A stretch of DNA of 64,000 nt. Source: Pseudonocardia abyssalis. GTDB lineage: Bacteria; Actinomycetota; Actinomycetes; Mycobacteriales; Pseudonocardiaceae. The notes below the pieces were generated by a model that had not been told where the DNA came from, made no database searches, and saw only the letters and a program-made list of their open reading frames with translations. Below, in pieces: positions 1-64,000 of this stretch. The stretch spans positions 4,278,001 through 4,342,000 of the forward strand of contig NZ_JADQDK010000001.1 in NCBI RefSeq assembly GCF_019263705.2. The letters run 5' to 3'. The translations under genes and the position numbers were made by a program. Within the stretch, counting starts at the first letter, position 1. Every line of letters begins with the position of its first letter.

Positions 1-1378
1 TCGACGCCCCGCCACCGGGGGCCCGGCCCGCCCACACCGCGCCGAGGTGGCGCACCGCGACCTGCCGCACGATCGCCAGGCCGAGCCCGGATCCGGGCAT
101 GGTGCGGGCACGGTCGGCGCGGTAGAAGCGGTCGAACACGCGCGGGAGATCCTCCTCGGCGATGCCCGGGCCCTCGTCGGCCACCTCCAGCAGCACCGAC
201 CACCCGTCGAGCTGGCGCATCCGCACCGCGACCGTGCCCCCGGCGGGGCTCCACTTGGCCGCGTTGTCGAGCAGGTTGAGCACCGCGCGCTCCAGCGCCG
301 TCGCGTCGCCCATCAGCGTCCACGGCACGAGCTGCGCGTCGAACTCGACGTCGCCCGCGCGCCGCTTCACCCGTTCCAGCGCCCGCTCGACGACGTCGGT
401 CAGCTCCACCGGCTCGTGCACCTTGAGCGGCGCGTCGTCGCGGGCCAGCTCGACGAGGTCACCGACGAGCGTCGAGAGCTCCTCGATCTGGGCGTGGACG
501 TCGGTGAGGATCTCCGCGCGGTCGGAGTCGGGCAGCGTCGGGGCACCGGGACGGTTGGCCGAGGCGAGCAGCTCCAGGTTGGTGCGCATCGACGTCAGCG
601 GCGTGCGCAGCTCGTGCCCGGCGTCGGCGACGAGTCGGCGCTGCTGCTCCTGCGAGGCCGCGAGCGTGCCGAGCATCTCGTTGAAGCTGATCGTGAGCCG
701 CGCGAGCTCGTCGGCGCCGTCGACGGGGATCGGGCGCAGGTCCCCGGTGGCCGCGACCCGCTCGGTCGCCGACGTCAGCCGCTGCACCGGCCGCAGCCCC
801 GTGCGGGCGACCGCGATCCCGGCCAGCCCGGCCAGCACGACCCCGACCGCACCGACGAGGGGCAACGCGAACGCGAGCTTGGTCAGCACCTGCTGGGTCG
901 GGTCGAGCCGCTGTCCCATCACCAGCGCACGGCCCTGCCCGGCCTGCACCGCGACGACGCGGTACGGGTCGTTGCCGATCGACGCCGTACGCACCGACGA
1001 CGTGGCGAGACCCCGCGCGACCTCCAGCTCCGGGCGCTCGATCGGCGGCGAGGACAGCTGCCCCTCGGCCGACTGCGCGCTGCCGTTCGCGGCGAGCAGC
1101 GCGATCCGGATGTCGCCCGCACCCAGGACGTCGGGCGGGATCGTGGAGAGCTGCAGTGGATCCGCCAGCTCGCTCTGCGCGGCGGCGACGGCGCGCTGGA
1201 ACAGGTTGGTGTCGAGCGTGGCGAGGATGTTGGAGCGCACGGTCAGGAACGCGGCGAGCGACACGAGCACCACCGCCATCGCCGCCACCAGCGCGGCGAG
1301 GATCCCGATCCGGGAGCGTAGGGAGAAGCGGTCCAGCATCTCGACGCGCGGGGTGGAGCCGTCGGGCCGGGAACTCAT
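1..1378 (-). CDS. mprB: Sensor histidine kinase, MprB-like (C-terminus cut by window edge)
   Basis: Membrane sensor kinase partnered with the response regulator just upstream; its ATG at 1378 overlaps that gene's TGA (ATGA). An N-terminal hydrophobic helix ([20 protein letters not shown]) is followed by an extracytoplasmic domain, a second membrane segment (about residues 155-180), a HAMP linker and the H-box [11 protein letters not shown] (His near residue 255). Then come the N-box [10 protein letters not shown], the G1 box DEGPGI, FDRFYR and the G2 box GSGLGLAIV, so the catalytic core is complete to the window edge. The order regulator-kinase and the similarity of the partner to mycobacterial MprA support an envelope-stress MprAB-type system. 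In mycobacteria a PepD-type protease follows, but that position is outside the window. The symbol is by family resemblance. Confidence 0.88.
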
Positions 1379-2082
1379 GGGGCGGTGTCGCGCAGCACGT
1401 ACCCCACCCCGCGCACGGTGTGGATCAGCCGGATCTCGCCCTCGGCCTCGGTCTTGCGGCGCAGGTAGCCGATGTAGACCTCCAGCGCGTTGCCGGTGGT
1501 CGGGAAGTCGTAGCCCCACACCTGCTCGAGGATCTGCGTGCGTGACAGCACCCGTCGCGGGTTCGCGAGCAGCAGCTCCAGCAGCGAGAACTCGGTGCGG
1601 GTGAGGCTGATCGGACGCTCGCCACGGCGGACGTCACGGGTGTCGGGGTCGAGCGAGAGGTCGGCGAACTCCAGCACCGCGCTGTGCCCGGCCGCGGCGG
1701 CCGCCACGTCCTCGGGGGTGCGGCGGCGCAGCAGCGCCCGGAGCCGGGCGAGCAGCTCCTCCAGCGCGAACGGCTTGGGCAGGTAGTCGTCGGCGCCCGC
1801 GTCGAGGCCGGAGACCCGGTCGGACACGGCGTCGCGCGCGGTGAGCACGAGGATCGGCAGCGCGTCGCCCGCCCCGCGCAGCCGCCGGCACACCTCCAGG
1901 CCGTCCAGGCGCGGCATCATCACGTCGAGGACCATCGCGTCGGGCCGCTGGACGTCGACGGCCTCGAGCGCGGCGTAGCCGTCCTCGGCCAGATCCACCT
2001 GGTAGCCGTTGAACGCCAGTGACCGCCGCAGCGAGTCGCGCACGGCCCGATCGTCGTCGACCACGAGGATGCGCATGGTCAC
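1375..2082 (-). CDS. mprA: OmpR/PhoB-family response regulator, MprA-like
   Basis: DNA-binding response regulator, 235 aa. The receiver domain (residues 3-120) has the acidic pair DDD, the phospho-acceptor Asp in [15 protein letters not shown] and the conserved Lys in [18 protein letters not shown]-terminal winged helix (about 140-232) includes [35 protein letters not shown] and [11 protein letters not shown]. These stretches are nearly those of Mycobacterium tuberculosis MprA as I remember it, hence the symbol. The GTG at 2082 gives MTMRILVV; the ATG at 2076 is an equally good start. Transcribed with the kinase through an ATGA overlap. Confidence 0.92.
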
Positions 2083-2121
2083 CAGTGTGGCCGCCGCGTC
2101 TGAGATGCCGCTGAGAGGCTC

Positions 2122-2982
2122 CTAGAAAGAGGCCAGGTACCCGGCCGCCATGTCGTCGTCGCCATGCCCGGCGTCGGCGGCGCGGTGGTAGCGGGCGGCG
2201 GCCGCCGGGGCCACGTCGAGGCGGATCCCGGCCTCCTGCGCCGCGGCGGTGATGAGGTCGGCGTCCTTGGCCGCGTTGGTCACCGAGAAGCTCGGCGTCC
2301 AGTCCCGCGCGCGGATCGCCTTCGCCTTGGCCTGCAGGTAGGGCAGGTCGAGCGGGCCGCCGCCGACGGCGTCGAGGAACGCCTGGGGGTCGACGCCCAG
2401 CCCTTCCGCCAGCGCGACGGCCTCACCGGTCGCCGCGGTGATCGCCAGCACCCAGCTGTTGACGACGAGCTTGAGCCGGCTCGCCGCGAGCCCCGTCGCG
2501 TCGTCGGCGACCCAGCGCGTCTCGCGGCCGACGGCGTCGAACACGGGCTGGACCGCGGCGCGGGCGGCCGGCGACCCGGCGGCGAGCACCAGCAGCTGCC
2601 CCGACTCGGCGGGCGCCCTGGTGCCCACGACGGGGGCGTCGACGAACCGCAGCCCATGCCTCGCGGCGATCGCGAGCAGCTCGGACTGGTCGACGCCGGC
2701 GGTCGTCATCTGCGCCCAGACCTGCCCGGACGCGGGCTCCGCCTGCTCCATGACCTCACGGACGTGGCTCCCGTCGCCGAGCATCGTGACGATCACGTCG
2801 GCGCCCGCGACCGCCTCGGCCGGGCTCGACGCGACCGTGGCCCCGGCCTCCCCGAGGGCGAGCGCCTTGTCGGCGGTGCGGTTCCAGACGCGGAGCGGGA
2901 GTTCGGCGGCGAGGATGTTGAGCCCCATGCCCGCTCCCATGATCCCGGTCCCGAGCAGTGCGACGGTGGGGGTGTCGGTCAT
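2122..2982 (-). CDS. NAD(P)-dependent beta-hydroxyacid dehydrogenase family protein (3-hydroxyisobutyrate dehydrogenase-like)
   Basis: Soluble oxidoreductase of the 6PGDH/HIBADH superfamily, 286 aa, the usual length. The N-terminal Rossmann motif is VALLGTGIMGAGMGLNIL, followed by VWNRT. The substrate-binding signature appears as FVDAPVVGTRAPAESGQLLVLAAG, and the catalytic-Lys helix as RLKLVVNSW (Lys near residue 170), then an all-alpha C-terminal domain. The first signature is usually DAPVSGG; here it is DAPVVGT, as in imine reductases and glyoxylate/succinic-semialdehyde reductase relatives, so the substrate is uncertain. It stands 40 bp upstream of the two-component genes on the same strand. 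ATG at 2982. Confidence 0.8.
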   Translation of the reverse strand: MTDTPTVALLGTGIMGAGMGLNILAAELPLRVWNRTADKALALGEAGATVASSPAEAVAGADVIVTMLGDGSHVREVMEQAEPASGQVWAQMTTAGVDQSELLAIAARHGLRFVDAPVVGTRAPAESGQLLVLAAGSPAARAAVQPVFDAVGRETRWVADDATGLAASRLKLVVNSWVLAITAATGEAVALAEGLGVDPQAFLDAVGGGPLDLPYLQAKAKAIRARDWTPSFSVTNAAKDADLITAAAQEAGIRLDVAPAAAARYHRAADAGHGDDDMAAGYLASF

Positions 2983-3053
2983 GCCTCGACGCTACGACCC
3001 TCGCTGTGATCACCGGGCGTGGGGGATCGCCGGGCGTGGGGCAGGATCGACCG

Positions 3054-4184
3054 GTGGGTTACGTCGTGGTCGTGCTCGTCCTCGTCGCACTGCTGCACGG
3101 GTACGTGTACCGCCGCGCCGTCCACGACCTCACGACGAGCCGCCGGGTCCGGGTCACCGGCGCCGCGCTGATCGCGCTCCTGGGGCTCGCGGTCGCCGGT
3201 GCTCTGGCCACGCGCGGGGCACCACCCGACGCGGTACGCCCGCTGCACCACCTCGGCTATCTCTGGCTCGCGGTCCTGGTCTACCTCGGCGTCGTCCTCG
3301 CGCTCGGCGAGCTGGTACGGCTCGCCGTGCGGTTCGTGCGCGGGCGACCGTCCGAGGACCGGCGACGGTTCCTGTCGCGGGTGATCGCCGGGACGGCCGC
3401 GGTCACGGCCGTCGGCACGGTCACCCACGGCGCGGTCGTGGCCCGGCAGCCGCGCGTCGAGCGGCGCGAGGTGCTGCTCGACCGCCTCGACCCCGCCTTC
3501 GACGGCTTCACCGTCGCCGCGATCTCCGACATCCACCTCGGCCCGCTGGTCGACGGCGCCGACGTCCGCGGGTTCGTCGAGATGATCAACGGCGCGACCC
3601 CGGACGTCGTCGCGGTGCTGGGCGACCTCGTCGACGGCAGCGTCGCCGACCTCGGGGGCTACGCCGCGCCGCTCGCCGACATCGCCGCGCCGACGTACTT
3701 CGTCACCGGCAACCACGAGTACTACTCCGGTGCCGCGGAGTGGGTGGAGTTCCTGCCCACGCTGGGGATCCGCGTGCTGCGCAACGAGCGTGAGGAGATC
3801 CGCCGGGGTGACGCCGTACTGCACATCGCGGGCTGCGACGACCGCACCGCCGCGGCGTCCGGCGTCCCCGGGCACGGCTTCGACCTCGACGCCGCACTCG
3901 CCGGCCGCGACCCCGATCAGCCGGTCGTCCTGCTGTGCCACCAGCCGGTGATGGTCGACCGGGCCGCCCGCGCGGGCGTCGACCTGCAGATCTCCGGGCA
4001 CACCCACGGCGGGCAGCTGTGGCCGGTGACGCAGGTGGCGCTCGTCGACCAGCCGGTGCTCGCCGGGCTCGCCCGCGTCGGCCCGACCTGGCTCTACGTC
4101 ACCCGCGGCACCGGGTTCTGGGGCCCACCGGTGCGCGTCGGCTCCCCGCCGGAGATCACGCTGCTGACGCTGCGCTCACGCTGA
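3054..4184 (+). CDS. Membrane-anchored metallophosphoesterase (YkuE-like)
   Basis: 376 aa. About 120 N-terminal residues carry four hydrophobic helices (for example YVVVVLVLVALLHGYV), a basic loop RRFLSRV and a further hydrophobic stretch. A calcineurin-like phosphoesterase domain then lies outside or beside the membrane. Metal ligands are visible: DIHLG (D-x-H), VLGDLVDG (GD), GNHEYY (GNHE), LLCHQP and SGHTHGGQLWP (GHTHGGQ), the complete dinuclear-metal set. I chose the GTG at 3054, which is preceded by GGGGCAGGA, over an upstream in-frame start at 2958 because the extra residues look non-coding. The 3' end overlaps the convergent regulator by 9 bp. Substrate unknown; YkuE relatives hydrolyse lipids such as UDP-diacylglucosamine-type compounds. 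Confidence 0.85.
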   Translation: MGYVVVVLVLVALLHGYVYRRAVHDLTTSRRVRVTGAALIALLGLAVAGALATRGAPPDAVRPLHHLGYLWLAVLVYLGVVLALGELVRLAVRFVRGRPSEDRRRFLSRVIAGTAAVTAVGTVTHGAVVARQPRVERREVLLDRLDPAFDGFTVAAISDIHLGPLVDGADVRGFVEMINGATPDVVAVLGDLVDGSVADLGGYAAPLADIAAPTYFVTGNHEYYSGAAEWVEFLPTLGIRVLRNEREEIRRGDAVLHIAGCDDRTAAASGVPGHGFDLDAALAGRDPDQPVVLLCHQPVMVDRAARAGVDLQISGHTHGGQLWPVTQVALVDQPVLAGLARVGPTWLYVTRGTGFWGPPVRVGSPPEITLLTLRSR

Positions 4185-4760
4185 CGCCTTGCGAGGGGCG
4201 GCCCGCACGTGCATCTTCTCGCCCTGTTTGCCGAACAGGCTGAGCATCTCGACGGGGCGGTCGTCGGCGCGGCCGAACCAGTGCGGCAGCCGCGTGTCGA
4301 ACTCCGCGGCCTCCCCCGCGCGCATCACGAAGTCGTGCTCGGCGAGCACGACCCGCAACCGTCCACTCAGGACGTAGAGCCACTCGTAGCCCTCGTGCGT
4401 CTGGGGACTGGGGTCCGAGCGCGGGGAGTCGGCCGGGATCGTCATGCGGTAGGCCTGCAGCGGCCCGGTCTGCAGCGTCAGTGGCTGGAACACGATGCCG
4501 CCGCGCTCGAACGGCTCCAGCCGCACCCGCGGATCCTCCACCGGCGGCGCCCCGACCAGCTCGTCGAGCGGCACCCGGTGCGCCCGCGCGATCGGCAGCA
4601 GCAGTTCCAGGCTGGGGCGCCGGCCCCCGGACTCCAGGCGCGACAGGGTGCTCACCGAGATGCCGGTCAGCTCGGCCAGACCCGCGAGCGTGACGCCCCG
4701 CTGGCGGCGCAGCCGCCGCAGCCGCGGGCCGACCTCGTTCAGCACATCGTCGTCGGACAT
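4176..4760 (-). CDS. XRE-family regulator with C-terminal cupin
   Basis: 194-aa one-component regulator. An N-terminal helix-turn-helix (residues 8-62; GVTLAGLAELTGISVSTLSRLESG) is followed by a cupin sensor domain (about 105-180) with EGYEWLYVLSGRLRVVL and the second cupin motif ending FDTRLPHWFG. Family members bind short palindromes next to their own promoter and often control a neighbouring oxidoreductase or transporter. I use the ATG at 4760 rather than upstream in-frame starts because MSDDDVLNE directly precedes the HTH. The gene diverges from the flavoprotein at 4826 with a palindrome between them (4770-4784), so autoregulation and control of that flavoprotein are likely (inference). 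Confidence 0.85.
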   Translation of the reverse strand: MSDDDVLNEVGPRLRRLRRQRGVTLAGLAELTGISVSTLSRLESGGRRPSLELLLPIARAHRVPLDELVGAPPVEDPRVRLEPFERGGIVFQPLTLQTGPLQAYRMTIPADSPRSDPSPQTHEGYEWLYVLSGRLRVVLAEHDFVMRAGEAAEFDTRLPHWFGRADDRPVEMLSLFGKQGEKMHVRAAPRKASA

Positions 4761-4769
4761 GCCCCCATC

Positions 4770-4784
4770 TTGCCGTAGCGGCAA
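4770..4784. promoter_or_regulatory. Candidate operator of the XRE-cupin regulator
   Basis: Perfect inverted repeat TTGCCG-TAG-CGGCAA, 10 bp before the regulator's ATG and about 40 bp before the divergent flavoprotein. A second smaller dyad ACAA-TGC-TTGT (4784-4794) abuts it. Its position between divergent genes, one of which is a DNA-binding protein, is the evidence; binding itself is inferred. Confidence 0.6.
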
Positions 4785-4825
4785 CAATGCTTGTCGGATC
4801 CGCGAGACGGGCGCATGGTCGGGGC

Positions 4826-5842
4826 ATGACGAGATACGACGTACTGGTGGTGGGCGGCGGAGCCGCGGGACTGAGCGCGGCACTGACCCTGGGCCGGGCC
4901 CGACGCACGGTGCTGGTGGTCGACGGCGGGCAACCCCGCAACGCCCCGGCCAACGGGGTGCACAACTTCCTCAGCCGCGACGGCATGCCGCCCGGCGAGC
5001 TGCTGGCGGCGGGGCGGGCGGAGGTGCGCGGCTACGGCGGGGAGATCGTGTCCGGCACGGTCACCGCGCTGGCCCCCGACCTCACCGCGACGCTGTCCGA
5101 CGGATCGACGGTCAGTGCGCGGGCCGTCATCGTCACGACCGGACTGGTCGACGAGCTGCCTGCGATCGACGGCCTGCGCGAGCGCTGGGGCCGCGACGTC
5201 CTGCACTGCCCGTACTGCCACGGCCACGAGGTCGCCGACACCGCGGTCGGGGTGCTCGGGTCCGTGCACAAGGCGCTGCTGGTGCGGCAGTGGTCGAGCG
5301 ACCTCACCCTGTTCCTCGACGGCGCCCCCGACCCCACCGAGCAGGAGTGGGCGCAGCTCGCCGCGCGCGGGATCTCCGTCGTGGACGGGAAGGTGGCCGG
5401 GGTCGTGGTCGAGGACGACCGGCTCGCCGGGGTGCGGCTGGCCGACGGCACCGTCGTCGCGCGCACCGCCCTGTTCGTCAGCCCCTTCTTCCGCGCGACG
5501 GGAGACCTGCTCACCGCGCTCGGCGTCGAGACCGCCGATCTCGAGTTCGGGGGCGTGCCGGTCGCCACGCACGTCGTCGCCGAGCCGTCCGGTCGCACCT
5601 CGGTGCCCGGTGTGTGGGCCGCGGGCAACGTCGTCGACCCGATGGCGCAGGTGGTGACGTCCGCCGCGGCCGGGATGGCGGTGGGGGCCCAGGTCAACGC
5701 GCACCTCGTACTCGACGACACCGAACGGGCGGTGCGCCGACGGGAGGCCGCGGCCCTGGAACGGCAGGTCTCGGAGATCGTCCTCGGCGACCGGCGTCAC
5801 GGCCTCTCCTTGACCCCCTCCCCCAGCAGCTCCACGACGTAG
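4826..5842 (+). CDS. FAD-dependent NAD(P)/thioredoxin reductase-like oxidoreductase
   Basis: 338 aa. The FAD-binding motif is DVLVVGGGAAGLSAALTLGRA at the N-terminus; a CPYC redox pair (HCPYCHGHE, near residue 130) sits in the middle and the C-terminal FAD motif appears as VPGVWAAGNVVDP. This is the layout of TrxB-like proteins. The NAD(P)-domain glycine motif is weak (VGVLGSVHKALLV), as in the short TrxB-like proteins that often accompany XRE-cupin or other small regulators in actinobacteria. ATG at 4826 was chosen because MTRYDVLVVGGG is the canonical start. The last 46 bp overlap the convergent gene ending at 5797. Confidence 0.85.
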   Translation: MTRYDVLVVGGGAAGLSAALTLGRARRTVLVVDGGQPRNAPANGVHNFLSRDGMPPGELLAAGRAEVRGYGGEIVSGTVTALAPDLTATLSDGSTVSARAVIVTTGLVDELPAIDGLRERWGRDVLHCPYCHGHEVADTAVGVLGSVHKALLVRQWSSDLTLFLDGAPDPTEQEWAQLAARGISVVDGKVAGVVVEDDRLAGVRLADGTVVARTALFVSPFFRATGDLLTALGVETADLEFGGVPVATHVVAEPSGRTSVPGVWAAGNVVDPMAQVVTSAAAGMAVGAQVNAHLVLDDTERAVRRREAAALERQVSEIVLGDRRHGLSLTPSPSSSTT

Positions 5843-6249
5843 GCGATCCGCCGGGCACGCTCCTCCGGACGGCGCTTGGTGCCGTCGATCCAGCGGAGGT
5901 AGGCGCGGCGGTAGAACTGGGCGAGCGAGTCGAAGAACGCCCCGGCCGCCGGGTCCGCGTCCAGCGCCGCGGCGAGGTCGGGAGCCAGGTCACCGCGCTG
6001 CGGGCCCTCCGGCACCAGCACGACGTCGACGAGCCGGCCCGGCCCGATCCCGCGGTCGCGACCCCACGTCGGGCCCATGACGATCCGCCCGCCCTCGACC
6101 GTCGCCCGGACGTCGCAACCGGCGACGGTGCCGGTCACGTGGTGGACGGGTTTCGCGCCCCAGGCCTCGTCCGGGTCGAACGGCACGGGGATCGCGACCC
6201 GCCCCCGCTTCCCGTCCTGCGTCGTCGCGGTGAACCGGCGTGACTCCAT
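5797..6249 (-). CDS. DUF1905 / YdeI (OmdA)-type protein
   Basis: 150 aa. The N-terminal half (MESRRFTATTQDGKRGRVAIPVPFD and onward to GRLVDVVLVPEG) resembles the small beta-barrel DUF1905 domain. The C-terminal half (DLAAALDADPAAGAFFDSLAQFYRRAYLRWIDGTKRRPEERARRI) is the helical YdeI/OmdA (bacteriocin-protection-like) domain, with its typical stretch on moving from an aspartate-rich segment to a repeated Arg-rich helix. Biochemical role unknown. I chose the ATG at 6249, since upstream residues in the same frame look non-coding. Confidence 0.78.
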   Translation of the reverse strand: MESRRFTATTQDGKRGRVAIPVPFDPDEAWGAKPVHHVTGTVAGCDVRATVEGGRIVMGPTWGRDRGIGPGRLVDVVLVPEGPQRGDLAPDLAAALDADPAAGAFFDSLAQFYRRAYLRWIDGTKRRPEERARRIAYVVELLGEGVKERP

Positions 6250-6310
6250 GCGGTCCAGGATGCTTGACGACGGGTCGCTGCGGGTACTGATCGCCGTGGA
6301 CACCACCAGG

Positions 6311-6490
6311 ATGGGACGCCAGGGACTCAGCGGATGGCGGATGCGGGTCGGCGGGCCCGTGTCGAAGCAGGTGGCACGGCGCACCGGGGTGTCGCCGGAG
6401 GCGGTGCAGGCCGTGCTCGGCGCGGCGTTCTTCCTCAGCTCGGTCTGGTACGTCGCGGCGACGATCGCGGCGATCGTCCGGGAGCGCTAA
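6311..6490 (+). CDS. Small membrane protein, unknown function
   Basis: About 59 aa if started at ATG 6311 (MGRQGLSGWRM); an alternative ATG at 6341 (MRVGGPVSKQ) would give 49 aa. A basic N-terminus with an SKQVARRTGVSPEAVQAVLG helix is followed by a single hydrophobic segment, AAFFLSSVWYVAATIAAIV, and a charged end. No family recognised. It diverges from the DUF1905 gene and its stop overlaps the end of the beta-lactamase gene by 4 bp. A gene is plausible but not certain. Confidence 0.45.
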   Translation: MGRQGLSGWRMRVGGPVSKQVARRTGVSPEAVQAVLGAAFFLSSVWYVAATIAAIVRER

Positions 6491-7371
6491 CCGAGCGCCG
6501 CGACGACGGCGCGCGTCGCCTCGGCGATCGTCGCGTCCGACGGGTCGGCGTTCGGGTCGGCCGGTGCGGTGTAGACCGCGAGGACGATCGGGGCGCGGTC
6601 CGGCGGGTACAGCACCCCGATGTCGTTGCGCTCGCCCTGGAACCCGGTGCCGGTCTTGTCACCGACCCGCCATCCCGCGGGCGCGCCGGCCCGGATCGTC
6701 TTCTCGCCGGTGGTGTTGGCGAGCAGCCAGCCGGTGAGCCGGTCACGCCCCGCGGGGGCGAGACCGTCGCCGAGCGTCACGGCCTGCAGGCTCCGCACGA
6801 CCGCCGAGGGCGTCGTCGTGTCGCGCTCGTCGTCGGGGCCGGCGGAGATGTTGAGTTCGGTCTCGGGCCGGTCGAAGCGGGTGACCCCGTCGCCGATCCC
6901 GCGGACGAACGTCGTCACCGCAGGAGGGCCGCCGAGGACGTCGAACAGCAGGTTCGCCGCGGCGTTGTCGCTGTAGGTGATGGCGGCGGCGCACAGGTCG
7001 GCGACGGTCATGGCCAGGCTCTGCTCGGTGATCGGCGAGTTCGCGATCAGCACGCTGGGCTCGTAGGTGATGACCCGGTCGAGCAGCGTCGGGTCGTCGG
7101 CGGCGCGCTGCAGGACGGCGGCCGCGATGAACGCCTTGCTCGTCGACGCCAGGAGGAAGCGCTCGTCGCCGCGGTGCGACACCACCGCGCCCGAGCCGGT
7201 GTCGACGGCGTGCACGCCGAGGCGGCCGCCGAAGCGCTGCTCCAGGGCGGCGAGGCCGTTGTCGACCTCTACCGGCAACGGCGTCGGGGCGGTCGGGGCG
7301 GTCGGGGCGCCGCAGCCGACCAGTGCGGCCCCGAGTCCGAGGAGGAAGGTACGGCGTTCGATCGTTCTCAT
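6487..7371 (-). CDS. Class A beta-lactamase, lipoprotein
   Basis: 294 aa secreted serine beta-lactamase. The N-terminus has a twin-Arg-like signal (IERRTFLLGLGAALVGC) ending in a lipobox LVGC, so export and lipidation are likely. Catalytic motifs are in order: STSK (Ser70-x-x-Lys73), YSDN (Ser130 motif), ETELN (Glu166 and Asn170) and KTGTG (234-236). All class A residues are present, so it should hydrolyse beta-lactams. It is divergent from a LysR regulator with a strong palindrome in the 86-bp gap, the ampR-ampC-like arrangement seen for inducible actinobacterial enzymes. Confidence 0.93.
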   Translation of the reverse strand: MRTIERRTFLLGLGAALVGCGAPTAPTAPTPLPVEVDNGLAALEQRFGGRLGVHAVDTGSGAVVSHRGDERFLLASTSKAFIAAAVLQRAADDPTLLDRVITYEPSVLIANSPITEQSLAMTVADLCAAAITYSDNAAANLLFDVLGGPPAVTTFVRGIGDGVTRFDRPETELNISAGPDDERDTTTPSAVVRSLQAVTLGDGLAPAGRDRLTGWLLANTTGEKTIRAGAPAGWRVGDKTGTGFQGERNDIGVLYPPDRAPIVLAVYTAPADPNADPSDATIAEATRAVVAALG

Positions 7372-7427
7372 GCACCGAGCAGACCAACTCCTGATCGATA
7401 GCGCAAAGACGAAGATGATCGGCTTCC

Positions 7428-7445
7428 GATAGCCGAACGGCTATC
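7428..7445. promoter_or_regulatory. LysR-type operator between beta-lactamase and its regulator
   Basis: Perfect inverted repeat GATAGCCG-AA-CGGCTATC. The half-motif CGATAGC recurs 31 bp away at 7396-7402, giving the strong-site plus weak-site pattern usual for LysR regulators. It lies 13 bp from the lysR start and about 57 bp upstream of the beta-lactamase start. Confidence 0.7.
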
Positions 7446-7457
7446 AACTCTGGTGGG

Positions 7458-8303
7458 ATGCGGCCCGTGGACCTCCTCCGGCACCTGAATCTCTTCGTCA
7501 CCGTCGCCGAGGAAGGGCACTTCGGCCGGGCCGCGACCCGCCTCGGCATGACACAGCCGCCGCTGTCGCAGGGGGTGAAGCGACTGGAGGTGGAGCTGGG
7601 CGTGGTCCTGCTGACCCGCAACGCGCGGGTGGTGCGGCTGACGCGCGCGGGTGCCGACCTGCTGCCTGCCGCCCGCAGGCTGCTCGACGACGCGACCGCG
7701 CTGCGCGCCCGGGCCGCCGACCACGCCCGCCCGCAGCCCGCGCTGCGCCTCGGCGTCGTACCGCAGGTCGGTGCCGCGCTCGCCGCGTCCCTCGCAGCGG
7801 CCGCCGGACCCCGTTCTGCTCTCGTCACCGCGCCCACGACCCACCTCGTCGACGCACTCGACGCCGGGCAGCTCGACGTCGCGATCGTCCGGCACCCGGC
7901 GGTGCTCGGGTCGCTGTCGGCGGGCGCGGTGACGGGGTTGCCGACCGTCGCGCTCGTCCCCTCGGACCACGGTCCCGGCCGCACCACCCTGCGCGGACTC
8001 GCCGGGCTCCCCCTCGCCGTCCCGCCCCGCACACATGCTCCCGCCGCCCACGACCTGCTGCTCGACACGCTGGTCGAGCGGGGCTGGGACCCGCCGACGG
8101 TGCCGGCCGCCGACGACCGGACCGCGCTGGCCCTCGTGGCGTCGGGACAGGCGGTGGCGTTCACCGCCGACCCGGCCCTGTCCGCGCCGGGGGTGCGGCG
8201 CATCGACGTCGGTGCACTGCCGCTGTGGGTGCGGCCGGTGTGGCGCGACCCCGCCCCCGGCACCCTCGACGCGATCATCGCGGTGCTCGAGGCAGCGTCG
8301 TGA
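7458..8303 (+). CDS. LysR-family transcriptional regulator (likely controls beta-lactamase)
   Basis: 281 aa. The N-terminal winged HTH (residues 3-62) is LNLFVTVAEEGHFGRAATRLGMTQPPLSQGVKRLEVELGVVLLTR, typical of LysR. A periplasmic-binding-like effector domain (about 95-281) follows, somewhat short for the family. It is divergent from a class A beta-lactamase and overlaps a second beta-lactamase-fold gene downstream (GTGA). A role in inducing one or both is inferred from this arrangement. ATG at 7458. Confidence 0.88.
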   Translation: MRPVDLLRHLNLFVTVAEEGHFGRAATRLGMTQPPLSQGVKRLEVELGVVLLTRNARVVRLTRAGADLLPAARRLLDDATALRARAADHARPQPALRLGVVPQVGAALAASLAAAAGPRSALVTAPTTHLVDALDAGQLDVAIVRHPAVLGSLSAGAVTGLPTVALVPSDHGPGRTTLRGLAGLPLAVPPRTHAPAAHDLLLDTLVERGWDPPTVPAADDRTALALVASGQAVAFTADPALSAPGVRRIDVGALPLWVRPVWRDPAPGTLDAIIAVLEAAS

Positions 8304-9295
8304 GTGCCGGGTCTCCCCCGGCCGACGTCGCTGCACCCGACGGCGTCCCTGCCTCCGGCGTCCGGCCGGCCGATCGGCCGCACCCCGCCGGGCCGGCCGT
8401 CGCCGGCCCGGCGGAACGGGTACGACAGGCGTTCGCGGACGCGGGCGTCGAGGGCCGGCTGCACGCCGTCGGCCTGCACCGGAACCGCCCCCGGGAGGTC
8501 GCGGTCGACGCCGACGAGCCGGTCGTCATGGCGTCGGTCTACAAGCTGCCATTGCTGGTCGCGTTCGCCCGCCTCGTCGACGACGGGGGTCTGGACCCGA
8601 CCGAGCCCGTCACCGTCCCGGCCACCCGCCGCACACCCGGCCCCACCGGCCTGTCCGCGCTGCGCGACGCGGTGACCACGACCTGGCGCGACCTGATGAC
8701 CCTCACCATCACGCACTCGGACAACACCGCGGCCGACGTCGTGCTCGCCCGCGTCGGGCTCGACCGGGTGAACGCGATGCTGGACGCGTTCGGCCTGCAC
8801 GACACGCGCGTGCTCAGCGGCACCGACGACGTGCAGCACGAACTGCGCGAGCAGACCGGCTCCCGTGACGTCGCGGAGGCGTTCGCCGCGCTGGCCCGCG
8901 ACGACGGCACCGGCGACGTCGCCGCCTACGACCCCGCCCTCACCAGTGCCAGCACCGCCCGTGACACGACCCGCCTGCTCACGATGGTCTGGGACGACAC
9001 CGCAGCCTCGCCGGACGGGTGCCGCTTCGCCCGCGACCTCCTCGGCGCCCAGATCTGGACCCACCGCCTCCGGTCCGGCTTCCCCCGCGGCGCCCGGGTG
9101 GCGGGCAAGACCGGGACGATCGGCGCCGTGCGCAACGAGGTCGGCGTGGTGACGTTCGACGGCGAGCACCCCGTCGCCGTCGCGGTGTTCACGCGAGCCG
9201 CACGCGCCGACCCGATCCTCCCCCGCGCCGACGCCGTGATCGGCGAGGCGGCCCGCATCGCGGTGACCGAGCTGCGGTCCGGCCGCGTGGAGTAG
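8300..9295 (+). CDS. Serine hydrolase of the class A beta-lactamase fold, atypical
   Basis: 331 aa. The motifs SVYK (Ser-x-x-Lys), HSDN and KTGTIG match the beta-lactamase/transpeptidase fold. The Glu166-x-x-x-Asn170 motif of true class A enzymes is not evident: the corresponding stretch reads DDVQHELREQTGS. There is no signal peptide; the N-terminus is a Pro/Ala-rich tail. It may be a beta-lactamase-related hydrolase or a penicillin-binding cytosolic protein rather than an efficient lactamase. Start: GTG 8300 overlapping the lysR stop (GTGA), hence cotranscribed. Confidence 0.75.
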   Translation: MSAGSPPADVAAPDGVPASGVRPADRPHPAGPAVAGPAERVRQAFADAGVEGRLHAVGLHRNRPREVAVDADEPVVMASVYKLPLLVAFARLVDDGGLDPTEPVTVPATRRTPGPTGLSALRDAVTTTWRDLMTLTITHSDNTAADVVLARVGLDRVNAMLDAFGLHDTRVLSGTDDVQHELREQTGSRDVAEAFAALARDDGTGDVAAYDPALTSASTARDTTRLLTMVWDDTAASPDGCRFARDLLGAQIWTHRLRSGFPRGARVAGKTGTIGAVRNEVGVVTFDGEHPVAVAVFTRAARADPILPRADAVIGEAARIAVTELRSGRVE

Positions 9296-9358
9296 CCGGC
9301 CGACCGCCCGGGGCGCGACGCGCTCACCTCGTCGCCCTGCGATCCGCGGGCGCGCCGG

Positions 9359-10351
9359 TCAGTCGGGTCCGGCCGCACGTCGCCGGAGCAGGAACGTCGC
9401 CGTGTGCGCCACCCCGGCGTCGGGATCGTCCAGGAGGCCGGTCAGCGTCGCCCGCGCCCGCCGTCCGGGGATCTCCGCGAGCGCGCCGGCCAGCCGGCGG
9501 CGGGCCGGGCCGGTGGCGCCCGGGAGCTCGGCGGCGATCGCGGCGGCGATCGCGTCCGCCCGGCCGTGATGGGAGGCGAGCGCGGTGAGGACGTCCGCTG
9601 CGTCCACGTCGTCACGACCCTCGACGACGAGGGTGACGAGCACGGGGACGGTGTCCGCCTCGCCGCGCGCGCCGCGGGCGAGCGCGATCCGCCCCCTCAC
9701 CAGCGGGTCGGAATGCCCGGACGCCTCGCCCAGCACGGCGAGGGCCTGCGGCGAACCGATCTTCACCAGGGCCGCCAGCGCACGGTGCCGCCGACCCGCG
9801 TCGACCGAGTCCAGGGCGGCCGCCAGTGCCGGGACCGCGCCGTCGCCGGTCCGGGCGAGGGCCCAGTCGAGCGCCCCGGCGACGTGGGGGTCCGGCTCGT
9901 TCAACGCCGCCTCGGCGAGGCTCGCGGCATCGCCGGTGAGCGACAGGGCGAACCGCTGACGGGCCGAGGGGTCACCGACGTCGAGCCCTCGCACCAGCTC
10001 GACGGTCCGCAGCACGTCGGACCACGCGGCCGGATCGCTCGCCTGCACCCGGCCGAGCCGGCGGAGCAGCTCCTCCTCACGGGCGATCCGGTCACGCGTG
10101 CGGACGACGAGCTCCTCGACCATCGCGGCCGGGCTGAACGAGAGGTCCCCGAGCACGTCCGCGACGTCCTGCAGGCTCAGCCCCAACGAGCGCAGACCCT
10201 CCACGTGGAACAGGCGACGGACGTCCTCGTCGGAGTACTGCCGGTACCCGCCCAGCGTGCGCCCGGTCGGCGACACCAGCCCGATCGAGTCGTAGTGGCG
10301 GAGCATCCGGGCACTGATCCCGGACCGCGCGGCGACCTCCCCGATCAGCAT
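9359..10351 (-). CDS. MerR-family regulator with C-terminal HEAT repeats
   Basis: 330 aa. The N-terminal MerR winged helix is complete (residues 1-70; MLIGEVAARSGISARMLRHYDSIGLVSP, then GGYRQYSDEDVRRLFHVEGLRSLGLSL), followed by the dimerisation helix. Instead of a short effector domain there is about 200 residues of HEAT-like helical repeats (for example ALDWALARTGDGAVPALAAAL, RHRALAALVKIGSPQALAVLG, LVRGRIALARGARGEADTVPVLVTL). HEAT repeats usually bind proteins or nucleic acid, so the inducer may be macromolecular. ATG 10351 lies inside the end of the upstream HEAT gene (7-bp overlap): one transcript. Confidence 0.82.
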   Translation of the reverse strand: MLIGEVAARSGISARMLRHYDSIGLVSPTGRTLGGYRQYSDEDVRRLFHVEGLRSLGLSLQDVADVLGDLSFSPAAMVEELVVRTRDRIAREEELLRRLGRVQASDPAAWSDVLRTVELVRGLDVGDPSARQRFALSLTGDAASLAEAALNEPDPHVAGALDWALARTGDGAVPALAAALDSVDAGRRHRALAALVKIGSPQALAVLGEASGHSDPLVRGRIALARGARGEADTVPVLVTLVVEGRDDVDAADVLTALASHHGRADAIAAAIAAELPGATGPARRRLAGALAEIPGRRARATLTGLLDDPDAGVAHTATFLLRRRAAGPD

Positions 10352-10890
10352 CCCAGCATCCGCTCGGTCGCTGCCGCGTGCGCACGAACTTCCGGGTCCC
10401 GGCTGGTCATCGCCCGCCGGACGACGGGCAGGGCCACCTCCCCGAGCTCGACGAACGCGCGGCTCAGGCTCCGCCGCACCTCCCGACCCCCGCGCCCGAA
10501 CTGCGTGGACAGGATCTCGGCGAGACCGGGCCCGCCACCGTCGGGCACGAGGCCGACCGCGGTGCGCCACGCCGTGCGGGCGACCTCGTCGTCGTCATCG
10601 GTCAGGAGCTCGACGGTGATCGCCGGCCACGCACCGACGTCGCCGATCTTCGACAGGGTGTGCAGGGCCTGGCTCCGCGCCTGCGGGAGGTCCGACCGGA
10701 GCGCGGCCACCAGCCGCGGCACCACGAGAGCGGGGTCGTGCCGGGTGAGCGCCCAGGTCAGCATGTCGCGGACGAAGAAGTCGGACTCGACCGCGCACCG
10801 CGCGACCAGCCCGTCGATCTGCCCGGGCGCAGGGCTCGTCCCCGCCCGGAGCGCCGCCTGCAACCGTCCCGACGCACGTCCGTCGACCAT
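10345..10890 (-). CDS. HEAT-repeat protein, partner of the HEAT-MerR regulator
   Basis: 181 aa, entirely alpha-helical HEAT-type repeats (FFVRDMLTWALTRHDPALVVPRLVAAL, QARSQALHTLSKIGDVGAWPAI, EVARTAWRTAVGLVPDG, EVRRSLSRAFVELGEVALPVVRRAM). No enzymatic motif. ATG 10890 is preceded by GGAGGTGG at good spacing, which beats the GTG at 10905. It is the first gene behind the MerR-type promoter and overlaps the regulator gene, so the two likely work together. No ligand or target can be named. Confidence 0.75.
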   Translation of the reverse strand: MVDGRASGRLQAALRAGTSPAPGQIDGLVARCAVESDFFVRDMLTWALTRHDPALVVPRLVAALRSDLPQARSQALHTLSKIGDVGAWPAITVELLTDDDDEVARTAWRTAVGLVPDGGGPGLAEILSTQFGRGGREVRRSLSRAFVELGEVALPVVRRAMTSRDPEVRAHAAATERMLGC

Positions 10891-10910
10891 CCCGACCACC
10901 TCCACCCCCG

Positions 10911-10941
10911 ATCACAGACCCTGTCACGGTGTGAAGGTCAA
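10911..10941 (-). promoter_or_regulatory. MerR-type promoter with 19-bp spacer
   Basis: On the minus strand a -35 TTGACC (10936-10941) and -10 TGTGAT (10911-10916) are separated by exactly 19 bp, the over-long spacing that MerR proteins correct by DNA distortion. The spacer holds a dyad GACC..GGTC (outer arms 10917-10920 and 10936-10939, 8 of 11 positions symmetric). It lies 20 bp upstream of the HEAT gene start, pointing to autoregulation. Confidence 0.72.
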
Positions 10942-10991
10942 GCCGGTGGTGCGGCGGGGACACCGACGCGGCCCGGGTACTCTGCGCGGGC

Positions 10992-11064
10992 GCCCTCGTA
11001 GCTCAGGGGATAGAGCACCGCTCTCCTAAAGCGGGTGCCGCAGGTTCGAATCCTGCCGGGGGCA
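10992..11064 (+). tRNA. tRNA-Arg (anticodon CCU)
   Basis: 73-nt cloverleaf: acceptor strand GCCCTCG pairs with CGGGGGC (one G-U pair), discriminator A. The D arm contains GCTCAGGGGATAGAGC, the anticodon loop CTCCTAA gives CCU, and the T arm is GCAGG-TTCGAAT-CCTGC. The CCA end is not encoded. The 3' half from the anticodon loop is the attachment site of the integrated element downstream. Confidence 0.95.
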
Positions 11065-11065
11065 C
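11023..11065 (+). repeat. attL: tRNA-Arg 3' half, 43-bp direct repeat
   Basis: Runs from the anticodon loop (CTCCTAAAGCGGG) through the T arm to the discriminator and one following C. Identical over 43 bp to 33877-33919, and 40 of 43 bp identical to 48023-48065. The tRNA is left intact. Confidence 0.93.
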
Positions 11066-11103
11066 GCAGATCAGGGCCTTACGCTGCTGGTCAGGCCGCT
11101 CAA

Positions 11104-11123
11104 CGTGGAGCTATACGTGGAGC
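11104..11123. repeat. Integrase arm-type sites, left end
   Basis: CGTGGAGC at 11104-11111 and again at 11116-11123, start-to-start 12 bp, between att and the integrase start. The same 12-bp-spaced pair occurs at the right end (33762, 33774), so these are likely integrase arm-binding sites. Confidence 0.65.
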
Positions 11124-11143
11124 GAGCCTGCTACCGTCGCTCC

Positions 11144-12667
11144 ATGCCGGGGTCCTCGAAGCGTCAGCGGGGCGAGATCGAGAAGCTGCCCAGCGGCTCG
11201 CTGCGGGTCCGCGTCTACGCCGGCCTCGACGCGCTGAGCGGCAAGCGCAACTACCTCGTCGAGACCGTGCCCGCCGGGCCGAAGGCCGCTGCGGAGGCCG
11301 AGAAAGTCCGGCGCCGGCTCGTGCACCAGGTCGACGAGCGCCGCAACCCGCGCACGAAGGCGACGGTCAACCAGCTCATGGACCGCTACCTGGAGCTGCT
11401 CGACGTCGAGGAGACCACCCTCGACCGCTACGAGCAGACGATCCGGGTGCACATCCGCCCGCTCCTCGGGCACATCCCCCTCGCGAAGCTCGACGGCGAG
11501 ACGCTCGACAACCACCAGGCGATCCTCCGCCGGTGCCGGGCGCACTGCGACGGCCGGCCGTTCGTCGAGCACGCCGTCGATGGCCCGCACGACTGCTTGG
11601 AGAAGTGCCGGCTGCACGTCTGCCGGCCGCTGGCGACGTCGACGATCCGCAAGGTGCATTTCTGCCTCAGCGGAGCCCTCGCCCGCGCCGTCCGCTGGCG
11701 CTGGATCACGGTTAACCCTCTCGACCAGGCCGAGCCGCCCCGCGGCGGCCGCTCTGATCCCAGCCCGCCGACGGCCGACCAGGCAGCCGCAATTCTCAAC
11801 GCCGCGTTTCCGGACGTGATGTGGGGCTGCCTGCTCTGGCTCGCCATGACAACCGGCGCCCGCCGCGGCGAGCTGTGTGCGATGCGCTGGGGCCTGCTCG
11901 ACCTGGACCGCGCCGTCCTGACGATCCGCTCCAGCATCGCCCAACAGGGCACCCGAACCTGGGAAAAGGACACCAAGACCCACCAGCAGCGCAGAATCGC
12001 TCTCGACAATGACACGGTGGCCCTGCTGGGTTCCTACCGAGAGCGGTGCGGGGAGAACGCGACTGCCGTCGGAACAACGCTTGCGCTCGGCGGGCGACTC
12101 TTCTCGGCATCGGTCGACCACAGCACGTGGCTGCGGCCATCGTCTGTCTCGAACCGCTACGCGCGGATGTGCCGTCGGCTTGGCTACGACATGAACCTGC
12201 ACCAGCTACGCCACTACTCAGCGACAGAGCTAATCGCAGCCGGCGTAGATGCGCGAACCGTGGCGGGCCGCCTTGGTCACGGCGGCGGAGGGTCGACCAC
12301 ACTTCGGGCATATACGGCATGGGTTGCCGAGGCTGACCAACGTGCCATGAAATCGTCGAGCGTCCGAATGCCTCCGCCACCCATCCAGCTCAGTAACCGC
12401 GAGTTCGACAGACAAGAAGTCAACTCAAAAGTTTCAGGACCGTACAGCGTAATCGCCTCGGACCTCCGAGCGGCAATCAGGTGTGGAGCAATCGCTACCG
12501 GCGAACCGCTGCCTACAATTTCCGCACTCATGAACCAGTACAACGTCTCAGCTGGAACAGCTCACCGCGCCATCTCGAGCCTACGAGACGACGGCTTGAT
12601 TGTAACGAAGAGAGGTCAGCGATCGATAGTGCTGACAGATCGAAGCCACCGGTCATGTGTCGACTAG
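11144..12667 (+). CDS. int: Tyrosine site-specific integrase with C-terminal GntR-like domain
   Basis: 507 aa. After an N-terminal AP2-like arm-binding region and a SAM-like core-binding domain with an unusual Cys/His-rich insertion (CRAHCDGRP, then HDCLEKCRLHVC), the catalytic domain has Arg in TGARRGELCAMRW (near residue 240), HQLRH (near 352), GRLGHGGG, and the nucleophile Tyr in TTLRAYTAW. About 75 further residues form a GntR-type winged helix (YSVIASDLRAAIRCGAIATGE, NVSAGTAHRAISSLRDDGLIVTKRG). ATG 11144 is chosen over 11105 because the arm sites lie upstream. Base composition falls towards AT in the last third, matching the cargo genes behind it. Confidence 0.92.
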   Translation: MPGSSKRQRGEIEKLPSGSLRVRVYAGLDALSGKRNYLVETVPAGPKAAAEAEKVRRRLVHQVDERRNPRTKATVNQLMDRYLELLDVEETTLDRYEQTIRVHIRPLLGHIPLAKLDGETLDNHQAILRRCRAHCDGRPFVEHAVDGPHDCLEKCRLHVCRPLATSTIRKVHFCLSGALARAVRWRWITVNPLDQAEPPRGGRSDPSPPTADQAAAILNAAFPDVMWGCLLWLAMTTGARRGELCAMRWGLLDLDRAVLTIRSSIAQQGTRTWEKDTKTHQQRRIALDNDTVALLGSYRERCGENATAVGTTLALGGRLFSASVDHSTWLRPSSVSNRYARMCRRLGYDMNLHQLRHYSATELIAAGVDARTVAGRLGHGGGGSTTLRAYTAWVAEADQRAMKSSSVRMPPPPIQLSNREFDRQEVNSKVSGPYSVIASDLRAAIRCGAIATGEPLPTISALMNQYNVSAGTAHRAISSLRDDGLIVTKRGQRSIVLTDRSHRSCVD

Positions 12668-12737
12668 AGAAGTTGCTCGAACGGCGCACTAAAGAACTAG
12701 CAGGCGGCAATCGCCAAGGCAGGACTCAAGTAGAAAT

Positions 12738-13985
12738 ATGCCAGAACAATTAAGTAGCGACTTGGAACTCTGCAGGGTCGCTCACGTATCCAGCGATGGC
12801 CTAACCGCACAACTTGAGATCCTGCGAAACTCAGTCTGGGCAACCCTCAGGTCATCCACGCCCCTCAGCCTAGAAGAGGGGACGATGGTACTCATCGACC
12901 CCGACGCCAGCAACGGCGAGGAAGTATGGAGGAAAGCGCCCGAGAGCCTGCGCATGGATCAGCAACTGGTGGGAAACGTCCGCTTCCTGAACGAAGAGCT
13001 CACGGTTGTTGAGGTTGGTGGCCGTCAGATAGCAATTCCCACCAATGAAACCTTCGAATACTCTGTGGATCATTCAGTCACGTTTTCGGAGAGATTTGGA
13101 ATAACGGCGGTTCTCACCAAGGAGCCCATAGCCTCTGTAGATCCGCTCGGCGAAGATTCGGTCGATATTTCGACTTATGCGGTTGACCCTCCTAACCCAC
13201 CACTCAAGTTCGCGGATTTCGGCGGATCGGCAGAGATTGTCGAGCGCGCCCGACAACTCGTAGAGCTCCCTCTTGAACGCGCCACCGAGCTAGCCACCAT
13301 CAACGCCAAACCAATTCAGGGCGTGATCTTTAGTGGCCCTCCAGGAACAGGGAAGACGCTGCTAGCACGCATCATTGCCTGCCAAGCCCAGGTTCCGTTG
13401 TACGTAATCAACGGGGGCCAGATCGCCAGCAAGTGGTGGGGCCAAAGCGAGCGCGTTCTCCGGCGAATCTTCGACACTGCGGCCGCGGATAAGCGAGCGA
13501 TCATCGTCATTGACGAGATTGACACCATTGGCGGGCAGCGGCAGGACGGAATGCACGAAGGTTCGTCGCGACTAGTAACTCAACTGTTGACACTCATGGA
13601 TGGATTTCAGCAAAGTCGCGGCGTGGTGGTGATAGGCACGACTAACCGGGTGGACAGCATTGATTCGGCCCTCAGGCGCCCCGGCCGATTTGACTGGGAG
13701 ATCGAGTTCCGCTTACCAGATGTACTAGAACGAAGGCTGATCCTCGTCAGCTCAAGCCGTGACGTTCGCATGATGGACGATATTGATCACTTTGAGATCG
13801 CTGCGGAGACCGAGGGGTGGTCTCCGGCGGACTTAGCGTCCATATGGTCCGAAGCTTCCTACGTCGCAGCCGCGGATGCGCGTAGCGCTATTGCCCAAGA
13901 AGACTATCAAGAAGGCTACCGACGGGCCGCAGCTCAAAAGGCCGTACGAAACAGAACACGTACTACGGGAGAGTCCCCGGCATGA
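12738..13985 (+). CDS. AAA+ ATPase, proteasomal/Cdc48-like type
   Basis: 415 aa. About 150 N-terminal residues look like two small beta domains, similar in placement to the OB domains of ARC/PAN-type ATPases. A classical AAA module follows: FADFGG entry motif, Walker A SGPPGTGKT (near 200), pore-loop region ASKWWGQSE, Walker B IIVIDEIDTIGG (near 255), sensor-1 IGTTNRVDSID and arginine fingers LRRPGRFD. This indicates a hexameric unfoldase or remodelling motor. It is clearly AT-richer than the transfer genes, and its stop overlaps the next gene's ATG (ATGA), so the two proteins are produced together. Linkage to defence is inferred from position in a mobile element beside a type I R-M system. 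Confidence 0.85.
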   Translation: MPEQLSSDLELCRVAHVSSDGLTAQLEILRNSVWATLRSSTPLSLEEGTMVLIDPDASNGEEVWRKAPESLRMDQQLVGNVRFLNEELTVVEVGGRQIAIPTNETFEYSVDHSVTFSERFGITAVLTKEPIASVDPLGEDSVDISTYAVDPPNPPLKFADFGGSAEIVERARQLVELPLERATELATINAKPIQGVIFSGPPGTGKTLLARIIACQAQVPLYVINGGQIASKWWGQSERVLRRIFDTAAADKRAIIVIDEIDTIGGQRQDGMHEGSSRLVTQLLTLMDGFQQSRGVVVIGTTNRVDSIDSALRRPGRFDWEIEFRLPDVLERRLILVSSSRDVRMMDDIDHFEIAAETEGWSPADLASIWSEASYVAAADARSAIAQEDYQEGYRRAAAQKAVRNRTRTTGESPA

Positions 13986-15376
13986 GGCGAGCATTCCGCT
14001 ACTTGCGCAACCGGTACCGGCTGATCCGACGCTGGTGGACTGCCCAGCTTCGCCAGCATCCCCTTCGCGAGTTTGTGTATCTTGATGAGATCAGCGTCTT
14101 CTCGTTGATCTCCTCGCGACTAGGGCCGATAGCGAGTGAAATCACCGAAACTGCACTTGCCACGGTGAGCGCTGAGTCGAGCGCAGACGTTGAATTGGAC
14201 TTGAAGCCGATCAAGGCTAAAGGCGGCAGCAAACGCGCAAAGTCAACGAGCAGTGAGACCCAAGTACTTAGGAAAGCGACGATTCAATCGACATTTCGCG
14301 AATTGTACGAGTTCCAGCGTGAGTCATTCCGTATAGCAGTGGTCGGGGCGTCGGCAACTGCACCCACGATCTCGTCAACGACAGACTTGGCGCGCGACGC
14401 AGGTTCGACAAGCTTCTCCGGCTGGGTCATCGATCCCCGGAAGCTCGAACGCGGCGATCTCGTTGAAATGAAGCTCAGCCTGGAAGCGGACCCCGCATAT
14501 CTCGTAAGCAGCAATATCGGCGCGATAGCAGACATCGTTGATGACGGCGGTGGGCTAATTCCCGGTTCGAATAGCCCGCAGATGGCTCAGATCGTCGCCT
14601 TGAATCGAATTCTGGAACGACTGATGGTCGGGCTGGTGCCCCTGCTGTGCCGCGCCACCGAGTACCGGGCTGTGACGATCGACGGGCGTGAACTTCTGGT
14701 CCACGAGAGAATACTATCGCAACTCAGTCCCGGCCACGGCCTCTTGATTCGACCGTTCTACGTAGCCGGCATCACCGAGCTGGGACTATACTGGAAAGAC
14801 GTCCGGAGAATCCTGTTCTCACAAGTCGAATACACCGCGCTATGCAGAATCGAGAATCCTGCAATCCGGGATCGCTGGACATCTGTGAAGCTCGTCGATC
14901 TGATGCGCTCCACGATACCTGACATGGCGGCCGCCATCGAGAATATCGGACCGCAAGTGCTTCAAGTAATGAGTGCAAGTCAGATTGGCGACCCAAACCA
15001 AATTGACGTCCGTACCCGCGAATGCAGATTGCGGGCGCTCAATGCGTACGGGCGAGAACTCCTGCAGCGATCAGCGGTGGCCGTGACCGCTGCCGACGAG
15101 CAGCAGATAGACGCAATTGCGACACGCACTGCAGATGCACTATCGACATATCCAGGGCGCCTCGCTGCTTATAGGGAGATAGCAGACTACGTAAAAGGGC
15201 GTGCTGGCCAAGACGTCGACCCCGCGGATGCTATTCAGATTCGCGGCCGCGTGCTTCGCGACGCTGGCCTCACTCTGGAAGCTGCGCTTCTAGGAGCGCC
15301 GAGCGGGACTACACCTGCCGGCCCGGAGTCTGACCAAAGAATTCTAGAAACCGAAATTGTAGCGCTCTACTGGTGA
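13982..15376 (+). CDS. DUF6414-like protein, partner of the AAA+ ATPase
   Basis: 464 aa, no enzymatic motif I can name. A basic amphipathic start (RAFRYLRNRYRLIRRWW) is followed by REFVYLDEISVFSLISSRLGPIASEITET, which resembles the N-terminal signature I associate with the DUF6414 family. A central region (GWVIDPRKLERGDLVEMKLSLEADP) and a segment with RIEN, then a helical C-terminus, complete it. Roughly 70 residues in, a Lys/Ser-rich linker (KAKGGSKRAKSTSSE) appears. The ATGA overlap with the ATPase and shared low GC make it a two-gene unit. Function unknown; sensor or effector paired to the motor is a hypothesis. Confidence 0.7.
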   Translation: MRRAFRYLRNRYRLIRRWWTAQLRQHPLREFVYLDEISVFSLISSRLGPIASEITETALATVSAESSADVELDLKPIKAKGGSKRAKSTSSETQVLRKATIQSTFRELYEFQRESFRIAVVGASATAPTISSTTDLARDAGSTSFSGWVIDPRKLERGDLVEMKLSLEADPAYLVSSNIGAIADIVDDGGGLIPGSNSPQMAQIVALNRILERLMVGLVPLLCRATEYRAVTIDGRELLVHERILSQLSPGHGLLIRPFYVAGITELGLYWKDVRRILFSQVEYTALCRIENPAIRDRWTSVKLVDLMRSTIPDMAAAIENIGPQVLQVMSASQIGDPNQIDVRTRECRLRALNAYGRELLQRSAVAVTAADEQQIDAIATRTADALSTYPGRLAAYREIADYVKGRAGQDVDPADAIQIRGRVLRDAGLTLEAALLGAPSGTTPAGPESDQRILETEIVALYW

Positions 15377-15464
15377 GAACGCGCGCTGTTCCGCACAGCA
15401 TGACCGAGCTTCCACGGATACCGGCTCCGCCGTCGGTCGGGCGTGCGCAGCAAGGCCGCGCCGG

Positions 15465-15507
15465 CGGTGGGCGGGGCAAGCACGTTCTTCGCTTGCGGCG
15501 CCCACCG
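15465..15507. terminator. Long hairpin in the 296-bp gap after the AAA/DUF6414 unit
   Basis: Outer arms CGGTGGGCG and CGCCCACCG (9 bp) and inner arms GCAAGC and GCTTGC (6 bp), separated by opposed GG/GG, enclose a 9-nt loop. It lies 90 bp after the DUF6414-like gene and has no T-run. A terminator is the simplest reading; a replication or transfer origin structure is possible. The rest of the gap 15377-15672 is GC-rich with smaller dyads and no gene I can support. Confidence 0.5.
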
Positions 15508-15672
15508 GCGGTGTGGCATCCCTCCGGGCGACCGAGCGACGGCGGAGCCTCCCCACCACCTCCCACCGCAACGTTCGTCCCTGGCCGGCTCCGCCGGAGT
15601 GAGGGCCGGGTCCGGGCGGAGCCCGGGTAGTTCGTGCTTCAAATCGTCGGGGGCCGGTCGCATACTCAGGTC

Positions 15673-16272
15673 GTGTCCACGCTGGTTCTGCCGTCGTGGG
15701 TGGTCCCGGATTACGACGCGGTGCGGGAGTGCGAGCGGGTGAGCGTGCGCCTGATCGGGCTCGGGCCCCGCGCGGTGACCGCTCGCGATGCCGGCGTGGC
15801 CGCGGCGCTCGTTTGGCTCACGATCGGCGAGGTGTCGCCGCTGACCCATCGCGCGGTGCCGGGCACGAGTCACGCGGACGGCTCGTGGACTCCGGGCGCG
15901 TCGTGGGAGCTGGTGCGGGCGGAGTCGTGGGTGGCCCTGTCCGTGGCGGCCGGGGCGCCGGCGCCGACAGCGGAGGACTGGCGCCGGCTCGGCGTCGAGC
16001 CGGCGCCTGCTGCCGTCAACGACACGGATTTCGCCTACGGTGTCTGGCGCACGCTCGCGTGGTTGCTCGGCGTGCGGGAGGACTTCCCGGTTTACACCGC
16101 CTGGCACCGGGCCGCAGGCAACCGGCGCGAGCGGCCGCACCTGTACAGGCGGCGGCCCACCGAGCGGGACGCGGCCTGGCGGGCAGCCGAGCAGGCGGCC
16201 CGGGACCAGGCTCGGGCCGACGCTCGGCGCTACTGGGAGCACGTGCGGGCGCGGGTCGACGCCACCGCGTAG
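15673..16272 (+). CDS. Hypothetical protein of the mobile element
   Basis: About 199 aa, not recognised. The protein starts MSTLVLPSWVVPDYDAV if the GTG at 15673 is used (GTG 15634 is an alternative). It is rich in Trp and Arg, with ALVWLTIGEVSPLTHR, a segment SWELVRAESWVALSVAAGAPAP, and a very basic C-terminal helix (AEQAARDQARADARRYWEHVRARV) that could bind DNA. It is convergent with the relaxase gene (21-bp gap) and has the high GC of the transfer genes rather than of the cargo islet. Confidence 0.6.
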   Translation: MSTLVLPSWVVPDYDAVRECERVSVRLIGLGPRAVTARDAGVAAALVWLTIGEVSPLTHRAVPGTSHADGSWTPGASWELVRAESWVALSVAAGAPAPTAEDWRRLGVEPAPAAVNDTDFAYGVWRTLAWLLGVREDFPVYTAWHRAAGNRRERPHLYRRRPTERDAAWRAAEQAARDQARADARRYWEHVRARVDATA

Positions 16273-16293
16273 GCGCCGACCCACGCGCCGGCG

Positions 16294-19200
16294 TCAGCGA
16301 TCGCGGACCAGCTCCGCACCGTTGTCCATCTCGACAACCGGTTCGGCTTGCCGGCCCAGCTCGATCACCTGCTCGTCCTCGGCGGCCCGCGCTGCGCGTG
16401 CAGCCTCGGCCTGCTGTCGGGCCGCGATTTCGGCGAGGGCTGCCTGCGCGCGCTCGACAGTCTCGGCGGTCTCGTCGACCGTCGGGATACGCCGACGCTC
16501 AGCCGGGTCGGTCCGCTCGCTCGGGTGCGCGGCACTGATCTCACGGACGTCGGGCACGGCGGTCTCGGCCGCGTCGACCGGCTCGTCGAGTCGCTCGGCG
16601 GCCGGGTCGTGCAGCTCGTGCTCGTCGTGGATCGCGCGGTCGCAGTCGGCGTCGGTCTGCTCCGCGAGGTGCGCGGCGAGCCACTCGTCCCCCGTCACGC
16701 GGTCGTCCGGCTCGTCGGGGTCGATGCCGCGGGCGCGGAGTTCGGCGCCGGACCGGTGGGCCTCGTCCCGCGTGACGGCTGTGTGCACGTACCACCGGCC
16801 GCGGGCCTCGTCGGCGTCCTCGAGCACGGCGGCGCGGGCGGCGAGCTGCTCCGCCTCGCGGGCGGCCGCGGCGGCATCGGCCCGGAGCCGGGCACCGTCG
16901 GTCTCGTCGACGCCCGGTGCGTCGGCGTGGGCGGCCCACACCTCGGCGTCAGTACGGGCCTGGGCGAGGGCCTGGTGGAGGGCGTCGAGTTCGTCGGCGA
17001 CATCGCGCGGCGCCCACTGCTCCTCCCGCTGGTACGCGACGTAGCGGGCGCGGAGCTGGCCGTCGGTCAGGTCGGCCTCCTCGGCGCCGGCGTCGAGCAG
17101 ACCGAGCGCCTCGTGCGCGGCCCGGTAGACCGCCGCCTTCTCCGCGAGTCCGGGGGCCGGCGCGAAGCCGAGCGGGTCGCGGTCGTCGGTGTAGCCGGCG
17201 AGTTCGCGGTAGGCCGCGGCCCAGCCGGCGCGGTGCTCCCACTCCTGGCGGGCGAGCACGTCGTCGTCGGCCGGGACCGAACCGAGAGCGTCGAGGGCCC
17301 ACCGCGGCGGCTGCTCGGCGACCTCGGCGCCGAGTTCGTGGCGACGGGTGTCGGCGGCCTCGGCCCGGTCGCTCATCCATGCGGCCCACTCCTCCGGCAC
17401 CCGGGACGGGATGAGGTCGCTCATCGTCGTCAGGTGCGGGGTGAGACGGCCGGCGTAGGCGGCGGTGATGCGGCTGTGCAGCACCTGGGCGGGCGAGCGG
17501 GCGCCTGTCAGGTCCCGGTCGGCGAGCACGCCGGACAGCACGGCGTCGGGGTCGTGGCCGGCGAGTTCGGCGGTGCGCAGCAGCCGCTCCAGCGAGCCGA
17601 ACGCCTCGTCGGCGGCGAGCGCGGTGCGCTGATCGGCGGTGATCGCACCCTCGGCGGTGAGCCGGTCGAGCGTGGCGGCGGTCCGGCCGGCGGTGACGGT
17701 GCGGCCGATGACGTCGGCGAGCTGATCGACGTGCGTCATCGTCGAGCGCGCCGCGATCTCGTCCTGCTCGCGCTCGGCCAGCGCCGACCGCTCGCGCTCG
17801 TAGCCGTCGAGCACGTCGGCCAGCACGGCGGCGGCGCTGCGCGGCTCGACCTCGAACGTCTGCCCGGTGTCGGCGTCCGCCACGGTGGCGGTGGTGACCA
17901 CCCACGCGGTGTTGTTCTCCCGCCCGCGGGTCATCGGCACCAGCAGCCCGGGAAGGTCCGTCCCTGCCGCGGGCACGCAGTGGGCGGTATCGACGGTGCG
18001 GCCCTCGGCGGCGTGGACGGTGGAGGCGTAGCCGAGCGTCAGGTCGGCGGCCACGTAGGTGGGTGGCAGGGCGAGCGGGTCGCCGAGCACCTCCCCGTCC
18101 GGGCGGCGCTCGACCACCGGCGCCACGGTGAGCCCGCCGTCCGGGCGCAGCGCGGTGACGCGGTAGGTGTCGCGGTTGATCGGGGCGCGGGTGTTGCCGT
18201 CGACGCCGATCAGCTCCCAGCCGTTGCGGCGGGCCTGCACGAGATCCCCGACTCCAGCCACGACGCCCTCCCAGCCCTCACGGGCCAGCGCGACGCCCTG
18301 CTCGTCGACGCGGCCGAGCGCGACCAGCTCGGCGCGCAGCGCGGCCGACATCCGCGCGGCGGCGGCGTTGTCGCGGACCATCAGCAGCGACTCGCGGCCG
18401 GCGAGGGTGTCGGCAAGCCACGCCCGGGACGCGGCGGTCTCGGCCTGCTCGGGCGTGCCGCCCTCGCGGAGCCGGCCGTGCTTGGCGTACTCGGCGAGCA
18501 CACCCGTGTCACCGTCGCGCAGCCGCAGCGACGCGGCGCACTCCCACTGCGCGTGGAAGCGGCGGACGTCGGCAAGCTCGTAGCGGATGCCGTGCTCGGC
18601 GACGTCGGCCAGCGCCCCGCCCGGCCCGACGGCGCCGAGTTGGCGCGGGTCGCCCACCAGCAGCAGCTTCGCGCCGGCCTCGGCGCACCGGGCCTGGATC
18701 TCGGCGAGCTGGTCGGTTCCGGCCATGTTCGCCTCGTCGACGACCACGAGATCGTCGGGCCGCAGCTGCCACCGCTCATCGGCCGCGGAGCCGGTGCGGA
18801 GCCGGTTTTGCGCGCCGAGCCATGCGGCGGTGTTCGTCGCCGCTGTGACGCCCTCCTCGGCGAGCACGCCGGCCGCCACCTGCGACGGCGTGAGCCCGAA
18901 GACGCGCCGCCCGTCGACGCCGGCCCAGGCCTCGGACAGCGCGCCGACGACGAAGGACTTGCCGGTGCCGGGGGCGGCCGACATGACCTCGACCTGCGCA
19001 CCAGATGTCAGCACTCCGCGCAGCGCGGCCGCCTGGTCGACGCCCAGCGGGCGCCCGGACGTGGCGAACCGGGCGACCAGGGAGTCCGCGGCGTCTGTGG
19101 TGAACCGGGCCGTGCCGCGCCGGACCATCGCGGCGCGGAGCGCGTGCTCTGCCGAGACCTGGCCCTCGGTGGTGAACAGGGCGACGGCGGGTGCGGTGTA

Positions 19201-20640
19201 GGGCGACTGGCCGTTGGCGAGCAGCTCTGACGCCGGCAGGTTCGTCGTGTCGCCCGGGCGGGTCACGGGAACCGCGCCGTCGAGCGCGGCGTCGGTGAGC
19301 CCGTCGAGCAGCGGGCGAACGTCCTCGGGCCGCACGCGTAGGTTCCCCGGTAGGGCGTCGGAGACGGCCCGCAGGAGCCCCGACCGGGTCCACGCTTGCT
19401 TCGTCTCCGACACCCCGGCGAGCGCGCGGTCGACGACGTCCCGCATCGACCACGCGGCCGCCTCACTCGCCTGCTGGGCGCGGGCCCGCACGTCGTGGGC
19501 GACCTGCCCGAGGCCGGTCCCGATCGTGTTCGCGCACTGCTCGGTCCACCGGGCGAGCTGCTCGGCGCGCGTCTCCCCCACGTGCGACTTCGCCGCGCGG
19601 GTCGCGAGCGTGGCCTGACGGGCGATGTAGAACCGCTCCGCCGACGACGGCTCGCGCCCGTAGGTCCGGCGGAACTCGCCGAGCATCTCCGCCGTCCGGC
19701 CGGTGACCGCGCGCCGGCGCGACGAGAACAGGTCCATCACCTCGCCCGACACGCCGACCACCTCGCGGGCCCGCCCGTCGGGGCGGGTGGCGAACTCGAC
19801 GCCGAGCGAGCGCGTCATGTGAGCCTCCATGACCCGTTCGCCGATCGCACCGGCCGCGCCGCGCAGTGCGTGGATGGCGCGGGAGTCGAGCGTGCGCCAC
19901 GTGCCGTCCGCACACGGGACGCGGTTGAGCACGGCCTGATGGACGTGCAGCTGCGGGTCCTTGTCGCGGGAGTCGTGCTGCAGGAACTGCGCGACGACGA
20001 ACTCGTGCGCGTCCACCCAGCGGCCGGCGCCGCCGCCGTGGTGCCCGACGCGGGAGTAGCCAGCCTCGTCCTGCAGGTAGTCGATCACGGCGCGGGCGCC
20101 GGCCATCACGGCCTCCTCGACTGCCTGTGCGTGCGCCTCCCACGCCTGCGCGGCCTCCTCGTCGCCGGCGGCGCGCGCGTCGTTGGCCGCGCGCTCGAAG
20201 GCGACGGCGAGGACGGTGACGCTCTTGGGTGCGGAGAACGTGAGATCGAGGAACGCGACGGCCTGGCGGGAAGAGCGTTCGGCCTGCGCGCGCAGCTCGG
20301 CGCGCTGCTCGGGGCCGGCGTCCGGGTGCGACTCCAGCAGCCCGGTGTAGATCTCGTCCGCGCTGCGGTACTTGCGGTGTCCCGGCGCGAGCGCGTCGGC
20401 CTCGTCCCAGGTCTCCGGCGAGCGCGAGCGCGGGTCGCGCGGGTCCCGCAGGTGCGAGTAGAGCGCCTCCATCAGGTGCGGGTCGACGTGGCCGTCGAGA
20501 CCGAGGGCCTCGGCGCCGGCGCCGTACCAACGCCCCGGTGGTTCGCCCGCGGCGACGGCGCCGGTGTAGTAGTTCTCGCGGCCCTTGGCGACGGCGTCGG
20601 TGAGGTAGCGGACGGAGTGTCCGGTGGCGATGCTGAGCAC
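16294..20640 (-). CDS. MobF-family relaxase with RecD-like helicase (TraA/TrwC-like)
   Basis: 1448-aa DNA-processing enzyme of conjugation. The N-terminal TrwC relaxase domain has the tyrosine pair NYYTG (residues 23-27) and a metal-binding motif PQLHVHQAVLNRV (near 232). The helicase domain has Walker A SAAPGTGKS (near 557), Walker B LVVVDEANM (near 633) and the late superfamily-1 motif GYASTVHAAEGRTVDTAH. A long Ala/Glu/Arg-rich coiled C-terminus ends the protein. The relaxase nicks oriT and stays covalently attached while the helicase unwinds. GTG at 20640 has AAGGAG 8 bp upstream. It is the last gene of the minus-strand transfer operon, 130 bp after the DUF4913 gene. Confidence 0.92.
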   Translation of the reverse strand: MLSIATGHSVRYLTDAVAKGRENYYTGAVAAGEPPGRWYGAGAEALGLDGHVDPHLMEALYSHLRDPRDPRSRSPETWDEADALAPGHRKYRSADEIYTGLLESHPDAGPEQRAELRAQAERSSRQAVAFLDLTFSAPKSVTVLAVAFERAANDARAAGDEEAAQAWEAHAQAVEEAVMAGARAVIDYLQDEAGYSRVGHHGGGAGRWVDAHEFVVAQFLQHDSRDKDPQLHVHQAVLNRVPCADGTWRTLDSRAIHALRGAAGAIGERVMEAHMTRSLGVEFATRPDGRAREVVGVSGEVMDLFSSRRRAVTGRTAEMLGEFRRTYGREPSSAERFYIARQATLATRAAKSHVGETRAEQLARWTEQCANTIGTGLGQVAHDVRARAQQASEAAAWSMRDVVDRALAGVSETKQAWTRSGLLRAVSDALPGNLRVRPEDVRPLLDGLTDAALDGAVPVTRPGDTTNLPASELLANGQSPYTAPAVALFTTEGQVSAEHALRAAMVRRGTARFTTDAADSLVARFATSGRPLGVDQAAALRGVLTSGAQVEVMSAAPGTGKSFVVGALSEAWAGVDGRRVFGLTPSQVAAGVLAEEGVTAATNTAAWLGAQNRLRTGSAADERWQLRPDDLVVVDEANMAGTDQLAEIQARCAEAGAKLLLVGDPRQLGAVGPGGALADVAEHGIRYELADVRRFHAQWECAASLRLRDGDTGVLAEYAKHGRLREGGTPEQAETAASRAWLADTLAGRESLLMVRDNAAAARMSAALRAELVALGRVDEQGVALAREGWEGVVAGVGDLVQARRNGWELIGVDGNTRAPINRDTYRVTALRPDGGLTVAPVVERRPDGEVLGDPLALPPTYVAADLTLGYASTVHAAEGRTVDTAHCVPAAGTDLPGLLVPMTRGRENNTAWVVTTATVADADTGQTFEVEPRSAAAVLADVLDGYERERSALAEREQDEIAARSTMTHVDQLADVIGRTVTAGRTAATLDRLTAEGAITADQRTALAADEAFGSLERLLRTAELAGHDPDAVLSGVLADRDLTGARSPAQVLHSRITAAYAGRLTPHLTTMSDLIPSRVPEEWAAWMSDRAEAADTRRHELGAEVAEQPPRWALDALGSVPADDDVLARQEWEHRAGWAAAYRELAGYTDDRDPLGFAPAPGLAEKAAVYRAAHEALGLLDAGAEEADLTDGQLRARYVAYQREEQWAPRDVADELDALHQALAQARTDAEVWAAHADAPGVDETDGARLRADAAAAAREAEQLAARAAVLEDADEARGRWYVHTAVTRDEAHRSGAELRARGIDPDEPDDRVTGDEWLAAHLAEQTDADCDRAIHDEHELHDPAAERLDEPVDAAETAVPDVREISAAHPSERTDPAERRRIPTVDETAETVERAQAALAEIAARQQAEAARAARAAEDEQVIELGRQAEPVVEMDNGAELVRDR

Positions 20641-20656
20641 GGCTGAACTCCTTGTT

Positions 20657-20697
20657 GATCTTGCTATCGAGCGAGCCCGCCAGGGCGAGCGAAGATC
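20657..20697. other. Candidate oriT hairpin upstream of the relaxase gene
   Basis: Imperfect inverted repeat: GATCTT-GCT at 20657 pairs with AGC-GAAGATC ending at 20697 (one bulge), with an inner GCCC-GCCA-GGGC. It is in the 130-bp gap between the relaxase and the DUF4913 gene, a usual oriT place for MobF systems. No nic consensus was recognised, so this rests on position and structure only. Confidence 0.3.
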
Positions 20698-20770
20698 ACC
20701 AGGGGATCGTGATGCCTCGGTGTGCTTCGTCCTTGGTTCTTCTGCTCGTCCTGGCGGTGGTGCGCTTCGG

Positions 20771-21394
20771 TCAGGTGCGTCGGTGTTGCTGGCGGGTGTG
20801 GATGTCGGCTTCGTGGAGCTGCTCGTCGGTCGGTTCGGGTCGTGGGGCGAGTGCGTCCTTCGTCCAGGCGATGGCGATCAGCTCGGCGTGGTCGGCGAGC
20901 GGCGCGGGTGCGGCCGGCCGGGCGTGCGCGGTGCCGGTGCGGTGCAGGGACAGCTCGCACGTTCCGATCGCGGACCGGACGCGCTTGGCGACGCCGGGGC
21001 GCTGGCGCTCGTGCCAGTCGCCGACCCGGGGCCAGGTGCCGGCCTGGGGGTCGAACGCCTCGGCGTGCGCGCAGCGCAGCCACCACAGCTCCTCGATCAC
21101 GTCCGGGTGCCAGAGCCAGCACGCGGAGAGCACGGCGTCCGGGTAGCGGAGGTAGACGCGGCGGGTCCACGCGATCAGGTCGGCGAGGTCGGTGACGGCC
21201 TGCTCGGGGTCCTGCGCGAGCATCCAGGACCGGACGGCGGTCGGCGCCTCCCCGGCCGGGGTGAGGGCGGCGGCCACCTCGGCGAGGTCCCCGGCGAGCT
21301 GGCGGACCAGCGCGTCGAGCGCGGTGACGCGGCGGCTGTTGCGCTCCACGGCCTTCGCCACGGCGGCGAGCTGCTCGTCCTCGGGCGGGCTCAT
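20771..21394 (-). CDS. DUF4913 family protein
   Basis: 207 aa. A heptad-like N-terminal helix (EQLAAVAKAVERNSRRVTALDALVRQLAGDLAEV) precedes the DUF4913 core: LIAWTRRVYLRYPDAVLSACWLWHPDVIEELWWLRCAHAEAF, then GDWHERQRPGVAKRVRSAIGTCELSLH. Such proteins are common in actinobacterial conjugative elements beside coupling proteins; their activity is unknown. ATG 21394 overlaps the coupling-protein stop (ATGA), fixing the start. Confidence 0.75.
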   Translation of the reverse strand: MSPPEDEQLAAVAKAVERNSRRVTALDALVRQLAGDLAEVAAALTPAGEAPTAVRSWMLAQDPEQAVTDLADLIAWTRRVYLRYPDAVLSACWLWHPDVIEELWWLRCAHAEAFDPQAGTWPRVGDWHERQRPGVAKRVRSAIGTCELSLHRTGTAHARPAAPAPLADHAELIAIAWTKDALAPRPEPTDEQLHEADIHTRQQHRRT

Positions 21395-23244
21395 CGCGGC
21401 CACCGGTCGCCCTCGCCGGGCACCACGCGGAGCAGCGGACGCTCCTCGATGGGCACGCCCTCGACGGCGCGCCACGGCGCGGCGGCCCAGCGGAGAGCAC
21501 TCGCCATCCACGCGACCGGCCGGGCGACGTGGACCGCCAGCCACCGGCGAGCCATGCGGGCGGTCGCGCGGAGTCGGACGTCGGGCGCGTCCGGGTACTG
21601 CCACGCCCGGACGTCGGGTCGCCGGTAGGCCATCTCCACGCGGCCGATCACCGGCGGCATCCCGCGGCGGAAGGCGACCACCGTCTCGGCGGGCAGGTTC
21701 GCGATCTGCGCCGGTGCGAGCACCGGGACCCGGCGGACCGTCCGGGACGCGACCCGCCCGTGCAGGTCGGTCGTGGTGATCGGCTCGTCGCGGTCGCCAC
21801 CCAGCGTCGACCAGTAGTTGAGGTCGTCGCGGGAGCGGGTGCCACCGAACACCATGACGGCGGCGGTGTTGTTGAGTATGACCTCGGCTTTGGCGTCACC
21901 CCAGCGGTCGAGGAGCTGCGCGCGGGACTGGAACGCACCGATGATCGTGACGCCGCGTCCGCCCATGTCGGCGGTCCACTGGTGCAGCGGCACCGGGCAG
22001 ATCAGCGCGGCCTCGTCGAGCGCAAGGGTGAGCGGCGGGTCGAGCCGGCCGCCCTTGCGCAGCGCGGCGATCCGCCGGGCCTCGCGGGCGATGTGCCCGG
22101 TGAGGGCGGACACGAGCGGCGCGGTCTGCGTCTCCTCGGCGCCGAGCAGGTAGACCGTCGCGCAGGCGGCGAGCAGCTCGGCGACGTCGAACCCGGCTCC
22201 CCCGGTCCGCGGCCCGGTCGCTGCGGCGGTCGCGGCCTCGTGCGTGAGCCAGCCCAGCGCGGGCATGATCGTCGAAGTGATCGAGGAGCGGGTCTTCTCG
22301 TTCGTCGCGAGGAACTGCGCGGCGTCCTGCTGCAGGGCCGGTTGGGGCGAGCGACGCAGCAGCGACGCCACCTCTGCCTTGGCGTCGTCCGGGTCGGTGA
22401 CCCACCGCTGCACGTCGTGCATCGTCAGGTCGATGTCGAGGGCGGCGGCGTGCAACAGCGCGGCCAGGACGCGCCGGGCCTGCGACTCCCAGAACTCCCG
22501 GTCGCCCGACCCGCCGCCCCACGTGCCGGCCGAGAGCAGGTCGGCGGCGCGCTCGGCGGCCGTCACGGGGTTGGTGCAGCCGGTGAGCGGGTCGAAGGTG
22601 ATCGTCGAGCCGAGCGACGCGAGCCCGACCGGGTTGAACACGTAGATCGGGCCGCGGGCGCGGCGCAGGGGCGCGGTCTGGTCGTAGAGGTCGGTACGGG
22701 TCGAGGTCACCAGGACGGCGCCGGGCGCGTCCAGGATGCGGCCGGCGAGGTACTGAGACTTGCCGGTGCGCGGACCGCCGAAGATGCACACGACGTCCTC
22801 GCTGGAGGCCCACACGCGCATCAACCCGGCGCGGCAGAGCAGCACGGCGACGTCGGCGGTGCGGACGGTCCAGTAGCGGGCGATCCGCTGCCACCGCGTG
22901 ACGGCGGCGAAGGACGGCCGGACGGTCCCGGCCCGGCGGCGCATCGCCAGAGAGCCGGCCACCTTGACGATGTCGGCCGTGGAGGCGACGCCGACCTTGC
23001 GCCGGGTGCGGGCGCCCCAGCGGACGACGACCGCGGACGTGCGGGCGTAGCGGTGCCAGAGCAACAGGGCCACCGGCGCGAGCAGCAGGGCGAGGACCCA
23101 CCCGGGGGTCTGCCGGTAGAGCGTCATCGCCGGCAGCAGGGCGAACGCCCCGAAGGCGACGGCGACCAGGCGGGCGCCGCGACTCCAGGCAGCCCAGGCC
23201 ACCCCGGCGGACACTGCGAGCACGAGCAGGGCGGAGCCGTTCAC
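21391..23244 (-). CDS. Type IV coupling protein, VirD4/TraG/TraD-like
   Basis: 617-aa membrane-anchored DNA pump that brings the relaxase-DNA complex to the transfer site. Three N-terminal hydrophobic segments (residues 5-70) precede the ATPase: Walker A CIFGGPRTGKSQYL (near 155), Walker B LALDEAALI (near 408), and the TraG-like segments TADMGGRGVTIIGAFQSRAQLLDRWG and VFGGTRSRDDL. This is distinct from the FtsK-like TraB of classical actinobacterial AICEs. GTG 23244 overlaps the upstream stop (GTGA). Confidence 0.88.
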   Translation of the reverse strand: MNGSALLVLAVSAGVAWAAWSRGARLVAVAFGAFALLPAMTLYRQTPGWVLALLLAPVALLLWHRYARTSAVVVRWGARTRRKVGVASTADIVKVAGSLAMRRRAGTVRPSFAAVTRWQRIARYWTVRTADVAVLLCRAGLMRVWASSEDVVCIFGGPRTGKSQYLAGRILDAPGAVLVTSTRTDLYDQTAPLRRARGPIYVFNPVGLASLGSTITFDPLTGCTNPVTAAERAADLLSAGTWGGGSGDREFWESQARRVLAALLHAAALDIDLTMHDVQRWVTDPDDAKAEVASLLRRSPQPALQQDAAQFLATNEKTRSSITSTIMPALGWLTHEAATAAATGPRTGGAGFDVAELLAACATVYLLGAEETQTAPLVSALTGHIAREARRIAALRKGGRLDPPLTLALDEAALICPVPLHQWTADMGGRGVTIIGAFQSRAQLLDRWGDAKAEVILNNTAAVMVFGGTRSRDDLNYWSTLGGDRDEPITTTDLHGRVASRTVRRVPVLAPAQIANLPAETVVAFRRGMPPVIGRVEMAYRRPDVRAWQYPDAPDVRLRATARMARRWLAVHVARPVAWMASALRWAAAPWRAVEGVPIEERPLLRVVPGEGDRWPR

Positions 23245-23843
23245 GGCTGGATCTCCGATCGGATCGGGGCGCCGTTGGTGGCGGCCTGGGCGAGTTCGGG
23301 CGGTGGGGTGGTGGCGCGGGCGCGGTCGATGAGCCGGCGGGCCTCGTACTCCGAGACACCCAGCTCGCGGGAGATCCGGCGGCGGCCGGCGCCCGCGGCG
23401 ATCAGCTCGGCGGCGCGGTCGTCGTCGACGTCCGGTTCAGCCGGCGCCACGTCCGGCACAGGACGCCCGACGAGCACCGCCAGGTGGACGACCGCGCCGA
23501 GCACGGCCGGCGCGACGGCGGACACGATGACCACGACCCACCAGGCCGGTCCCTGGCGGTAGGCGGCGAGACCGTGGCCGAGCGCGTTGGCCGCGACCGA
23601 CAGCCCGAGCAGCGCCAGCGCGAGCGAGCGGGCGAACCGGCGCGCGCTCGTCGACACGGCACCGCCGAGCCAAACCAGCGACCCGGCCGCGGCGCCCGCG
23701 TCGACGACGACCGGCAGCAGCCAGGCCAGCTCCGGCGTAAACCCGCACAGGAGGGCGAGATCGCGCAGGGCGGCGAAGGACAGAACGGCGGCGGCCGTGG
23801 CGACGACCAGCAGCAGCCCGTAGAGCACGGCGCGGGCCCTCAC
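23241..23843 (-). CDS. DUF2637 (SpdB-like) membrane protein with C-terminal HTH
   Basis: 200 aa. Four hydrophobic helices (VLYGLLLVVATAAAVLSFAAL; AWLLPVVVDAGAAAGSLVWLG; ALALLGLSVAANALGHGL; VVVIVSAVAPAVLGAVVHLAVLV) form the DUF2637 pattern, including SFAALRDLALLCGF and LPVVVDAG. The C-terminus has a helix-turn-helix-like segment (RAAELIAAGAGRRRISRELGVSEYEARRLIDRA). SpdB-type proteins are linked to spreading of plasmids within mycelium. GTG 23843 overlaps the upstream stop (GTGA). Confidence 0.8.
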   Translation of the reverse strand: MRARAVLYGLLLVVATAAAVLSFAALRDLALLCGFTPELAWLLPVVVDAGAAAGSLVWLGGAVSTSARRFARSLALALLGLSVAANALGHGLAAYRQGPAWWVVVIVSAVAPAVLGAVVHLAVLVGRPVPDVAPAEPDVDDDRAAELIAAGAGRRRISRELGVSEYEARRLIDRARATTPPPELAQAATNGAPIRSEIQP

Positions 23844-24226
23844 GTCGTCACCTCGACGCCGATATGGCCGACGGTCGACCAGAACTCGTTGAACCGGCTC
23901 TCGGCTGCCGCGACGCCGGCGCGGGCGGCGCGGAGCTCCTCGACAGCGTCGGCGAGCCGGGTGGCCGGGTCGACGGCGCGCGTGTCGTCGTAGAGGGTGC
24001 GGCCGGTGGCGTAGCGGGCGACCTGGACGGCGAGCACCTGCGTGAGGTCCTCGACCGCGTGCAGGGTGCGGACCAGCTCGCCGGCGAGGGCGTAGAAGTC
24101 GGCGTGGTCCGGGCCGGCCCAGCGCTGGAGCCGGGCGACGTCCTCCCACGCGTCGGTCGCCTGCTCGGCGCGGGCGACCGCGAACGCGCGGCCGTCGTCG
24201 GTGGGTGTCGTTGCGGTGGTGCTCAT
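23840..24226 (-). CDS. Hypothetical transfer-operon protein, helical
   Basis: 128 aa, acidic, almost wholly helical with probable coiled-coil segments (FAVARAEQATDAWEDVARLQRW; LADAVEELRAARAGVAAAESRFNEFW). No known domain. Start ATG 24226 overlaps the stop of the WhiB-like gene and its own stop overlaps the DUF2637 gene, so it is translated in the same chain. Likely structural or adaptor role in transfer; unproven. Confidence 0.65.
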   Translation of the reverse strand: MSTTATTPTDDGRAFAVARAEQATDAWEDVARLQRWAGPDHADFYALAGELVRTLHAVEDLTQVLAVQVARYATGRTLYDDTRAVDPATRLADAVEELRAARAGVAAAESRFNEFWSTVGHIGVEVTT

Positions 24227-24714
24227 CTACGATCGGGCCCTTCCTGCGTCTGTGTCCCTGCCTGGGTGCTGTGCGTGTGGGAGATCAGGAGGGGGGCCCG
24301 GTTGCAGCCGCGGCTCCCCTCCGCCTTGCTGATCCAGCGGGTGACGGTGCGGGCGGTGACGCCGCACCGGTGGGCGACCTCGACGACCGGGCGTCCCGCG
24401 GTCAGCAGGACCCGCCCGGCGGCCTCGACCTCCACCCGCGTCGCGCCCGGCCGAAGCCCGGCGTCGAGCACGGCGGTGGCGCGTCCCGCCTCCGATGACC
24501 CCCTCCGCTCCTCCGGCGTCAGACCGCCGGCGATGCCGAACGGGATGCGCACCAGCGCCTCGGCCAGGCACTCGGCCCGGACCGGGCACCGCGCGCAGAC
24601 CGCCTTGGCGACGGCGACCTGCGCCTCGTAGACCGGACCGTCGTCGGTAGTAGGAAAGAACGTCTCGGGCTCGACCGAGCGGCACTCCGCCCGGGCCCGC
24701 CACTCGCCGTTCAC
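24223..24714 (-). CDS. WhiB-like iron-sulfur protein with C-terminal HTH
   Basis: 163 aa. The WhiB core has four cysteines in AECRS, AVCARC and RAEC, preceded by WRARAECRSVEPETFFP, and the GIAGGLTPEERR turn in place of the usual G-V/I-W-G-G. Behind it a Trp/Arg helix-turn-helix (RPVVEVAHRCGVTARTVTRWISKAEG) gives a DNA-binding tail not found in ordinary WhiB proteins. It probably senses redox or NO through a [4Fe-4S] cluster and regulates the element. GTG 24714 overlaps the previous stop (GTGA). Confidence 0.82.
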   Translation of the reverse strand: MNGEWRARAECRSVEPETFFPTTDDGPVYEAQVAVAKAVCARCPVRAECLAEALVRIPFGIAGGLTPEERRGSSEAGRATAVLDAGLRPGATRVEVEAAGRVLLTAGRPVVEVAHRCGVTARTVTRWISKAEGSRGCNRAPLLISHTHSTQAGTQTQEGPDRR

Positions 24715-24932
24715 CCGACCGCTCCGGACCCAGACAGGGCCGGCGTCGCGGCGTTGTCGAGAGTCGAGAGGAACGTCGCGACCGCACCCGGCAGACCCGC
24801 TCCGACCGGCGTCGAGACGAAGAGCACGATCGCGACGAGGGCGAACACCACGGCCCCGCCGGGCACCCGTGCCTTGGCGCAGATGATCGCGCCGACGATG
24901 GCGAAGAAGATCAGGACTCCGACGCTGGGCAT
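24711..24932 (-). CDS. Small two-helix membrane protein
   Basis: 73 aa with two hydrophobic segments (SVGVLIFFAIVGAIICA and GGAVVFALVAIVLFVSTPVGAG) and a short Ala/Gly/Ser-rich tail. No family. It is 3 bp after the Xis-like gene and overlaps the WhiB-like gene, so it belongs to the transfer operon. Confidence 0.68.
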   Translation of the reverse strand: MPSVGVLIFFAIVGAIICAKARVPGGAVVFALVAIVLFVSTPVGAGLPGAVATFLSTLDNAATPALSGSGAVG

Positions 24933-24935
24933 CGC

Positions 24936-25199
24936 TCACACCCCCCGGCCGGGCTGGAAGGGCACCCACTCCGAGGCGTCGACGACGCTGCGGTCGGCCA
25001 CAGCCGCGTCGACCATCTCCTCGAGCGCGCGGGCCGGGACGATGAGCCGGCCGCGAATCTTCACGGCCGGGAACTCCCCCGCCGCGATGGCCCGGTAGAC
25101 CGTCATCGCCGACATCCCGAGCAGCCGCGCCACCTCGGCGACGCTGTAGAACTGCGGCGCTCCGGCCGGCGGTTCCGTTCGCAACTGCAAACCTCGCAT
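24936..25199 (-). CDS. xis: Excisionase-like MerR/HTH_17 DNA-binding protein
   Basis: 87 aa. The helix-turn-helix QFYSVAEVARLLGMSAMTVYRAIAAGEFPAVKIRGRLIVPARALEEMV is typical of Xis/AlpA-type winged helices used for directionality of integrases in actinobacterial elements. ATG 25199 has GAGGGAG at good spacing. First gene of the operon running to 16294; the 21-bp palindrome lies 18 bp upstream, so its own repression is likely. The Xis role is inferred from fold and place. Confidence 0.78.
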   Translation of the reverse strand: MRGLQLRTEPPAGAPQFYSVAEVARLLGMSAMTVYRAIAAGEFPAVKIRGRLIVPARALEEMVDAAVADRSVVDASEWVPFQPGRGV

Positions 25200-25216
25200 G
25201 ACCACTCCCTCGATAT

Positions 25217-25237
25217 GTACACGTACGGTACGTGTAC
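25217..25237. promoter_or_regulatory. Perfect 21-bp palindromic operator of the transfer operon
   Basis: Arms GTACACGTAC and GTACGTGTAC around a single G. It sits 18 bp upstream of the Xis-like gene, facing the whole transfer operon, in the gap before the divergent XRE-type regulator. Spacing and symmetry fit a repressor dimer; the double-GntR protein (27116-27589) or the XRE protein (25423) are candidate binders. Confidence 0.75.
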
Positions 25238-25422
25238 TAGACAGCGTAGGCACGAGTGACGCTTTGTCAACGCTGTGACCTCGTGCGATACCGAGAGTGC
25301 GGGCGAGGGTGGGTGTGGCGGCAGATGACGCGGGATGACGTGGGGTGACGCGAGTTCCGCATCAGGGTTGATCTCCGCTGGTCAGCGCGTCATGGTGAGG
25401 AGGGGATCGACCAGGAGGAGTG

Positions 25423-26538
25423 ATGCCGAACCGGCTTGCTCAGGCACGTGCAGAACGGAAGTGGACGCAGGCGCAGCTGATCCACGAGCTGCGCCGTGCC
25501 GCCGGGACCAAGCAAAAGTTGCCGCCGGACGAGAGCGTCAAGCGCCGCATCGCGGTGTGGGAGAACAAGGGCGGTGCGGTCAGCGCCTTCTACCGGGACC
25601 TTCTGTGCAAGGCGTACCGCCGCAGCGCCATCGAGCTGGGCATCGCGGACGAGCCGGCACCTCCGCCACCGGCGCCGGCCCTTGACGATGCGCTACCGGT
25701 TGCCTTCACCCGCCTCGATCCTGGCGTCGTGGCACTGCTCCGCGACCACACGCAGAGCATCCGCCTGCTTGACCGCCGGCTCGGCGGCGCGCTGACGTTC
25801 AAGCAGACCGTGGCGCACGTCGAGCAGATCGACGGCCTGCTGCGACACGCCCTGCCGGGCGCGCATCGGGAGGCGGCGGCCGACGAGCTCAGCCAGGCCG
25901 CCGCACTGGCCGGCTGGCAGGCGCTCGACATCGGAGACGTCCGGGAGGCGTGGCGGCTCCACGAGATCGCGACGGCGGCCGCGCGTGAGAGCGGGCAGGC
26001 GGCAGGACTCGCGTACGCCACCGCGCAGCAGGGCTACGTCTTGCTCGACGCGGGCCAGGCGGACGACGCGCACGCCCTCATCGCACGCGCCCGGGCGCAG
26101 GCCGGCTCCGCCGTTCCGCCGGTCCTGCTCGCGTGGCTGCACGCTGCCGAGGGTGAGTCGCTGGCGGCTCTCGGCCGGCGCGACGGCGCCCTGCGCGCGC
26201 TCGACGCGGCAGCCGACCTACTCCCGAACGACGCGCAGGACGACTCGCTGCCCTACGTCATGCTCGGCGCCGGCCATCTCGGCCGCTGGCGCGGCCACTG
26301 CCTTGCCCGGCTCGGCGACGGCGACGCGATCGACGACCTGACGAGCGCGCTGGACGCGATGGGCGAGGGCCAGTACGGACGCGCTGAGGTCGGTCTCCGC
26401 GTCGACCTCGCGCTCGCCTTCGCTGCGCGCGGCGACACCGGCGACTCGCACACCCACGCGCGCCGGGCCGCGGAGCTGGCCGGCCGTACCGGCTCTGTGC
26501 GCCAGCGCCGACGGATCGCCCAGCTACTCGCCGCGTGA
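25423..26538 (+). CDS. XRE-type regulator with helical (TPR-like) sensor domain
   Basis: 371 aa. The N-terminus (MPNRLAQARAERKWTQAQLIHELRRAAG..., then VKRRIAVWENKGGAVSAFYRDLLCKAYR) is an XRE HTH as found in Streptomyces-type mobile-element regulators. The rest (about 110-371) is repeated helical pairs (AAALAGWQALDIGDVREAWRLHEIATAAARESGQ, GYVLLDAGQADDAHALIARARAQ), TPR-like, suggesting a peptide or protein ligand. ATG 25423 has AGGAGG upstream; the GTG at 25420 would place the site too close. Divergent from the transfer operon with the palindrome between, so likely its controller. Confidence 0.78.
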   Translation: MPNRLAQARAERKWTQAQLIHELRRAAGTKQKLPPDESVKRRIAVWENKGGAVSAFYRDLLCKAYRRSAIELGIADEPAPPPPAPALDDALPVAFTRLDPGVVALLRDHTQSIRLLDRRLGGALTFKQTVAHVEQIDGLLRHALPGAHREAAADELSQAAALAGWQALDIGDVREAWRLHEIATAAARESGQAAGLAYATAQQGYVLLDAGQADDAHALIARARAQAGSAVPPVLLAWLHAAEGESLAALGRRDGALRALDAAADLLPNDAQDDSLPYVMLGAGHLGRWRGHCLARLGDGDAIDDLTSALDAMGEGQYGRAEVGLRVDLALAFAARGDTGDSHTHARRAAELAGRTGSVRQRRRIAQLLAA

Positions 26539-27102
26539 CGCCGGCGCGCTCGGCCCGCTGAGCGCGAGGACGTGCAGCAGCCCGACGAGCGACCCCGAGT
26601 TGACGATCTTCTGCGTGCGGATCAGCTCGGCGACATCAGCCAGCGGCACCCACTCGAACGTGCCCTCGTTCAGCTCGGTCGCCTCGGCCACCTTCTCGGC
26701 GCCTCGCGCGAGGAACACGTGGTGCGCGTTGCGGACCATGCCGACGTTGGGCTCGAACGTCACGAGGTGCTCGACGGACCGCGGGCGGTAGCCAGTCTCT
26801 TCCTCGACCTCGCGCGCCGCCGTCTCGGCCGGCGCCTCGCCCGGGTCGAGCAGCCCGCCCGGCAGCTCCCAGTTCCACACGTCTGGCGCGAACCGGTGCC
26901 GCCACGCCATCAGTACTCGCTCGCCGGAGTCATCGAGAACAACGGTCATCGCCGCAGGCTTCATGGTCACGACGTGGTGCTCAAACCGCTCCCCCGTCGG
27001 CAACTCGACGTCAGCGAGGCCGACGGTCACCCACTCGTTGTCGAACACCAGCCGCTCACCAGCAACGACCCATCGGCCATCACCGTCCCCGTGGTCGGTC
27101 AT
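26524..27102 (-). CDS. Nudix hydrolase, ADP-ribose-pyrophosphatase-like
   Basis: 192 aa. The Nudix box reads GGLLDPGE then AREVEEETGY, matching G-x5-E-x7-R-E-U-x-E-E-x-G-U. Upstream HHVVTMKPAAMTVVLDD and downstream FEPNVGMVRNAHHVFLARGAE fit the NudF group that cleaves ADP-ribose-type substrates. ATG 27102 chosen (MTDHGDGDG), with extra upstream residues in frame looking non-coding. The 3' end overlaps the convergent regulator by 15 bp; 13 bp separate it from the GntR gene on the same strand. Nudix genes are regular passengers of actinobacterial integrative elements, but the reason is unclear. Confidence 0.85.
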   Translation of the reverse strand: MTDHGDGDGRWVVAGERLVFDNEWVTVGLADVELPTGERFEHHVVTMKPAAMTVVLDDSGERVLMAWRHRFAPDVWNWELPGGLLDPGEAPAETAAREVEEETGYRPRSVEHLVTFEPNVGMVRNAHHVFLARGAEKVAEATELNEGTFEWVPLADVAELIRTQKIVNSGSLVGLLHVLALSGPSAPASRGE

Positions 27103-27115
27103 GCCCGAACCGTAG

Positions 27116-27589
27116 CTACCGATCATGCGCTGTGCTCGCGCCGCGGCGGTGTGCCGGGAAGGCCCCAGAACCATGGCGGACGACCACCAGGCCCTCTTCC
27201 ACGAGCTGCCGGTAGGCGCGCCGCACTGTGTTCCGAGAGACTCCATGCTCGGCGGCTAGCTCAGCCTCGCTGGGTAGCAACGCTCGGCTGCCTGGATCGG
27301 CCTGCAGACGTCCACGGAGATCAGCGGCAACCTTCTCCCAGGCAGTCGTGGGCGCTCGCGGGGCTGAATCGACGGAACCCGCGATCCGCCGGCCCTGCCC
27401 AGGCAGCACCTCGATGAGGCCCTCCTCTGCGAGGACGGCGAACGCCGACCGAGCAGTACCGCGTGACACGGAGAACTCGTGCGCCAACGCCTGCTCAGAT
27501 GGAAGCATCGACCCTGGCTGCAACTCACCACCCGCCAGCCGACGGCGTAGCTCGTCGGCGATCTGGAGGTAGCTGCCGCGGGGCGCCAC
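27116..27589 (-). CDS. Double GntR winged-helix regulator
   Basis: 157 aa made of two GntR-type winged helices and nothing else. Domain 1 (residues 5-70) has SYLQIADELRRRLAGGELQPG, LPSEQALAHEFSVSRGTARSAF and GLIEVLPGQG. Domain 2 (85-150) has WEKVAADLRGRLQA, LPSEAELAAEHGVSRNTVRRAY and GLVVVRHGSG. Without an effector domain it could bind two half-sites as a monomer or bridge sites, as expected for a KorSA-like element repressor. GTG 27589 is preceded by AAGGAGCGG. Confidence 0.82.
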   Translation of the reverse strand: MAPRGSYLQIADELRRRLAGGELQPGSMLPSEQALAHEFSVSRGTARSAFAVLAEEGLIEVLPGQGRRIAGSVDSAPRAPTTAWEKVAADLRGRLQADPGSRALLPSEAELAAEHGVSRNTVRRAYRQLVEEGLVVVRHGSGAFPAHRRGASTAHDR

Positions 27590-27757
27590 TCATCCGCTCC
27601 TTCCCTGGCCAGGTCAAGCCGAGCGTAGTGGGTTGACGACTGCGGGCCCCATGTGACGGGAGCGAGTTGCTCGCGAGCCGTACGCAGTACGAGGCCACAA
27701 GGCGATGGGCACCACCGAGCTACCGGCGGCTCCCGGACGGGTATCACGATCCACAGC

Positions 27758-29236
27758 GTGAGCACTACCCTCGCCTCTGTGATCACGGGCGAGCTCAAGA
27801 GCAAGATCGATCGAGTATGGGATGCGTTCTGGTCCGGCGGCATCTCCAACCCTCTCGAAGTGATCGAGCAGATCACCTACCTACTCTTCATCCGCCGACT
27901 CGACGACCTGCAGACGCTGAAAGAGAAAAAGGCCCGGGTTACGGGTGTCATCGAAGATCCGATCTTCGAGTCGAACCAGAACCGGCTACGTTGGAGCCGG
28001 TTCAAGAACGACGACGCCGACGTGATGCACGAGCTGGTTACCGACGAGGTCTTCCCGCTGCTGCGCAAGTTGGGCGGCGACGGATCGACGTACTCCGACC
28101 ACATGCGGGACGCACGCTTCACCATTCCCACGCCGGCGTTGCTGTCACGTGTCGTCGACATGCTCGACGGCATCCCCATGGAGCACCGCGACACCAACGG
28201 CGACCTGTACGAGTACCTGCTTTCCAAGATCGCCAGCGCGGGGGTCAACGGCCAGTTCCGCACGCCGCGTCACATCATCAACCTGATGGTCGCAATGACC
28301 GCACCCCGACCCGACGACGAGATCTGCGACCCGGCCTGCGGCACCGCGGGCTTCCTCGTGTCGGCGTCGGAGTACGTCCGAGACACCCACCCCGGCGCGC
28401 TGACCAACGACACGCAGCGCAAGCACTTCCACCGCAGCATGTTCCACGGCTACGACTTCGACTCCACAATGCTGCGCATCGGCAGCATGAACATGCTCCT
28501 GCACGGCATCGAATCCCCCGACATCCGCTACCGCGACTCCCTGTCGGAGGGAGCGAGCGAAGACACCGCGCGGTACACACTCGTCCTGGCTAACCCGCCG
28601 TTCGCCGGATCACTCGACGCCGAGTCAACTGCGAAGGACCTGCAGCGGGTGGTGAAGACGAAGAAGACCGAACTCTTATTCCTCGCCCTGTTCCTTAAAC
28701 TGCTTAAGCCCGGTGGCCGTGCGGCCGTGATCGTTCCTGACGGCGTTTTGTTCGGCTCCTCTAAAGCCCACAAAGACTTGCGTAAGGACCTCGTCGAGAA
28801 GCAGAAGCTAGACGCTATCGTAAAACTTCCTTCGGGGGTATTCCGGCCGTACGCTGGCGTCTCCACGGCAATCCTGTTCTTCACCAAGACTGACTCCGGC
28901 GGCACCGACGACGTGTGGTTCTACGACGTCTACGCCGACGGCTTTTCCCTGGACGACAGACGCAACCCAATCGACGACGACGACCTGCCCGACGTACTCA
29001 CCCGCTGGGCCGCCCGCACAACCACTGAGCGTGACCGCGATCGCACCGACCAATCCTTCTGTGTACCCAAGGCCGACATCGCTGCACAGGACTACGACCT
29101 CTCCCTCAATCGGTACAAAAAGATCATCCATGATGATATCGAACTGCGCCCGCCGCTGGAGATCATCGCCGATATCGAGGTCCTCAGCGAGGAGCTTGCC
29201 AAGGGGCTGGCGGAACTCAAGGCGATGCTCTCATGA
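27758..29236 (+). CDS. hsdM: Type I restriction-modification methyltransferase subunit
   Basis: 492-aa N6-adenine methyltransferase. An N-terminal HsdM helical domain (LASVITGELKSKIDRVWDAFW..., EVIEQITYLLFIRRLDDLQ) is followed by the SAM-binding motif I DPACGTAGFLV (near 190) and catalytic NPPF (near 278). The GTG at 27758 is the best start by homology; no strong Shine-Dalgarno is visible. The three hsd genes overlap in one operon (ATGA with hsdS). Works with HsdS to methylate the host DNA and with HsdR to cut unmodified DNA. Confidence 0.93.
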   Translation: MSTTLASVITGELKSKIDRVWDAFWSGGISNPLEVIEQITYLLFIRRLDDLQTLKEKKARVTGVIEDPIFESNQNRLRWSRFKNDDADVMHELVTDEVFPLLRKLGGDGSTYSDHMRDARFTIPTPALLSRVVDMLDGIPMEHRDTNGDLYEYLLSKIASAGVNGQFRTPRHIINLMVAMTAPRPDDEICDPACGTAGFLVSASEYVRDTHPGALTNDTQRKHFHRSMFHGYDFDSTMLRIGSMNMLLHGIESPDIRYRDSLSEGASEDTARYTLVLANPPFAGSLDAESTAKDLQRVVKTKKTELLFLALFLKLLKPGGRAAVIVPDGVLFGSSKAHKDLRKDLVEKQKLDAIVKLPSGVFRPYAGVSTAILFFTKTDSGGTDDVWFYDVYADGFSLDDRRNPIDDDDLPDVLTRWAARTTTERDRDRTDQSFCVPKADIAAQDYDLSLNRYKKIIHDDIELRPPLEIIADIEVLSEELAKGLAELKAMLS

Positions 29237-30390
29237 GATTGGTCGCTCTTGGCGAGCTTGTTGAGATTGTATCGGGGGCGACCCCGAGGTCGGAAGTCGC
29301 CGAATACTGGGGTGGTGACATCCGCTGGGTCACCCCCGCAGATCTGAGCAAGCTCAACGGCCCGTACATCGCAACAACCCCACGCACGATCACCAGGGCT
29401 GGACTCGCGAGCTGCGCTGCCACCGTGCTTCCAGTCGGCTCTGTCCTACTCAGCTCGCGGGCGCCGATCGGCCACGTAGCCATCAACACCGAGCCAATGG
29501 CGACAAACCAGGGTTTCAAGAGCCTAGTCCCTCGCGACGGCCGCCTGAACGCCAAGTATCTGTACCACTGGCTCCGAGCAAGGACGGATTACCTACAGAG
29601 TTTGGGCAACGGTGCGACATTCAAGGAGTTGTCGAAAGCGACAGTCGAACGCGTAGAGATTCCGCTCCCAATGCCCGATAAGCAGCGGCACATCGCAGCG
29701 ATCCTTGACCGGGCCGAGGCCCTGGGTGCGAAACACCGCCGAGTCATCGCTCGAATTGAGGAGCTCAGTCAGTCAATATTCTCTTCGGTCTTTGGTGAGC
29801 ACGAATACAGTATGGAACGCCTCGATAGTCTCGTAGACCGTGGCGACAGAATGAACTACGGCGTAATCCAGCCAGGCGACGACACACCTGGCGGCGTACC
29901 GCTTATTCGCATATCGAATCTTTCGGCTGGTGCCGTTGACCGGCGAAAACTAAAGCACATCTCACCAGATATCGAGGCAAGGTACGCACGATCTCGCATA
30001 CGCGGGAACGAGATCCTCGTCAGCTGCGTGGGTAGCATTGGCGAAGTTAGCGTCGTCTCGAACGCAGATATTGGCAGCAACATTGCCAGGGCGGTCACGC
30101 GAATACCTATATCGGATCCGGTAATGCGCTCGTACGTGGCCGCGTACCTCCGCACGCACGCACCGCAACGCTATTTTAGGTCGGAGTTGCGAACCGTCGC
30201 TCAGCCCACCTTGAACGTCAGACAGCTCGCCGCAACGCAGGTTCCAATGGCCTCACGCGAACTCTTGGAATCGTTCGTTCGCAATGCGGAACAGGTCACC
30301 GCACAAGGAGTCGTTGCAGTGCGTGCCCTCGCCATCGACGAGGCGCTATTCGAGTCAGTACGGTCGCGCGCGTTCCGAGGTGAGCTCTGA
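29233..30390 (+). CDS. hsdS: Type I specificity subunit
   Basis: 385 aa. Two target-recognition domains: the first (1-155, SGATPRSEVAEYWGGDIRWVTPADLS to PLPMPDKQRHIAAILD) and the second (about 195-375, DRMNYGVIQPGDDTPGGVPLIRISNLS to QVPMASRELLESFV). The conserved helical spacers (QRHIAAILDRAEALGAKHRRVIARIEELSQSIF) are shorter on the second side. Specificity cannot be read from sequence. The second TRD is AT-richer, a common sign of TRD exchange. ATG 29233 overlaps hsdM; the stop overlaps the hsdR ATG. Confidence 0.9.
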   Translation: MRLVALGELVEIVSGATPRSEVAEYWGGDIRWVTPADLSKLNGPYIATTPRTITRAGLASCAATVLPVGSVLLSSRAPIGHVAINTEPMATNQGFKSLVPRDGRLNAKYLYHWLRARTDYLQSLGNGATFKELSKATVERVEIPLPMPDKQRHIAAILDRAEALGAKHRRVIARIEELSQSIFSSVFGEHEYSMERLDSLVDRGDRMNYGVIQPGDDTPGGVPLIRISNLSAGAVDRRKLKHISPDIEARYARSRIRGNEILVSCVGSIGEVSVVSNADIGSNIARAVTRIPISDPVMRSYVAAYLRTHAPQRYFRSELRTVAQPTLNVRQLAATQVPMASRELLESFVRNAEQVTAQGVVAVRALAIDEALFESVRSRAFRGEL

Positions 30391-33300
30391 TGGGCAACTT
30401 CGACTTCGCAGGCGGAACATTGCCGACCGTCCATCCGGACTGCGCGAGAGCAGAGGCGCATCTGTCCACAGACCCCCGCTCGGCGTGCTTCTACAGCCGC
30501 CGAGCCGTGGAGGGTTTGGTGAAGCACCTGTACGACGTGATGGCCCTGAAGGCGCCCTACAAGAACGACCTCGCCGCCCGGATCGACGACGCGGCCTTCA
30601 AAGCGAAGGTCGGGGTGGGCATTGCCCAGAAGCTCACCCTGATCCGCAAGCTCGGCAACACCGCCGTGCACGAACAGAAGCCGGTCCCGCCGCGCGTGGC
30701 GCTTGACGTGCTCCGCGAACTACACCACGTCGTCGTCTGGGCGGCGTTCCGGTACTCGACAGATCCGCAGGCTGTACCGACTCAGGCGCAGTTCGATCCG
30801 GCACTCGCATCCAAGGCCGCACCGCTGACCCGTGAGGAGGTTCAGCGGCTGGCGGCGAAGTTCGTCGCTCAGGACGAGGCGCACGCCAAGGAAATTGCGG
30901 AGAAAGACGAGCTGTCGGCTGCAAAGGACGCCGAGATCTCACTGCTCCGCGAGCAGATCGCGGCAGCGCAGGCCGCCAACACAAAGGTCGACGACCACGA
31001 CTACACCGAGGCGCAGACCCGCGATCTGTTCATTGATCTCCTGCTGCGCGAAGCCGGCTGGCCGCTGGACGAGGCCCGCGATCGCGAGTACCCGGTCACC
31101 GGCATGCCGAACAACGGCGGCACCGGAAAGGTCGACTACGTGCTGTGGGGCGCGGATGGGCGCCCCCTGGCCATAGTCGAGGCGAAACGGACCACGAAGA
31201 GCGCAGGAAACGGCCAGCAGCAGGCGAAGCTCTACGCCGACTGCCTGGAGCAGCAGTTCGATCGTCGGCCGGTCATCTTCTACACCAACGGCTACGAGCA
31301 CTGGCTCTGGGACGACGGCGCCGGCTACCCGCCGCGCGAGGTCCAGGGCTTCCTCAACCGCGACGAGCTGGAACTGATGATCCAGCGACGCGACACCCGG
31401 CTGCCGCTTTCCGGCTCCACCGTCGACACCACGATCGTCGAGCGGCCCTACCAGCACGAGGCCATTCAGGCCGTCGGCGCCGCCTTCGACGAGAAGCAGC
31501 GCGAAGCCCTGCTCGTCATGGCCACGGGCTCGGGCAAGACGCGCACCGTCATCGCCCTGATCGACCAGCTGATGAAGGCCGGGTGGGTCAAGCGCGTGCT
31601 GTTCCTCGCCGACCGCACCGCGCTCGTCAACCAGGCCACCAACGCGTTCAAGGCGCACCTGCCGGGGGTCACGACCGTCAACCTGGTCACCGAGAAGGCC
31701 GTCGACGGGCGGGTCTACACCTCCACATACCCGACGATGCTCAACCTGATCAACGCCACGGACGGCGGGCTGCGTCGGTTCGGCCCCGGCCACTTCGATC
31801 TCGTCGTCATCGATGAGGCGCACCGGTCGGTGTACCAGAAGTACGGCGCGATCTTCGACTGGTTTGACGGGCTGCTGATCGGGCTGACCGCGACCCCGAA
31901 GGACGAGGTCGACCACAACACCTATCGGCTGTTCAACCTGGAGGACGGTGTCCCCACCTCCTCCTACGGGCTAGGCGAGGCGGTGCGCGACAAGTTCCTG
32001 GTGCCGCCTCGTGGGGTCGCGGTGGGCACCAAGTTCCTCCGCCACGGCATCCGCTATGCCGACCTCTCCACGGAGGAGAAGGACGAGTGGGACGCCCTCG
32101 ACTGGGGCGACGGTGACGTCCCGGACGAGGTCGGTGCCGAGGAGCTCAACCGGTTCCTGTTCAACGAGGACACCGTCGACAAGGTCCTGGCCAACCTGAT
32201 GGACAAGGGCCACAAGGTCTCCGGGGGCGACCTGCTGGGCAAGACGATCGTGTTCGCCAAGAATCAGGCCCACGCCGAGTTCATCCAGCGCCGGTTCGAC
32301 GTCCAGTGGCCGCACCTGGCCGGCGAGTTCGCCCGTATGATCACGCACGGCACCGCCTACGCCCAGAAGCTCATCGACGACTTCTCCACCACCGACAAGT
32401 CCCCGCATATCGCGATCTCCGTCGACATGCTCGATACCGGGATCGACGTGCCCGACGTCGTCAACCTCGTGTTCTTCAAGACGGTCCGGTCGAAGAGCAA
32501 GTTTTGGCAGATGCTCGGCCGCGGGACCCGGCTGCGCCGCGACCTGTTTGGTCCAGGCGTTCACAAGTCGGACTTCTACGTCTTCGACTTCTGCGGCAAC
32601 CTCGAGTTCTTCAGCCAGGATCTGCCCGGCTCCGAGGGATCCTTGCAGAAGTCGCTGACGCAGCGGCTGTTCGAGGCTCGCCTGGGCCTGATCCGCGGGC
32701 TCGACACGGCCGGCACCGAGGAGCCGCTGCGGGCGAGCACGACCGAGGCCCTGCACCGCTTCGTCGCGGGGATGACGCTGGACAACGTCCTCGTCCGGCC
32801 GCATCGGAAATGGGTGGAGCGCTACACCGACGGCGCCGCATGGACGTCGATCTCGGACGATGATGTGCAACAGCTCCTCACCCATCTCGCCGGGCTTCCG
32901 TCCACCGACACCGACGAAGACGAGCAGGCCAAACGGTTCGACCTGATCGTGCTCCGGCGCCAGCTCGCGCAGCTCGACGGTGACGCGGTGACCGCGGAGC
33001 GACTGCGCGAACAGGTGCAGGAGATCGCCGCGGTGCTGCTCGGGAAGCAGGCGATCCCGTCGGTGGCCGAGCAGCTTGCCCTGCTCGACGCGGTGTCTGG
33101 CGACGAATGGTGGATCGACGTCACCCTGCCGATGCTGGAGTTCGCCCGGCTCCGGATCCGCGGCCTCGTACGGTTCGTCGAGAAGGGCAGGCGCAACCCC
33201 GTCTACACCGACTTCGCCGACGAACTGAGTGCGGCCGTGGAAATCGACCTCCCTGGAGTCGTCCCGGGCACGAACCCCGAGCGCTACCGGGCCAAGGCCG

Positions 33301-33743
33301 CCGCGTACTTCCAGGAGCACGAGGATCACGTCTCCCTCCAAAGGCTACGCCGCAACAAGCAGCTCACCCCCGACGACCTACTTGCCCTTGAGGAGATGCT
33401 GCTGGCCAGTGGCGCGGGTCCGGTCGACGCCAGCTGGGTGGCCGACCAGGGCCTCGGGGTGTTCATCCGCTCGATCGTCGGGCTCGACCACCAGGCCGCC
33501 ACCGAGGCGTTTGGCCACTACCTCGACGGAAGCCGGTTCACCGTCCACCAGATCCGTTTCGTACACCTGATCATCAACGAGCTGACGTCCAATGGAGTTG
33601 TCGAGCCGCGACGGCTCTTCGAGTCCCCGTACACCGATCACGCCCCCACTGGGCCGGACGCTCTGTTCCCAGAAGCCGATGTCGAGGTCATCGTCGACAT
33701 CCTTCACGAGGTTCGGAACCGGGCCAGGGCAGGTGTGGCCTAG
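30390..33743 (+). CDS. hsdR: Type I restriction endonuclease subunit with N-terminal DUF4145
   Basis: 1117 aa. A DUF4145-like N-terminus (1-110) and a coiled linker (EEVQRLAAKFVAQDEAHAKEIAEKDELSAAKDAEISLLREQIAAA) precede the PD-(D/E)xK nuclease (KVDYVLWGADGRPLAIVEAKR, near 246-267). The SF2 translocase has Walker A MATGSGKT (near 376), VIDEAHR (near 472), TATPK and the late motif QMLGRGTRLR. A C-terminal HsdM-binding region ends the protein. All key residues look intact, so the system is probably active. Ends 19 bp before the first arm site at the right end of the element. Confidence 0.92.
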   Translation: MGNFDFAGGTLPTVHPDCARAEAHLSTDPRSACFYSRRAVEGLVKHLYDVMALKAPYKNDLAARIDDAAFKAKVGVGIAQKLTLIRKLGNTAVHEQKPVPPRVALDVLRELHHVVVWAAFRYSTDPQAVPTQAQFDPALASKAAPLTREEVQRLAAKFVAQDEAHAKEIAEKDELSAAKDAEISLLREQIAAAQAANTKVDDHDYTEAQTRDLFIDLLLREAGWPLDEARDREYPVTGMPNNGGTGKVDYVLWGADGRPLAIVEAKRTTKSAGNGQQQAKLYADCLEQQFDRRPVIFYTNGYEHWLWDDGAGYPPREVQGFLNRDELELMIQRRDTRLPLSGSTVDTTIVERPYQHEAIQAVGAAFDEKQREALLVMATGSGKTRTVIALIDQLMKAGWVKRVLFLADRTALVNQATNAFKAHLPGVTTVNLVTEKAVDGRVYTSTYPTMLNLINATDGGLRRFGPGHFDLVVIDEAHRSVYQKYGAIFDWFDGLLIGLTATPKDEVDHNTYRLFNLEDGVPTSSYGLGEAVRDKFLVPPRGVAVGTKFLRHGIRYADLSTEEKDEWDALDWGDGDVPDEVGAEELNRFLFNEDTVDKVLANLMDKGHKVSGGDLLGKTIVFAKNQAHAEFIQRRFDVQWPHLAGEFARMITHGTAYAQKLIDDFSTTDKSPHIAISVDMLDTGIDVPDVVNLVFFKTVRSKSKFWQMLGRGTRLRRDLFGPGVHKSDFYVFDFCGNLEFFSQDLPGSEGSLQKSLTQRLFEARLGLIRGLDTAGTEEPLRASTTEALHRFVAGMTLDNVLVRPHRKWVERYTDGAAWTSISDDDVQQLLTHLAGLPSTDTDEDEQAKRFDLIVLRRQLAQLDGDAVTAERLREQVQEIAAVLLGKQAIPSVAEQLALLDAVSGDEWWIDVTLPMLEFARLRIRGLVRFVEKGRRNPVYTDFADELSAAVEIDLPGVVPGTNPERYRAKAAAYFQEHEDHVSLQRLRRNKQLTPDDLLALEEMLLASGAGPVDASWVADQGLGVFIRSIVGLDHQAATEAFGHYLDGSRFTVHQIRFVHLIINELTSNGVVEPRRLFESPYTDHAPTGPDALFPEADVEVIVDILHEVRNRARAGVA

Positions 33744-33761
33744 CAGCGACATGCTGCTCAA

Positions 33762-33811
33762 CATGGAGCCAGGCGTGGAGCGAAACGGTGGTGATCCGTG
33801 TGGCGTGGAGC
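33762..33811. repeat. Integrase arm-type sites, right end
   Basis: CATGGAGC at 33762-33769 and CGTGGAGC at 33774-33781 reproduce the 12-bp spacing of the left-end pair; a third CGTGGAGC lies at 33804-33811. They are about 65-115 bp inside attR. Confidence 0.6.
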
Positions 33812-33876
33812 CATCAACGAGTATTGAGCTCGACCGTAGGGGCAGGCAGAGGACTTGGTTGAGCCCGTGGACAACA

Positions 33877-33919
33877 CTCCTAAAGCGGGTGCCGCAGGTT
33901 CGAATCCTGCCGGGGGCAC
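33877..33919 (+). repeat. attR of element 1 / left att of degenerate element 2
   Basis: Perfect 43-bp copy of the tRNA-Arg 3' half (11023-11065). It contains only the anticodon-loop to discriminator half, so it is not a tRNA gene. Confidence 0.93.
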
Positions 33920-33968
33920 AAGCACTGACCAGTGGATACGCCTCGCGATATCGCGGGCAGACACCCCG

Positions 33969-33988
33969 CGTGGCACGTTTCGTGGCAC
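33969..33988. repeat. Diverged arm-type sites of element 2
   Basis: CGTGGCAC at 33969-33976 and 33981-33988, again start-to-start 12 bp, between att and the integrase pseudogene start (34011). Same geometry as CGTGGAGC of element 1 but a different base, fitting a related integrase with altered arm specificity. Confidence 0.55.
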
Positions 33989-34010
33989 GAACTCGCTCTA
34001 TGGTGGATCC

Positions 34011-34205
34011 ATGCCACCTCGGAAACGACGGCAGCGCGGCTCGGTCCTCCCGCTGCCGAGCGGCTCCTCCTGGAGCGCTTCTACGCTCGCCTGCAGCGCT
34101 GCCGGGAGATGTGCACCGGCCGGGCCCGCGGCGGACACACCTGTCGGCCGTTGAGCAGCAGCACCACCCGCAAGATCCACTACCTCATCCGCGGCACGCT
34201 CGGGT
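34011..34205 (+). pseudogene. Tyrosine integrase remnant (element 2)
   Basis: The start MPPRKRRQRGSVLPLPSGS parallels MPGSSKRQRGEIEKLPSGS of the intact integrase. After a frame change the next recognisable part is CREMCTGRARGGHTCRPLSSSTTRKIHYLIRGTLG, matching the CRAHCDGRP...HVCRPLATSTIRKVHFCLSGAL part of the intact protein. About 100 residues between them are missing and everything after is lost. A clear double lesion. Confidence 0.78.
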
Positions 34206-34371
34206 GCTCCGGAGTTCGAGGCGCAGGGCGAGCCGGCGGTAGCGTTCGCCGATGGCCCGCGGCAGGAACGGGGTCGACCCGTCGGGTGCGGGGGAGAAGA
34301 CGAAGGCGTCGAGGCTGAGGGCGGAGCCGAGCTCGGCGCAGCGGGATTCGAACAGCTCGCGGTGGGCGGCA
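34205..34371 (-). pseudogene. Fragment of a second, different recombinase (minus strand)
   Basis: An open minus-strand frame reads HRELFESRCAELGSALSLDAFVFSPAPDGSTPFLPRAIGERYRRLALRLELRSTRA, the style of the region before the catalytic His-x-x-Arg of actinobacterial tyrosine recombinases. It has no start, no catalytic motifs and abuts the plus-strand integrase remnant. The following stretch 34372-34597 shows nothing I can identify. Confidence 0.5.
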
Positions 34372-34597
34372 AGCCGGGTCGGAGCTCAGATCGCCCACCT
34401 GGTCGGCTCCGACGATCGGTTCGACGCGTTCGTCTGGTCGGCATGTTGTGCACCGACGCACGCGACCGGCCGCGCTCCTGACCGGGATCCGCTACTGCAG
34501 GGATGCCACACCGGAGTCACGCCGCGTCGTTCCATTGTCATCATATGGATCCCGAACATGGCCTGGCCCGTACCTCCGGCGAACGGAACCCGGCCGC

Positions 34598-35590
34598 TCA
34601 TGCATCAAGGATGCGGTTGAGTGCAGGTGCGACGTCGCGGTGGGTATGCACGAGGTGCAGCGTTCCGTGTCCGAGGCGGGCGAGATCGCGCCCCAGGGGC
34701 AAGTCATGCTCGCCGTCGGTCTCGATCAGCACATGCAGTTTGCTGAACCGGCGGGCGATGTCGCGGGGATCGGGGCCGGCGTTGTGCACCGCGTCGGTCA
34801 ACAAGATCGCGGTCTTCCGACGTGCGGCCGACCGGGCGAGCTCGGCGTGGGCGACGGACAGGCCGAAGCCGACGTTGGTCAGCCCGCGGGCCGGGATCCG
34901 TAGCAGCGCGTCCAGCAGTGCCGACGGGGTGGACCGCTCGGTCAGGCCCGTGATCACCGCGGCGTCGGACCAGAACGCCACCAGCGCCAACTGGTCCCCG
35001 GCACCGGGCAGGTCCGCGGACAGCGCCGCCACCGTCGCCGCGGCGATCCGCACCTTCTCACCCCGCATCGACCCGGACACGTCCACGATGAGCACCGCCG
35101 CCCGGCGGCTACTCATCCGTTCGCGCACGACCACGTCGGCGTCCTCCGGTACCGGACGCTCGACCAGCACCTCGATCGTGCGGTCCAGGTCGATGTCGTC
35201 GGAGCGGTAGGCGTAGGGCATCGACGCCGGCGGCCCGGTGCCCCGCTCGGGCTGCGGGTCGCGCCGGGGGCGGCGCACCCACAGCCTCCGCGCGATCGCC
35301 TGCGCCATCGACGCCACCGCCGGATCGGGGGCGGTGTCCTCGAGCAGATCGTCGAGCTCCTTCTGCACGGCCCGTTGGGCGGTGACCAGGACGCCCTGCC
35401 CGCCCGCGGGCAGCTGGTCGGAGCCGCGGCCGCGGCCGGGGCCCAGCTCGGCCACGACCGGCGCACCCGTTCCCCGGGAGAACAGGTCGGGGGCGCTGTC
35501 AAGCTTCTTGGGCTTGCGGCGCAGCGGTTGCAGCGTCCGTCGCTCACCGCTCTCGGCCGTGGGCAGCGCGACGGCGCTGTCGAGATTCAG
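34598..35590 (-). CDS. VWA-domain protein paired with MoxR ATPase
   Basis: About 330 aa if translation begins at the CTG at 35590 that overlaps the MoxR stop (CTGA); the first GTG in frame is 35455 (285 aa), with no good Shine-Dalgarno. The upstream residues (SAVALPTAESGERRTLQPLRRK) look coding. The C-terminal von Willebrand A domain has the MIDAS motif DVSGSM and a second metal residue set in TGLTERST and TDAVHNAG. MoxR-VWA pairs remodel or insert metal into partner enzymes (as CoxD/CoxE do); here the partner is probably an enzyme of the same operon. Last gene of the operon starting at 40233. Confidence 0.75.
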   Translation of the reverse strand: MNLDSAVALPTAESGERRTLQPLRRKPKKLDSAPDLFSRGTGAPVVAELGPGRGRGSDQLPAGGQGVLVTAQRAVQKELDDLLEDTAPDPAVASMAQAIARRLWVRRPRRDPQPERGTGPPASMPYAYRSDDIDLDRTIEVLVERPVPEDADVVVRERMSSRRAAVLIVDVSGSMRGEKVRIAAATVAALSADLPGAGDQLALVAFWSDAAVITGLTERSTPSALLDALLRIPARGLTNVGFGLSVAHAELARSAARRKTAILLTDAVHNAGPDPRDIARRFSKLHVLIETDGEHDLPLGRDLARLGHGTLHLVHTHRDVAPALNRILDA

Positions 35591-36483
35591 GCGGTGCGGA
35601 CCCGGCGCTGCCCGCCGGGGGCGGAGAAAAAAAGGTCCTCCCAGATCGCGGTGATCACCTGTTCCGGCGTGGCGTCGGAGGCCTCGTCCACCCCGACCCG
35701 CGCCGAGAGCGCCAGCAGCGCCGCGTCGAGCAGCATCCGTTTCTGGTCGGCACCGGGCTCGATCCGGACCAGCTCCACTGCGATCGCCACCAGGTCGATC
35801 GCGCCGCGCACGCTCGAACCGCGGCGCAGCTCGGGATGCGAACGCGTCGCCCGTGTGAGAGCCACCCCGTCACCGATCAGCGCCGGGTCGTCGCACCCGG
35901 TGCGGCGGGCGACGATGTCCGCCTCCTCCGGCGCCGACTGGTAGCCCACCGCGAGCCGGCACCACCGGTCGTAGACCGAGTCCGAGATTCGCGCGGTGCC
36001 CACGTTGTCAAACGGGTTCATCGACGCCAGCACCCGGAACGACGGCGCGGCGGGGATCGTCCCCACCCGCGGCACCGTCACCGCCCGCTCGGCCATCGCC
36101 CCGAGCAGCACGTTCAACGTGTCCTCCGGTGCCCGGTTGAGCTCCTCGATGTAGAGGAATCCGCCGGTCTGCATCGCCTCGACCATCGGCCCGGGCACGA
36201 AGTTGTCCGGGGAGTAGTCCTCCTTCAGCACCCGTGCCGGGTTGTGGTGCCCGACCAGCCGCGCCGGCGTCAGCTCCGCATTGCCCTCCACCAGCACGAA
36301 CGGCACACCCCACCGCTCGGTGATCGCGCGCAGCATCGTCGACTTCGACGTGCCTGGCGGACCTTCCAGCATCACGTCCCGACCGGCGGACACCGCCGCC
36401 AGCACCAGGGTCAGCTCACGACCACGGCCCACCACCGCCGCCGCGATCGCGTCCCGCGCCCGCTCGTCCACCGAAGTCGACAC
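35587..36483 (-). CDS. MoxR-family AAA+ ATPase
   Basis: 298 aa. Walker A LEGPPGTSKST, the MoxR insertion region with NPARVLKEDYSPDNFVPGPM, Walker B GGFLYIEELNRAPEDTLNVLL, sensor-1 VLASMNPFDNVG and arginine-finger region ISDSVYDRWCRL. A GTG at 36483 with GAGGGGAGC upstream is preferred over upstream in-frame starts. A chaperone-like motor acting with the VWA protein that follows. 14 bp after the RibBA-like gene on the same strand. Confidence 0.85.
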   Translation of the reverse strand: MSTSVDERARDAIAAAVVGRGRELTLVLAAVSAGRDVMLEGPPGTSKSTMLRAITERWGVPFVLVEGNAELTPARLVGHHNPARVLKEDYSPDNFVPGPMVEAMQTGGFLYIEELNRAPEDTLNVLLGAMAERAVTVPRVGTIPAAPSFRVLASMNPFDNVGTARISDSVYDRWCRLAVGYQSAPEEADIVARRTGCDDPALIGDGVALTRATRSHPELRRGSSVRGAIDLVAIAVELVRIEPGADQKRMLLDAALLALSARVGVDEASDATPEQVITAIWEDLFFSAPGGQRRVRTA

Positions 36484-36497
36484 TGTCTGCTCCCCTC

Positions 36498-37625
36498 TCA
36501 GCCCGCCGCCGCGCGCAGCGCGCACGCGGCCGCGGTCACCGGCCTGTGACGGCGCGGCACCTGCACCGCTCCCGTGTCGTCACCGAGCAGTTCCACCGAA
36601 TCGACCCCCAGGTCTTCCAGCACGGACGACGCCACGTCTGCGGACGCTCGGCGCGCAGTCTCGTCGACCCGCCCCAGCAGCGTGCACGCGCGCACCGTCC
36701 CTGCCGCCCGGACGTAGATGACGACGCCGCGCCCCCGGGCGGTGACCGAGGCCATCGCGTCGTCGAGGGCACGCCCGCAACCGCAAGCCAGCGACCCGAA
36801 CACGTCGCCCGACAGGCATTCGGTGTGAACGTGCACCAGGACGTCGTCCGCACCCGCGACCGTCCCGGCGACCAGTGCCACGTGCTCCGCCCCGTCGTGC
36901 ACCCCTCGGTAGCCGAACGCGCGCAGCCCCCCGCGAGCCGTGGGGAGCCCGGTCTCGGCGATGCGCCGGACCTGCAGCTCGGCCCGACGCCGGTGCGTCA
37001 CCAGCTCCGCGATCGACACGATCTCCAGGTCGTGCTCCCGTGCGAAGCCCTCCAGCTCCGGCCCGCGAGCCATCTCGCCGGGCCGGTCCCGCGAGACGAT
37101 CTCGCACAGAGCTCCCGCTGGACGGAGCCCGGCCATACGGGCGAGGTCGACGGCTGCCTCGGCGTGACCCGGGCGGACCAGGACGCCGCCCTCGCGCGCC
37201 CGCAGGGGGACGACGTGCCCGGGCCGTACGAGGTCCGAGGGCCGCGTCGCAGACCCGGCCAGCGCGGCCACCGTCCGTGACCTGGACGTCGCGGAGATGC
37301 CCGTCCCGGTGCCGCGCAGGTCGACCGTGACGCGGTAGGCGGTGCCGAAGCGGTCGCCGTTGGAATGGTGCATAGGCGGCAGGTCCAACCGTTCGCACTC
37401 GTCACCGGTCAGGGCGACGCACACGTAGCCCGACGTGTGCCGGACGGTGAAGGCCAGCAGCTCGGGGGTGGCGCACTCGGCCGCGAAGACCAGATCGCCC
37501 TCGTCCTCACGGTCGGCGTCGTCGACGACCACCACGGGCCGACCGGCCGCGACCGCGGCGGCGGCCCGGCTCACGCGGTCCGGTGTCGGGGGCGGGGTCA
37601 CGCGGATCGTGCCGGTGTTCCTCAT
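36498..37625 (-). CDS. RibBA-like protein: DHBP synthase with truncated GTP cyclohydrolase II half
   Basis: 375 aa. The N-terminal half is a full 3,4-dihydroxy-2-butanone-4-phosphate synthase: DDADREDEGDLVFAAE, HHSNGDRFGTAYRVTVD, GTGISATSRSRTV and RPGHVVPLRAREGGVLVRPGHAEAAVDLARM. The C-terminal half keeps the zinc cysteines (HTECLSGDVFGSLACGCGRALDD) but lacks the nucleotide-binding stretch that normally follows. Instead of an EGRGIGL motif and roughly 30 further catalytic residues it reads RGVVIYVRAAGTVRACTLLGRVDETARRAS. It probably makes the ribulose-derived half of flavin only. Lying among flavin-dependent genes, it likely boosts FMN/FAD supply (inference). Confidence 0.82.
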   Translation of the reverse strand: MRNTGTIRVTPPPTPDRVSRAAAAVAAGRPVVVVDDADREDEGDLVFAAECATPELLAFTVRHTSGYVCVALTGDECERLDLPPMHHSNGDRFGTAYRVTVDLRGTGTGISATSRSRTVAALAGSATRPSDLVRPGHVVPLRAREGGVLVRPGHAEAAVDLARMAGLRPAGALCEIVSRDRPGEMARGPELEGFAREHDLEIVSIAELVTHRRRAELQVRRIAETGLPTARGGLRAFGYRGVHDGAEHVALVAGTVAGADDVLVHVHTECLSGDVFGSLACGCGRALDDAMASVTARGRGVVIYVRAAGTVRACTLLGRVDETARRASADVASSVLEDLGVDSVELLGDDTGAVQVPRRHRPVTAAACALRAAAG

Positions 37626-37646
37626 GCGCGTCTCACTCCGGGGTCG

Positions 37647-38144
37647 TCAGATCGCGGCGAGCCGGCGGAACCGGCTGCCGTGGAACACCAGCGGCGCGGT
37701 GTCGGGCCGCGCCAGCAGGCCGTGGATGCGCAGCAGCGCGATCGCGTGGTCGCCGGCAGCCACCTCCTCGTGCAGCGAGCAGTCCAGCCACGCCGATGAC
37801 CCGTGCACCAGGACCCCGCCCTCCGCCGTCGCCTCCCACCCCACCCCCGCGAACCGGTCGCCGGACTTGCGCGACAGGCTCAGGCAGATCTCGTCGTGGC
37901 CCTCGGCCAGCACGCTCAACCCGAGCCGGGGCCGCGCGCGCAACTTCGGCCACGTCGCCGACACGTCCTGCACGCACACCGATACCAGCGGCGGCGCGAC
38001 CGACACCGACGTGAACGAGCTCGCGGCCATCCCGACGGGCTCGCCGTCGACCACCGCGCACACGGCCGTCACCCCCGAGGGGAAGCAGCCGAACGCCCGG
38101 CGGAGCTGCGCCGGGTCCGTGCCCACGGCCTCGATCTCGATCAT
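37647..38144 (-). CDS. Flavin reductase, HpaC-like
   Basis: 165 aa, the usual size. AQLRRAFGCFPSGVTAVCAVVDGEPVGMAASSFTSVSVAPPLVSVC is the flavin-reductase split-barrel signature, and GDHAIALLRIHG is the later conserved segment. Supplies reduced FMN/FAD to the two-component monooxygenase encoded directly upstream (35-bp gap). ATG 38144 chosen. Confidence 0.86.
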   Translation of the reverse strand: MIEIEAVGTDPAQLRRAFGCFPSGVTAVCAVVDGEPVGMAASSFTSVSVAPPLVSVCVQDVSATWPKLRARPRLGLSVLAEGHDEICLSLSRKSGDRFAGVGWEATAEGGVLVHGSSAWLDCSLHEEVAAGDHAIALLRIHGLLARPDTAPLVFHGSRFRRLAAI

Positions 38145-38179
38145 CCTGCGGTACGCCCTCCCTCGCCGACGATCGCGGA

Positions 38180-39394
38180 TCAGATCAACAGGAGCCCGTC
38201 GACCGGGTCGGCCACACCGAGGAGCGCGGCACCGGCCGGAACGAATGCACCGTCGGGGTGCAGGTACGAATGGTTCTTCAGGAAGTTGACGTCCCGCTGC
38301 TGGCGCTGGAGCGGGTTGTCCAGGTGAAAGACGCTCGACCCGGATCCTTCGACGACGATCTCGATGGCGTCCCGGGCGACCTGGCAGATCCTGGGTGAGG
38401 CCATGCGCAGTGTGGCGGCGGTCTCGACGTTCGCGGTCTCTCCGCGGTCGGACAGCTCCGACACCACCCGCAGGGTCTCGTCCCAGAGTGTGCGGGCCAT
38501 CCTGGCCTCGGTCACCGCCTGCCCGTACCGACCCCACGCCTCCGGATGGTCGCGCTGCGGGCCGAGCCCGAAACCCACGATCCGGGTCTGGATCCGCTGG
38601 TGCATGTCCTCGACGGCCGCCTCCGCGCAGCCGACCGCGACCGCGGCAAGCAGGACGTCGAACATGCGGATGATGGAGAAGCCCTCGAGCGGGCGCACGT
38701 CGTCCGGGTCCGCCGGGTTCAGGCGCTCCTGCCCGAACGCCGTCCACTGCCGGTCCGCCGGGATGAAGTGGTCCTCCAGCGCGAAGGTGTTCGACCCGGT
38801 GGCCTTCATGCCCGCCATGTGCCAGATGTCGATGAGCGCGACGTCGGCGACGTCGGCGCACAGGCCGAGGACGACGGGGTCCTCACCCTCCGGGCGTTCC
38901 TCGAGGGTGATGAGCAGGACGTGGTCGGCGTTCATGATGCCACTCGCGAAGGGCCACTTCCCCGTGACGCGCCACCCTCCCTCCACCGGGACCGCCGTGC
39001 CGGAGGGCGTCGCCTGGAACCCGGCCGAGAGCGCTGCGGTGGCCAACGGGCGGCCCTGCAGCAAGTGCCTCAGGTCCTGCGTGATCGACACGTTGTGCAC
39101 GACCAGGAACGAGTACACCCAGGCGGTCGAGGCGCAGCCCTTGGCCAAGATCCGGGTGATCGTGCCGAGCTCGCGCATGCCGTAGCCGTGGCCGCCCTCG
39201 CTCTGCGGGCTCACCACGTACAGGAGACCGGCGGCGTGCAGGTCGGAGATCGTCTCGTCGGGGATGCGGCGCAGGTCCTCCGCGGCGCGCGCACGCTTTC
39301 GCAGGACGGGCACGAGGGCCTCGGCGCGCGCGAACAGCTCCTCCGCGGACGGGCGTTCGGCGGTTCGTCCGGACGTAGTCAGTGTGCTGGTCAT
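38180..39394 (-). CDS. Acyl-CoA-dehydrogenase-like flavin monooxygenase (HsaA/HpaB-type)
   Basis: 404 aa. Architecture: N-terminal helical domain (SAEELFARAEALVPVLRKRARAAEDLRRIPDETISDLHAAGLL), beta domain (PVEGGWRVTGKWPFASGIMNADHVLL), C-terminal helical domain (VGCAEAAVEDMHQRIQTR... SSSVFHLDNPLQRQQRDVNFLKNH). Lack of the catalytic Glu of dehydrogenases and the FHLDNPLQRQQRDVN end match group D flavin hydroxylases such as HsaA. A two-component partner to the flavin reductase below; substrate unknown but probably a phenol or steroid-like ring. ATG 39394 has GAGAGGGAG upstream. Confidence 0.83.
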   Translation of the reverse strand: MTSTLTTSGRTAERPSAEELFARAEALVPVLRKRARAAEDLRRIPDETISDLHAAGLLYVVSPQSEGGHGYGMRELGTITRILAKGCASTAWVYSFLVVHNVSITQDLRHLLQGRPLATAALSAGFQATPSGTAVPVEGGWRVTGKWPFASGIMNADHVLLITLEERPEGEDPVVLGLCADVADVALIDIWHMAGMKATGSNTFALEDHFIPADRQWTAFGQERLNPADPDDVRPLEGFSIIRMFDVLLAAVAVGCAEAAVEDMHQRIQTRIVGFGLGPQRDHPEAWGRYGQAVTEARMARTLWDETLRVVSELSDRGETANVETAATLRMASPRICQVARDAIEIVVEGSGSSVFHLDNPLQRQQRDVNFLKNHSYLHPDGAFVPAGAALLGVADPVDGLLLI

Positions 39395-39405
39395 GGTTCT
39401 CCCTC

Positions 39406-40233
39406 TCAGAGCTGCATGCAGCCGGCATCGACCGGGAGCGAGACCCCGGTGACGTAACGGGCTTCGTCGGACGCGAGGAACACGATGGCGTTGGAGATGT
39501 CGACCGGTTCGATCCACGGGATCGGCAGGATGTTGAGGGAGGCGAACCCGTCCTTGGCGTCCTCCGCGTCCGGGGACTCCAGGTCCGGGCGGAAGAGCCG
39601 GTACATCGGGTCGTTCTGGATCATGTCGGTGTTCACCGACGTGGGGTGGATCGAGTTGACGCGGACGTGGAACGGGGCCAGCTCGTGCGTCATCGCCCGG
39701 AGCAACCCGGTCACGCCGTGCTTGGCCGCGGTGTAATGGGCAACGCCCCCGTTGCCCTTCAGTCCGTACACCGAGCTCGTCGCGATGAACGCGCCCCCGC
39801 CCGCCGCGATCAGGTGCTCCACCGTGGCCTTCGCGGTGTTGAACACTCCGGTCAGATTGATGTCGATCATGTCCTGCCACTGCTCGGCCGTCAGGTCGCG
39901 GACACCGCCGAAGCTGCAGATGCCGGCGTTCGCGGCGACGATGTCCAGACGGCCCAGCTCCGCGACACCGGCGTCCACGGCCGCGACCAGCGCGGCCGCA
40001 TCCCGGACGTCGGCGGTCCGGTGCACGATCCGCCGGTCCTCGGCCTCCACGAGCTTCGCGGTCTCCGCCAGGTCCGCCTCGCCGGACATCCCGTACGGGA
40101 CGGTACCGACCTGGTCGCAGATGTCGACCGCGATGATGTCCGCGCCCTCCTGCGCCATCCGGACCGCATGACTGCGCCCCTGGCCCCTGGCTGCTCCGGT
40201 CACGAACGCGACCTTGCCGTCCAACCTGCCCAC
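39406..40233 (-). CDS. Mycofactocin-type SDR oxidoreductase (1)
   Basis: 275 aa. The N-terminus GKVAFVTGAARGQGRSHAVRMAQEGADIIAVDICDQVGTVPY is the glycine motif plus insertion I recognise from mycofactocin-coupled SDRs (TIGR03971 group). Catalytic residues: TSSVYG (Ser), HYTAAKH (Tyr-x-x-x-Lys). The cap region MIQNDPMYRLFRPDLESPDAEDAKDG is also typical. GTG 40233 with AAGGAG; first gene of the operon 40233-34598. Mycofactocin dependence follows family membership; no mft genes are in the window. Confidence 0.85.
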   Translation of the reverse strand: MGRLDGKVAFVTGAARGQGRSHAVRMAQEGADIIAVDICDQVGTVPYGMSGEADLAETAKLVEAEDRRIVHRTADVRDAAALVAAVDAGVAELGRLDIVAANAGICSFGGVRDLTAEQWQDMIDINLTGVFNTAKATVEHLIAAGGGAFIATSSVYGLKGNGGVAHYTAAKHGVTGLLRAMTHELAPFHVRVNSIHPTSVNTDMIQNDPMYRLFRPDLESPDAEDAKDGFASLNILPIPWIEPVDISNAIVFLASDEARYVTGVSLPVDAGCMQL

Positions 40234-40327
40234 GTCGACTCCTTCGTCACCGGTCCGCCGAGAGGCTGTCCCGCGTCGGACCGCCTGCTGGCACCACAGC
40301 ATCTGTCGGGCGCCGGCACCGCGGAGC

Positions 40328-40341
40328 TCTCAGTTGTGAGA
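40328..40341. promoter_or_regulatory. Shared operator, site 1
   Basis: TCTCA-GTTG-TGAGA between the divergent SDR genes (95 bp from the minus-strand start, 106 bp from the plus). The same element, TCTCA-ATTG-TGAGA, occurs at 46286-46299, 92 bp from another SDR start. A common regulator is likely, probably the AcoR-like protein at 42633-44378. Confidence 0.68.
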
Positions 40342-40447
40342 CCGCACCGTGGTCGCCGAGTCGTCTTCACTGCAGGGGCCAACGGCGGCACGAGAGGGTG
40401 CGCGACAACGCCTGCACCGGCTCGCCGCTACGACGACAGGAGGCGTC

Positions 40448-41275
40448 ATGGGACGACTCGAAGGCAAGGTCGCACTCGTCACGGGAGCGGCTCGCGGCCA
40501 GGGCAGATCGCATGCCGTGCACCTGGCAGAGGAGGGCGCGGACATCGTCGCCGTGGACCTGTGCGGGCAGATCGACAGCATCCCGTACGCCATGGGCCGG
40601 CCCGAGGACCTGGCACGCACGGCGGAGCTCGTGGAGGGGCTCGACCGGCGCATCGTCACGAGTCAGGCCGACGTCCGCGACAGCGCAGCCATGGAGCAGG
40701 CGGTGTCCGAGGCTGTCGCGCAGTTCGGGCAGATCTACGTGCTGTGCGCGAACGCCGGTGTGTTCAGCTTCGCCCCCTTCACCGAGCTGACCGATGAGCT
40801 CTGGGACGACATGATCGGCGTGACGCTGACCGGGGTGTTCCGGACGGTTCGCGCGGTCCTGCCCGTGATGCTGGAGCAGGAGCGCGGCTCCATTGTGCTG
40901 ACCGGCTCGACGGCCAGCCGGAAGGGCTACGCGAACTTCGCCCATTACACCGCGGCGAAGCACGGGGTGGTAGGCATCATGCGGTCTCTGGTGCAGGAGG
41001 TGTCCTCGAAGAACATCCGCGTCAACTGCGTCCTGCCGACGACGGTGGCGACCGACATGGTGACCAACGATGCGGTCTACCGGCTCTTCGATCCGGAGTC
41101 ACCGAGCCGGGAGAGCTTCGAGAACGTGATCGCCTCCATGAACGCCCTGCCTGTGGGCACGATCCAGCCCATCGACATCTCACGGGCCGTCGCCTGGCTC
41201 GCCTCCGACGAGTCCCGGTACGTCACGGGGATCTGCCTGCCGGTGGACGCGGGGTTCCACGAGAAGGTCGGCTGA
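40448..41275 (+). CDS. Mycofactocin-type SDR oxidoreductase (2)
   Basis: 275 aa, same layout as its divergent neighbour: GKVALVTGAARGQGRSHAVHLAEEGADIVAVDLCGQIDSIPY, catalytic Ser in LTGSTASRKG and Tyr/Lys in HYTAAKH, cap MVTNDAVYRLFDPESPSRESF. ATG 40448 with AGGAGG 5 bp upstream. Monocistronic, ends at the terminator hairpin 41307. Confidence 0.86.
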   Translation: MGRLEGKVALVTGAARGQGRSHAVHLAEEGADIVAVDLCGQIDSIPYAMGRPEDLARTAELVEGLDRRIVTSQADVRDSAAMEQAVSEAVAQFGQIYVLCANAGVFSFAPFTELTDELWDDMIGVTLTGVFRTVRAVLPVMLEQERGSIVLTGSTASRKGYANFAHYTAAKHGVVGIMRSLVQEVSSKNIRVNCVLPTTVATDMVTNDAVYRLFDPESPSRESFENVIASMNALPVGTIQPIDISRAVAWLASDESRYVTGICLPVDAGFHEKVG

Positions 41276-41306
41276 GTCCGAGCACGGGGCCTCGGCCACG
41301 CTGACC

Positions 41307-41343
41307 GGCCCCGGGATGTTCCTGGACAGGACACCCCGGGGCC
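41307..41343. terminator. Bidirectional hairpin terminator
   Basis: GGCCCCGGG (41307-41315) pairs with CCCGGGGCC (41335-41343), and an inner dyad TGTTCCTG / CAGGACA closes it. It lies between the convergent SDR and LLM genes. Confidence 0.72.
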
Positions 41344-41360
41344 CGGGCGGCGCAGACCGG

Positions 41361-42506
41361 TCAGCGAGTGGCGTCGGCCCCTGCCGCCGCCTGTCGCAGA
41401 CGGGTGGTGCGGTGCACCGGATCGGTGTCGAACTTAGGGATGACGTGCTCACCCATCAGCTTGATCATCCGCAGCGTCTCCTCCTTCGACTTGACCCCCC
41501 GCAGCATCAGGAACTGGTCGGCACCGGTGGCCTCCCAGCGCCGAATCTGCGCGACCGCGTCGTCCGGGTCGCCGACGATGGCCGCCCCGAGCTCGAGGAA
41601 GCCCTCGAGCGCCTCCTCTGTGAGGTCCGGCATCACCTCCGGCCAGACGGGGAAGCCCTCCGGTCGCGGGAAGGTGTCGTGGTAGCGGAACACCTGGCTC
41701 ATCTGGTAGTTGTTCCCGCCCTGGAGGAAGTCGCGGCGCGCCTGGTCGCGGTCCTCGGCGATCGAGTTGAACCCGTTCGCCACGATGAGGTTGTCGTTCA
41801 CCCACGCACCGACCGGCTCGTCGCACTCGGCGACCGCCTTCTTGTAGGACTTGATCGCGGCGTCGGTGCGGGGGAGCTCGTCGAGTGAGAACCCAAGTGC
41901 CCCCATCCCCTTGCGGCCGCACATCTCGAAGCTCGACGTGTTGCCGGCGGCGTACCAGATGCCGGGGTGCAGGGCACCGTAGGGCTTGGGCAGCACCTTG
42001 CGCGGGGGCATGTCCCAGTAGGTCCCCGAGAAGCCCTCGTAGACGTCCTGGGTCCACATCTTCACGAACTCGCCGATGGTCTCCTCGAAGATCTTCTTCG
42101 TCTCCGAGACGTCGGTGATCTCGGTGTGGAAGCCGGTGACCTCCGTGCTGCCGGCCCCGCGGCCGACCCCGAACTCGAACCTGCCCTCGGTGAGGTGGTC
42201 GAGCATCGCCACGCGTTCGGCCACCGCGGCCGGGTGGTGCACCTTCGGCAGCGGGTTGAAGATCCCCGACCCGATGTGCGCGGTGGTGGTCAGGGCACCC
42301 AGGGCGCCGAGGAAGACGTCGCTGGCCGAGATGTGGCTGTACTCGTCGAGGAAGTGGTGCTCGGAGATCCAGATGTACTTGAAACCCGCGGCCTCGGCGG
42401 CGAGGCAGACCTCCAGGTCGTCCATCAGCACCTGGTGCTCCGCGTTCGGGTCGCCCTGCCGGACGTGCGCCGGCAGGTAGCCCTGGGTGAGAAAGCCGAA
42501 TTCCAC
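41361..42506 (-). CDS. LLM-class (luciferase-like) flavin oxidoreductase
   Basis: 381 aa. The TIM-barrel of bacterial-luciferase-like monooxygenases: EFGFLTQGYLPAHVRQGD, YIWISEHHFLDEYSHISASDVFLGALGALTTTAHIGSGIFNPLPKVHHPAAVAERVAMLDHLTEGRFEFGVGRG. The SEHHF and GRGAG motifs are typical. FMN or F420 use cannot be decided from sequence; FMN is favoured by the nearby flavin reductase. GTG 42506 with GAGGAG upstream. Separated from the AcoR-like gene by 126 bp. Confidence 0.85.
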   Translation of the reverse strand: MEFGFLTQGYLPAHVRQGDPNAEHQVLMDDLEVCLAAEAAGFKYIWISEHHFLDEYSHISASDVFLGALGALTTTAHIGSGIFNPLPKVHHPAAVAERVAMLDHLTEGRFEFGVGRGAGSTEVTGFHTEITDVSETKKIFEETIGEFVKMWTQDVYEGFSGTYWDMPPRKVLPKPYGALHPGIWYAAGNTSSFEMCGRKGMGALGFSLDELPRTDAAIKSYKKAVAECDEPVGAWVNDNLIVANGFNSIAEDRDQARRDFLQGGNNYQMSQVFRYHDTFPRPEGFPVWPEVMPDLTEEALEGFLELGAAIVGDPDDAVAQIRRWEATGADQFLMLRGVKSKEETLRMIKLMGEHVIPKFDTDPVHRTTRLRQAAAGADATR

Positions 42507-42632
42507 GTCGTTCTCCTCGTTGTCGTCAGTGGGTGGACGCCCGGGAACGGGCAGCGCAGGACACCGGCGTACGCCGGTGCGGTGGATCACCCGCAGGTGT
42601 CGATCTGCGGTGCAGGAGTACTCCGGGCCGGA

Positions 42633-44378
42633 TCAGCGCCGGGGCGGGTCTGTGATCCCGAGGTGGCGGATCTTGCGGTAGATGGTCGCCCGGGAGACGC
42701 CGAGCGATGCAGCGGCGGCTTCCCGCTTCCAGCCCACGGAACGCAGCGCCGCGACGATCGTGTCGCGTTCTGCGAGCTCGAGATCGGTCAGCCGCCGGGA
42801 GCCGCTCCGCTGCCTCGGCCGGCACTCCTGCGGGAGGTCGTGCTCGGTGATGTCGCAGTGCATCGAGTTCACGAGGGCGGTGGCGACGGTGCGGCGCAGC
42901 TCGGTGGTGTTGCCGAGCCACTGGCGAGCCATGAGGAGTGCGAGGGCCGCAGCGGTGCACCGGACGCGGCGACCGGCTCCGACGCGCTCGCGGATCACTT
43001 CGTCCACCAGCGCAGGGATGTCGGCACGCCGGTCCCGCAGGGGTGGCACCTCGATCACGACGTCGACCACCGACTCCCAGTGGCACGGCAGCTCGGCCGC
43101 CGAGCCCGTCATCGCGATCCTCGGGGTCGCCGCCCGGCGAGCCGCGTGGCAGACGGCCACCGCTGCGTCCGGCTCGGCCGCCTCGACGTGGCGCAGGAGC
43201 ACCGGTCGCCCGACCTCCACGGCTCGGACGGCTGCTGCTGCCCACCCCGTGCCGCCGCTCTCGCTCGAGCGGCAGTCGAGGTCGACCGGGTCGTCCTCCC
43301 GACCACCGTCGTCGATCAGCACGGTGCGGGCCAGCGTCGCCTTACCGACACCCGGTTCGCCCCGCAGCAGGACGCACCCCGGCACCAACCTCGCCTGGGC
43401 GACGGCGCGCTGCACCCCGCGCCACGCCTCCGACCAGCTGTTCCGGCCAGGTGACCCCTTGGCCGCGCGCGGCACCTCGACCGACTGCTGCGACCTCGGG
43501 CGCGCCTCGGCGAAGGTGACGAGAACGCCTGCGGCACCGGTCCGGTCGGAGACCGGGGAAGCGTGCGCCACGACCGCCCGTGCGCCGCTCAGGACGACCG
43601 TTCCCGTCGTCTCCCGTCCGGTCCGGACGACTCCGACCGCCCAGTCCCAGAGCAGTGCGTGGTCGTGCGGGTCGAAGAGCTGCGCCGCCCGGGTGTTGGT
43701 GAACAGGACGTCCTCGTTCAGGCAGGCCACCGCGTGCGACGTCCGACGGTTGCGTGTCACGAACGCGTCGAACAGCGCCCGTTCGCGCATCGAGGCGAGG
43801 TCGTACAAGCGCTGCTCGATCTCCCCGGCCGCCGCCGTGATCAGGGGCAGCAACAGGTCGTTGGTGTCCTCGACGCTGCAGCTGAGGTCGAGGACACCCT
43901 CGAGTCGTCCGGTGATGGGGTGGATGATCGGGGCCCCCACGCACGTGAAGACCTGCATCGACTCGATGAAGTGGTCGGCGCCCTTGAGCACCAGCGGGCG
44001 CCGCTCGACGAGCACGGTACCCAGCCCGTTCGTCGCCGCCGTCTCCTCCGACGCCAGGGCGCCCTGCACGATCGTGATCCGGTCGAGCTTGCGCGCCAAC
44101 TGGGACGAGGCCGCCTCGCGCCGGACGATCCACCCCCTGCTGTCACCGAGCATCACGCACATCGAGGAACCGGTGAGCTGTCGAGCGAGGCGGTCGAGAA
44201 CGGGATCCGCGGCACGTCCGAGCCGCGTCTCCCCGTCACGGTCACCGTCGAACGGCAGGGCCAGTTCGTGGCCGGGGCCGAGACCGTGCTCCTCGGCCCG
44301 CTGCCACGACGACTCGATCAGGCCGAGGGAACCGGTACCTGCGAGACCGGACCCCGCGGCGGGGTGATCGAGCCTCAT
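42633..44378 (-). CDS. AcoR/MimR-like GAF regulator with degenerate AAA+ and Fis-type HTH
   Basis: 581 aa. N-terminal GAF sensor (about 60-215: SSMCVMLGDSRGWIVRREAA, IVQGALASEETAATNGLGTVLVERRPLVLKGADHFIESMQVFTCVGAPI), a second sensory stretch, then an AAA-like domain with Walker A RGEPGVGKAT but no GAFTGA sigma-54 loop. It ends in a Fis-type HTH (KREAAAASLGVSRATIYRKIRHLGI). Actinobacteria lack sigma-54, and relatives such as MimR activate monooxygenase operons without it. Probable binder of TCTCA-n4-TGAGA. ATG 44378 with GAGGAG. Confidence 0.83.
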   Translation of the reverse strand: MRLDHPAAGSGLAGTGSLGLIESSWQRAEEHGLGPGHELALPFDGDRDGETRLGRAADPVLDRLARQLTGSSMCVMLGDSRGWIVRREAASSQLARKLDRITIVQGALASEETAATNGLGTVLVERRPLVLKGADHFIESMQVFTCVGAPIIHPITGRLEGVLDLSCSVEDTNDLLLPLITAAAGEIEQRLYDLASMRERALFDAFVTRNRRTSHAVACLNEDVLFTNTRAAQLFDPHDHALLWDWAVGVVRTGRETTGTVVLSGARAVVAHASPVSDRTGAAGVLVTFAEARPRSQQSVEVPRAAKGSPGRNSWSEAWRGVQRAVAQARLVPGCVLLRGEPGVGKATLARTVLIDDGGREDDPVDLDCRSSESGGTGWAAAAVRAVEVGRPVLLRHVEAAEPDAAVAVCHAARRAATPRIAMTGSAAELPCHWESVVDVVIEVPPLRDRRADIPALVDEVIRERVGAGRRVRCTAAALALLMARQWLGNTTELRRTVATALVNSMHCDITEHDLPQECRPRQRSGSRRLTDLELAERDTIVAALRSVGWKREAAAASLGVSRATIYRKIRHLGITDPPRR

Positions 44379-44409
44379 CGCCGTCTCCTCTCTGCGTAGC
44401 ACCGGGGCG

Positions 44410-45315
44410 TCAGCCCACTGAGCGTGTCGATGCGCGCTCGCGGACGAAACCGCCGATGCGGTCGATCGCCGCCTGGGCCTCGGGGATCTGGTCCGCGAAC
44501 ATCTGGAAGACGTGCACCATCTCGTACCCGAGCTGCAGGTGGGCCTCCCCGCCGGAGGCGAGCACCTTGTCCACGATGCGCACGGCGTCGTCCTCGAGGA
44601 CCTCGCTCGTCCCGGCCTGCACCAGAAGCGGCGGCAGCCCGGCGAGGTCGGCGAAGAGCGCGGACACCCGGGGATCGGCGGGGTCGATCCCGCTGTCCCC
44701 GATGTAGCCGTCGGCCATCTGCTGCAGCAGATCGCGGTTGACGAGGGGGTCCACCGCCTCACGGGCCGACATCGAGTCCCCGCTGAGCGTCAGGTCCGCC
44801 CACGGCGAGCACAGGAAGGCTGCCGGTGGTAGGACATCGCCGGCATCGCGCAGCGCGACCAGGAGTGCCAGCGCGAGGCCTCCTCCGGCGGAGTCCCCGG
44901 ACACGACGAGATCAGCGGCGTCGACGCCCTCGTCGGCCAGCATCCCCCGGTACACGGCGAGAGCATCGTCCAGCGCCGCCGGGCTGGCGTTCTCCGGCGC
45001 GAGCCGGTAGTCCGGCAGGAAGACCGACGCGCCTGCGGCACGCGCGATCCGAGCGGCCAGGTCGCGGTGGCTCCGCGACGAGCCGATGAGGTAACCGCCG
45101 GCGTGGAAGTGCAGGACGGTGGTCCGGTCGGACTCCGGGACGGAGATCCACAGGCCCGGCACGCCGCCCACGGTTCCTTCCCGCACGGTCGCGTCGGAGG
45201 CCGGTTCCGGACACATGGCGTCGAACCCGACGCGCATGGTCTCGATCGTCGCGTCCGGCCCCAGCCACTTCCCGTACGCGGCCTCGGCGATGTCGTTGAC
45301 CCTCTGAGAAACCAT
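44410..45315 (-). CDS. Alpha/beta hydrolase, hormone-sensitive-lipase (HSL) family
   Basis: 301 aa. Oxyanion motif HFHAGGY, nucleophile GDSAGG, Asp in QAGTSEVLEDDA and His in EMVHVFQ. Carboxylesterase/lactonase type, cytosolic (no signal). Follows the SDR by 36 bp and precedes the regulator by 31 bp on the same strand, so in the island operon; may open a lactone or ester made by the flavoenzymes (inference). Confidence 0.88.
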   Translation of the reverse strand: MVSQRVNDIAEAAYGKWLGPDATIETMRVGFDAMCPEPASDATVREGTVGGVPGLWISVPESDRTTVLHFHAGGYLIGSSRSHRDLAARIARAAGASVFLPDYRLAPENASPAALDDALAVYRGMLADEGVDAADLVVSGDSAGGGLALALLVALRDAGDVLPPAAFLCSPWADLTLSGDSMSAREAVDPLVNRDLLQQMADGYIGDSGIDPADPRVSALFADLAGLPPLLVQAGTSEVLEDDAVRIVDKVLASGGEAHLQLGYEMVHVFQMFADQIPEAQAAIDRIGGFVRERASTRSVG

Positions 45316-45351
45316 CGTGACTTCCTTAGTGCTGTCGGGACGGGAGCGTTG

Positions 45352-46194
45352 TCAGCCGGTCTTCTCGGTGAACCCGAGATCGATCTTCAACTGCTGGCCC
45401 GTGATGAACCGGGCGTCGTCGGAGGCCAGGAACACAATGGCGTTCGAGACGTCACGCGCCTCGATCCACGGCTGCTGCAGGGCGTGCATCGACCCGAACG
45501 CCTGCGCGTAGTTCTCCTTCGTCCGTTCCTCCGGGGTCGCGTCCGGCAGGAACAGCTCGTACATCGGCTGGTTCTGGATCATGTCGGTGTCGACGTTCGT
45601 CGGGTGCACCGTGTTGACGCGGATGTCGTACTGCGACACCTCCTGCACCAGTGCGCGCATGATCCCGACCACGCCGTGCTTGGCCGCCGTGTAGTGAGCC
45701 ATTCCGCCGAACCCGACCATCCCCGCCGTCGAGCTCGTGAGGATCAACGACCCGCCCGCCCCGCGCTCGATCATCGAGGGCAGCGCGGCCCGGACGGTCT
45801 TCCAGACACCCGTCAGGTTCGTGCCGATCATCTCGTCCCACATCGCGTCGTCCATCGACCACGTCGACGTCTGGCTCCAGATGCCGGCGTTGGCCAGCAC
45901 CACGTCGATGTGCCCGAACTCCGACAACCCGTCGGCCACGGCCGCGTTCAGCGCAGCCGTGTCACGGACGTCGGCCTGCCTCGTGACGACGCGCCGATCG
46001 AGCTCCTCGACCAGCTTGGCGGTCTCGGCCAGGTCCTCGGGACGACCCATCGGGTACCGGACCGATCCGAGCTGGTCGCACACGTCGACGGCGATGATGT
46101 CGGCTCCCTCCTCCGCGAGGCGGAGGGCGTGCGACCTGCCCTGGCCCCGTGCGGCGCCGGTGATCAGCGCGACCTTCCCGTCCATGCGTCCCAA
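45352..46194 (-). CDS. Mycofactocin-type SDR oxidoreductase (3)
   Basis: 280 aa. GKVALITGAARGQGRSHALRLAEEGADIIAVDVCDQLGSVRY, Ser in LTSSTAGMVG, Tyr/Lys in HYTAAKH, cap MIQNQPMYELFLPDATPEERTKE. A TTG at 46194 (GGACGCATGG follows) gives MGRMDGK, aligning with the other two SDR starts, and is preceded by GAGGAG; the ATG at 46185 is the alternative. First gene of the 46194-42633 operon. Confidence 0.86.
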   Translation of the reverse strand: MGRMDGKVALITGAARGQGRSHALRLAEEGADIIAVDVCDQLGSVRYPMGRPEDLAETAKLVEELDRRVVTRQADVRDTAALNAAVADGLSEFGHIDVVLANAGIWSQTSTWSMDDAMWDEMIGTNLTGVWKTVRAALPSMIERGAGGSLILTSSTAGMVGFGGMAHYTAAKHGVVGIMRALVQEVSQYDIRVNTVHPTNVDTDMIQNQPMYELFLPDATPEERTKENYAQAFGSMHALQQPWIEARDVSNAIVFLASDDARFITGQQLKIDLGFTEKTG

Positions 46195-46285
46195 CGCGGG
46201 CTCCTCTTCGTCGAGTGGCGAGGCGCTCCTCGAAGCGCCCCTACCTGCTCCGACTATCTAAGGCGAGGGCAGACAGTGGCCCGGG

Positions 46286-46299
46286 TCTCAATTGTGAGA
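46286..46299. promoter_or_regulatory. Shared operator, site 2
   Basis: TCTCA-ATTG-TGAGA, one base different in the spacer from site 1 and at nearly the same distance (92 bp) from the SDR start. Confidence 0.68.
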
Positions 46300-46896
46300 G
46301 TGGTGGCTCAGCTGCTGGCTGTGCATCAGGTTCGAGACGACCCTGCTGGTCAGGCCAAGCCGGATGGGGGCACCGCTGTTCGTTCCGAGGCGTCCGGTCG
46401 ACCAACGCCCACTCGAGTCACTCGCCCGGAGGTACGCGAGGGCCGCATAGCCTGTTCGGCTGAGGAGCGCTGCCTCGCTGGGTGCGAGGGCCGCATCGGT
46501 CACACGCGGTCGAGGCAGGTCTGGGTGCGTTCCTGCAGCAGGACGGCCCCCTCCTCGTCCGCCTGAGCGCCGTCAGGTGGCGATGTCGGGGTAGGGCATA
46601 GGGATACGCTTCGTGCTCCGCGTAGGTCTCTGGTGCTCAAGCGGGCCGTATCGCGCTCGAAGGGCGATGAACGGGGTCAGCGTGAGCAACGGGTGGGCAA
46701 CCATCTCGAAGAGCGTGACGTGGTCGTGCTCGCGCAGCGCCCGACGCTCCTCGTCAGTTGAGGCGAGCCATGTCGTCTACTCGGCGTCGATGCAGCTGAG
46801 CAGACGTCCGGCGTGTTCCGACTCCCACCAGGTGACGGTCTCAGCGGGTGCAGCATGAACTCGGCGCGGTCGTGCTGGACACCAGCGCGCCGCGCA
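46300..46896. other. Gene-poor scar with a possible minus-strand pseudogene
   Basis: No intact gene. Between about 46596 and 46858 a minus-strand frame reads TVTWWESEHAGRLLSCIDAE, a stop at 46777-46779, then WLASTDEERRALREHDHVTLF and EMVAHPLLTLTPFIALRA. This looks like eroded coding sequence, but I cannot assign it. The remainder shows nothing. Confidence 0.4.
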
Positions 46897-47202
46897 TCAA
46901 CGATCCGCCGACCCGAAGCGGCCCATTCCGCCCGGCTTGAAGTTCTCGAAGACGACATCGGCGCGGCGGGCGGGCTCACGCGCTGCGGCGACGTCGGCCT
47001 CGTCGCGCAGGTCCAGGACGATCGAGCGCTTCCCGCGGTTGATCCCGAGGTAGTAGGTCGAGACACCCTCGCGGACCGGCGGTGTCCAGGTCCGTGTGTC
47101 GTCACCGGACGGGCCTTCCACCTCGGCGCCCATGTCGGCCAGGAGCATCGTGGTGTAGGGGCCGGCCAGGATCCTCGAGAAGTCGGCTACGACGAGCGCA
47201 CC
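46897..47202 (-). pseudogene. CaiB/BaiF family III CoA-transferase fragment
   Basis: Only the N-terminal 100 residues remain: GALVVADFSRILAGPY, TMLLADMGAEVEGPSGDDTR, YYLGINRGKRSIVLDLRDEAD, RADVVFENFKPGGMGRFG, then a premature end. A full enzyme is about 380-400 residues. Upstream in-frame sequence to 47421 looks non-coding. Confidence 0.75.
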
Positions 47203-47486
47203 ACTGGTCGGCGCTGACCCGTTCGCGACGTTCTCGACTGCGCTCGCGAAGCACCCCTTGGGCCTCCCGGCCGTGCTGGCGGTCGTGGCCGTCGCCGCCG
47301 TCGTGGCGCAGCGCACCGGCGTTGGCGGAAGAGCGGTGGTGCCTCGCTTCTGAGCGTCTCGCGGGTCGACCACCGAAGCGCCCGGACTCCGTCGACGGCC
47401 CTCGGTGCGGGAGTCGGACACGACACCGCGCCCACCACTGTCGTCCGGCTCATGGCACCAACCTGACAGAAGAGGAACCGCAAGCG

Positions 47487-47872
47487 ATGCAGGTCGACAA
47501 CCAGACCCCGATGAGCGGGTTGACGTCCGAGGAGGTGGTCGCTCGTCGACGCGACGGCCAGGCGAACGCCGCAGTGGGGGTTCCTTCCCCAGCTACGCCA
47601 CAATCGTGCGCACCAACCTCTTCTCGTTCTACAACTCGATCCTCTTCCTCTTCGTCATAGGCACCGCGCTGCTGCTGCTCGGGCACTACAGCGACGCGCT
47701 GACCAACGTAGGACTCGGGCTGACCAACGCCGTGATCTGCGCGCAGGAGATCCGGGCGAGGCGCAAGCTCGACCGGCTGCAGCTGCTCGACCAGGCTCAG
47801 GTGGCCGCCATCCGGAACGGTGCCGACGTTGAGCTCGAACCACACGAGGTCGTGCGTGACGACCTGTGCGGC
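47487..47872 (+). pseudogene. P-type cation-ATPase N-terminal fragment, frameshifted
   Basis: ATG 47487 (GAGGAACCG upstream) starts MQVDNQTPMSGLTSEEVVARRRDGQANA, then the frame changes near 47575 at a run of G. It continues FPSYATIVRTNLFSFYNSILFLFVIGTALLLLGHYSDALTNV..., QEIRARRKLDRLQLLDQAQVAAIRNGADVELEPHEVVRDDL. These are the first two membrane helices and start of the actuator domain of a P-type ATPase. The protein is cut there, with unrelated DNA after. Confidence 0.75.
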
Positions 47873-48022
47873 TGCGGTTGGACGTATCGCGAGCATGTCT
47901 CCCGTCATGGAACGCCGCATGCCACGAACCACACGTCATCCCAGACCACAGCAGACTCGTGAGGCGGAACTCAGGGCCTGGTAGGACTGGGGTGGGCCCC
48001 GGGGAACGGGTCGTTGCCCGTC

Positions 48023-48065
48023 CTCCTGAAGCGGGTGCCGCGGGCTCGAATCCTGCCGGGGGCAC
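48023..48065 (+). repeat. Third, degenerate att copy
   Basis: 40 of 43 bp match the tRNA-Arg 3' half (A-to-G at CTCCTGAAG, A-to-G and T-to-C in GCGGGCTCG). It begins at the same anticodon-loop position and ends at the same base as the two perfect copies. Marks the right end of element 2; faint arm-like sequences (CATGGAAC, CATGCCAC) lie about 115 bp before it, as at attR of element 1. Confidence 0.85.
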
Positions 48066-48076
48066 GACGTCATGGG

Positions 48077-48376
48077 TTACGCCTGAGCGCGCAGGAGCGC
48101 TGCTACCGCCGGCACCTCGACGGTCGCGGCCTGCCACCGCAGGTCCGGCTGGATGCGGTGGTACGCGTGCACGAGGACGTTGCGCAGGCCACCGAGTCCG
48201 GCCCAGTCGACGCCGGGATGCTCCGTCCTTCCTGCGTCGCTCATCGCGCGCGCCGCCTCACCGACGATCTCCATGAGACGTTCGGTGACCAGACGCAGGT
48301 CCTCGTCGGCGAGCCACGCCTCGTAGTCGACCGCGTCGAGCAGGTCGGCCAGGCGGTGTTCGTCCCCGCGTGTCAG
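48077..48376 (-). CDS. HepT-like ribonuclease (HEPN) toxin
   Basis: 99 aa if started at the CTG 48376 that overlaps the MNT stop (CTGA); the first ATG (48274) would drop helix 1. HEPN motif [14 protein letters not shown] (R-x4-H-x-Y) and the preceding [12 protein letters not shown] are typical of HepT. As in known modules it should be neutralised by AMP-ylation of the Tyr by the neighbouring MNT. It starts 12 bp after the att copy, at the edge of the element. Confidence 0.75.
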
Positions 48377-48585
48377 ATCCGCACCGCCTCATCGAGGGTG
48401 TGGCGGTCCCGGTCGAGCAGAGACCGTCCCGCTTCGAACCGCACCAGTACGTCGAGGTCGCTGCCCTCGACGGCCTCACCGCGGGCCACCGACCCGAGCA
48501 CCCGGACGTGACCGGCGCCGCGACGAGCTGCGACGGTGAGGACTGCCGTCCCCAGGTGTCGCAGGTGGTCGGGCGTCATGACCAT
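48373..48585 (-). CDS. MNT-type nucleotidyltransferase antitoxin, short
   Basis: 70 aa from ATG 48585 (a TTG at 48651 would give 92). The motif [22 protein letters not shown] is the G-S-x10-D-x-D core of minimal nucleotidyltransferases. It stops at [13 protein letters not shown], earlier than usual MntA proteins, lacking the C-terminal part. It might still be functional as a minimal domain or be damaged. Confidence 0.72.
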
Positions 48586-48694
48586 CCGGTCATCATCGCG
48601 TCCACCCGGCACATCGTCCGCCCCGTCGCGCGGGGCTGCGAGGTCCGACAACCGGGGTGCGCGTCGCGATCAGGCGCTCTAGCGTCACCCGACG

Positions 48695-49192
48695 ATGACC
48701 GACTCCACCGACACCCGCATCCGCCGCGCCATGGCCAACTCCACCAAGGGCGAGACCGGGCGGATGACCCTGCCCCCGTGGGTGCGCGACCTAGACCTCG
48801 ACGCCGTCGACGACGTGCTGGGGTGGCGCGACCCGAAGGCGCCGGACCGCGGGGTCCTGCTGCTTCCGGGCGACGAGGGCGACGACGGGGTCGTGGCGAT
48901 CGCGCTACGGGCCGGGGAACGGGCGGCGCGGGCCACCGCGATGTGCGCGCTGTGCCGCACCACCCACGCCCCGGGCCGGGTGGAGCTGCTGGTGGCGCGG
49001 CGTGCCGGGGCGGCGGGGCGCAACGGGGACACCGTCGGCACCTACGTGTGCGGCGACCTCCGGTGTGCGCAGCACGTGCGGGTCGAGAAGGCGACGGCGG
49101 CGCTGCGGCCGACGCCGGGCACGAGCGTCGAGGAGCGGCGCGAGGGTCTCCGGGAACGGGCACGGCGGTTCGTCGACGCCGTGCTGAGCTGA
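48695..49192 (+). CDS. FBP-domain treble-clef zinc-finger protein
   Basis: 165 aa. A four-Cys treble-clef: CALC (near residue 90) and YVCGDLRC, in the FBP C-terminal layout MCALCRTTHAPGRVELLVARRAG ... GTYVCGDLRCAQHV. Relatives bind EF-G in Gram-positives (FusB/FBP group); in actinobacteria function is untested. ATG 48695 with no strong Shine-Dalgarno. Normal-looking, so the chromosome resumes here. Confidence 0.8.
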   Translation: MTDSTDTRIRRAMANSTKGETGRMTLPPWVRDLDLDAVDDVLGWRDPKAPDRGVLLLPGDEGDDGVVAIALRAGERAARATAMCALCRTTHAPGRVELLVARRAGAAGRNGDTVGTYVCGDLRCAQHVRVEKATAALRPTPGTSVEERREGLRERARRFVDAVLS

Positions 49193-49198
49193 GGGACG

Positions 49199-50330
49199 TC
49201 AGGCCCGCGAACCCTGCCTGACCAGCCGCCGCCGGTGGGCCGCCATGCGGACGGGGGCGACGGTCCACCCGTACCCGTCGTAGTCGCCGACCCGCTGCAC
49301 GAACGCCAGGATCAGCCGCCCGCCCAGCACCTCGGTGCACACCTGGAGGTAGGCGCCGTCGGGCGTGGTCTCGTACAGCACGCCCAGGTCGCGGAACTCG
49401 GCCAGCCGGGCAGGTGAGAGGTCGAGGCGGGCGTCGAGGTCGGCGTAGTAGTCGTCGGGGATGCCGAGTAGCGGGGCACGCGCGGCCCGGGCGGTGGCGA
49501 GGACGTCGTCGGTGGCCAGTGCGACGTACTGGGGCTCCGCGACGCCCGGTGCCCACTCCCCGCGGCGCAGCAGCGAAACCCGACGGCGCGAGCCGGACCC
49601 GGCGGCGGGGGCGCGGCTGCGGACCAGCCCGGACGGGGCGGCGAACCCACCCACCGCGGCCGGTTCCAGACCGAGCACCGAGCGGTGGAACAGCGCGGCC
49701 TCGTCGTAGTGGTCGAAGGGCTGGGCGAAACCGACGTGGTCGATCCCCGTCACCCCGGTCCCGGACGCCGGCCCGCCGGTGGCCACGAAGTCACCCGTCC
49801 AGCCGGCCTCGGTCCCGGTGCGGCAGAAGAACAGGCCCGTCCCGTCGGGGGCGGTGACGGCGGCAAGGTCGGCCTCGGCGGGTCCGCGCTCGCGCGGGAG
49901 CTCGGGTGCGCTCAGCCGCGCCGCCCGGCGGGCCGACGCGGACGGGTCGGCCGAGTCCACGGCCAGGGGCCGACACCGCCGCCCGGTCACCGACGTGGTC
50001 GACCAGGATCCGGGCACCGCCCTGCTCCCACCGCTCGACGGGCTCGGTCCGGTGACGCCCGGTGCGGGCGAACCCGAGCGAAGGCCAGCACGTCGGTGAC
50101 GGCCCCGTCGGTGCCCGCGGCCAGCTCGACGAACGTGTGCCCGGCCAGCTCCGGCGCCGGCTGGGCCACGGGATCGGCCCCGTGCCCGGCCGCAGCGGTG
50201 GCCTCGGCGAGCGCGGCCTCCGGCCCGGTGGCGTCGGCCGTCGACGTCGAGGACGACGAGCTCGCCGACACCCAGCCTCAGCAGCGCGTGCGCCGCCGCC
50301 GCGCCCGCTCCGTGCCCGGGGTGTCGGCGG
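49199..50330 (-). pseudogene. Remains of quinate/shikimate catabolic genes (dehydratase-HPPD-like and AroE-like)
   Basis: Three broken parts in order on the minus strand. First, about 50310-50240, GAGAAAAHALLRLGVGELVVLDVDG looks like the NAD(P) motif of a shikimate/quinate dehydrogenase. Second, HTFVELAAGTDGAVTDVLAFAR then, in another frame, RTGRHRTEPVERWEQGGARILVDHVGD. Third, the C-terminal HPPD-like half to 49199 with GIDHVGFAQPFDHYDEAALFHRSVLGLEP and AFVQRVGDYDGYGW, as in bifunctional 3-dehydroshikimate dehydratases. At least two frameshifts and a truncated front end; the C-terminal frame (49199-50017) alone would be 272 aa. Confidence 0.68.
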
Positions 50331-50351
50331 TGCGCATCGCCTGAGCGCCGG

Positions 50352-51800
50352 TCAGCGCTCCGGGCGGTGTGTCCGGTCCAGGTCCGGGCTCTGCCATGGG
50401 ACCAACCGCTGCAGGTGCCGCTCGATCGCCCGCACCTGGGCGACGCTGAGCTCCCCCGGTGCCGGGGCGCGGTGCTGGGCGCGGTCGTCGGAGAGGTACG
50501 AGCCGGTGTTCAGGTCGTAGGCCGACTCGGCGTGCTCGTTGAGGTCGGACCCGCCGTCCTCCGCCTCGGGGCGCACCCGGAACCCGATCGTGAAGCGGAT
50601 CAGGTAGCCGAGCACCAGAGTGGCGAGGAACGAGTAGCCGAACACCGCGCCCGCCGCGATCGCCTGGCGCACCAGCTGGGTGGCGTCGCCGCCGTAGACG
50701 AGGCCGTTGTGGTCCAGGGCGCCGGGGTTGACCGCCCGCGTCGCGAAGACCCCGATCATCAGCGTGCCGATCAGCCCGCCGACCAGGTGGATCGCGACGA
50801 CGTCGAGCGAGTCGTCGAGCCGCAGCCGCCACTTCGTCGCGCAGACCAGCGGGCAGACCACCCCGGCCGCGACGCCGATCGCGATGGCCCCCCACAGGTC
50901 GACGTACCCGCAGGCCGGCGTGATCGCCACCAGCCCGGCGACGGCCCCGGAGGCGGCCCCGAGCGTGGTCGGACGGCCGGTGCGGAGCTGCTCGACGATC
51001 AGCCACCCGAGCACCGCGGCGCACGTGGCGACGGTGGTGTTGGTGAACGCGAGCGCGGCGATCCCGTCGGCCGACAGCGCGGACCCGGCGTTGAAGCCGT
51101 ACCAGCCGAACCACAGCAGGCTCGCCCCGAGCAGCACGAACGGGATGTTGTGCGGCCGCGTGACCGCCCCCGGCCAGCCGCGTCGCCGCCCCAGCACGAT
51201 CACCAGGGCGAGTGCCGCCGCCCCGGCGTTCATGTGGACGACGGTGCCGCCCGCGAAGTCGACCGCCCCGACGTCGTTGGCGATCCAGCCGCCCTGGGTG
51301 TCGGGCCCGAGGAAGCCGTCGTAGGCGAAGACCCAGTGCCCGATCGGGGCGTAGACGAGCAGGCTCCACAGGGCGACGAAGACGACCCAGGACCAGAACC
51401 TCGTGCGCTCCACGATCGCGCCGGAGATCAGCGCCGGGGTGATGATCGCGAACATCAGCTGGAACATCGCGAACGCGAGCAGCGGCAACGGGTTCGGCCC
51501 CGGCCAGGCGACGTCCGCGGACGCGGCGCCGACGAGCTGCCCGGCGGCCTGCTGCACACCGATCGCCTCGACGTGGCCGACGAGCCCGTCGAGCCCGTCG
51601 TCGCCGAAGGTGAGGCCGAACCCGGCGAGCACCCAGGTCAGCCCGACCACCGCGATGCTGACGAAGCTCATCATCAGCGCGTTGAGCACGTTCTTGCCCC
51701 GCACCATCCCCGCGTAGAAGAACGCGAGGCCCGGCGTCATGAGCATCACCAGCGCCGCGCACGCGAGCACCCAGGCGACGTCCCCCGGCTGGGGGGTCAC
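50352..51800 (-). CDS. amt: Ammonium transporter (AmtB family)
   Basis: 482 aa with about 11 membrane helices. AmtB landmarks: TPGLAFFYAGMVRGKN, the twin-His region SLDVVAIHLVGG and FAGGTVVHMNAGAAALAL, PHNIPFVLLGASLLWFGWYGFNAGSAL, and a C-terminal cytosolic tail. GTG 51800 (MTPQPGDVAWVLAC) is preferred; ATG 51848 adds a Pro-rich extension without a Shine-Dalgarno. Neighbours give no glnK in the window. The 480-bp gap to 52331 carries a GlnR-like box and the P450 operators. Confidence 0.92.
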   Translation of the reverse strand: MTPQPGDVAWVLACAALVMLMTPGLAFFYAGMVRGKNVLNALMMSFVSIAVVGLTWVLAGFGLTFGDDGLDGLVGHVEAIGVQQAAGQLVGAASADVAWPGPNPLPLLAFAMFQLMFAIITPALISGAIVERTRFWSWVVFVALWSLLVYAPIGHWVFAYDGFLGPDTQGGWIANDVGAVDFAGGTVVHMNAGAAALALVIVLGRRRGWPGAVTRPHNIPFVLLGASLLWFGWYGFNAGSALSADGIAALAFTNTTVATCAAVLGWLIVEQLRTGRPTTLGAASGAVAGLVAITPACGYVDLWGAIAIGVAAGVVCPLVCATKWRLRLDDSLDVVAIHLVGGLIGTLMIGVFATRAVNPGALDHNGLVYGGDATQLVRQAIAAGAVFGYSFLATLVLGYLIRFTIGFRVRPEAEDGGSDLNEHAESAYDLNTGSYLSDDRAQHRAPAPGELSVAQVRAIERHLQRLVPWQSPDLDRTHRPER

Positions 51801-52209
51801 CGCAGGCCCGGGGCCAGACGCGGCCCGCCGAACGCGCGGGCGCCCCATCCGGGGGCGGTGCGCGAGGGCGGTGCGGGAGGCTCCGCCGGGTCACCGGGAG
51901 GGCGGTGCGGCGCGACCGTCCGCGGCCACGACGGCGGGGTGCGGCGCGTCCCCGCGGGAGCGGCGTGGCGCCCCACGGAGGCGAAGCGCGCGCCCGACGG
52001 CCGGGGCCGGACCCTGCCCGGCTCGGCGGGCGGGGCGGGTTCCGGCGCGACGCACGTCACCGGGAAGCGGGCACCAGCGAGACCGGGCACGGCGTCAGGT
52101 CGCGCTCGTCGTGCTCTCCACACGCGACGCCACCGCCTCCCCGTCACGACCGCTCCGAGCCAGCAGACTAGGGCTCCGATCCGGGCCGGTCCCCCGGCGC
52201 AGCGGGAAC

Positions 52210-52225
52210 TTAACCGCCAGGTAAC
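52210..52225. promoter_or_regulatory. GlnR-like half-site pair upstream of amt
   Basis: TTAAC-n6-GTAAC, close to the GTnAC-n6-GAAAC pattern of actinobacterial GlnR sites. About 410 bp upstream of the chosen amt start, rather far. The remainder of 51849-52276 shows no gene. Confidence 0.3.
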
Positions 52226-52276
52226 GGTGGGTCGCGGAGCGGATCCGGCCGCCTACCGGGAGTGCCGCGGGCCTTG

Positions 52277-52308
52277 TTGCATGTCATGCATCATTGCGCG
52301 TCGTGCAA
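52277..52308. promoter_or_regulatory. Tandem operator-like dyads before the P450 operon
   Basis: Two 7-1-7 dyads 17 bp apart: TTGCATG-T-CATGCAT (52277-52291; inner 13 bp perfect) and TTGCGCG-T-CGTGCAA (52294-52308; one mismatch). They precede the P450 start by 23 bp, so the TetR protein of the same operon is the likely binder. Confidence 0.65.
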
Positions 52309-52330
52309 GAATTTCCCGTACGGTGCCGGA

Positions 52331-53629
52331 ATGAGCGACCCCTCCGAGCGTCCGGACGAGCCCACCGACGCGGGCGTCACCTCGTTGACGCGGGTCCTGC
52401 CCGCCGACATGACCGAGCGGTCCTCGGGCTGCCCGTTCGATCCCGCGCCGGGCCTCGCGGATCGGCGCGGAGCGGGGGCGGTGCAGCCCGTCGAGCTGCT
52501 CAACGGGGCCGCCGCGTTCCTCGTCACCGGCTTCGAGGAGGCACGGGTCGTGCTGTCGGATCCACGGTTCAGCTCGGACCGCATCCGCTACCCCGACGCC
52601 TCCCGGCTCACACCGGACCAGGTGGCCGCACTGGGCGTCCACGACGGGTCCCCGTTGACACCGCGGGTCGAGACCCGCGAGGACGGGATGTTCGTGTTCA
52701 TGGACCCGCCCGAGCACACCCGGCTGCGACGGCTGCTGACCGGGCAGTTCACCGTCCGACGCATGAAGGCGCTGGAGGACCGGCTGCGGGAGATCGCGGT
52801 CGAGCACATCGACGCGATGGTCGCCGCCGGCACCGAGGCCGACCTGATCCCGGCCTACGCGCTGCCGATCCCGTCGCTGATGATCTGCGAGCTGCTCGGA
52901 GTCGACTACGCCGACCGCGACGAGTTCCAGCACAACACCGCCGTCGCGCTCTCGACGCGCTCCTCCGACGCGGAACGGGCCGCGGCGGGCGGCGCGCTGT
53001 ACGGCTTCATCGCGCGCCTGGTCACCGAGAAGCGCGGCACCCCGGCCGACGACCTGCTCTCCGGGCTCGTGCACGACGCGGAGCCACCGCTGACCGACGC
53101 CCAGCTCATCGACATGACGCTGGTCCTGCTCGGTGCCGGGCACGAGACCACCGCCAACATGCTCCGGCTGGGTGTGCTCGCACTGCTGGAGAACCCCGGG
53201 CAGCTGGCCGCGCTGCGCGCCGACCCCGGCCTGATCGACGGCACCGTCGAGGAGCTGCTGCGTTACCTCAGCATCGTGCAGCTCGGGGTCACGCGGATCG
53301 CGCGGGAGGCCGTCACCGTCGGCGGGGTCGACGTCCCCGCGGGCGCCACCGTCGTCATCGCGACGCCGGAGGCCAACCGCGACCCGAGCCACGTCGTCGA
53401 CCCCGACCGGCTCGACCTCGCCCGCCCCCGGACCCCGCACCTGGCGTTCGGGCACGGGATCCACCAGTGTCTGGGCCAGCAGCTGGCCCGGATCGAGATG
53501 CGCATCGGGTTCGGCGAGCTGTTCGCCCGCCTGCCCGACCTACGGCTGACGGTCCCGGTCGAGGAGGTCCCGCTGCGCAACGACATGCAGATCTTCGGCG
53601 TCCACGCACTGCCGGTGGCCTGGGGATGA
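52331..53629 (+). CDS. Cytochrome P450
   Basis: 432 aa. I-helix LLGAGHETTAN (near 265), ExxR in EELLR, and haem loop FGHGIHQCLGQQLAR (Cys near 378). Class I bacterial type, no membrane anchor. Redox partners are not adjacent. ATG 52331 (MSDPSERPDEP) chosen because the upstream in-frame stretch covers the operators. Stop overlaps the TetR ATG. Confidence 0.93.
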   Translation: MSDPSERPDEPTDAGVTSLTRVLPADMTERSSGCPFDPAPGLADRRGAGAVQPVELLNGAAAFLVTGFEEARVVLSDPRFSSDRIRYPDASRLTPDQVAALGVHDGSPLTPRVETREDGMFVFMDPPEHTRLRRLLTGQFTVRRMKALEDRLREIAVEHIDAMVAAGTEADLIPAYALPIPSLMICELLGVDYADRDEFQHNTAVALSTRSSDAERAAAGGALYGFIARLVTEKRGTPADDLLSGLVHDAEPPLTDAQLIDMTLVLLGAGHETTANMLRLGVLALLENPGQLAALRADPGLIDGTVEELLRYLSIVQLGVTRIAREAVTVGGVDVPAGATVVIATPEANRDPSHVVDPDRLDLARPRTPHLAFGHGIHQCLGQQLARIEMRIGFGELFARLPDLRLTVPVEEVPLRNDMQIFGVHALPVAWG

Positions 53630-54258
53630 CCCAGTCCGCACCGCCGGGCCGCCGGGAGCGCAAGAAGCTCGCGACGCGGGCCGCCGTGAGCGCGGCGGCC
53701 CTGCGCCTGGCCGTGCGGCACGGGGTGGAGCACGTCACCGTCGAGCAGATCGCGGCCGAGTCCGACATCGCGCTGCGCACGTTCTTCAACCACTTCCCCG
53801 GCAAGGAGGACGCGATCCTCGCCGCGTCGGCCGCCGCCGCCGACGCGCTCGTCGCCGGCTTCCGGACGCGACCGCCCGCGGAGTCCGTGTTCGGGGCGCT
53901 GCGCGAGGCGGTGCTCGCCGTCATGGACGGCACGGGCGCGGCCGGCCGCGACCACCTCGCCGCGCTGCGCCTGATCCGTACGGCCCCGTCGCTGGTCCCC
54001 CACCAGCTGGCCGTGCTGGCCCGGCAGGAGACGGCACTGGCCTCCGCCATCGCCGACCGCCTCGACGGCGGCGCAGCGGTCTCGCCCGTCTACCCGGCAC
54101 TGTGCGCGGCCGCCGCGCTCTCCGCCCTGAGGGTCACGCTCGACCGCTGGCTCGACGCCACCGCGGACGCGGAACCGTCGACGGACGTGCTGCGCGCCGA
54201 CCTCGACACGGCGCTCGCCGAGCTGGCTGCGGGCCTCGACCGGCCCGGTGGAGCGTGA
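53626..54258 (+). CDS. TetR-family regulator
   Basis: 210 aa. The HTH RAAVSAAALRLAVRHGVEHVTVEQIAAESDIALRTFFNHFPGKEDAILA is canonical; the C-terminal ligand domain is helical. ATGA overlap with the P450 means it is cotranscribed and probably represses the operon through 52277-52308. Convergent with the nitrile hydratase genes (4 bp apart). Confidence 0.88.
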   Translation: MTQSAPPGRRERKKLATRAAVSAAALRLAVRHGVEHVTVEQIAAESDIALRTFFNHFPGKEDAILAASAAAADALVAGFRTRPPAESVFGALREAVLAVMDGTGAAGRDHLAALRLIRTAPSLVPHQLAVLARQETALASAIADRLDGGAAVSPVYPALCAAAALSALRVTLDRWLDATADAEPSTDVLRADLDTALAELAAGLDRPGGA

Positions 54259-54262
54259 CCCC

Positions 54263-54868
54263 TCAGACCGCGGCGGTGCCGATCAGTCCGTTGCGGGTGA
54301 CGAGCCCGGCGAGCTCCTCCTCCGTCAGCCCCCCGGTGCCGTCGGGACGCCGGGGCACCACCAGGTAGCGCGACTCCGCGCTCGCGTCCCACACCGTGAG
54401 CGACGTGGCCGCCGGCAGCTCCAGACCGAACTCGCGCAGCACGCCGCGAGGGTCGCGCACCACCCGCGAGCGGTAGGCCTCGCTCTTGTACCAGCTCGGC
54501 GACGGTCCGAGCAGCGCGATCGGGTAGCACGAGCACAGCGTGCAGACGACGACGTGGTGCTGGTCGACGCCGTGCTCGTCGGGGCCGTTGGCGACGACCT
54601 TGAGGCGCTGCTCCTGGAGCCCGCCCGCCATCGACAGGCCGAGCTCGCGGATCGCGGTGTTCGCGTCGACCGACAGCCGTCCGGCGAACCCGGGGTCGGT
54701 CCACGCGCGGGCGGCGATCCGGGCCCCGTTGACCGGCGTGCCGCCGGCCAGGAACGCGTCGATGCGGGTGTCGATCTCGCCCGCGCCGAGCAGGCCGCGG
54801 GACTCCAGCAGCGCCTCGACGTGCCGGACCTGCGCCGAGATCGTCGAGCTCGCGTGATCGCCGCTCAC
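54263..54868 (-). CDS. Nitrile hydratase alpha subunit, cobalt type
   Basis: 201 aa. The metal claw VCTLCSCYP (Thr at the second position) marks the Co(III) type; Fe types have VCSLCSC. SWYKSEAYRSRVVRDPRGVLREFG and RYLVVPRRPDGTGG are also typical. Hydrates nitriles to amides (or a related substrate). GTG 54868 overlaps the preceding stop. No activator (P44/P14-type) or cobalt transporter is recognisable downstream. Confidence 0.92.
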   Translation of the reverse strand: MSGDHASSTISAQVRHVEALLESRGLLGAGEIDTRIDAFLAGGTPVNGARIAARAWTDPGFAGRLSVDANTAIRELGLSMAGGLQEQRLKVVANGPDEHGVDQHHVVVCTLCSCYPIALLGPSPSWYKSEAYRSRVVRDPRGVLREFGLELPAATSLTVWDASAESRYLVVPRRPDGTGGLTEEELAGLVTRNGLIGTAAV

Positions 54869-55137
54869 GGCGCCTCCTCCAGGTAGTCCTCCCACAGCTC
54901 GACGACCACCGCGTGGTCGCCCGCCCCGAACAGGTCGGCCGCGGCGAAGCGGACGTGGTGCACCGCGTGCGCGTCGGGGGCACCACCGCGGGCGCGCTCG
55001 TCGGCCAGGGGATGCGCCCCGGCCCGCTCGACGACCGTGCCGATCGCGCCGCGCGCGTAGCGGGGCAGGCGGGTGTGGCCGTCGGGGTCGGCGGCGCGGG
55101 TGCGGACGCGGTCACCGGGGGCGAACCGGTCAGCCAT
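54865..55137 (-). CDS. Nitrile hydratase beta subunit, C-terminal half as a separate gene
   Basis: 90 aa, SH3-like barrel: FAPGDRVRTRAADPDGHTRLPRYARGAIGTVVERAGAHPLADERA ... VRFAAADLFGAG... VELWEDYLEEAP, which aligns with the end of ordinary beta subunits. ATG 55137 overlaps the N-half gene by 8 bp and the stop overlaps alpha (GTGA). Confidence 0.85.
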   Translation of the reverse strand: MADRFAPGDRVRTRAADPDGHTRLPRYARGAIGTVVERAGAHPLADERARGGAPDAHAVHHVRFAAADLFGAGDHAVVVELWEDYLEEAP

Positions 55138-55420
55138 GCGGGAGCTCCAGGTCGGCCGCCGTGGCCACGCCCTTCTCGACGAGCAGCACGCGGATCGCGG
55201 CGAACCAGCGCTCGTAGTACGACGCCGCCAGGTACTGCGGCACGGGAAGCCGCTCCTGGGCGTCGCGGAACTCGTCGAGGTTGTAGATCCCGCGCCGGAT
55301 CAGGGCACCGTTGAGGGCGAGGACGTGTGCCTCCCAGTCGGCGTGGAAGGGCGGCTCGTCGGGTTCCTGCACGATCGCGGCGAACCCGGTCATCCCGCCG
55401 ACGTCGTTGATGCGGCTCAC
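55130..55420 (-). CDS. Nitrile hydratase beta subunit, N-terminal half as a separate gene
   Basis: 96 aa: SRINDVGGMTGFAAIVQEPDEPPFHADWEAHVLALNGALIRRGIYNLDEFRDAQERLP, then YLAASYYERWFAAIRVLLVEKGV, the beta N-terminal domain. In most organisms the two halves are one 220-residue subunit. The three-gene form resembles toyocamycin nitrile hydratase (ToyJKL) and thiocyanate hydrolase. GTG 55420 with GGAAGG upstream. Confidence 0.82.
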   Translation of the reverse strand: MSRINDVGGMTGFAAIVQEPDEPPFHADWEAHVLALNGALIRRGIYNLDEFRDAQERLPVPQYLAASYYERWFAAIRVLLVEKGVATAADLELPHG

Positions 55421-55610
55421 CGGGCCCTTCCTACCCGCATCCGGCGCCCGCACACCACCCCGGCCCGGCCGCACCCACGCGGACCACGGGCGACCACAGC
55501 CGTTCGGCCGCCCCGCATCGGCCGGGCGGACCCATTCGCCCGACGGACCGCGCGGCACCACCACCGGCCCCTACGGTGGACGTCCCCCAGCTCCCCGGAC
55601 GGAGGCCTCC

Positions 55611-56381
55611 ATGCGGGTGACGCCGCGCCCCGGCACCGCGATCCTCGTCGCCGTCGCCTACATCGCGCTGGTCAGCGCGGTCTGGGTGGTCAACGGCGTC
55701 GACTACTCGACGATCGGCGGGACGGTCGGGTCCACCGTCGGCGGTCTCGTGGTCCCCGTGGCGCTGGGCGCCGTGCTCCTCGCCGCCGTCACCACCCGGC
55801 TGGGCTGGTGGCGGCCCGTCCTGCGCGAGGAGCCCCGCGTCGGGCCGCGGTGGCTGCTCGTCGTCCCCGTCCTCTTCGTCCTGGTCGCCGTCGGCACGGT
55901 CAGCGGCGCCGACCTGTCCCGCCTGTCCCCCGCACACGTCCTGCTGCTCGCGGTGGGGGTGCTCCTCGTCGGGTTCTCCGAGGAGCTCCTCTGCCGCGGC
56001 ATCGTCCTGGTCGGTCTGCGCGGCACCGGTTCAGAGGTCGTGGCGTGGCTGGGGAGCTGCCTGGTCTTCGGGCTGCTGCACGCGGTGAACGCCCTGTTCG
56101 GCGCGCCGGTCGGCGGTACCGCCGTCCAGGTGCTGGCCGCCTTCCTGGCGGGGAGCGTGTTCTACGTGACGCGGCGCGTCACCGGCGTCCTGGTGGCGTG
56201 CATGGTGATGCACGCCTTCTGGGACTTCGGCACGCTCGCCGCCGGGGCGGCACCCGCGGCGGACCCGTCGGCCCTGGGGCTACTGGCCGTGCTCCAGTAC
56301 CCCGCCGTGGTCCTCGCGCTGGTCGGCGTGGTCCTGCTGGTGCGCCGGCCCGTGGACCGCCCCGCCCCGCGGGTCGCCTGA
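55611..56381 (+). CDS. CPBP-family intramembrane metalloprotease
   Basis: 256 aa, eight or so hydrophobic segments. Abi/CPBP motifs: SEELLCRGIVLVGL (EE-x3-R), FGLLHAVNALFG and MVMHAFWDFG. Probably cleaves or processes prenylated or membrane peptides; substrate unknown. ATG 55611 with GGAGG. Confidence 0.85.
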   Translation: MRVTPRPGTAILVAVAYIALVSAVWVVNGVDYSTIGGTVGSTVGGLVVPVALGAVLLAAVTTRLGWWRPVLREEPRVGPRWLLVVPVLFVLVAVGTVSGADLSRLSPAHVLLLAVGVLLVGFSEELLCRGIVLVGLRGTGSEVVAWLGSCLVFGLLHAVNALFGAPVGGTAVQVLAAFLAGSVFYVTRRVTGVLVACMVMHAFWDFGTLAAGAAPAADPSALGLLAVLQYPAVVLALVGVVLLVRRPVDRPAPRVA

Positions 56382-56393
56382 CCGCGGCCCGCG

Positions 56394-56885
56394 TCAGGTC
56401 TTCTGCACCACGCGCTCCTGCTCCCCCGGCTTCCAGATGCCGACCTCCATGTGGCCGTCGACGATCTCCACCGACGACGCACCGGTGAGGTGGGCCTCGT
56501 AGAAGTGGCCGAACGTCTCCCCGCGAAGGTCGAACCCGATCTCCTCGAACAGGTCCTGCGCGAAGCGTTGATGGAGGTCGGTGTCGCGGACGTCGGCGAC
56601 GGTGCCGAACAGCTTCGCGTCGCCCTCGCCGACCTGCGTGTCGACGGTGGCGGTGTGCAGGCAGAAGCGCGGGTCGCGGTGCAGGTCGCGGAACTTGGTG
56701 GTGTCGGGCATCCCGATCAACCACAGCCGGTCCTCGAACACCCGTGGCTCGATCGGGCTGATCCGCGGGGAGCCGTCGGCGCGCAGCGTCGCGAGCAGGC
56801 AGAGCTTGCCGGTCGCGGCGTGGCGGCGGGTGAAGATGGCCGAGATCCGCGGCGCACCCGCGGTGAAGTCCGTCCAACTCGTCAT
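56394..56885 (-). CDS. Pyridoxamine-5'-phosphate-oxidase-fold (PPOX) protein
   Basis: 163 aa split-barrel: GKLCLLATLRADGSPRISPIEPRVFEDRLWLIGMPDTTKFRDLHRDPRFCLHTAT. Related proteins bind FMN or F420; cofactor not decidable. The 3' end is close (12 bp) to the CPBP gene, convergent. Confidence 0.82.
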   Translation of the reverse strand: MTSWTDFTAGAPRISAIFTRRHAATGKLCLLATLRADGSPRISPIEPRVFEDRLWLIGMPDTTKFRDLHRDPRFCLHTATVDTQVGEGDAKLFGTVADVRDTDLHQRFAQDLFEEIGFDLRGETFGHFYEAHLTGASSVEIVDGHMEVGIWKPGEQERVVQKT

Positions 56886-56895
56886 GGTGACGACG

Positions 56896-57408
56896 TTAGG
56901 ACCGGTTCCTGACAGTTCCTGTCAGGAACCGCCGAGCGAGTGCCAGGTACGCCCCGGCCAGTGCGGGCCCGACGACCAGCAACCCGACGACGAGGCCCGC
57001 CGCCCCACCGAGGAACGGCAGCACCGCGGGCACCCCGGCCACGACCAACGCGGTCGCGACGGCCTTGTGGGCCACCGGCCACACCCGGGAGAGCCACAGC
57101 AGCACGAGTCCGGCGACGGTCCCGACGCCGATCGTCAGCAGGGACGTGCCCAGCAGGTGCATCGGGGCGAGGTCGCGCGTGCGGAACGGGTCGGGCCGCT
57201 CACCGGTGCGCTCCAGCTCGGCGCGCACGAGATCGGCCGGGGGGCCCAGCTCGGCCAGCGCCGCGGCGATCCGTTCCTCCGGGGCATCCGGCCCGGCGTG
57301 CTCGGCGCAGTGCGTCCAGATCCGCGATCCCACCTCGAGCCGCGAGACCTGCGAGAGCTGGTGGGCGCACGCGTCGAACTCGCGGAGGTAGGCCGTCAGT
57401 GCGCTCAC
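56896..57408 (-). CDS. HAAS-like membrane protein
   Basis: 170 aa. N-terminal helical region (MSALTAYLREFDACAHQLSQVSRLEVGSRIWTHC..., APEERIAAALAELGPPADLVRAEL) followed by three hydrophobic helices. This resembles the HAAS/DUF1700 signalling domain that is usually next to a PadR regulator; here an IclR gene precedes it. GTG 57408 overlaps the IclR stop (GTGA). Confidence 0.65.
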   Translation of the reverse strand: MSALTAYLREFDACAHQLSQVSRLEVGSRIWTHCAEHAGPDAPEERIAAALAELGPPADLVRAELERTGERPDPFRTRDLAPMHLLGTSLLTIGVGTVAGLVLLWLSRVWPVAHKAVATALVVAGVPAVLPFLGGAAGLVVGLLVVGPALAGAYLALARRFLTGTVRNRS

Positions 57409-58181
57409 CGCGCGACCCTCCCGGACAGCTCCGCCCCCAGCGCCACCGCGGCCGCCCGCAGCACCGGCGTGATCTGCTCGACCGCCGCCCACGTCACGCG
57501 CGTCTCCGGTCCGGAGACCGACACCGCGGTCGGCGACGGGCTGCCCGGAACCGCCACCGCGACACAGCGCACCCCCAGCTCCTGCTCCGCGTCGTCGACG
57601 GCGAAGCCCTGCCTGCGGATGCGGTCGAGCTCCTGCAGCAGCGCGTCGGGGTCGGTGATCGTGTGCGGGGTCGGCGCGGCCATCCCGGTGCGGGCCAGCA
57701 GCGCGCGCACCTCCGACTCGCCGAGGCCCGCGATCAACGCCTTGCCGACGCCCGTGCAGTGCACCGGGACCCGGCGTCCGACCTCGGTGAACATCCGCAT
57801 CGAGTGCCGCGACGGGGCCTGCGCGACGTAGACGACCACGTCGCCGTCGAGCATCGCCATGTTGGCGGTCTCCCCCAGCGCGTCGACGAGTGCGGCGAGC
57901 TGCGGCTGCGCCCACGACCCGAGCAGCCGGGACGCGGCGTCGCCCAGGCCGATCAGCCGGGGGCCCAGGCCGTAGCGCCGCGACGGGAGCTGCCGGACGT
58001 ACCCGGAGGCGACGAGCGTGCGGACGATCCGGTGGATCGTGGGCAGCGGCAGGCCGGAGCGCGCCGCGAGCTCGGACAGCGCGAGGTCGCCGTCGGCCTC
58101 GGCGAGCAGTTCGAGCAGCCCGAACGCCCGGTCCAACGACTGCACGCCCGCCGACCGTTCGATGCGCCCGGCACTGCTCAT
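57405..58181 (-). CDS. IclR-family transcriptional regulator
   Basis: 258 aa. Winged HTH (SLDRAFGLLELLAEADGDLALSELAARSGLPLPTIHRIVRTLVASGYVRQLPSRRYGLGPRL) then a GAF-like effector domain with HCTGVGKALIAGL and GVRCVAVAVPG. ATG 58181; a GTG two codons upstream is possible. Divergent from the MHS transporter, so it probably governs uptake of a carboxylate or aromatic acid. Confidence 0.88.
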   Translation of the reverse strand: MSSAGRIERSAGVQSLDRAFGLLELLAEADGDLALSELAARSGLPLPTIHRIVRTLVASGYVRQLPSRRYGLGPRLIGLGDAASRLLGSWAQPQLAALVDALGETANMAMLDGDVVVYVAQAPSRHSMRMFTEVGRRVPVHCTGVGKALIAGLGESEVRALLARTGMAAPTPHTITDPDALLQELDRIRRQGFAVDDAEQELGVRCVAVAVPGSPSPTAVSVSGPETRVTWAAVEQITPVLRAAAVALGAELSGRVAR

Positions 58182-58334
58182 GATCACCCGATTCCGGTCC
58201 CGCCTGCGTACGAGCGTATCGCCCGCCCTCCGCGACCCGTGCCCGTCCCGCGATCATCGCGTCCCGTCCGGCGATCACGACGAATGCGACGTACGGTCGC
58301 CGACCGGACAACGACGTCCACCTTCGGAGGGGTC

Positions 58335-59654
58335 ATGGCCACGCACGCACAGGAACCCGCACTGCGGACGTCGCGCAAGGTCGCGGCGGCGAGCCTCGTC
58401 GGCACCACGATCGAGTGGTACGACTTCTTCATCTTCGGCACCGCCGCGGCGCTGGTGTTCAACCAGGTGTTCTTCCCGTCCTTCGACCCGGTCACCGGCA
58501 CCCTCGCCGCGTTCGGGTCGTTCGCCGTGGGCTTCATCGCGCGGCCCGTCGGCGGGGCCGTGTTCGCCCACTACGGCGACCGGATCGGCCGCAAGCCGAT
58601 GCTCGTGTGGTCGCTGCTGATGATGGGGGCGGCGACCGTCCTGATGGGGCTGCTGCCCGGGTACGACCAGATCGGGGTCTGGGCGCCGGTCCTGCTCGTC
58701 GTGCTGCGCTTCCTGCAGGGCTTCGGCGTCGGCGGCGAGTGGGGCGGGGCCGCGCTGATGGCCGTCGAGCACGCCCCGTCGAACCGGCGCGGCTTCTACG
58801 GCAGCTGGCCGCAGGTCGGCGTCCCCGCCGGGCTGGTGCTCGGCACCGGCGCGTTCGCGATCCTGTCGGCCACGCTCACCGACGAGCAGTTCCTCGCCTG
58901 GGGCTGGCGCATCCCGTTCCTGGTCAGCGCCGTCCTGATCGGCGTCGGCATGTGGATCCGGCTGACGGTCAGCGAGAGCCCCGTGTTCCAGGAGTCGCTC
59001 GACACGAAGTCGGCCGCCCGGATGCCCGTCCTGGACGCCCTGCGCACCTACCCCAAGGAGATCGCGCTGGCCTCCGGGTCGTTCATCGCGACCCACTCCA
59101 CGTTCTACGTCGGCTCGGTCTGGCTGGTCTCCTACGCCACGACCACCCTGGGCTACGAGCGCTCGGAGATCCTCAACGCCAACGTCGCGCTGAGCGCCTC
59201 GGACATCCCGATGATCCTCGCGTTCGGGCTGCTGTCGGACTACGTCGGCAGGCGCAGGCTGTTCCTCGGCGGGATGGGTCTGCTGGTGCTGTTCGCGGTG
59301 CCCTACTTCTACCTCGTGGGCACCGGCTCCATCTGGCTGTTCCTCCTCGGCGGCCTCGTCGTGCAGGCCTGCCGCAGCGCCGTCTACGGCCCGCAGTCGG
59401 CCTTCTTCGCCGAGCAGTTCTCCACCGGTATGCGCTACAGCGGCAGCTCGCTGGCCTACCAGTTCGCGGCCATCGTCGGCGGCATGGCGCCATTGATCTG
59501 CACCGCGCTCGTCGCCTGGACGGGGAGCCTCTACGCCGTCGCCGGCTACGTCGCGTTCCTCGCGCTCGTCTCGTTCGTCTGCTCGTACCTCATGACCGAG
59601 ACGCTGCGCAGCGGCCTGCCGACCGACGCCCCGGCGCGGGTGAGCACCGGCTGA
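58335..59654 (+). CDS. MFS transporter, metabolite:H+ symporter (MHS) type (1)
   Basis: 439 aa, 12 membrane helices. MHS motifs: GTTIEWYDFFIFGTAAALVF, ARPVGGAVFAHYGDRIGRKPMLVWSLLMMG and GGEWGGAALMAVEHAP. Uptake of organic acids such as alpha-ketoglutarate, shikimate or benzoate types. ATG 58335 with GGAGG. Related to the next gene, likely a duplication. Confidence 0.9.
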   Translation: MATHAQEPALRTSRKVAAASLVGTTIEWYDFFIFGTAAALVFNQVFFPSFDPVTGTLAAFGSFAVGFIARPVGGAVFAHYGDRIGRKPMLVWSLLMMGAATVLMGLLPGYDQIGVWAPVLLVVLRFLQGFGVGGEWGGAALMAVEHAPSNRRGFYGSWPQVGVPAGLVLGTGAFAILSATLTDEQFLAWGWRIPFLVSAVLIGVGMWIRLTVSESPVFQESLDTKSAARMPVLDALRTYPKEIALASGSFIATHSTFYVGSVWLVSYATTTLGYERSEILNANVALSASDIPMILAFGLLSDYVGRRRLFLGGMGLLVLFAVPYFYLVGTGSIWLFLLGGLVVQACRSAVYGPQSAFFAEQFSTGMRYSGSSLAYQFAAIVGGMAPLICTALVAWTGSLYAVAGYVAFLALVSFVCSYLMTETLRSGLPTDAPARVSTG

Positions 59655-59712
59655 ACCGCGCCGGGAGGCGGGCGGGGGTGCTAGACAAGTCTCGGGCACA
59701 CGGGGGTGGGCG

Positions 59713-60993
59713 ATGGGTGAGACGGTGGCATCGACGGCGGGACCGGCCCAGCTGCGACGGGTGGCGCTCGCCAGCGCCGTCGGCACGACGATCGAGTGGT
59801 ACGACTACTTCATCTACTCGACGGCGGCCGCGCTGATCTTCGGCTCGCAGTTCTTCTCCACGCTCGAACCGGCGTCGGCCACGCTCGCCGCGTTCGCGAC
59901 GCTCGGCGTCGGGTTCATCGCGCGGCCGGTCGGCGGGATCCTCTGGGGGCACTTCGGCGACCGCGTCGGGCGCAAGGCGATGCTCGTCGCGTCGCTGCTG
60001 CTGATGGGCGTCGCGACGGTCGGGGTCGGGCTGCTCCCGACGTTCGCGCAGATCGGGGTGTGGGCGCCGGTCCTGCTGCTCGTGCTGCGCCTGCTGCAGG
60101 GGCTCTCGGCCGGTGGCGAGTGGGGCGGGGCGGCGCTGATGGCCGTCGAGCACGCGCCGCCAGGACAGAAGGGCCGCTACGGCGCCTACTCGCAGATCGG
60201 CGTGCCGGCCGGGCTGATCCTCGCGCAGCTGGTGTTCGTCGTGGTGGGGGCACTGCTCACCGATGCGCAGTTCGCCGCGTGGGGCTGGCGGCTGCCTTTC
60301 CTGTCCAGCATCGTGCTCGTCGCCGTCGGACTGTTCATCCGGCTGCGGATCGAGGAGAGCCCGGTGTTCACCGAGCTGCGGTCCGGTCGGGAGCGGGCGC
60401 GGCTGCCGATGGTCGAGGTGTTGCGGGAGCGCCCGCGCGAGCTGCTGATCGCGTCCGTCAGCTTCATCGCCAACACCGCGATCGGCTACGTCTTCCTCGC
60501 CTACCTGCTCTCCTACGGCACCTCGGTGCTCGGGCTCGACCGCACGCTGATGCTCACCGTCGTGATCATCGGCAGCGTGTCCTGGCTGGTCAGCATCATC
60601 GTGGCCGCGCGCTGGTCCGACCGCGTGGGCCGCAGACCCGTCTACCTGGTCGGGTCGGTGCTGCTGGTGGTGTGGCCGGTGCCGTTCTTCCTGCTGATCG
60701 ACACCGGCGAACCGGCACTGATGATCGTGTCCGTGATCGTGCTGACGATCGGGCTCGGCCTGTCCTACGGCCCGCAGTCGGCGCTGTTCGCGGAGATGTT
60801 CGAGCCGCGTTTCCGCTACAGCGGGGCGTCCTTCTCCTACGCGGTCGGCGCAGTGCTCGGCGGCGGGTTCGCGCCCGTCATCGCGGTGGCGCTGCAGAGC
60901 GCCACGGGCACGTCCCTGTCGGTGGCGGCCTACATGATCGCGACAGCGGTCGTCAGCCTGCTGGCGGTGCTGGCGATCCGGGAGCCCCGCTGA
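59713..60993 (+). CDS. MFS transporter, MHS type (2)
   Basis: 426 aa, clearly homologous to the preceding transporter: GTTIEWYDYFIYSTAAALIFG, ARPVGGILWGHFGDRVGRKAMLVASLLLMG, GGEWGGAALMAVEHAP. 58-bp gap. Overlaps the convergent SRPBCC gene by 41 bp. ATG 59713. Confidence 0.9.
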   Translation: MGETVASTAGPAQLRRVALASAVGTTIEWYDYFIYSTAAALIFGSQFFSTLEPASATLAAFATLGVGFIARPVGGILWGHFGDRVGRKAMLVASLLLMGVATVGVGLLPTFAQIGVWAPVLLLVLRLLQGLSAGGEWGGAALMAVEHAPPGQKGRYGAYSQIGVPAGLILAQLVFVVVGALLTDAQFAAWGWRLPFLSSIVLVAVGLFIRLRIEESPVFTELRSGRERARLPMVEVLRERPRELLIASVSFIANTAIGYVFLAYLLSYGTSVLGLDRTLMLTVVIIGSVSWLVSIIVAARWSDRVGRRPVYLVGSVLLVVWPVPFFLLIDTGEPALMIVSVIVLTIGLGLSYGPQSALFAEMFEPRFRYSGASFSYAVGAVLGGGFAPVIAVALQSATGTSLSVAAYMIATAVVSLLAVLAIREPR

Positions 60994-61363
60994 GCGCGGT
61001 CAGGCGGTGCAGCGCGATCCGGGCGACGGGGAGGTAGGCGGCGAGAACGGGGCCCGGGCCGTCGACGGTGAGCCAGGTGGCCCCGTCGTCCTCGACGCCG
61101 TGGCGCAGGTGCATCCGCAGCGGCCCGAGCGCGACCTCCCACGCCCACGTACGCGCGGCCTCGTCGACCGCGGTGACGACGAACGCGACCCGGACGCCCA
61201 GCGGCCCGTGGACGGTGCCGGTGACGCCCGGTGCGATCCGCGCGGCCGCGGTGTCGACACGGCGGATCTGCGGCGCCCACCCCGCCCAGCGCGTGGGGTC
61301 GGCGTAGCGCTCCCACACCAGCGTGGCCGGCGCGGGACCCCGGGCACTCGTACCGGCCTGCAC
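60953..61363 (-). CDS. SRPBCC-family protein (1)
   Basis: 136 aa. START/Bet v 1-like: LVWERYADPTRWAGWAPQIRRVDTAAARIAPGVTGTVHGPLGVRVAFVVTAVDEAARTWAWEVALGPLRMHLRHGVED. Ligand-binding helix-grip; role unknown. Diverges from a second SRPBCC gene 56 bp away. Confidence 0.75.
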   Translation of the reverse strand: MQAGTSARGPAPATLVWERYADPTRWAGWAPQIRRVDTAAARIAPGVTGTVHGPLGVRVAFVVTAVDEAARTWAWEVALGPLRMHLRHGVEDDGATWLTVDGPGPVLAAYLPVARIALHRLTALSGAPGSPAPPAG

Positions 61364-61419
61364 CCTCCGATCGTCCAGGAGACCGGGCGCGGGCGCGCGT
61401 CGGACCCTACCGTGGGGAG

Positions 61420-61866
61420 GTGATCCGTTCCGAGCAGTCCGTCGCCGCGCCCGCCGCCGTCGCGCACGCCGTGCTCACCGACGTGGCGGCCTGGCGGCTG
61501 TGGTCACCGCACATCCGTTCCGTCGACTCCGCGGGCGAGGTCGTCCAGGACGCGAGCTGGAGCGGGCTGATCAAGCCGTGGTTCGGGCCGGCCACCCTGA
61601 TGGAGGTGACGTGGTGCGAGCCCGGCCGCGGCATCCGCTGGACCACCCACGCCGCCGGCCACCGCCTCGACTACGCCGACCTCGTCACCCCGCACGGCGA
61701 CCAGCGCTGCACGGTGACGATGACGGCCGAGGTGACGGGCCCCGTCGGGCCCGTCGTCCAGAGCGTCGTCGGGCCGCTGTCGGCCTACGGCCAGCGCAGG
61801 CGCCTGACCCGCCTCGCGGCCCTGTCGGAGTTCCTGCACCGCCGCGCGATCGTCTACGCCGCCTGA
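61420..61866 (+). CDS. SRPBCC-family protein (2)
   Basis: 148 aa. IRSEQSVAAPAAVAHAVLTDVAAWRLWSPHIRSVDSAGEVVQDASWSGLIKPWFGPATLMEVTWCEPGRGIRW is the polyketide-cyclase-like/SRPBCC opening. GTG 61420 directly after GGGGAG. Convergent with the hydroxylase; repeat cluster in between. Confidence 0.72.
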   Translation: MIRSEQSVAAPAAVAHAVLTDVAAWRLWSPHIRSVDSAGEVVQDASWSGLIKPWFGPATLMEVTWCEPGRGIRWTTHAAGHRLDYADLVTPHGDQRCTVTMTAEVTGPVGPVVQSVVGPLSAYGQRRRLTRLAALSEFLHRRAIVYAA

Positions 61867-61873
61867 CCCCCAC

Positions 61874-62040
61874 CCCGCGAGTCGCCGTTTCCGCGCCCGC
61901 GAGTCGCCGTTTCCCCGCCCGCGAGTCGTGGTTCTGCGGGCCCTGGACGAGGGCTACAGCCCGCGACTCGCGGGCGCGAAGACCGCGACTCGCGGGCTGA
62001 GAAGTAGCGACTCGCGGGCGCGGATGCAGCGACTCGCGGG
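61874..62040. repeat. 22-bp-periodic inverted repeat cluster
   Basis: CCCGCGAGTCGC occurs at 61874 and 61896, and one base shorter at 61918 (CCCGCGAGTCG); its complement GCGACTCGCGGG occurs at 61963, 61985, 62007 and 62029. Within both groups start-to-start spacing is exactly 22 bp. The groups face each other, so they can pair into a very long stem. It occupies the convergent intergenic gap of about 190 bp. Confidence 0.9.
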
Positions 62041-62054
62041 TCGGGTGGGGTGGG

Positions 62055-63806
62055 TCAGTGGGCGAGGATCTCCGTCAGGACGCGGGTCAGCTCGGTCGTC
62101 GGGTCGTCGACCGGGCCGGGGCTGCGCCAGGCCACGTGGGTGTCCGGGCGGACCAGCACGCAGCCGTCCTCGCCGACCTCCCGGGCGCGGGCCCAGTCGT
62201 CGTAGAGGTCGATGTGGTCACGGCCGGGGCCGATCACGTACGGCACCAGGTCGACGCCCAGCTTCTCGGCCACCTCTGCGGCCGCATCGGCCCACGCCGA
62301 CCCGCTGATCCCGGTGAGCAGCGCGAACCGACCCTTGCCCGCCAGGTCGTGCGTCGACACCCGCCGACCACCGGGCCCGCCCAACCACACGTGCGGGAGA
62401 CGGGCACCCGGCCAGGTCGTCGGGTGGTAGTGCAGCTCGGGATCGCGGGTGAACCCCGGCTCGGGCGTGCCGTCCGGGACCACCGCGTTCGAGGCGTAGC
62501 GGTGGTTGAGCTCCACCCCGTGCGCGTTGAACTCGTAGTTCTTCAGCTCCAGCGCCGTGCGCAGCTTCGCGCGCTGCTCAGCCGCCTCGGGGGTGTTGTC
62601 GGCGCGCGCCGCGATGTGCCGCGTCATGACCTCCGGGTCGCTCTCGCCGAGCAGCCCCAGCGCGTCGAAGATCGGCCCGAACTCCTCGATGCTCTTGTTG
62701 GCGCGCAGCACGATCTGCTTGCCGATCGGGGCGCGCTCGGCGTCGAAGGAGTCGAGCAGGCCCTCCCCGGCGGTGCCGCGCAGGACGTAGGCGAGCTTCC
62801 AGGCCAGGTTGTAGGCGTCCTGGATCGAGGTGTTGGAGCCCAGCCCGTTCGACGGGGGGTGCCGGTGGCAGGCGTCGCCGAGGCAGAACACGCGGCCCGA
62901 GCGGTAGCGGGTGGCGTAGCGCTTGTTGTTGCCCCACAACGAGGTGGAGCGGATCGTCACCGGGATCGTGTCGTCGCCCACGAGCTGGTGCACGATCTTG
63001 ATCGCCTCCGCGTCGTCGACGACGGGCGGCGGCTCGTTGATGTCGTAGCCCCACACCGTGAGCCACTCGTTCCACGGCCGGACCATGCGGACGAGCCCCA
63101 GCCCGATCCCGCCGACGTCGGCCCCGGGCTGCAGCACCCAGTACAGGACGCTAGGCCGGTGCGCGACGAGGTGCGACAGGTCGGAATGGAAGACGATGTT
63201 CATCGACCCGGCGACGTCCATCTCGCCCTCGAACGGCAGGCCGATGTCCTCCGCCACCTGGCTGCGACCGCCGTCGGCGCCGAGTACGTACTTCGCGCGG
63301 ATCGTGTACTCGTGGCCGGTGGTGCGGTCGCGGACGGAGACGGTGACGCCGTCGGCGTCCTGCTCCAGTCCGACGTACTCGGTGTCGAACCGGATCCGGC
63401 TGCCGCGCGAGGCGGCGTGCCCGACGAGGATCGGCTCCAGCAGCGTCTGCGGGATGTCGCAGTTGGGCGACGGGCTGGCGGCGGCGTAGTCCGAGGCCCG
63501 GTCCGGGGCGGTCTCCCAGGTGCGGACGCGGCCGATCTCGTCGCCGGCGAGGCTGGTGCAGAACACCGTCTCGCCCATCCGCTCGTGCTCGGTGCCCTGC
63601 GCGAGCACGTCGTCCTCGATGCCGAGGTCGCGGAAGATCTCGACGGTGCGCTGGTTGGTGATGTGGCTGCGCGGCGTGTTGGCCGTCCAGCGGTACTTGG
63701 TGATCACCATGTGATCCACGCCGAGCGTGGCCAGGGACAGGGCGGCACCGGACCCGGCGGGCCCGCTCCCGATGACGAGGACGTCGGTCTCGAACGCGGA
63801 GGTCAC
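62055..63806 (-). CDS. FAD-dependent aromatic hydroxylase, PheA/TfdB family
   Basis: 583 aa. FAD motif DVLVIGSGPAGSGAALSLA, the DG motif YVLGADGGRSQVAEDIGLPFEG, and the GD motif GRVFCLGDACHRHPPSNGLGSNTSIQDAYNLAWKLAYVL; a C-terminal thioredoxin-like domain. Typical of phenol, dichlorophenol or resorcinol hydroxylases. GTG 63806 with AAGGAG. Follows, in the same orientation and within 10 bp, an intradiol dioxygenase. Confidence 0.88.
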   Translation of the reverse strand: MTSAFETDVLVIGSGPAGSGAALSLATLGVDHMVITKYRWTANTPRSHITNQRTVEIFRDLGIEDDVLAQGTEHERMGETVFCTSLAGDEIGRVRTWETAPDRASDYAAASPSPNCDIPQTLLEPILVGHAASRGSRIRFDTEYVGLEQDADGVTVSVRDRTTGHEYTIRAKYVLGADGGRSQVAEDIGLPFEGEMDVAGSMNIVFHSDLSHLVAHRPSVLYWVLQPGADVGGIGLGLVRMVRPWNEWLTVWGYDINEPPPVVDDAEAIKIVHQLVGDDTIPVTIRSTSLWGNNKRYATRYRSGRVFCLGDACHRHPPSNGLGSNTSIQDAYNLAWKLAYVLRGTAGEGLLDSFDAERAPIGKQIVLRANKSIEEFGPIFDALGLLGESDPEVMTRHIAARADNTPEAAEQRAKLRTALELKNYEFNAHGVELNHRYASNAVVPDGTPEPGFTRDPELHYHPTTWPGARLPHVWLGGPGGRRVSTHDLAGKGRFALLTGISGSAWADAAAEVAEKLGVDLVPYVIGPGRDHIDLYDDWARAREVGEDGCVLVRPDTHVAWRSPGPVDDPTTELTRVLTEILAH

Positions 63807-63811
63807 TTCTG

Positions 63812-64000
63812 CTACTCCTTCGCCAGCACGATGTCGAACTCGATGGACGCCCACGGCTCGGTGAGCTCGCGGCCGTCGGGGGCGGTGCCGGGCGGGTGGT
63901 CGGCGACGTCGACGACGAGGCTGTCCTTGACGCCGAACACGGCATCGCTGGCCAGGTACTCGTCGCCCGCCACGAAGACGTGCGTGATCAGAGTGCGGTA
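63812..64000 (-). CDS. Intradiol ring-cleavage dioxygenase, C-terminal end (hydroxyquinol 1,2-dioxygenase-like)
   Basis: The visible 62 residues read RTLITHVFVAGDEYLASDAVFGVKDSLVVDV, then EPWASIEFDIVLAKE, the end of catechol/hydroxyquinol 1,2-dioxygenases. The combination DAVFGVKDSL suggests the hydroxyquinol type. Catalytic ligands lie outside the window. With the hydroxylase it should form a resorcinol/hydroxyquinol pathway (inference). Confidence 0.8.
   Translation of the reverse strand, partial: YRTLITHVFVAGDEYLASDAVFGVKDSLVVDVADHPPGTAPDGRELTEPWASIEFDIVLAKE

Follow-up and report, generated by a model that had tools for sequence, protein, structure and literature searches.

Among described systems, the closest to the locus reported here are the two-gene anti-phage system IetAS, the TRIP13/Pch2-HORMA module of CBASS, and the proteasomal ATPases Mpa/ARC, PAN and Rpt. 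IetAS consists of two genes in an operon-like arrangement, one for the classic AAA ATPase IetA and one for a subtilase. In CBASS, the AAA ring of TRIP13/Pch2 remodels a small protein dedicated to it, the HORMA protein. The proteasomal ATPases carry one or more beta-barrel domains before a single AAA module and a pore loop of the form K-aromatic-hydrophobic-G, which a passage on Mpa gives as K-F-V-G (PMC8755798).

We analyzed a 64,000-nucleotide stretch of the genome of Pseudonocardia abyssalis, hereafter the window, and within it the following two genes:

12738..13985, + strand: gene A, AAA+ ATPase; ATG start, ORF of 415 aa
13982..15376, + strand: gene B, long-form DUF6414 protein; ATG start, ORF of 464 aa

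The original prediction had placed both ORFs here and described them as fused in translation; the ORFs are where it put them, and instead of being fused they overlap by 4 nt (ATGA). Homologues from many loci align from residues 1-11, which fits the gene A start at 12738; a public prediction uses a later start that gives 366 aa (P0121).

Gene A resembles a proteasomal motor

Gene A matches the Pfam families AAA (PF00004, 1.6e-41) and AAA_lid_3 (PF17862, 3.3e-9), both above cut-off, and its predicted structure resembles Rpt, PAN, p97 and FtsH. Two five-strand beta-barrel stretches in the model, at residues 10-66 and 77-127, precede an AAA module at about 150-400; the barrel limits are drawn from the model strands and the name OB is used by analogy, and the Rpt rows of the structure comparison cover the second barrel. 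The module contains Walker A (200-207), Walker B (D259/E260), a sensor residue (N303), arginine fingers (R314/R317) and a pore loop, K232-W-W-G235, the counterpart of the Mpa loop. The catalytic residues are invariant in 67 sequences. These family scores and the structure model confirm the view, already put forward from the sequence, of an ARC/Cdc48-like motor with N-terminal beta domains.

Gene A nevertheless differs from the proteasomal ATPases in lacking an N-terminal coiled coil (its first strand begins at residue 10) and a C-terminal docking motif, and in having a dedicated partner gene; moreover, some of its hosts have no proteasome. None of 69 gene A ORFs carries a C-terminal motif of the HbYX type, and the score against the Mpa/ARC model TIGR03689 (109.1 bits) is below the curated cut-off of 504.75. 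Among PADLOC models, gene A fits IetA best (1.4e-31, residues 179-401), but this match is confined to the AAA module, and the score against the corresponding NCBIfam model, NF042959, is 97.3 bits, far under the cut-off of 510. Unlike that of IetA, the partner of gene A is a DUF6414 protein, which is no protease and matched no PADLOC model. The idea of an AAA ring with a dedicated partner is shared with TRIP13/Pch2-HORMA, and gene A has a weak TRIP13 match (7.5e-13), but the absence of PADLOC matches for DUF6414 includes HORMA, and in most loci the pair stands alone without a CBASS cyclase.

Gene B is a long-form DUF6414 protein

The identification of the 464-aa protein as DUF6414-like held up, with a score against PF19952 of 133.2 bits over a cut-off of 25 (1.9e-38, residues 28-326). 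No other Pfam family scored above cut-off, and in the literature searched the DUF6414 partner has no name. The protein is laid out as follows:

Residues 1-27: basic N-terminal tail
Residues 29-36: conserved REFVYLDE
Residues 36-115: helices
Residues 160-296: mixed beta region
Residues about 303-427: helical insert
C-terminus: strand ending in Tyr-Trp

The predicted model (pLDDT 85.9, pTM 0.72) is built of helices, a mixed beta region, a helical bundle and the C-terminal strand, and its structure comparison returned no convincing match. In 115 aligned sequences, the positions conserved in at least 90% include REFVYLD, Q102, R157-G158, GLVP 217-220, WKD 271-273, R275, R276, R289, W299 and the final YW; as none of these positions is His or Cys, we see no enzyme site. 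One might also propose a nucleic-acid-directed role, in which DUF6414 would bind invader DNA or RNA with its basic tail and a barrel-like domain and the ATPase would remodel the complex, which we consider improbable.

Tyr-Trp ends 112 of the 115 aligned gene B rows and all 69 DUF6414 ORFs of at least 400 aa (window included). If this hydrophobic-Tyr-X tail coupled the ATPase ring to a 20S core, the pair would act in proteasome-linked degradation, an idea in keeping with the Rpt-like motor and with the presence of the motif on every long DUF6414 ORF and on none of the ATPases. However, a 20S core was found in only 8 of 30 carrier genomes (30 of 75 tested; five of the eight score above the TIGR03690 cut-off and three are haloarchaeal), and another 11 of the 30 have a different PF00227 match, probably HslV or Anbu. 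The remaining 11 have no PF00227 protein; some of the 30 are drafts or bins, which makes single absences unsure; L053 belongs to a complete chromosome. In addition, the model shows the DUF6414 tail as a beta strand, and solitary short DUF6414 proteins end similarly. Coupling to the proteasome is refuted as a general mechanism, and we regard the proteasome-linked reading as very improbable.

DUF6414 also occurs in a shorter form. Matches were found in 24 of 396 genomes of the phylum: the long form accompanied by gene A is present in three, a fourth holds the broken L067 copy described below, and the other 20 have shorter open frames or fragments with no gene A in the flanks (at most 1.5 kb). 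By locus, gene A is absent within 1.5 kb from all of the 26 DUF6414 match loci except the three long ones, and it is likewise absent from ten short DUF6414 loci of 12-15 kb. The short DUF6414 genes L121-L130, of 264-295 aa as called, are solitary and without an ATPase. In an alignment of ten short with ten long proteins, the short ones have gaps at residues 1-20 and across most of 321-440; some columns around 391-410 are occupied, which may reflect misalignment. The solitary proteins share the N-terminal motif region, the core and the C-terminal strand with gene B and differ in mostly missing the basic tail and the helical insert. Judged by this alignment, the long DUF6414 is the short form plus these two additions.

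The two genes form a unit

Gene B relatives were collected in a single scan of a species-genome collection, which gave 75 loci; the scan was based on two gene B peptide patterns, one of them the C-terminus, so divergent forms may escape it and the C-terminal end is partly selected for. In 72 of the 75 loci, gene A lies directly 5' of gene B on the same strand, with 8-222 nt from match to match. The contigs of two others (L059 and L068) start inside gene B. Where upstream sequence is available, gene A is present in 72 of 73 loci, from Actinomycetota to haloarchaea, the sole exception being L067, where a broken gene B (L067:8001-8833) lies near a serine recombinase. Both genes have a called ORF in 67 pairs (window included), of which 32 have the exact 4-nt overlap and 55 are spaced by -60 to +50 nt, the other 12 having an over-long called start. 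Gene B is also found in 11 plasmid records, and gene A is upstream of it in all 8 plasmid loci read; the Rubrobacter plasmid record is the same place as L005.

The linkage holds in the reverse direction. At E 1e-50, gene A matches occur in 21 of the 396 phylum genomes. In three, the matches span the N-terminal barrels (E 4.2e-95 or better), and each of these full-length homologues is the neighbour of one of the three intact long DUF6414 genes; in the other 18, they begin at residue 132 or beyond (best 3.1e-53). Pairwise distances for gene A and gene B correlate with r 0.899 over 64 pairs, and none of 1000 permutations exceeded 0.179. The pair has no conserved third gene, as the largest family among 563 flank genes within 6 kb is present in 8 of 72 loci. 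Gene A and gene B thus form a real unit, and the co-occurrence on which the original prediction depended is borne out in both directions. That prediction had also named two findings that would speak against it, a housekeeping context and a recognised transfer role for the DUF6414-like protein; no fixed context of the first kind was seen and no role of the second kind was recognised, with no family, transfer genes included, common to more than 8 loci.

Two loci carry altered copies: gene A is split at L026:2415-4896, and at L070:7893-8474 the middle of gene B is lost with both conserved ends kept.

The pair lies on an integrated island

In the window, the pair is included in a 22.9-kb island inserted in tRNA-Arg and bounded by a 43-bp repeat:

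10992..11065, + strand: tRNA-Arg (CCT), the integration site
11023..11065, + strand: left copy of the att repeat, 43 bp, within the tRNA-Arg gene
11105..12667, + strand: tyrosine integrase (PF00589, 2e-17, residues 224-405)
16294..20640, - strand: TrwC-type relaxase (PF08751, 3.1e-58); setting only, not a member of the pair
21391..23244, - strand: TraG/TraD-type coupling protein (PF12696, 2.8e-20; PF02534, 1.3e-19); setting only
27653..33743, + strand: type I R-M genes, setting (HsdM 27653-29236, HsdS 29233-30390, HsdR 30390-33743, all +)
33877..33919, + strand: right copy of the att repeat, 43 bp, exact

As the last 43 bp of tRNA-Arg(CCT) are repeated exactly at the right end, the pair is part of an integrated element, which also encodes a WhiB-type protein and a NUDIX protein. 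Two statements of the original prediction about this setting proved correct: the pair follows directly behind the integrase, which ends 70 bp 5' of gene A, and it shares the att-bounded element with a type I R-M system. The integrase ends in an HTH domain of the GntR type (PF00392, 2.7e-12, residues 447-507), an unusual join of recombinase and regulator domain in a single ORF. A long DUF6414 match was found in 1 of 60 sampled Pseudonocardia genomes, the window's own genome, which was part of the sample; the pair therefore probably arrived here recently.

The pair is, as had been noticed, less GC-rich than the rest of the element (0.571 versus 0.703 for the island minus the pair and 0.728 for the window outside the island), and none of 670 sliding 2639-bp windows taken from ten further regions of this genome falls below 0.68. 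GC is lowered in the island's R-M genes as well (HsdS 0.589, HsdM 0.616), which counts against a special status of the pair's composition. Across loci, the GC content of the pair is below that of the surrounding DNA in 45 of 51 (median difference -0.084), for which amino-acid composition may be a partial cause.

The tRNA-Arg end occurs a third time at 48031-48065, as an imperfect copy of 35 nt with 2 mismatches, which suggests that window positions 33920-48065 are a second, tandemly integrated element of ~14 kb that follows the island.

Distribution and neighbourhood point to a probable defence role

Carriers of the pair are spread patchily over Actinomycetota, Pseudomonadota, Chloroflexota, Acidobacteriota, Myxococcota and haloarchaea, among others. 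In the gene B tree, seven haloarchaea group together and the bacterial phyla are mixed, with 9 label changes where 6 is the least possible, a count that does not prove transfer; short branches join different families (L045/L047) and different genera (L053/L056). No virus or phage record with the pair was found, which counts neither for nor against defence.

For 72 loci, we scanned the two closest called genes on either side of the pair, 249 proteins in two batches with three long proteins left out, against PADLOC models. At 1e-10, these neighbours matched 179 and 232 models in the two batches; among the matches listed (the first 25 of each) were GajA, GajB, PtuA, DruA, the CBASS cyclase, E1-E2 and endonuclease effector, AbiEii, Dsr1 and a type I REase. 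By comparison, 132 control proteins from ten regions of a single genome, that of the window, matched 11 models, none of them among these defence models. The model mad3 was equally frequent in the control and near the pair, and the TIR-effector models matched by L002:5398-6069 are misleading, as they rest on a cNMP-binding domain. When ten large neighbours were checked singly, five matched a type I REase (L045), DruA (L010), GajB (L062), GajA (L044) and LmuB (L073), one matched mad3 alone (L012), and 4 of the 10 had no PADLOC match. On annotated plasmids, SIR2, McrC and restriction-endonuclease genes lie within about 6 kb of the pair, as do several transposases or recombinases nearby. Thus, the neighbourhood of the pair is richer in known defence genes (Gabija, PtuA-type, Druantia, CBASS, type I R-M) than the one-genome control, in line with the proximity to defence genes that had been anticipated.

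This context makes a defence role for the pair probable. The pair could instead be a module that serves the fitness or stability of mobile elements, for example in maintenance or protein quality control, with no antiviral role, and its defence neighbours would then reflect shared cargo sites. Its presence on this island and on plasmids would suit such a module, as would the singly checked neighbours without a PADLOC match and the chromosomal sites adjoining housekeeping genes (PGK, TIM, RecA, PheS, ribonucleotide reductase). Set against this are the enrichment of named defence genes over the control and the many carriers without shared element genes near the pair, and we consider the fitness reading rather doubtful. 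On balance, we favor, with somewhat better than even confidence, a mobile two-gene accessory system, most likely directed against phages or other mobile elements, in which DUF6414 is either the adaptor of the ring or the protein that it remodels.

In our favored model, gene A would form a hexameric Rpt/PAN/ARC-type AAA+ ring, uncoupled from the proteasome, with tandem beta barrels at its entrance and a pore loop for threading, and gene B would bind the ring as its dedicated partner, as adaptor or as remodelled protein. Upon infection, the ring would pull apart or rearrange an invader protein delivered by DUF6414, or DUF6414 itself, and the invader would be stopped. A more ambitious version seems rather unlikely to us: the pair would be an undescribed immune system common to bacteria and haloarchaea, in which a proteasome-type unfoldase ring without a protease disarms invaders by protein unfolding, leaving their nucleic acid uncut, and DUF6414, whose fold may be new, has evolved its insert, tail and invariant Tyr-Trp end as the ring interface. 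If the pair is antiviral, it would be a new system across several bacterial phyla and haloarchaea, would tie DUF6414, a family of unknown function, to a defined motor, and would provide a natural example of a PAN/ARC-like unfoldase working apart from the proteasome, whose partner may be adaptor or substrate.

Some individual loci have further features. In four actinobacterial loci (L035, L044, L045 and L047), the pair is preceded by a large gene resembling HsdR and by a smaller one, and in L044 a GajA gene and one further gene stand between these and the pair. In L107 (NZ_CP007791.1), the pair is on a 25.9-kb mobilizable plasmid of Corynebacterium marinum, which also carries a set of Mu-type transposition genes and a gene annotated as erm.
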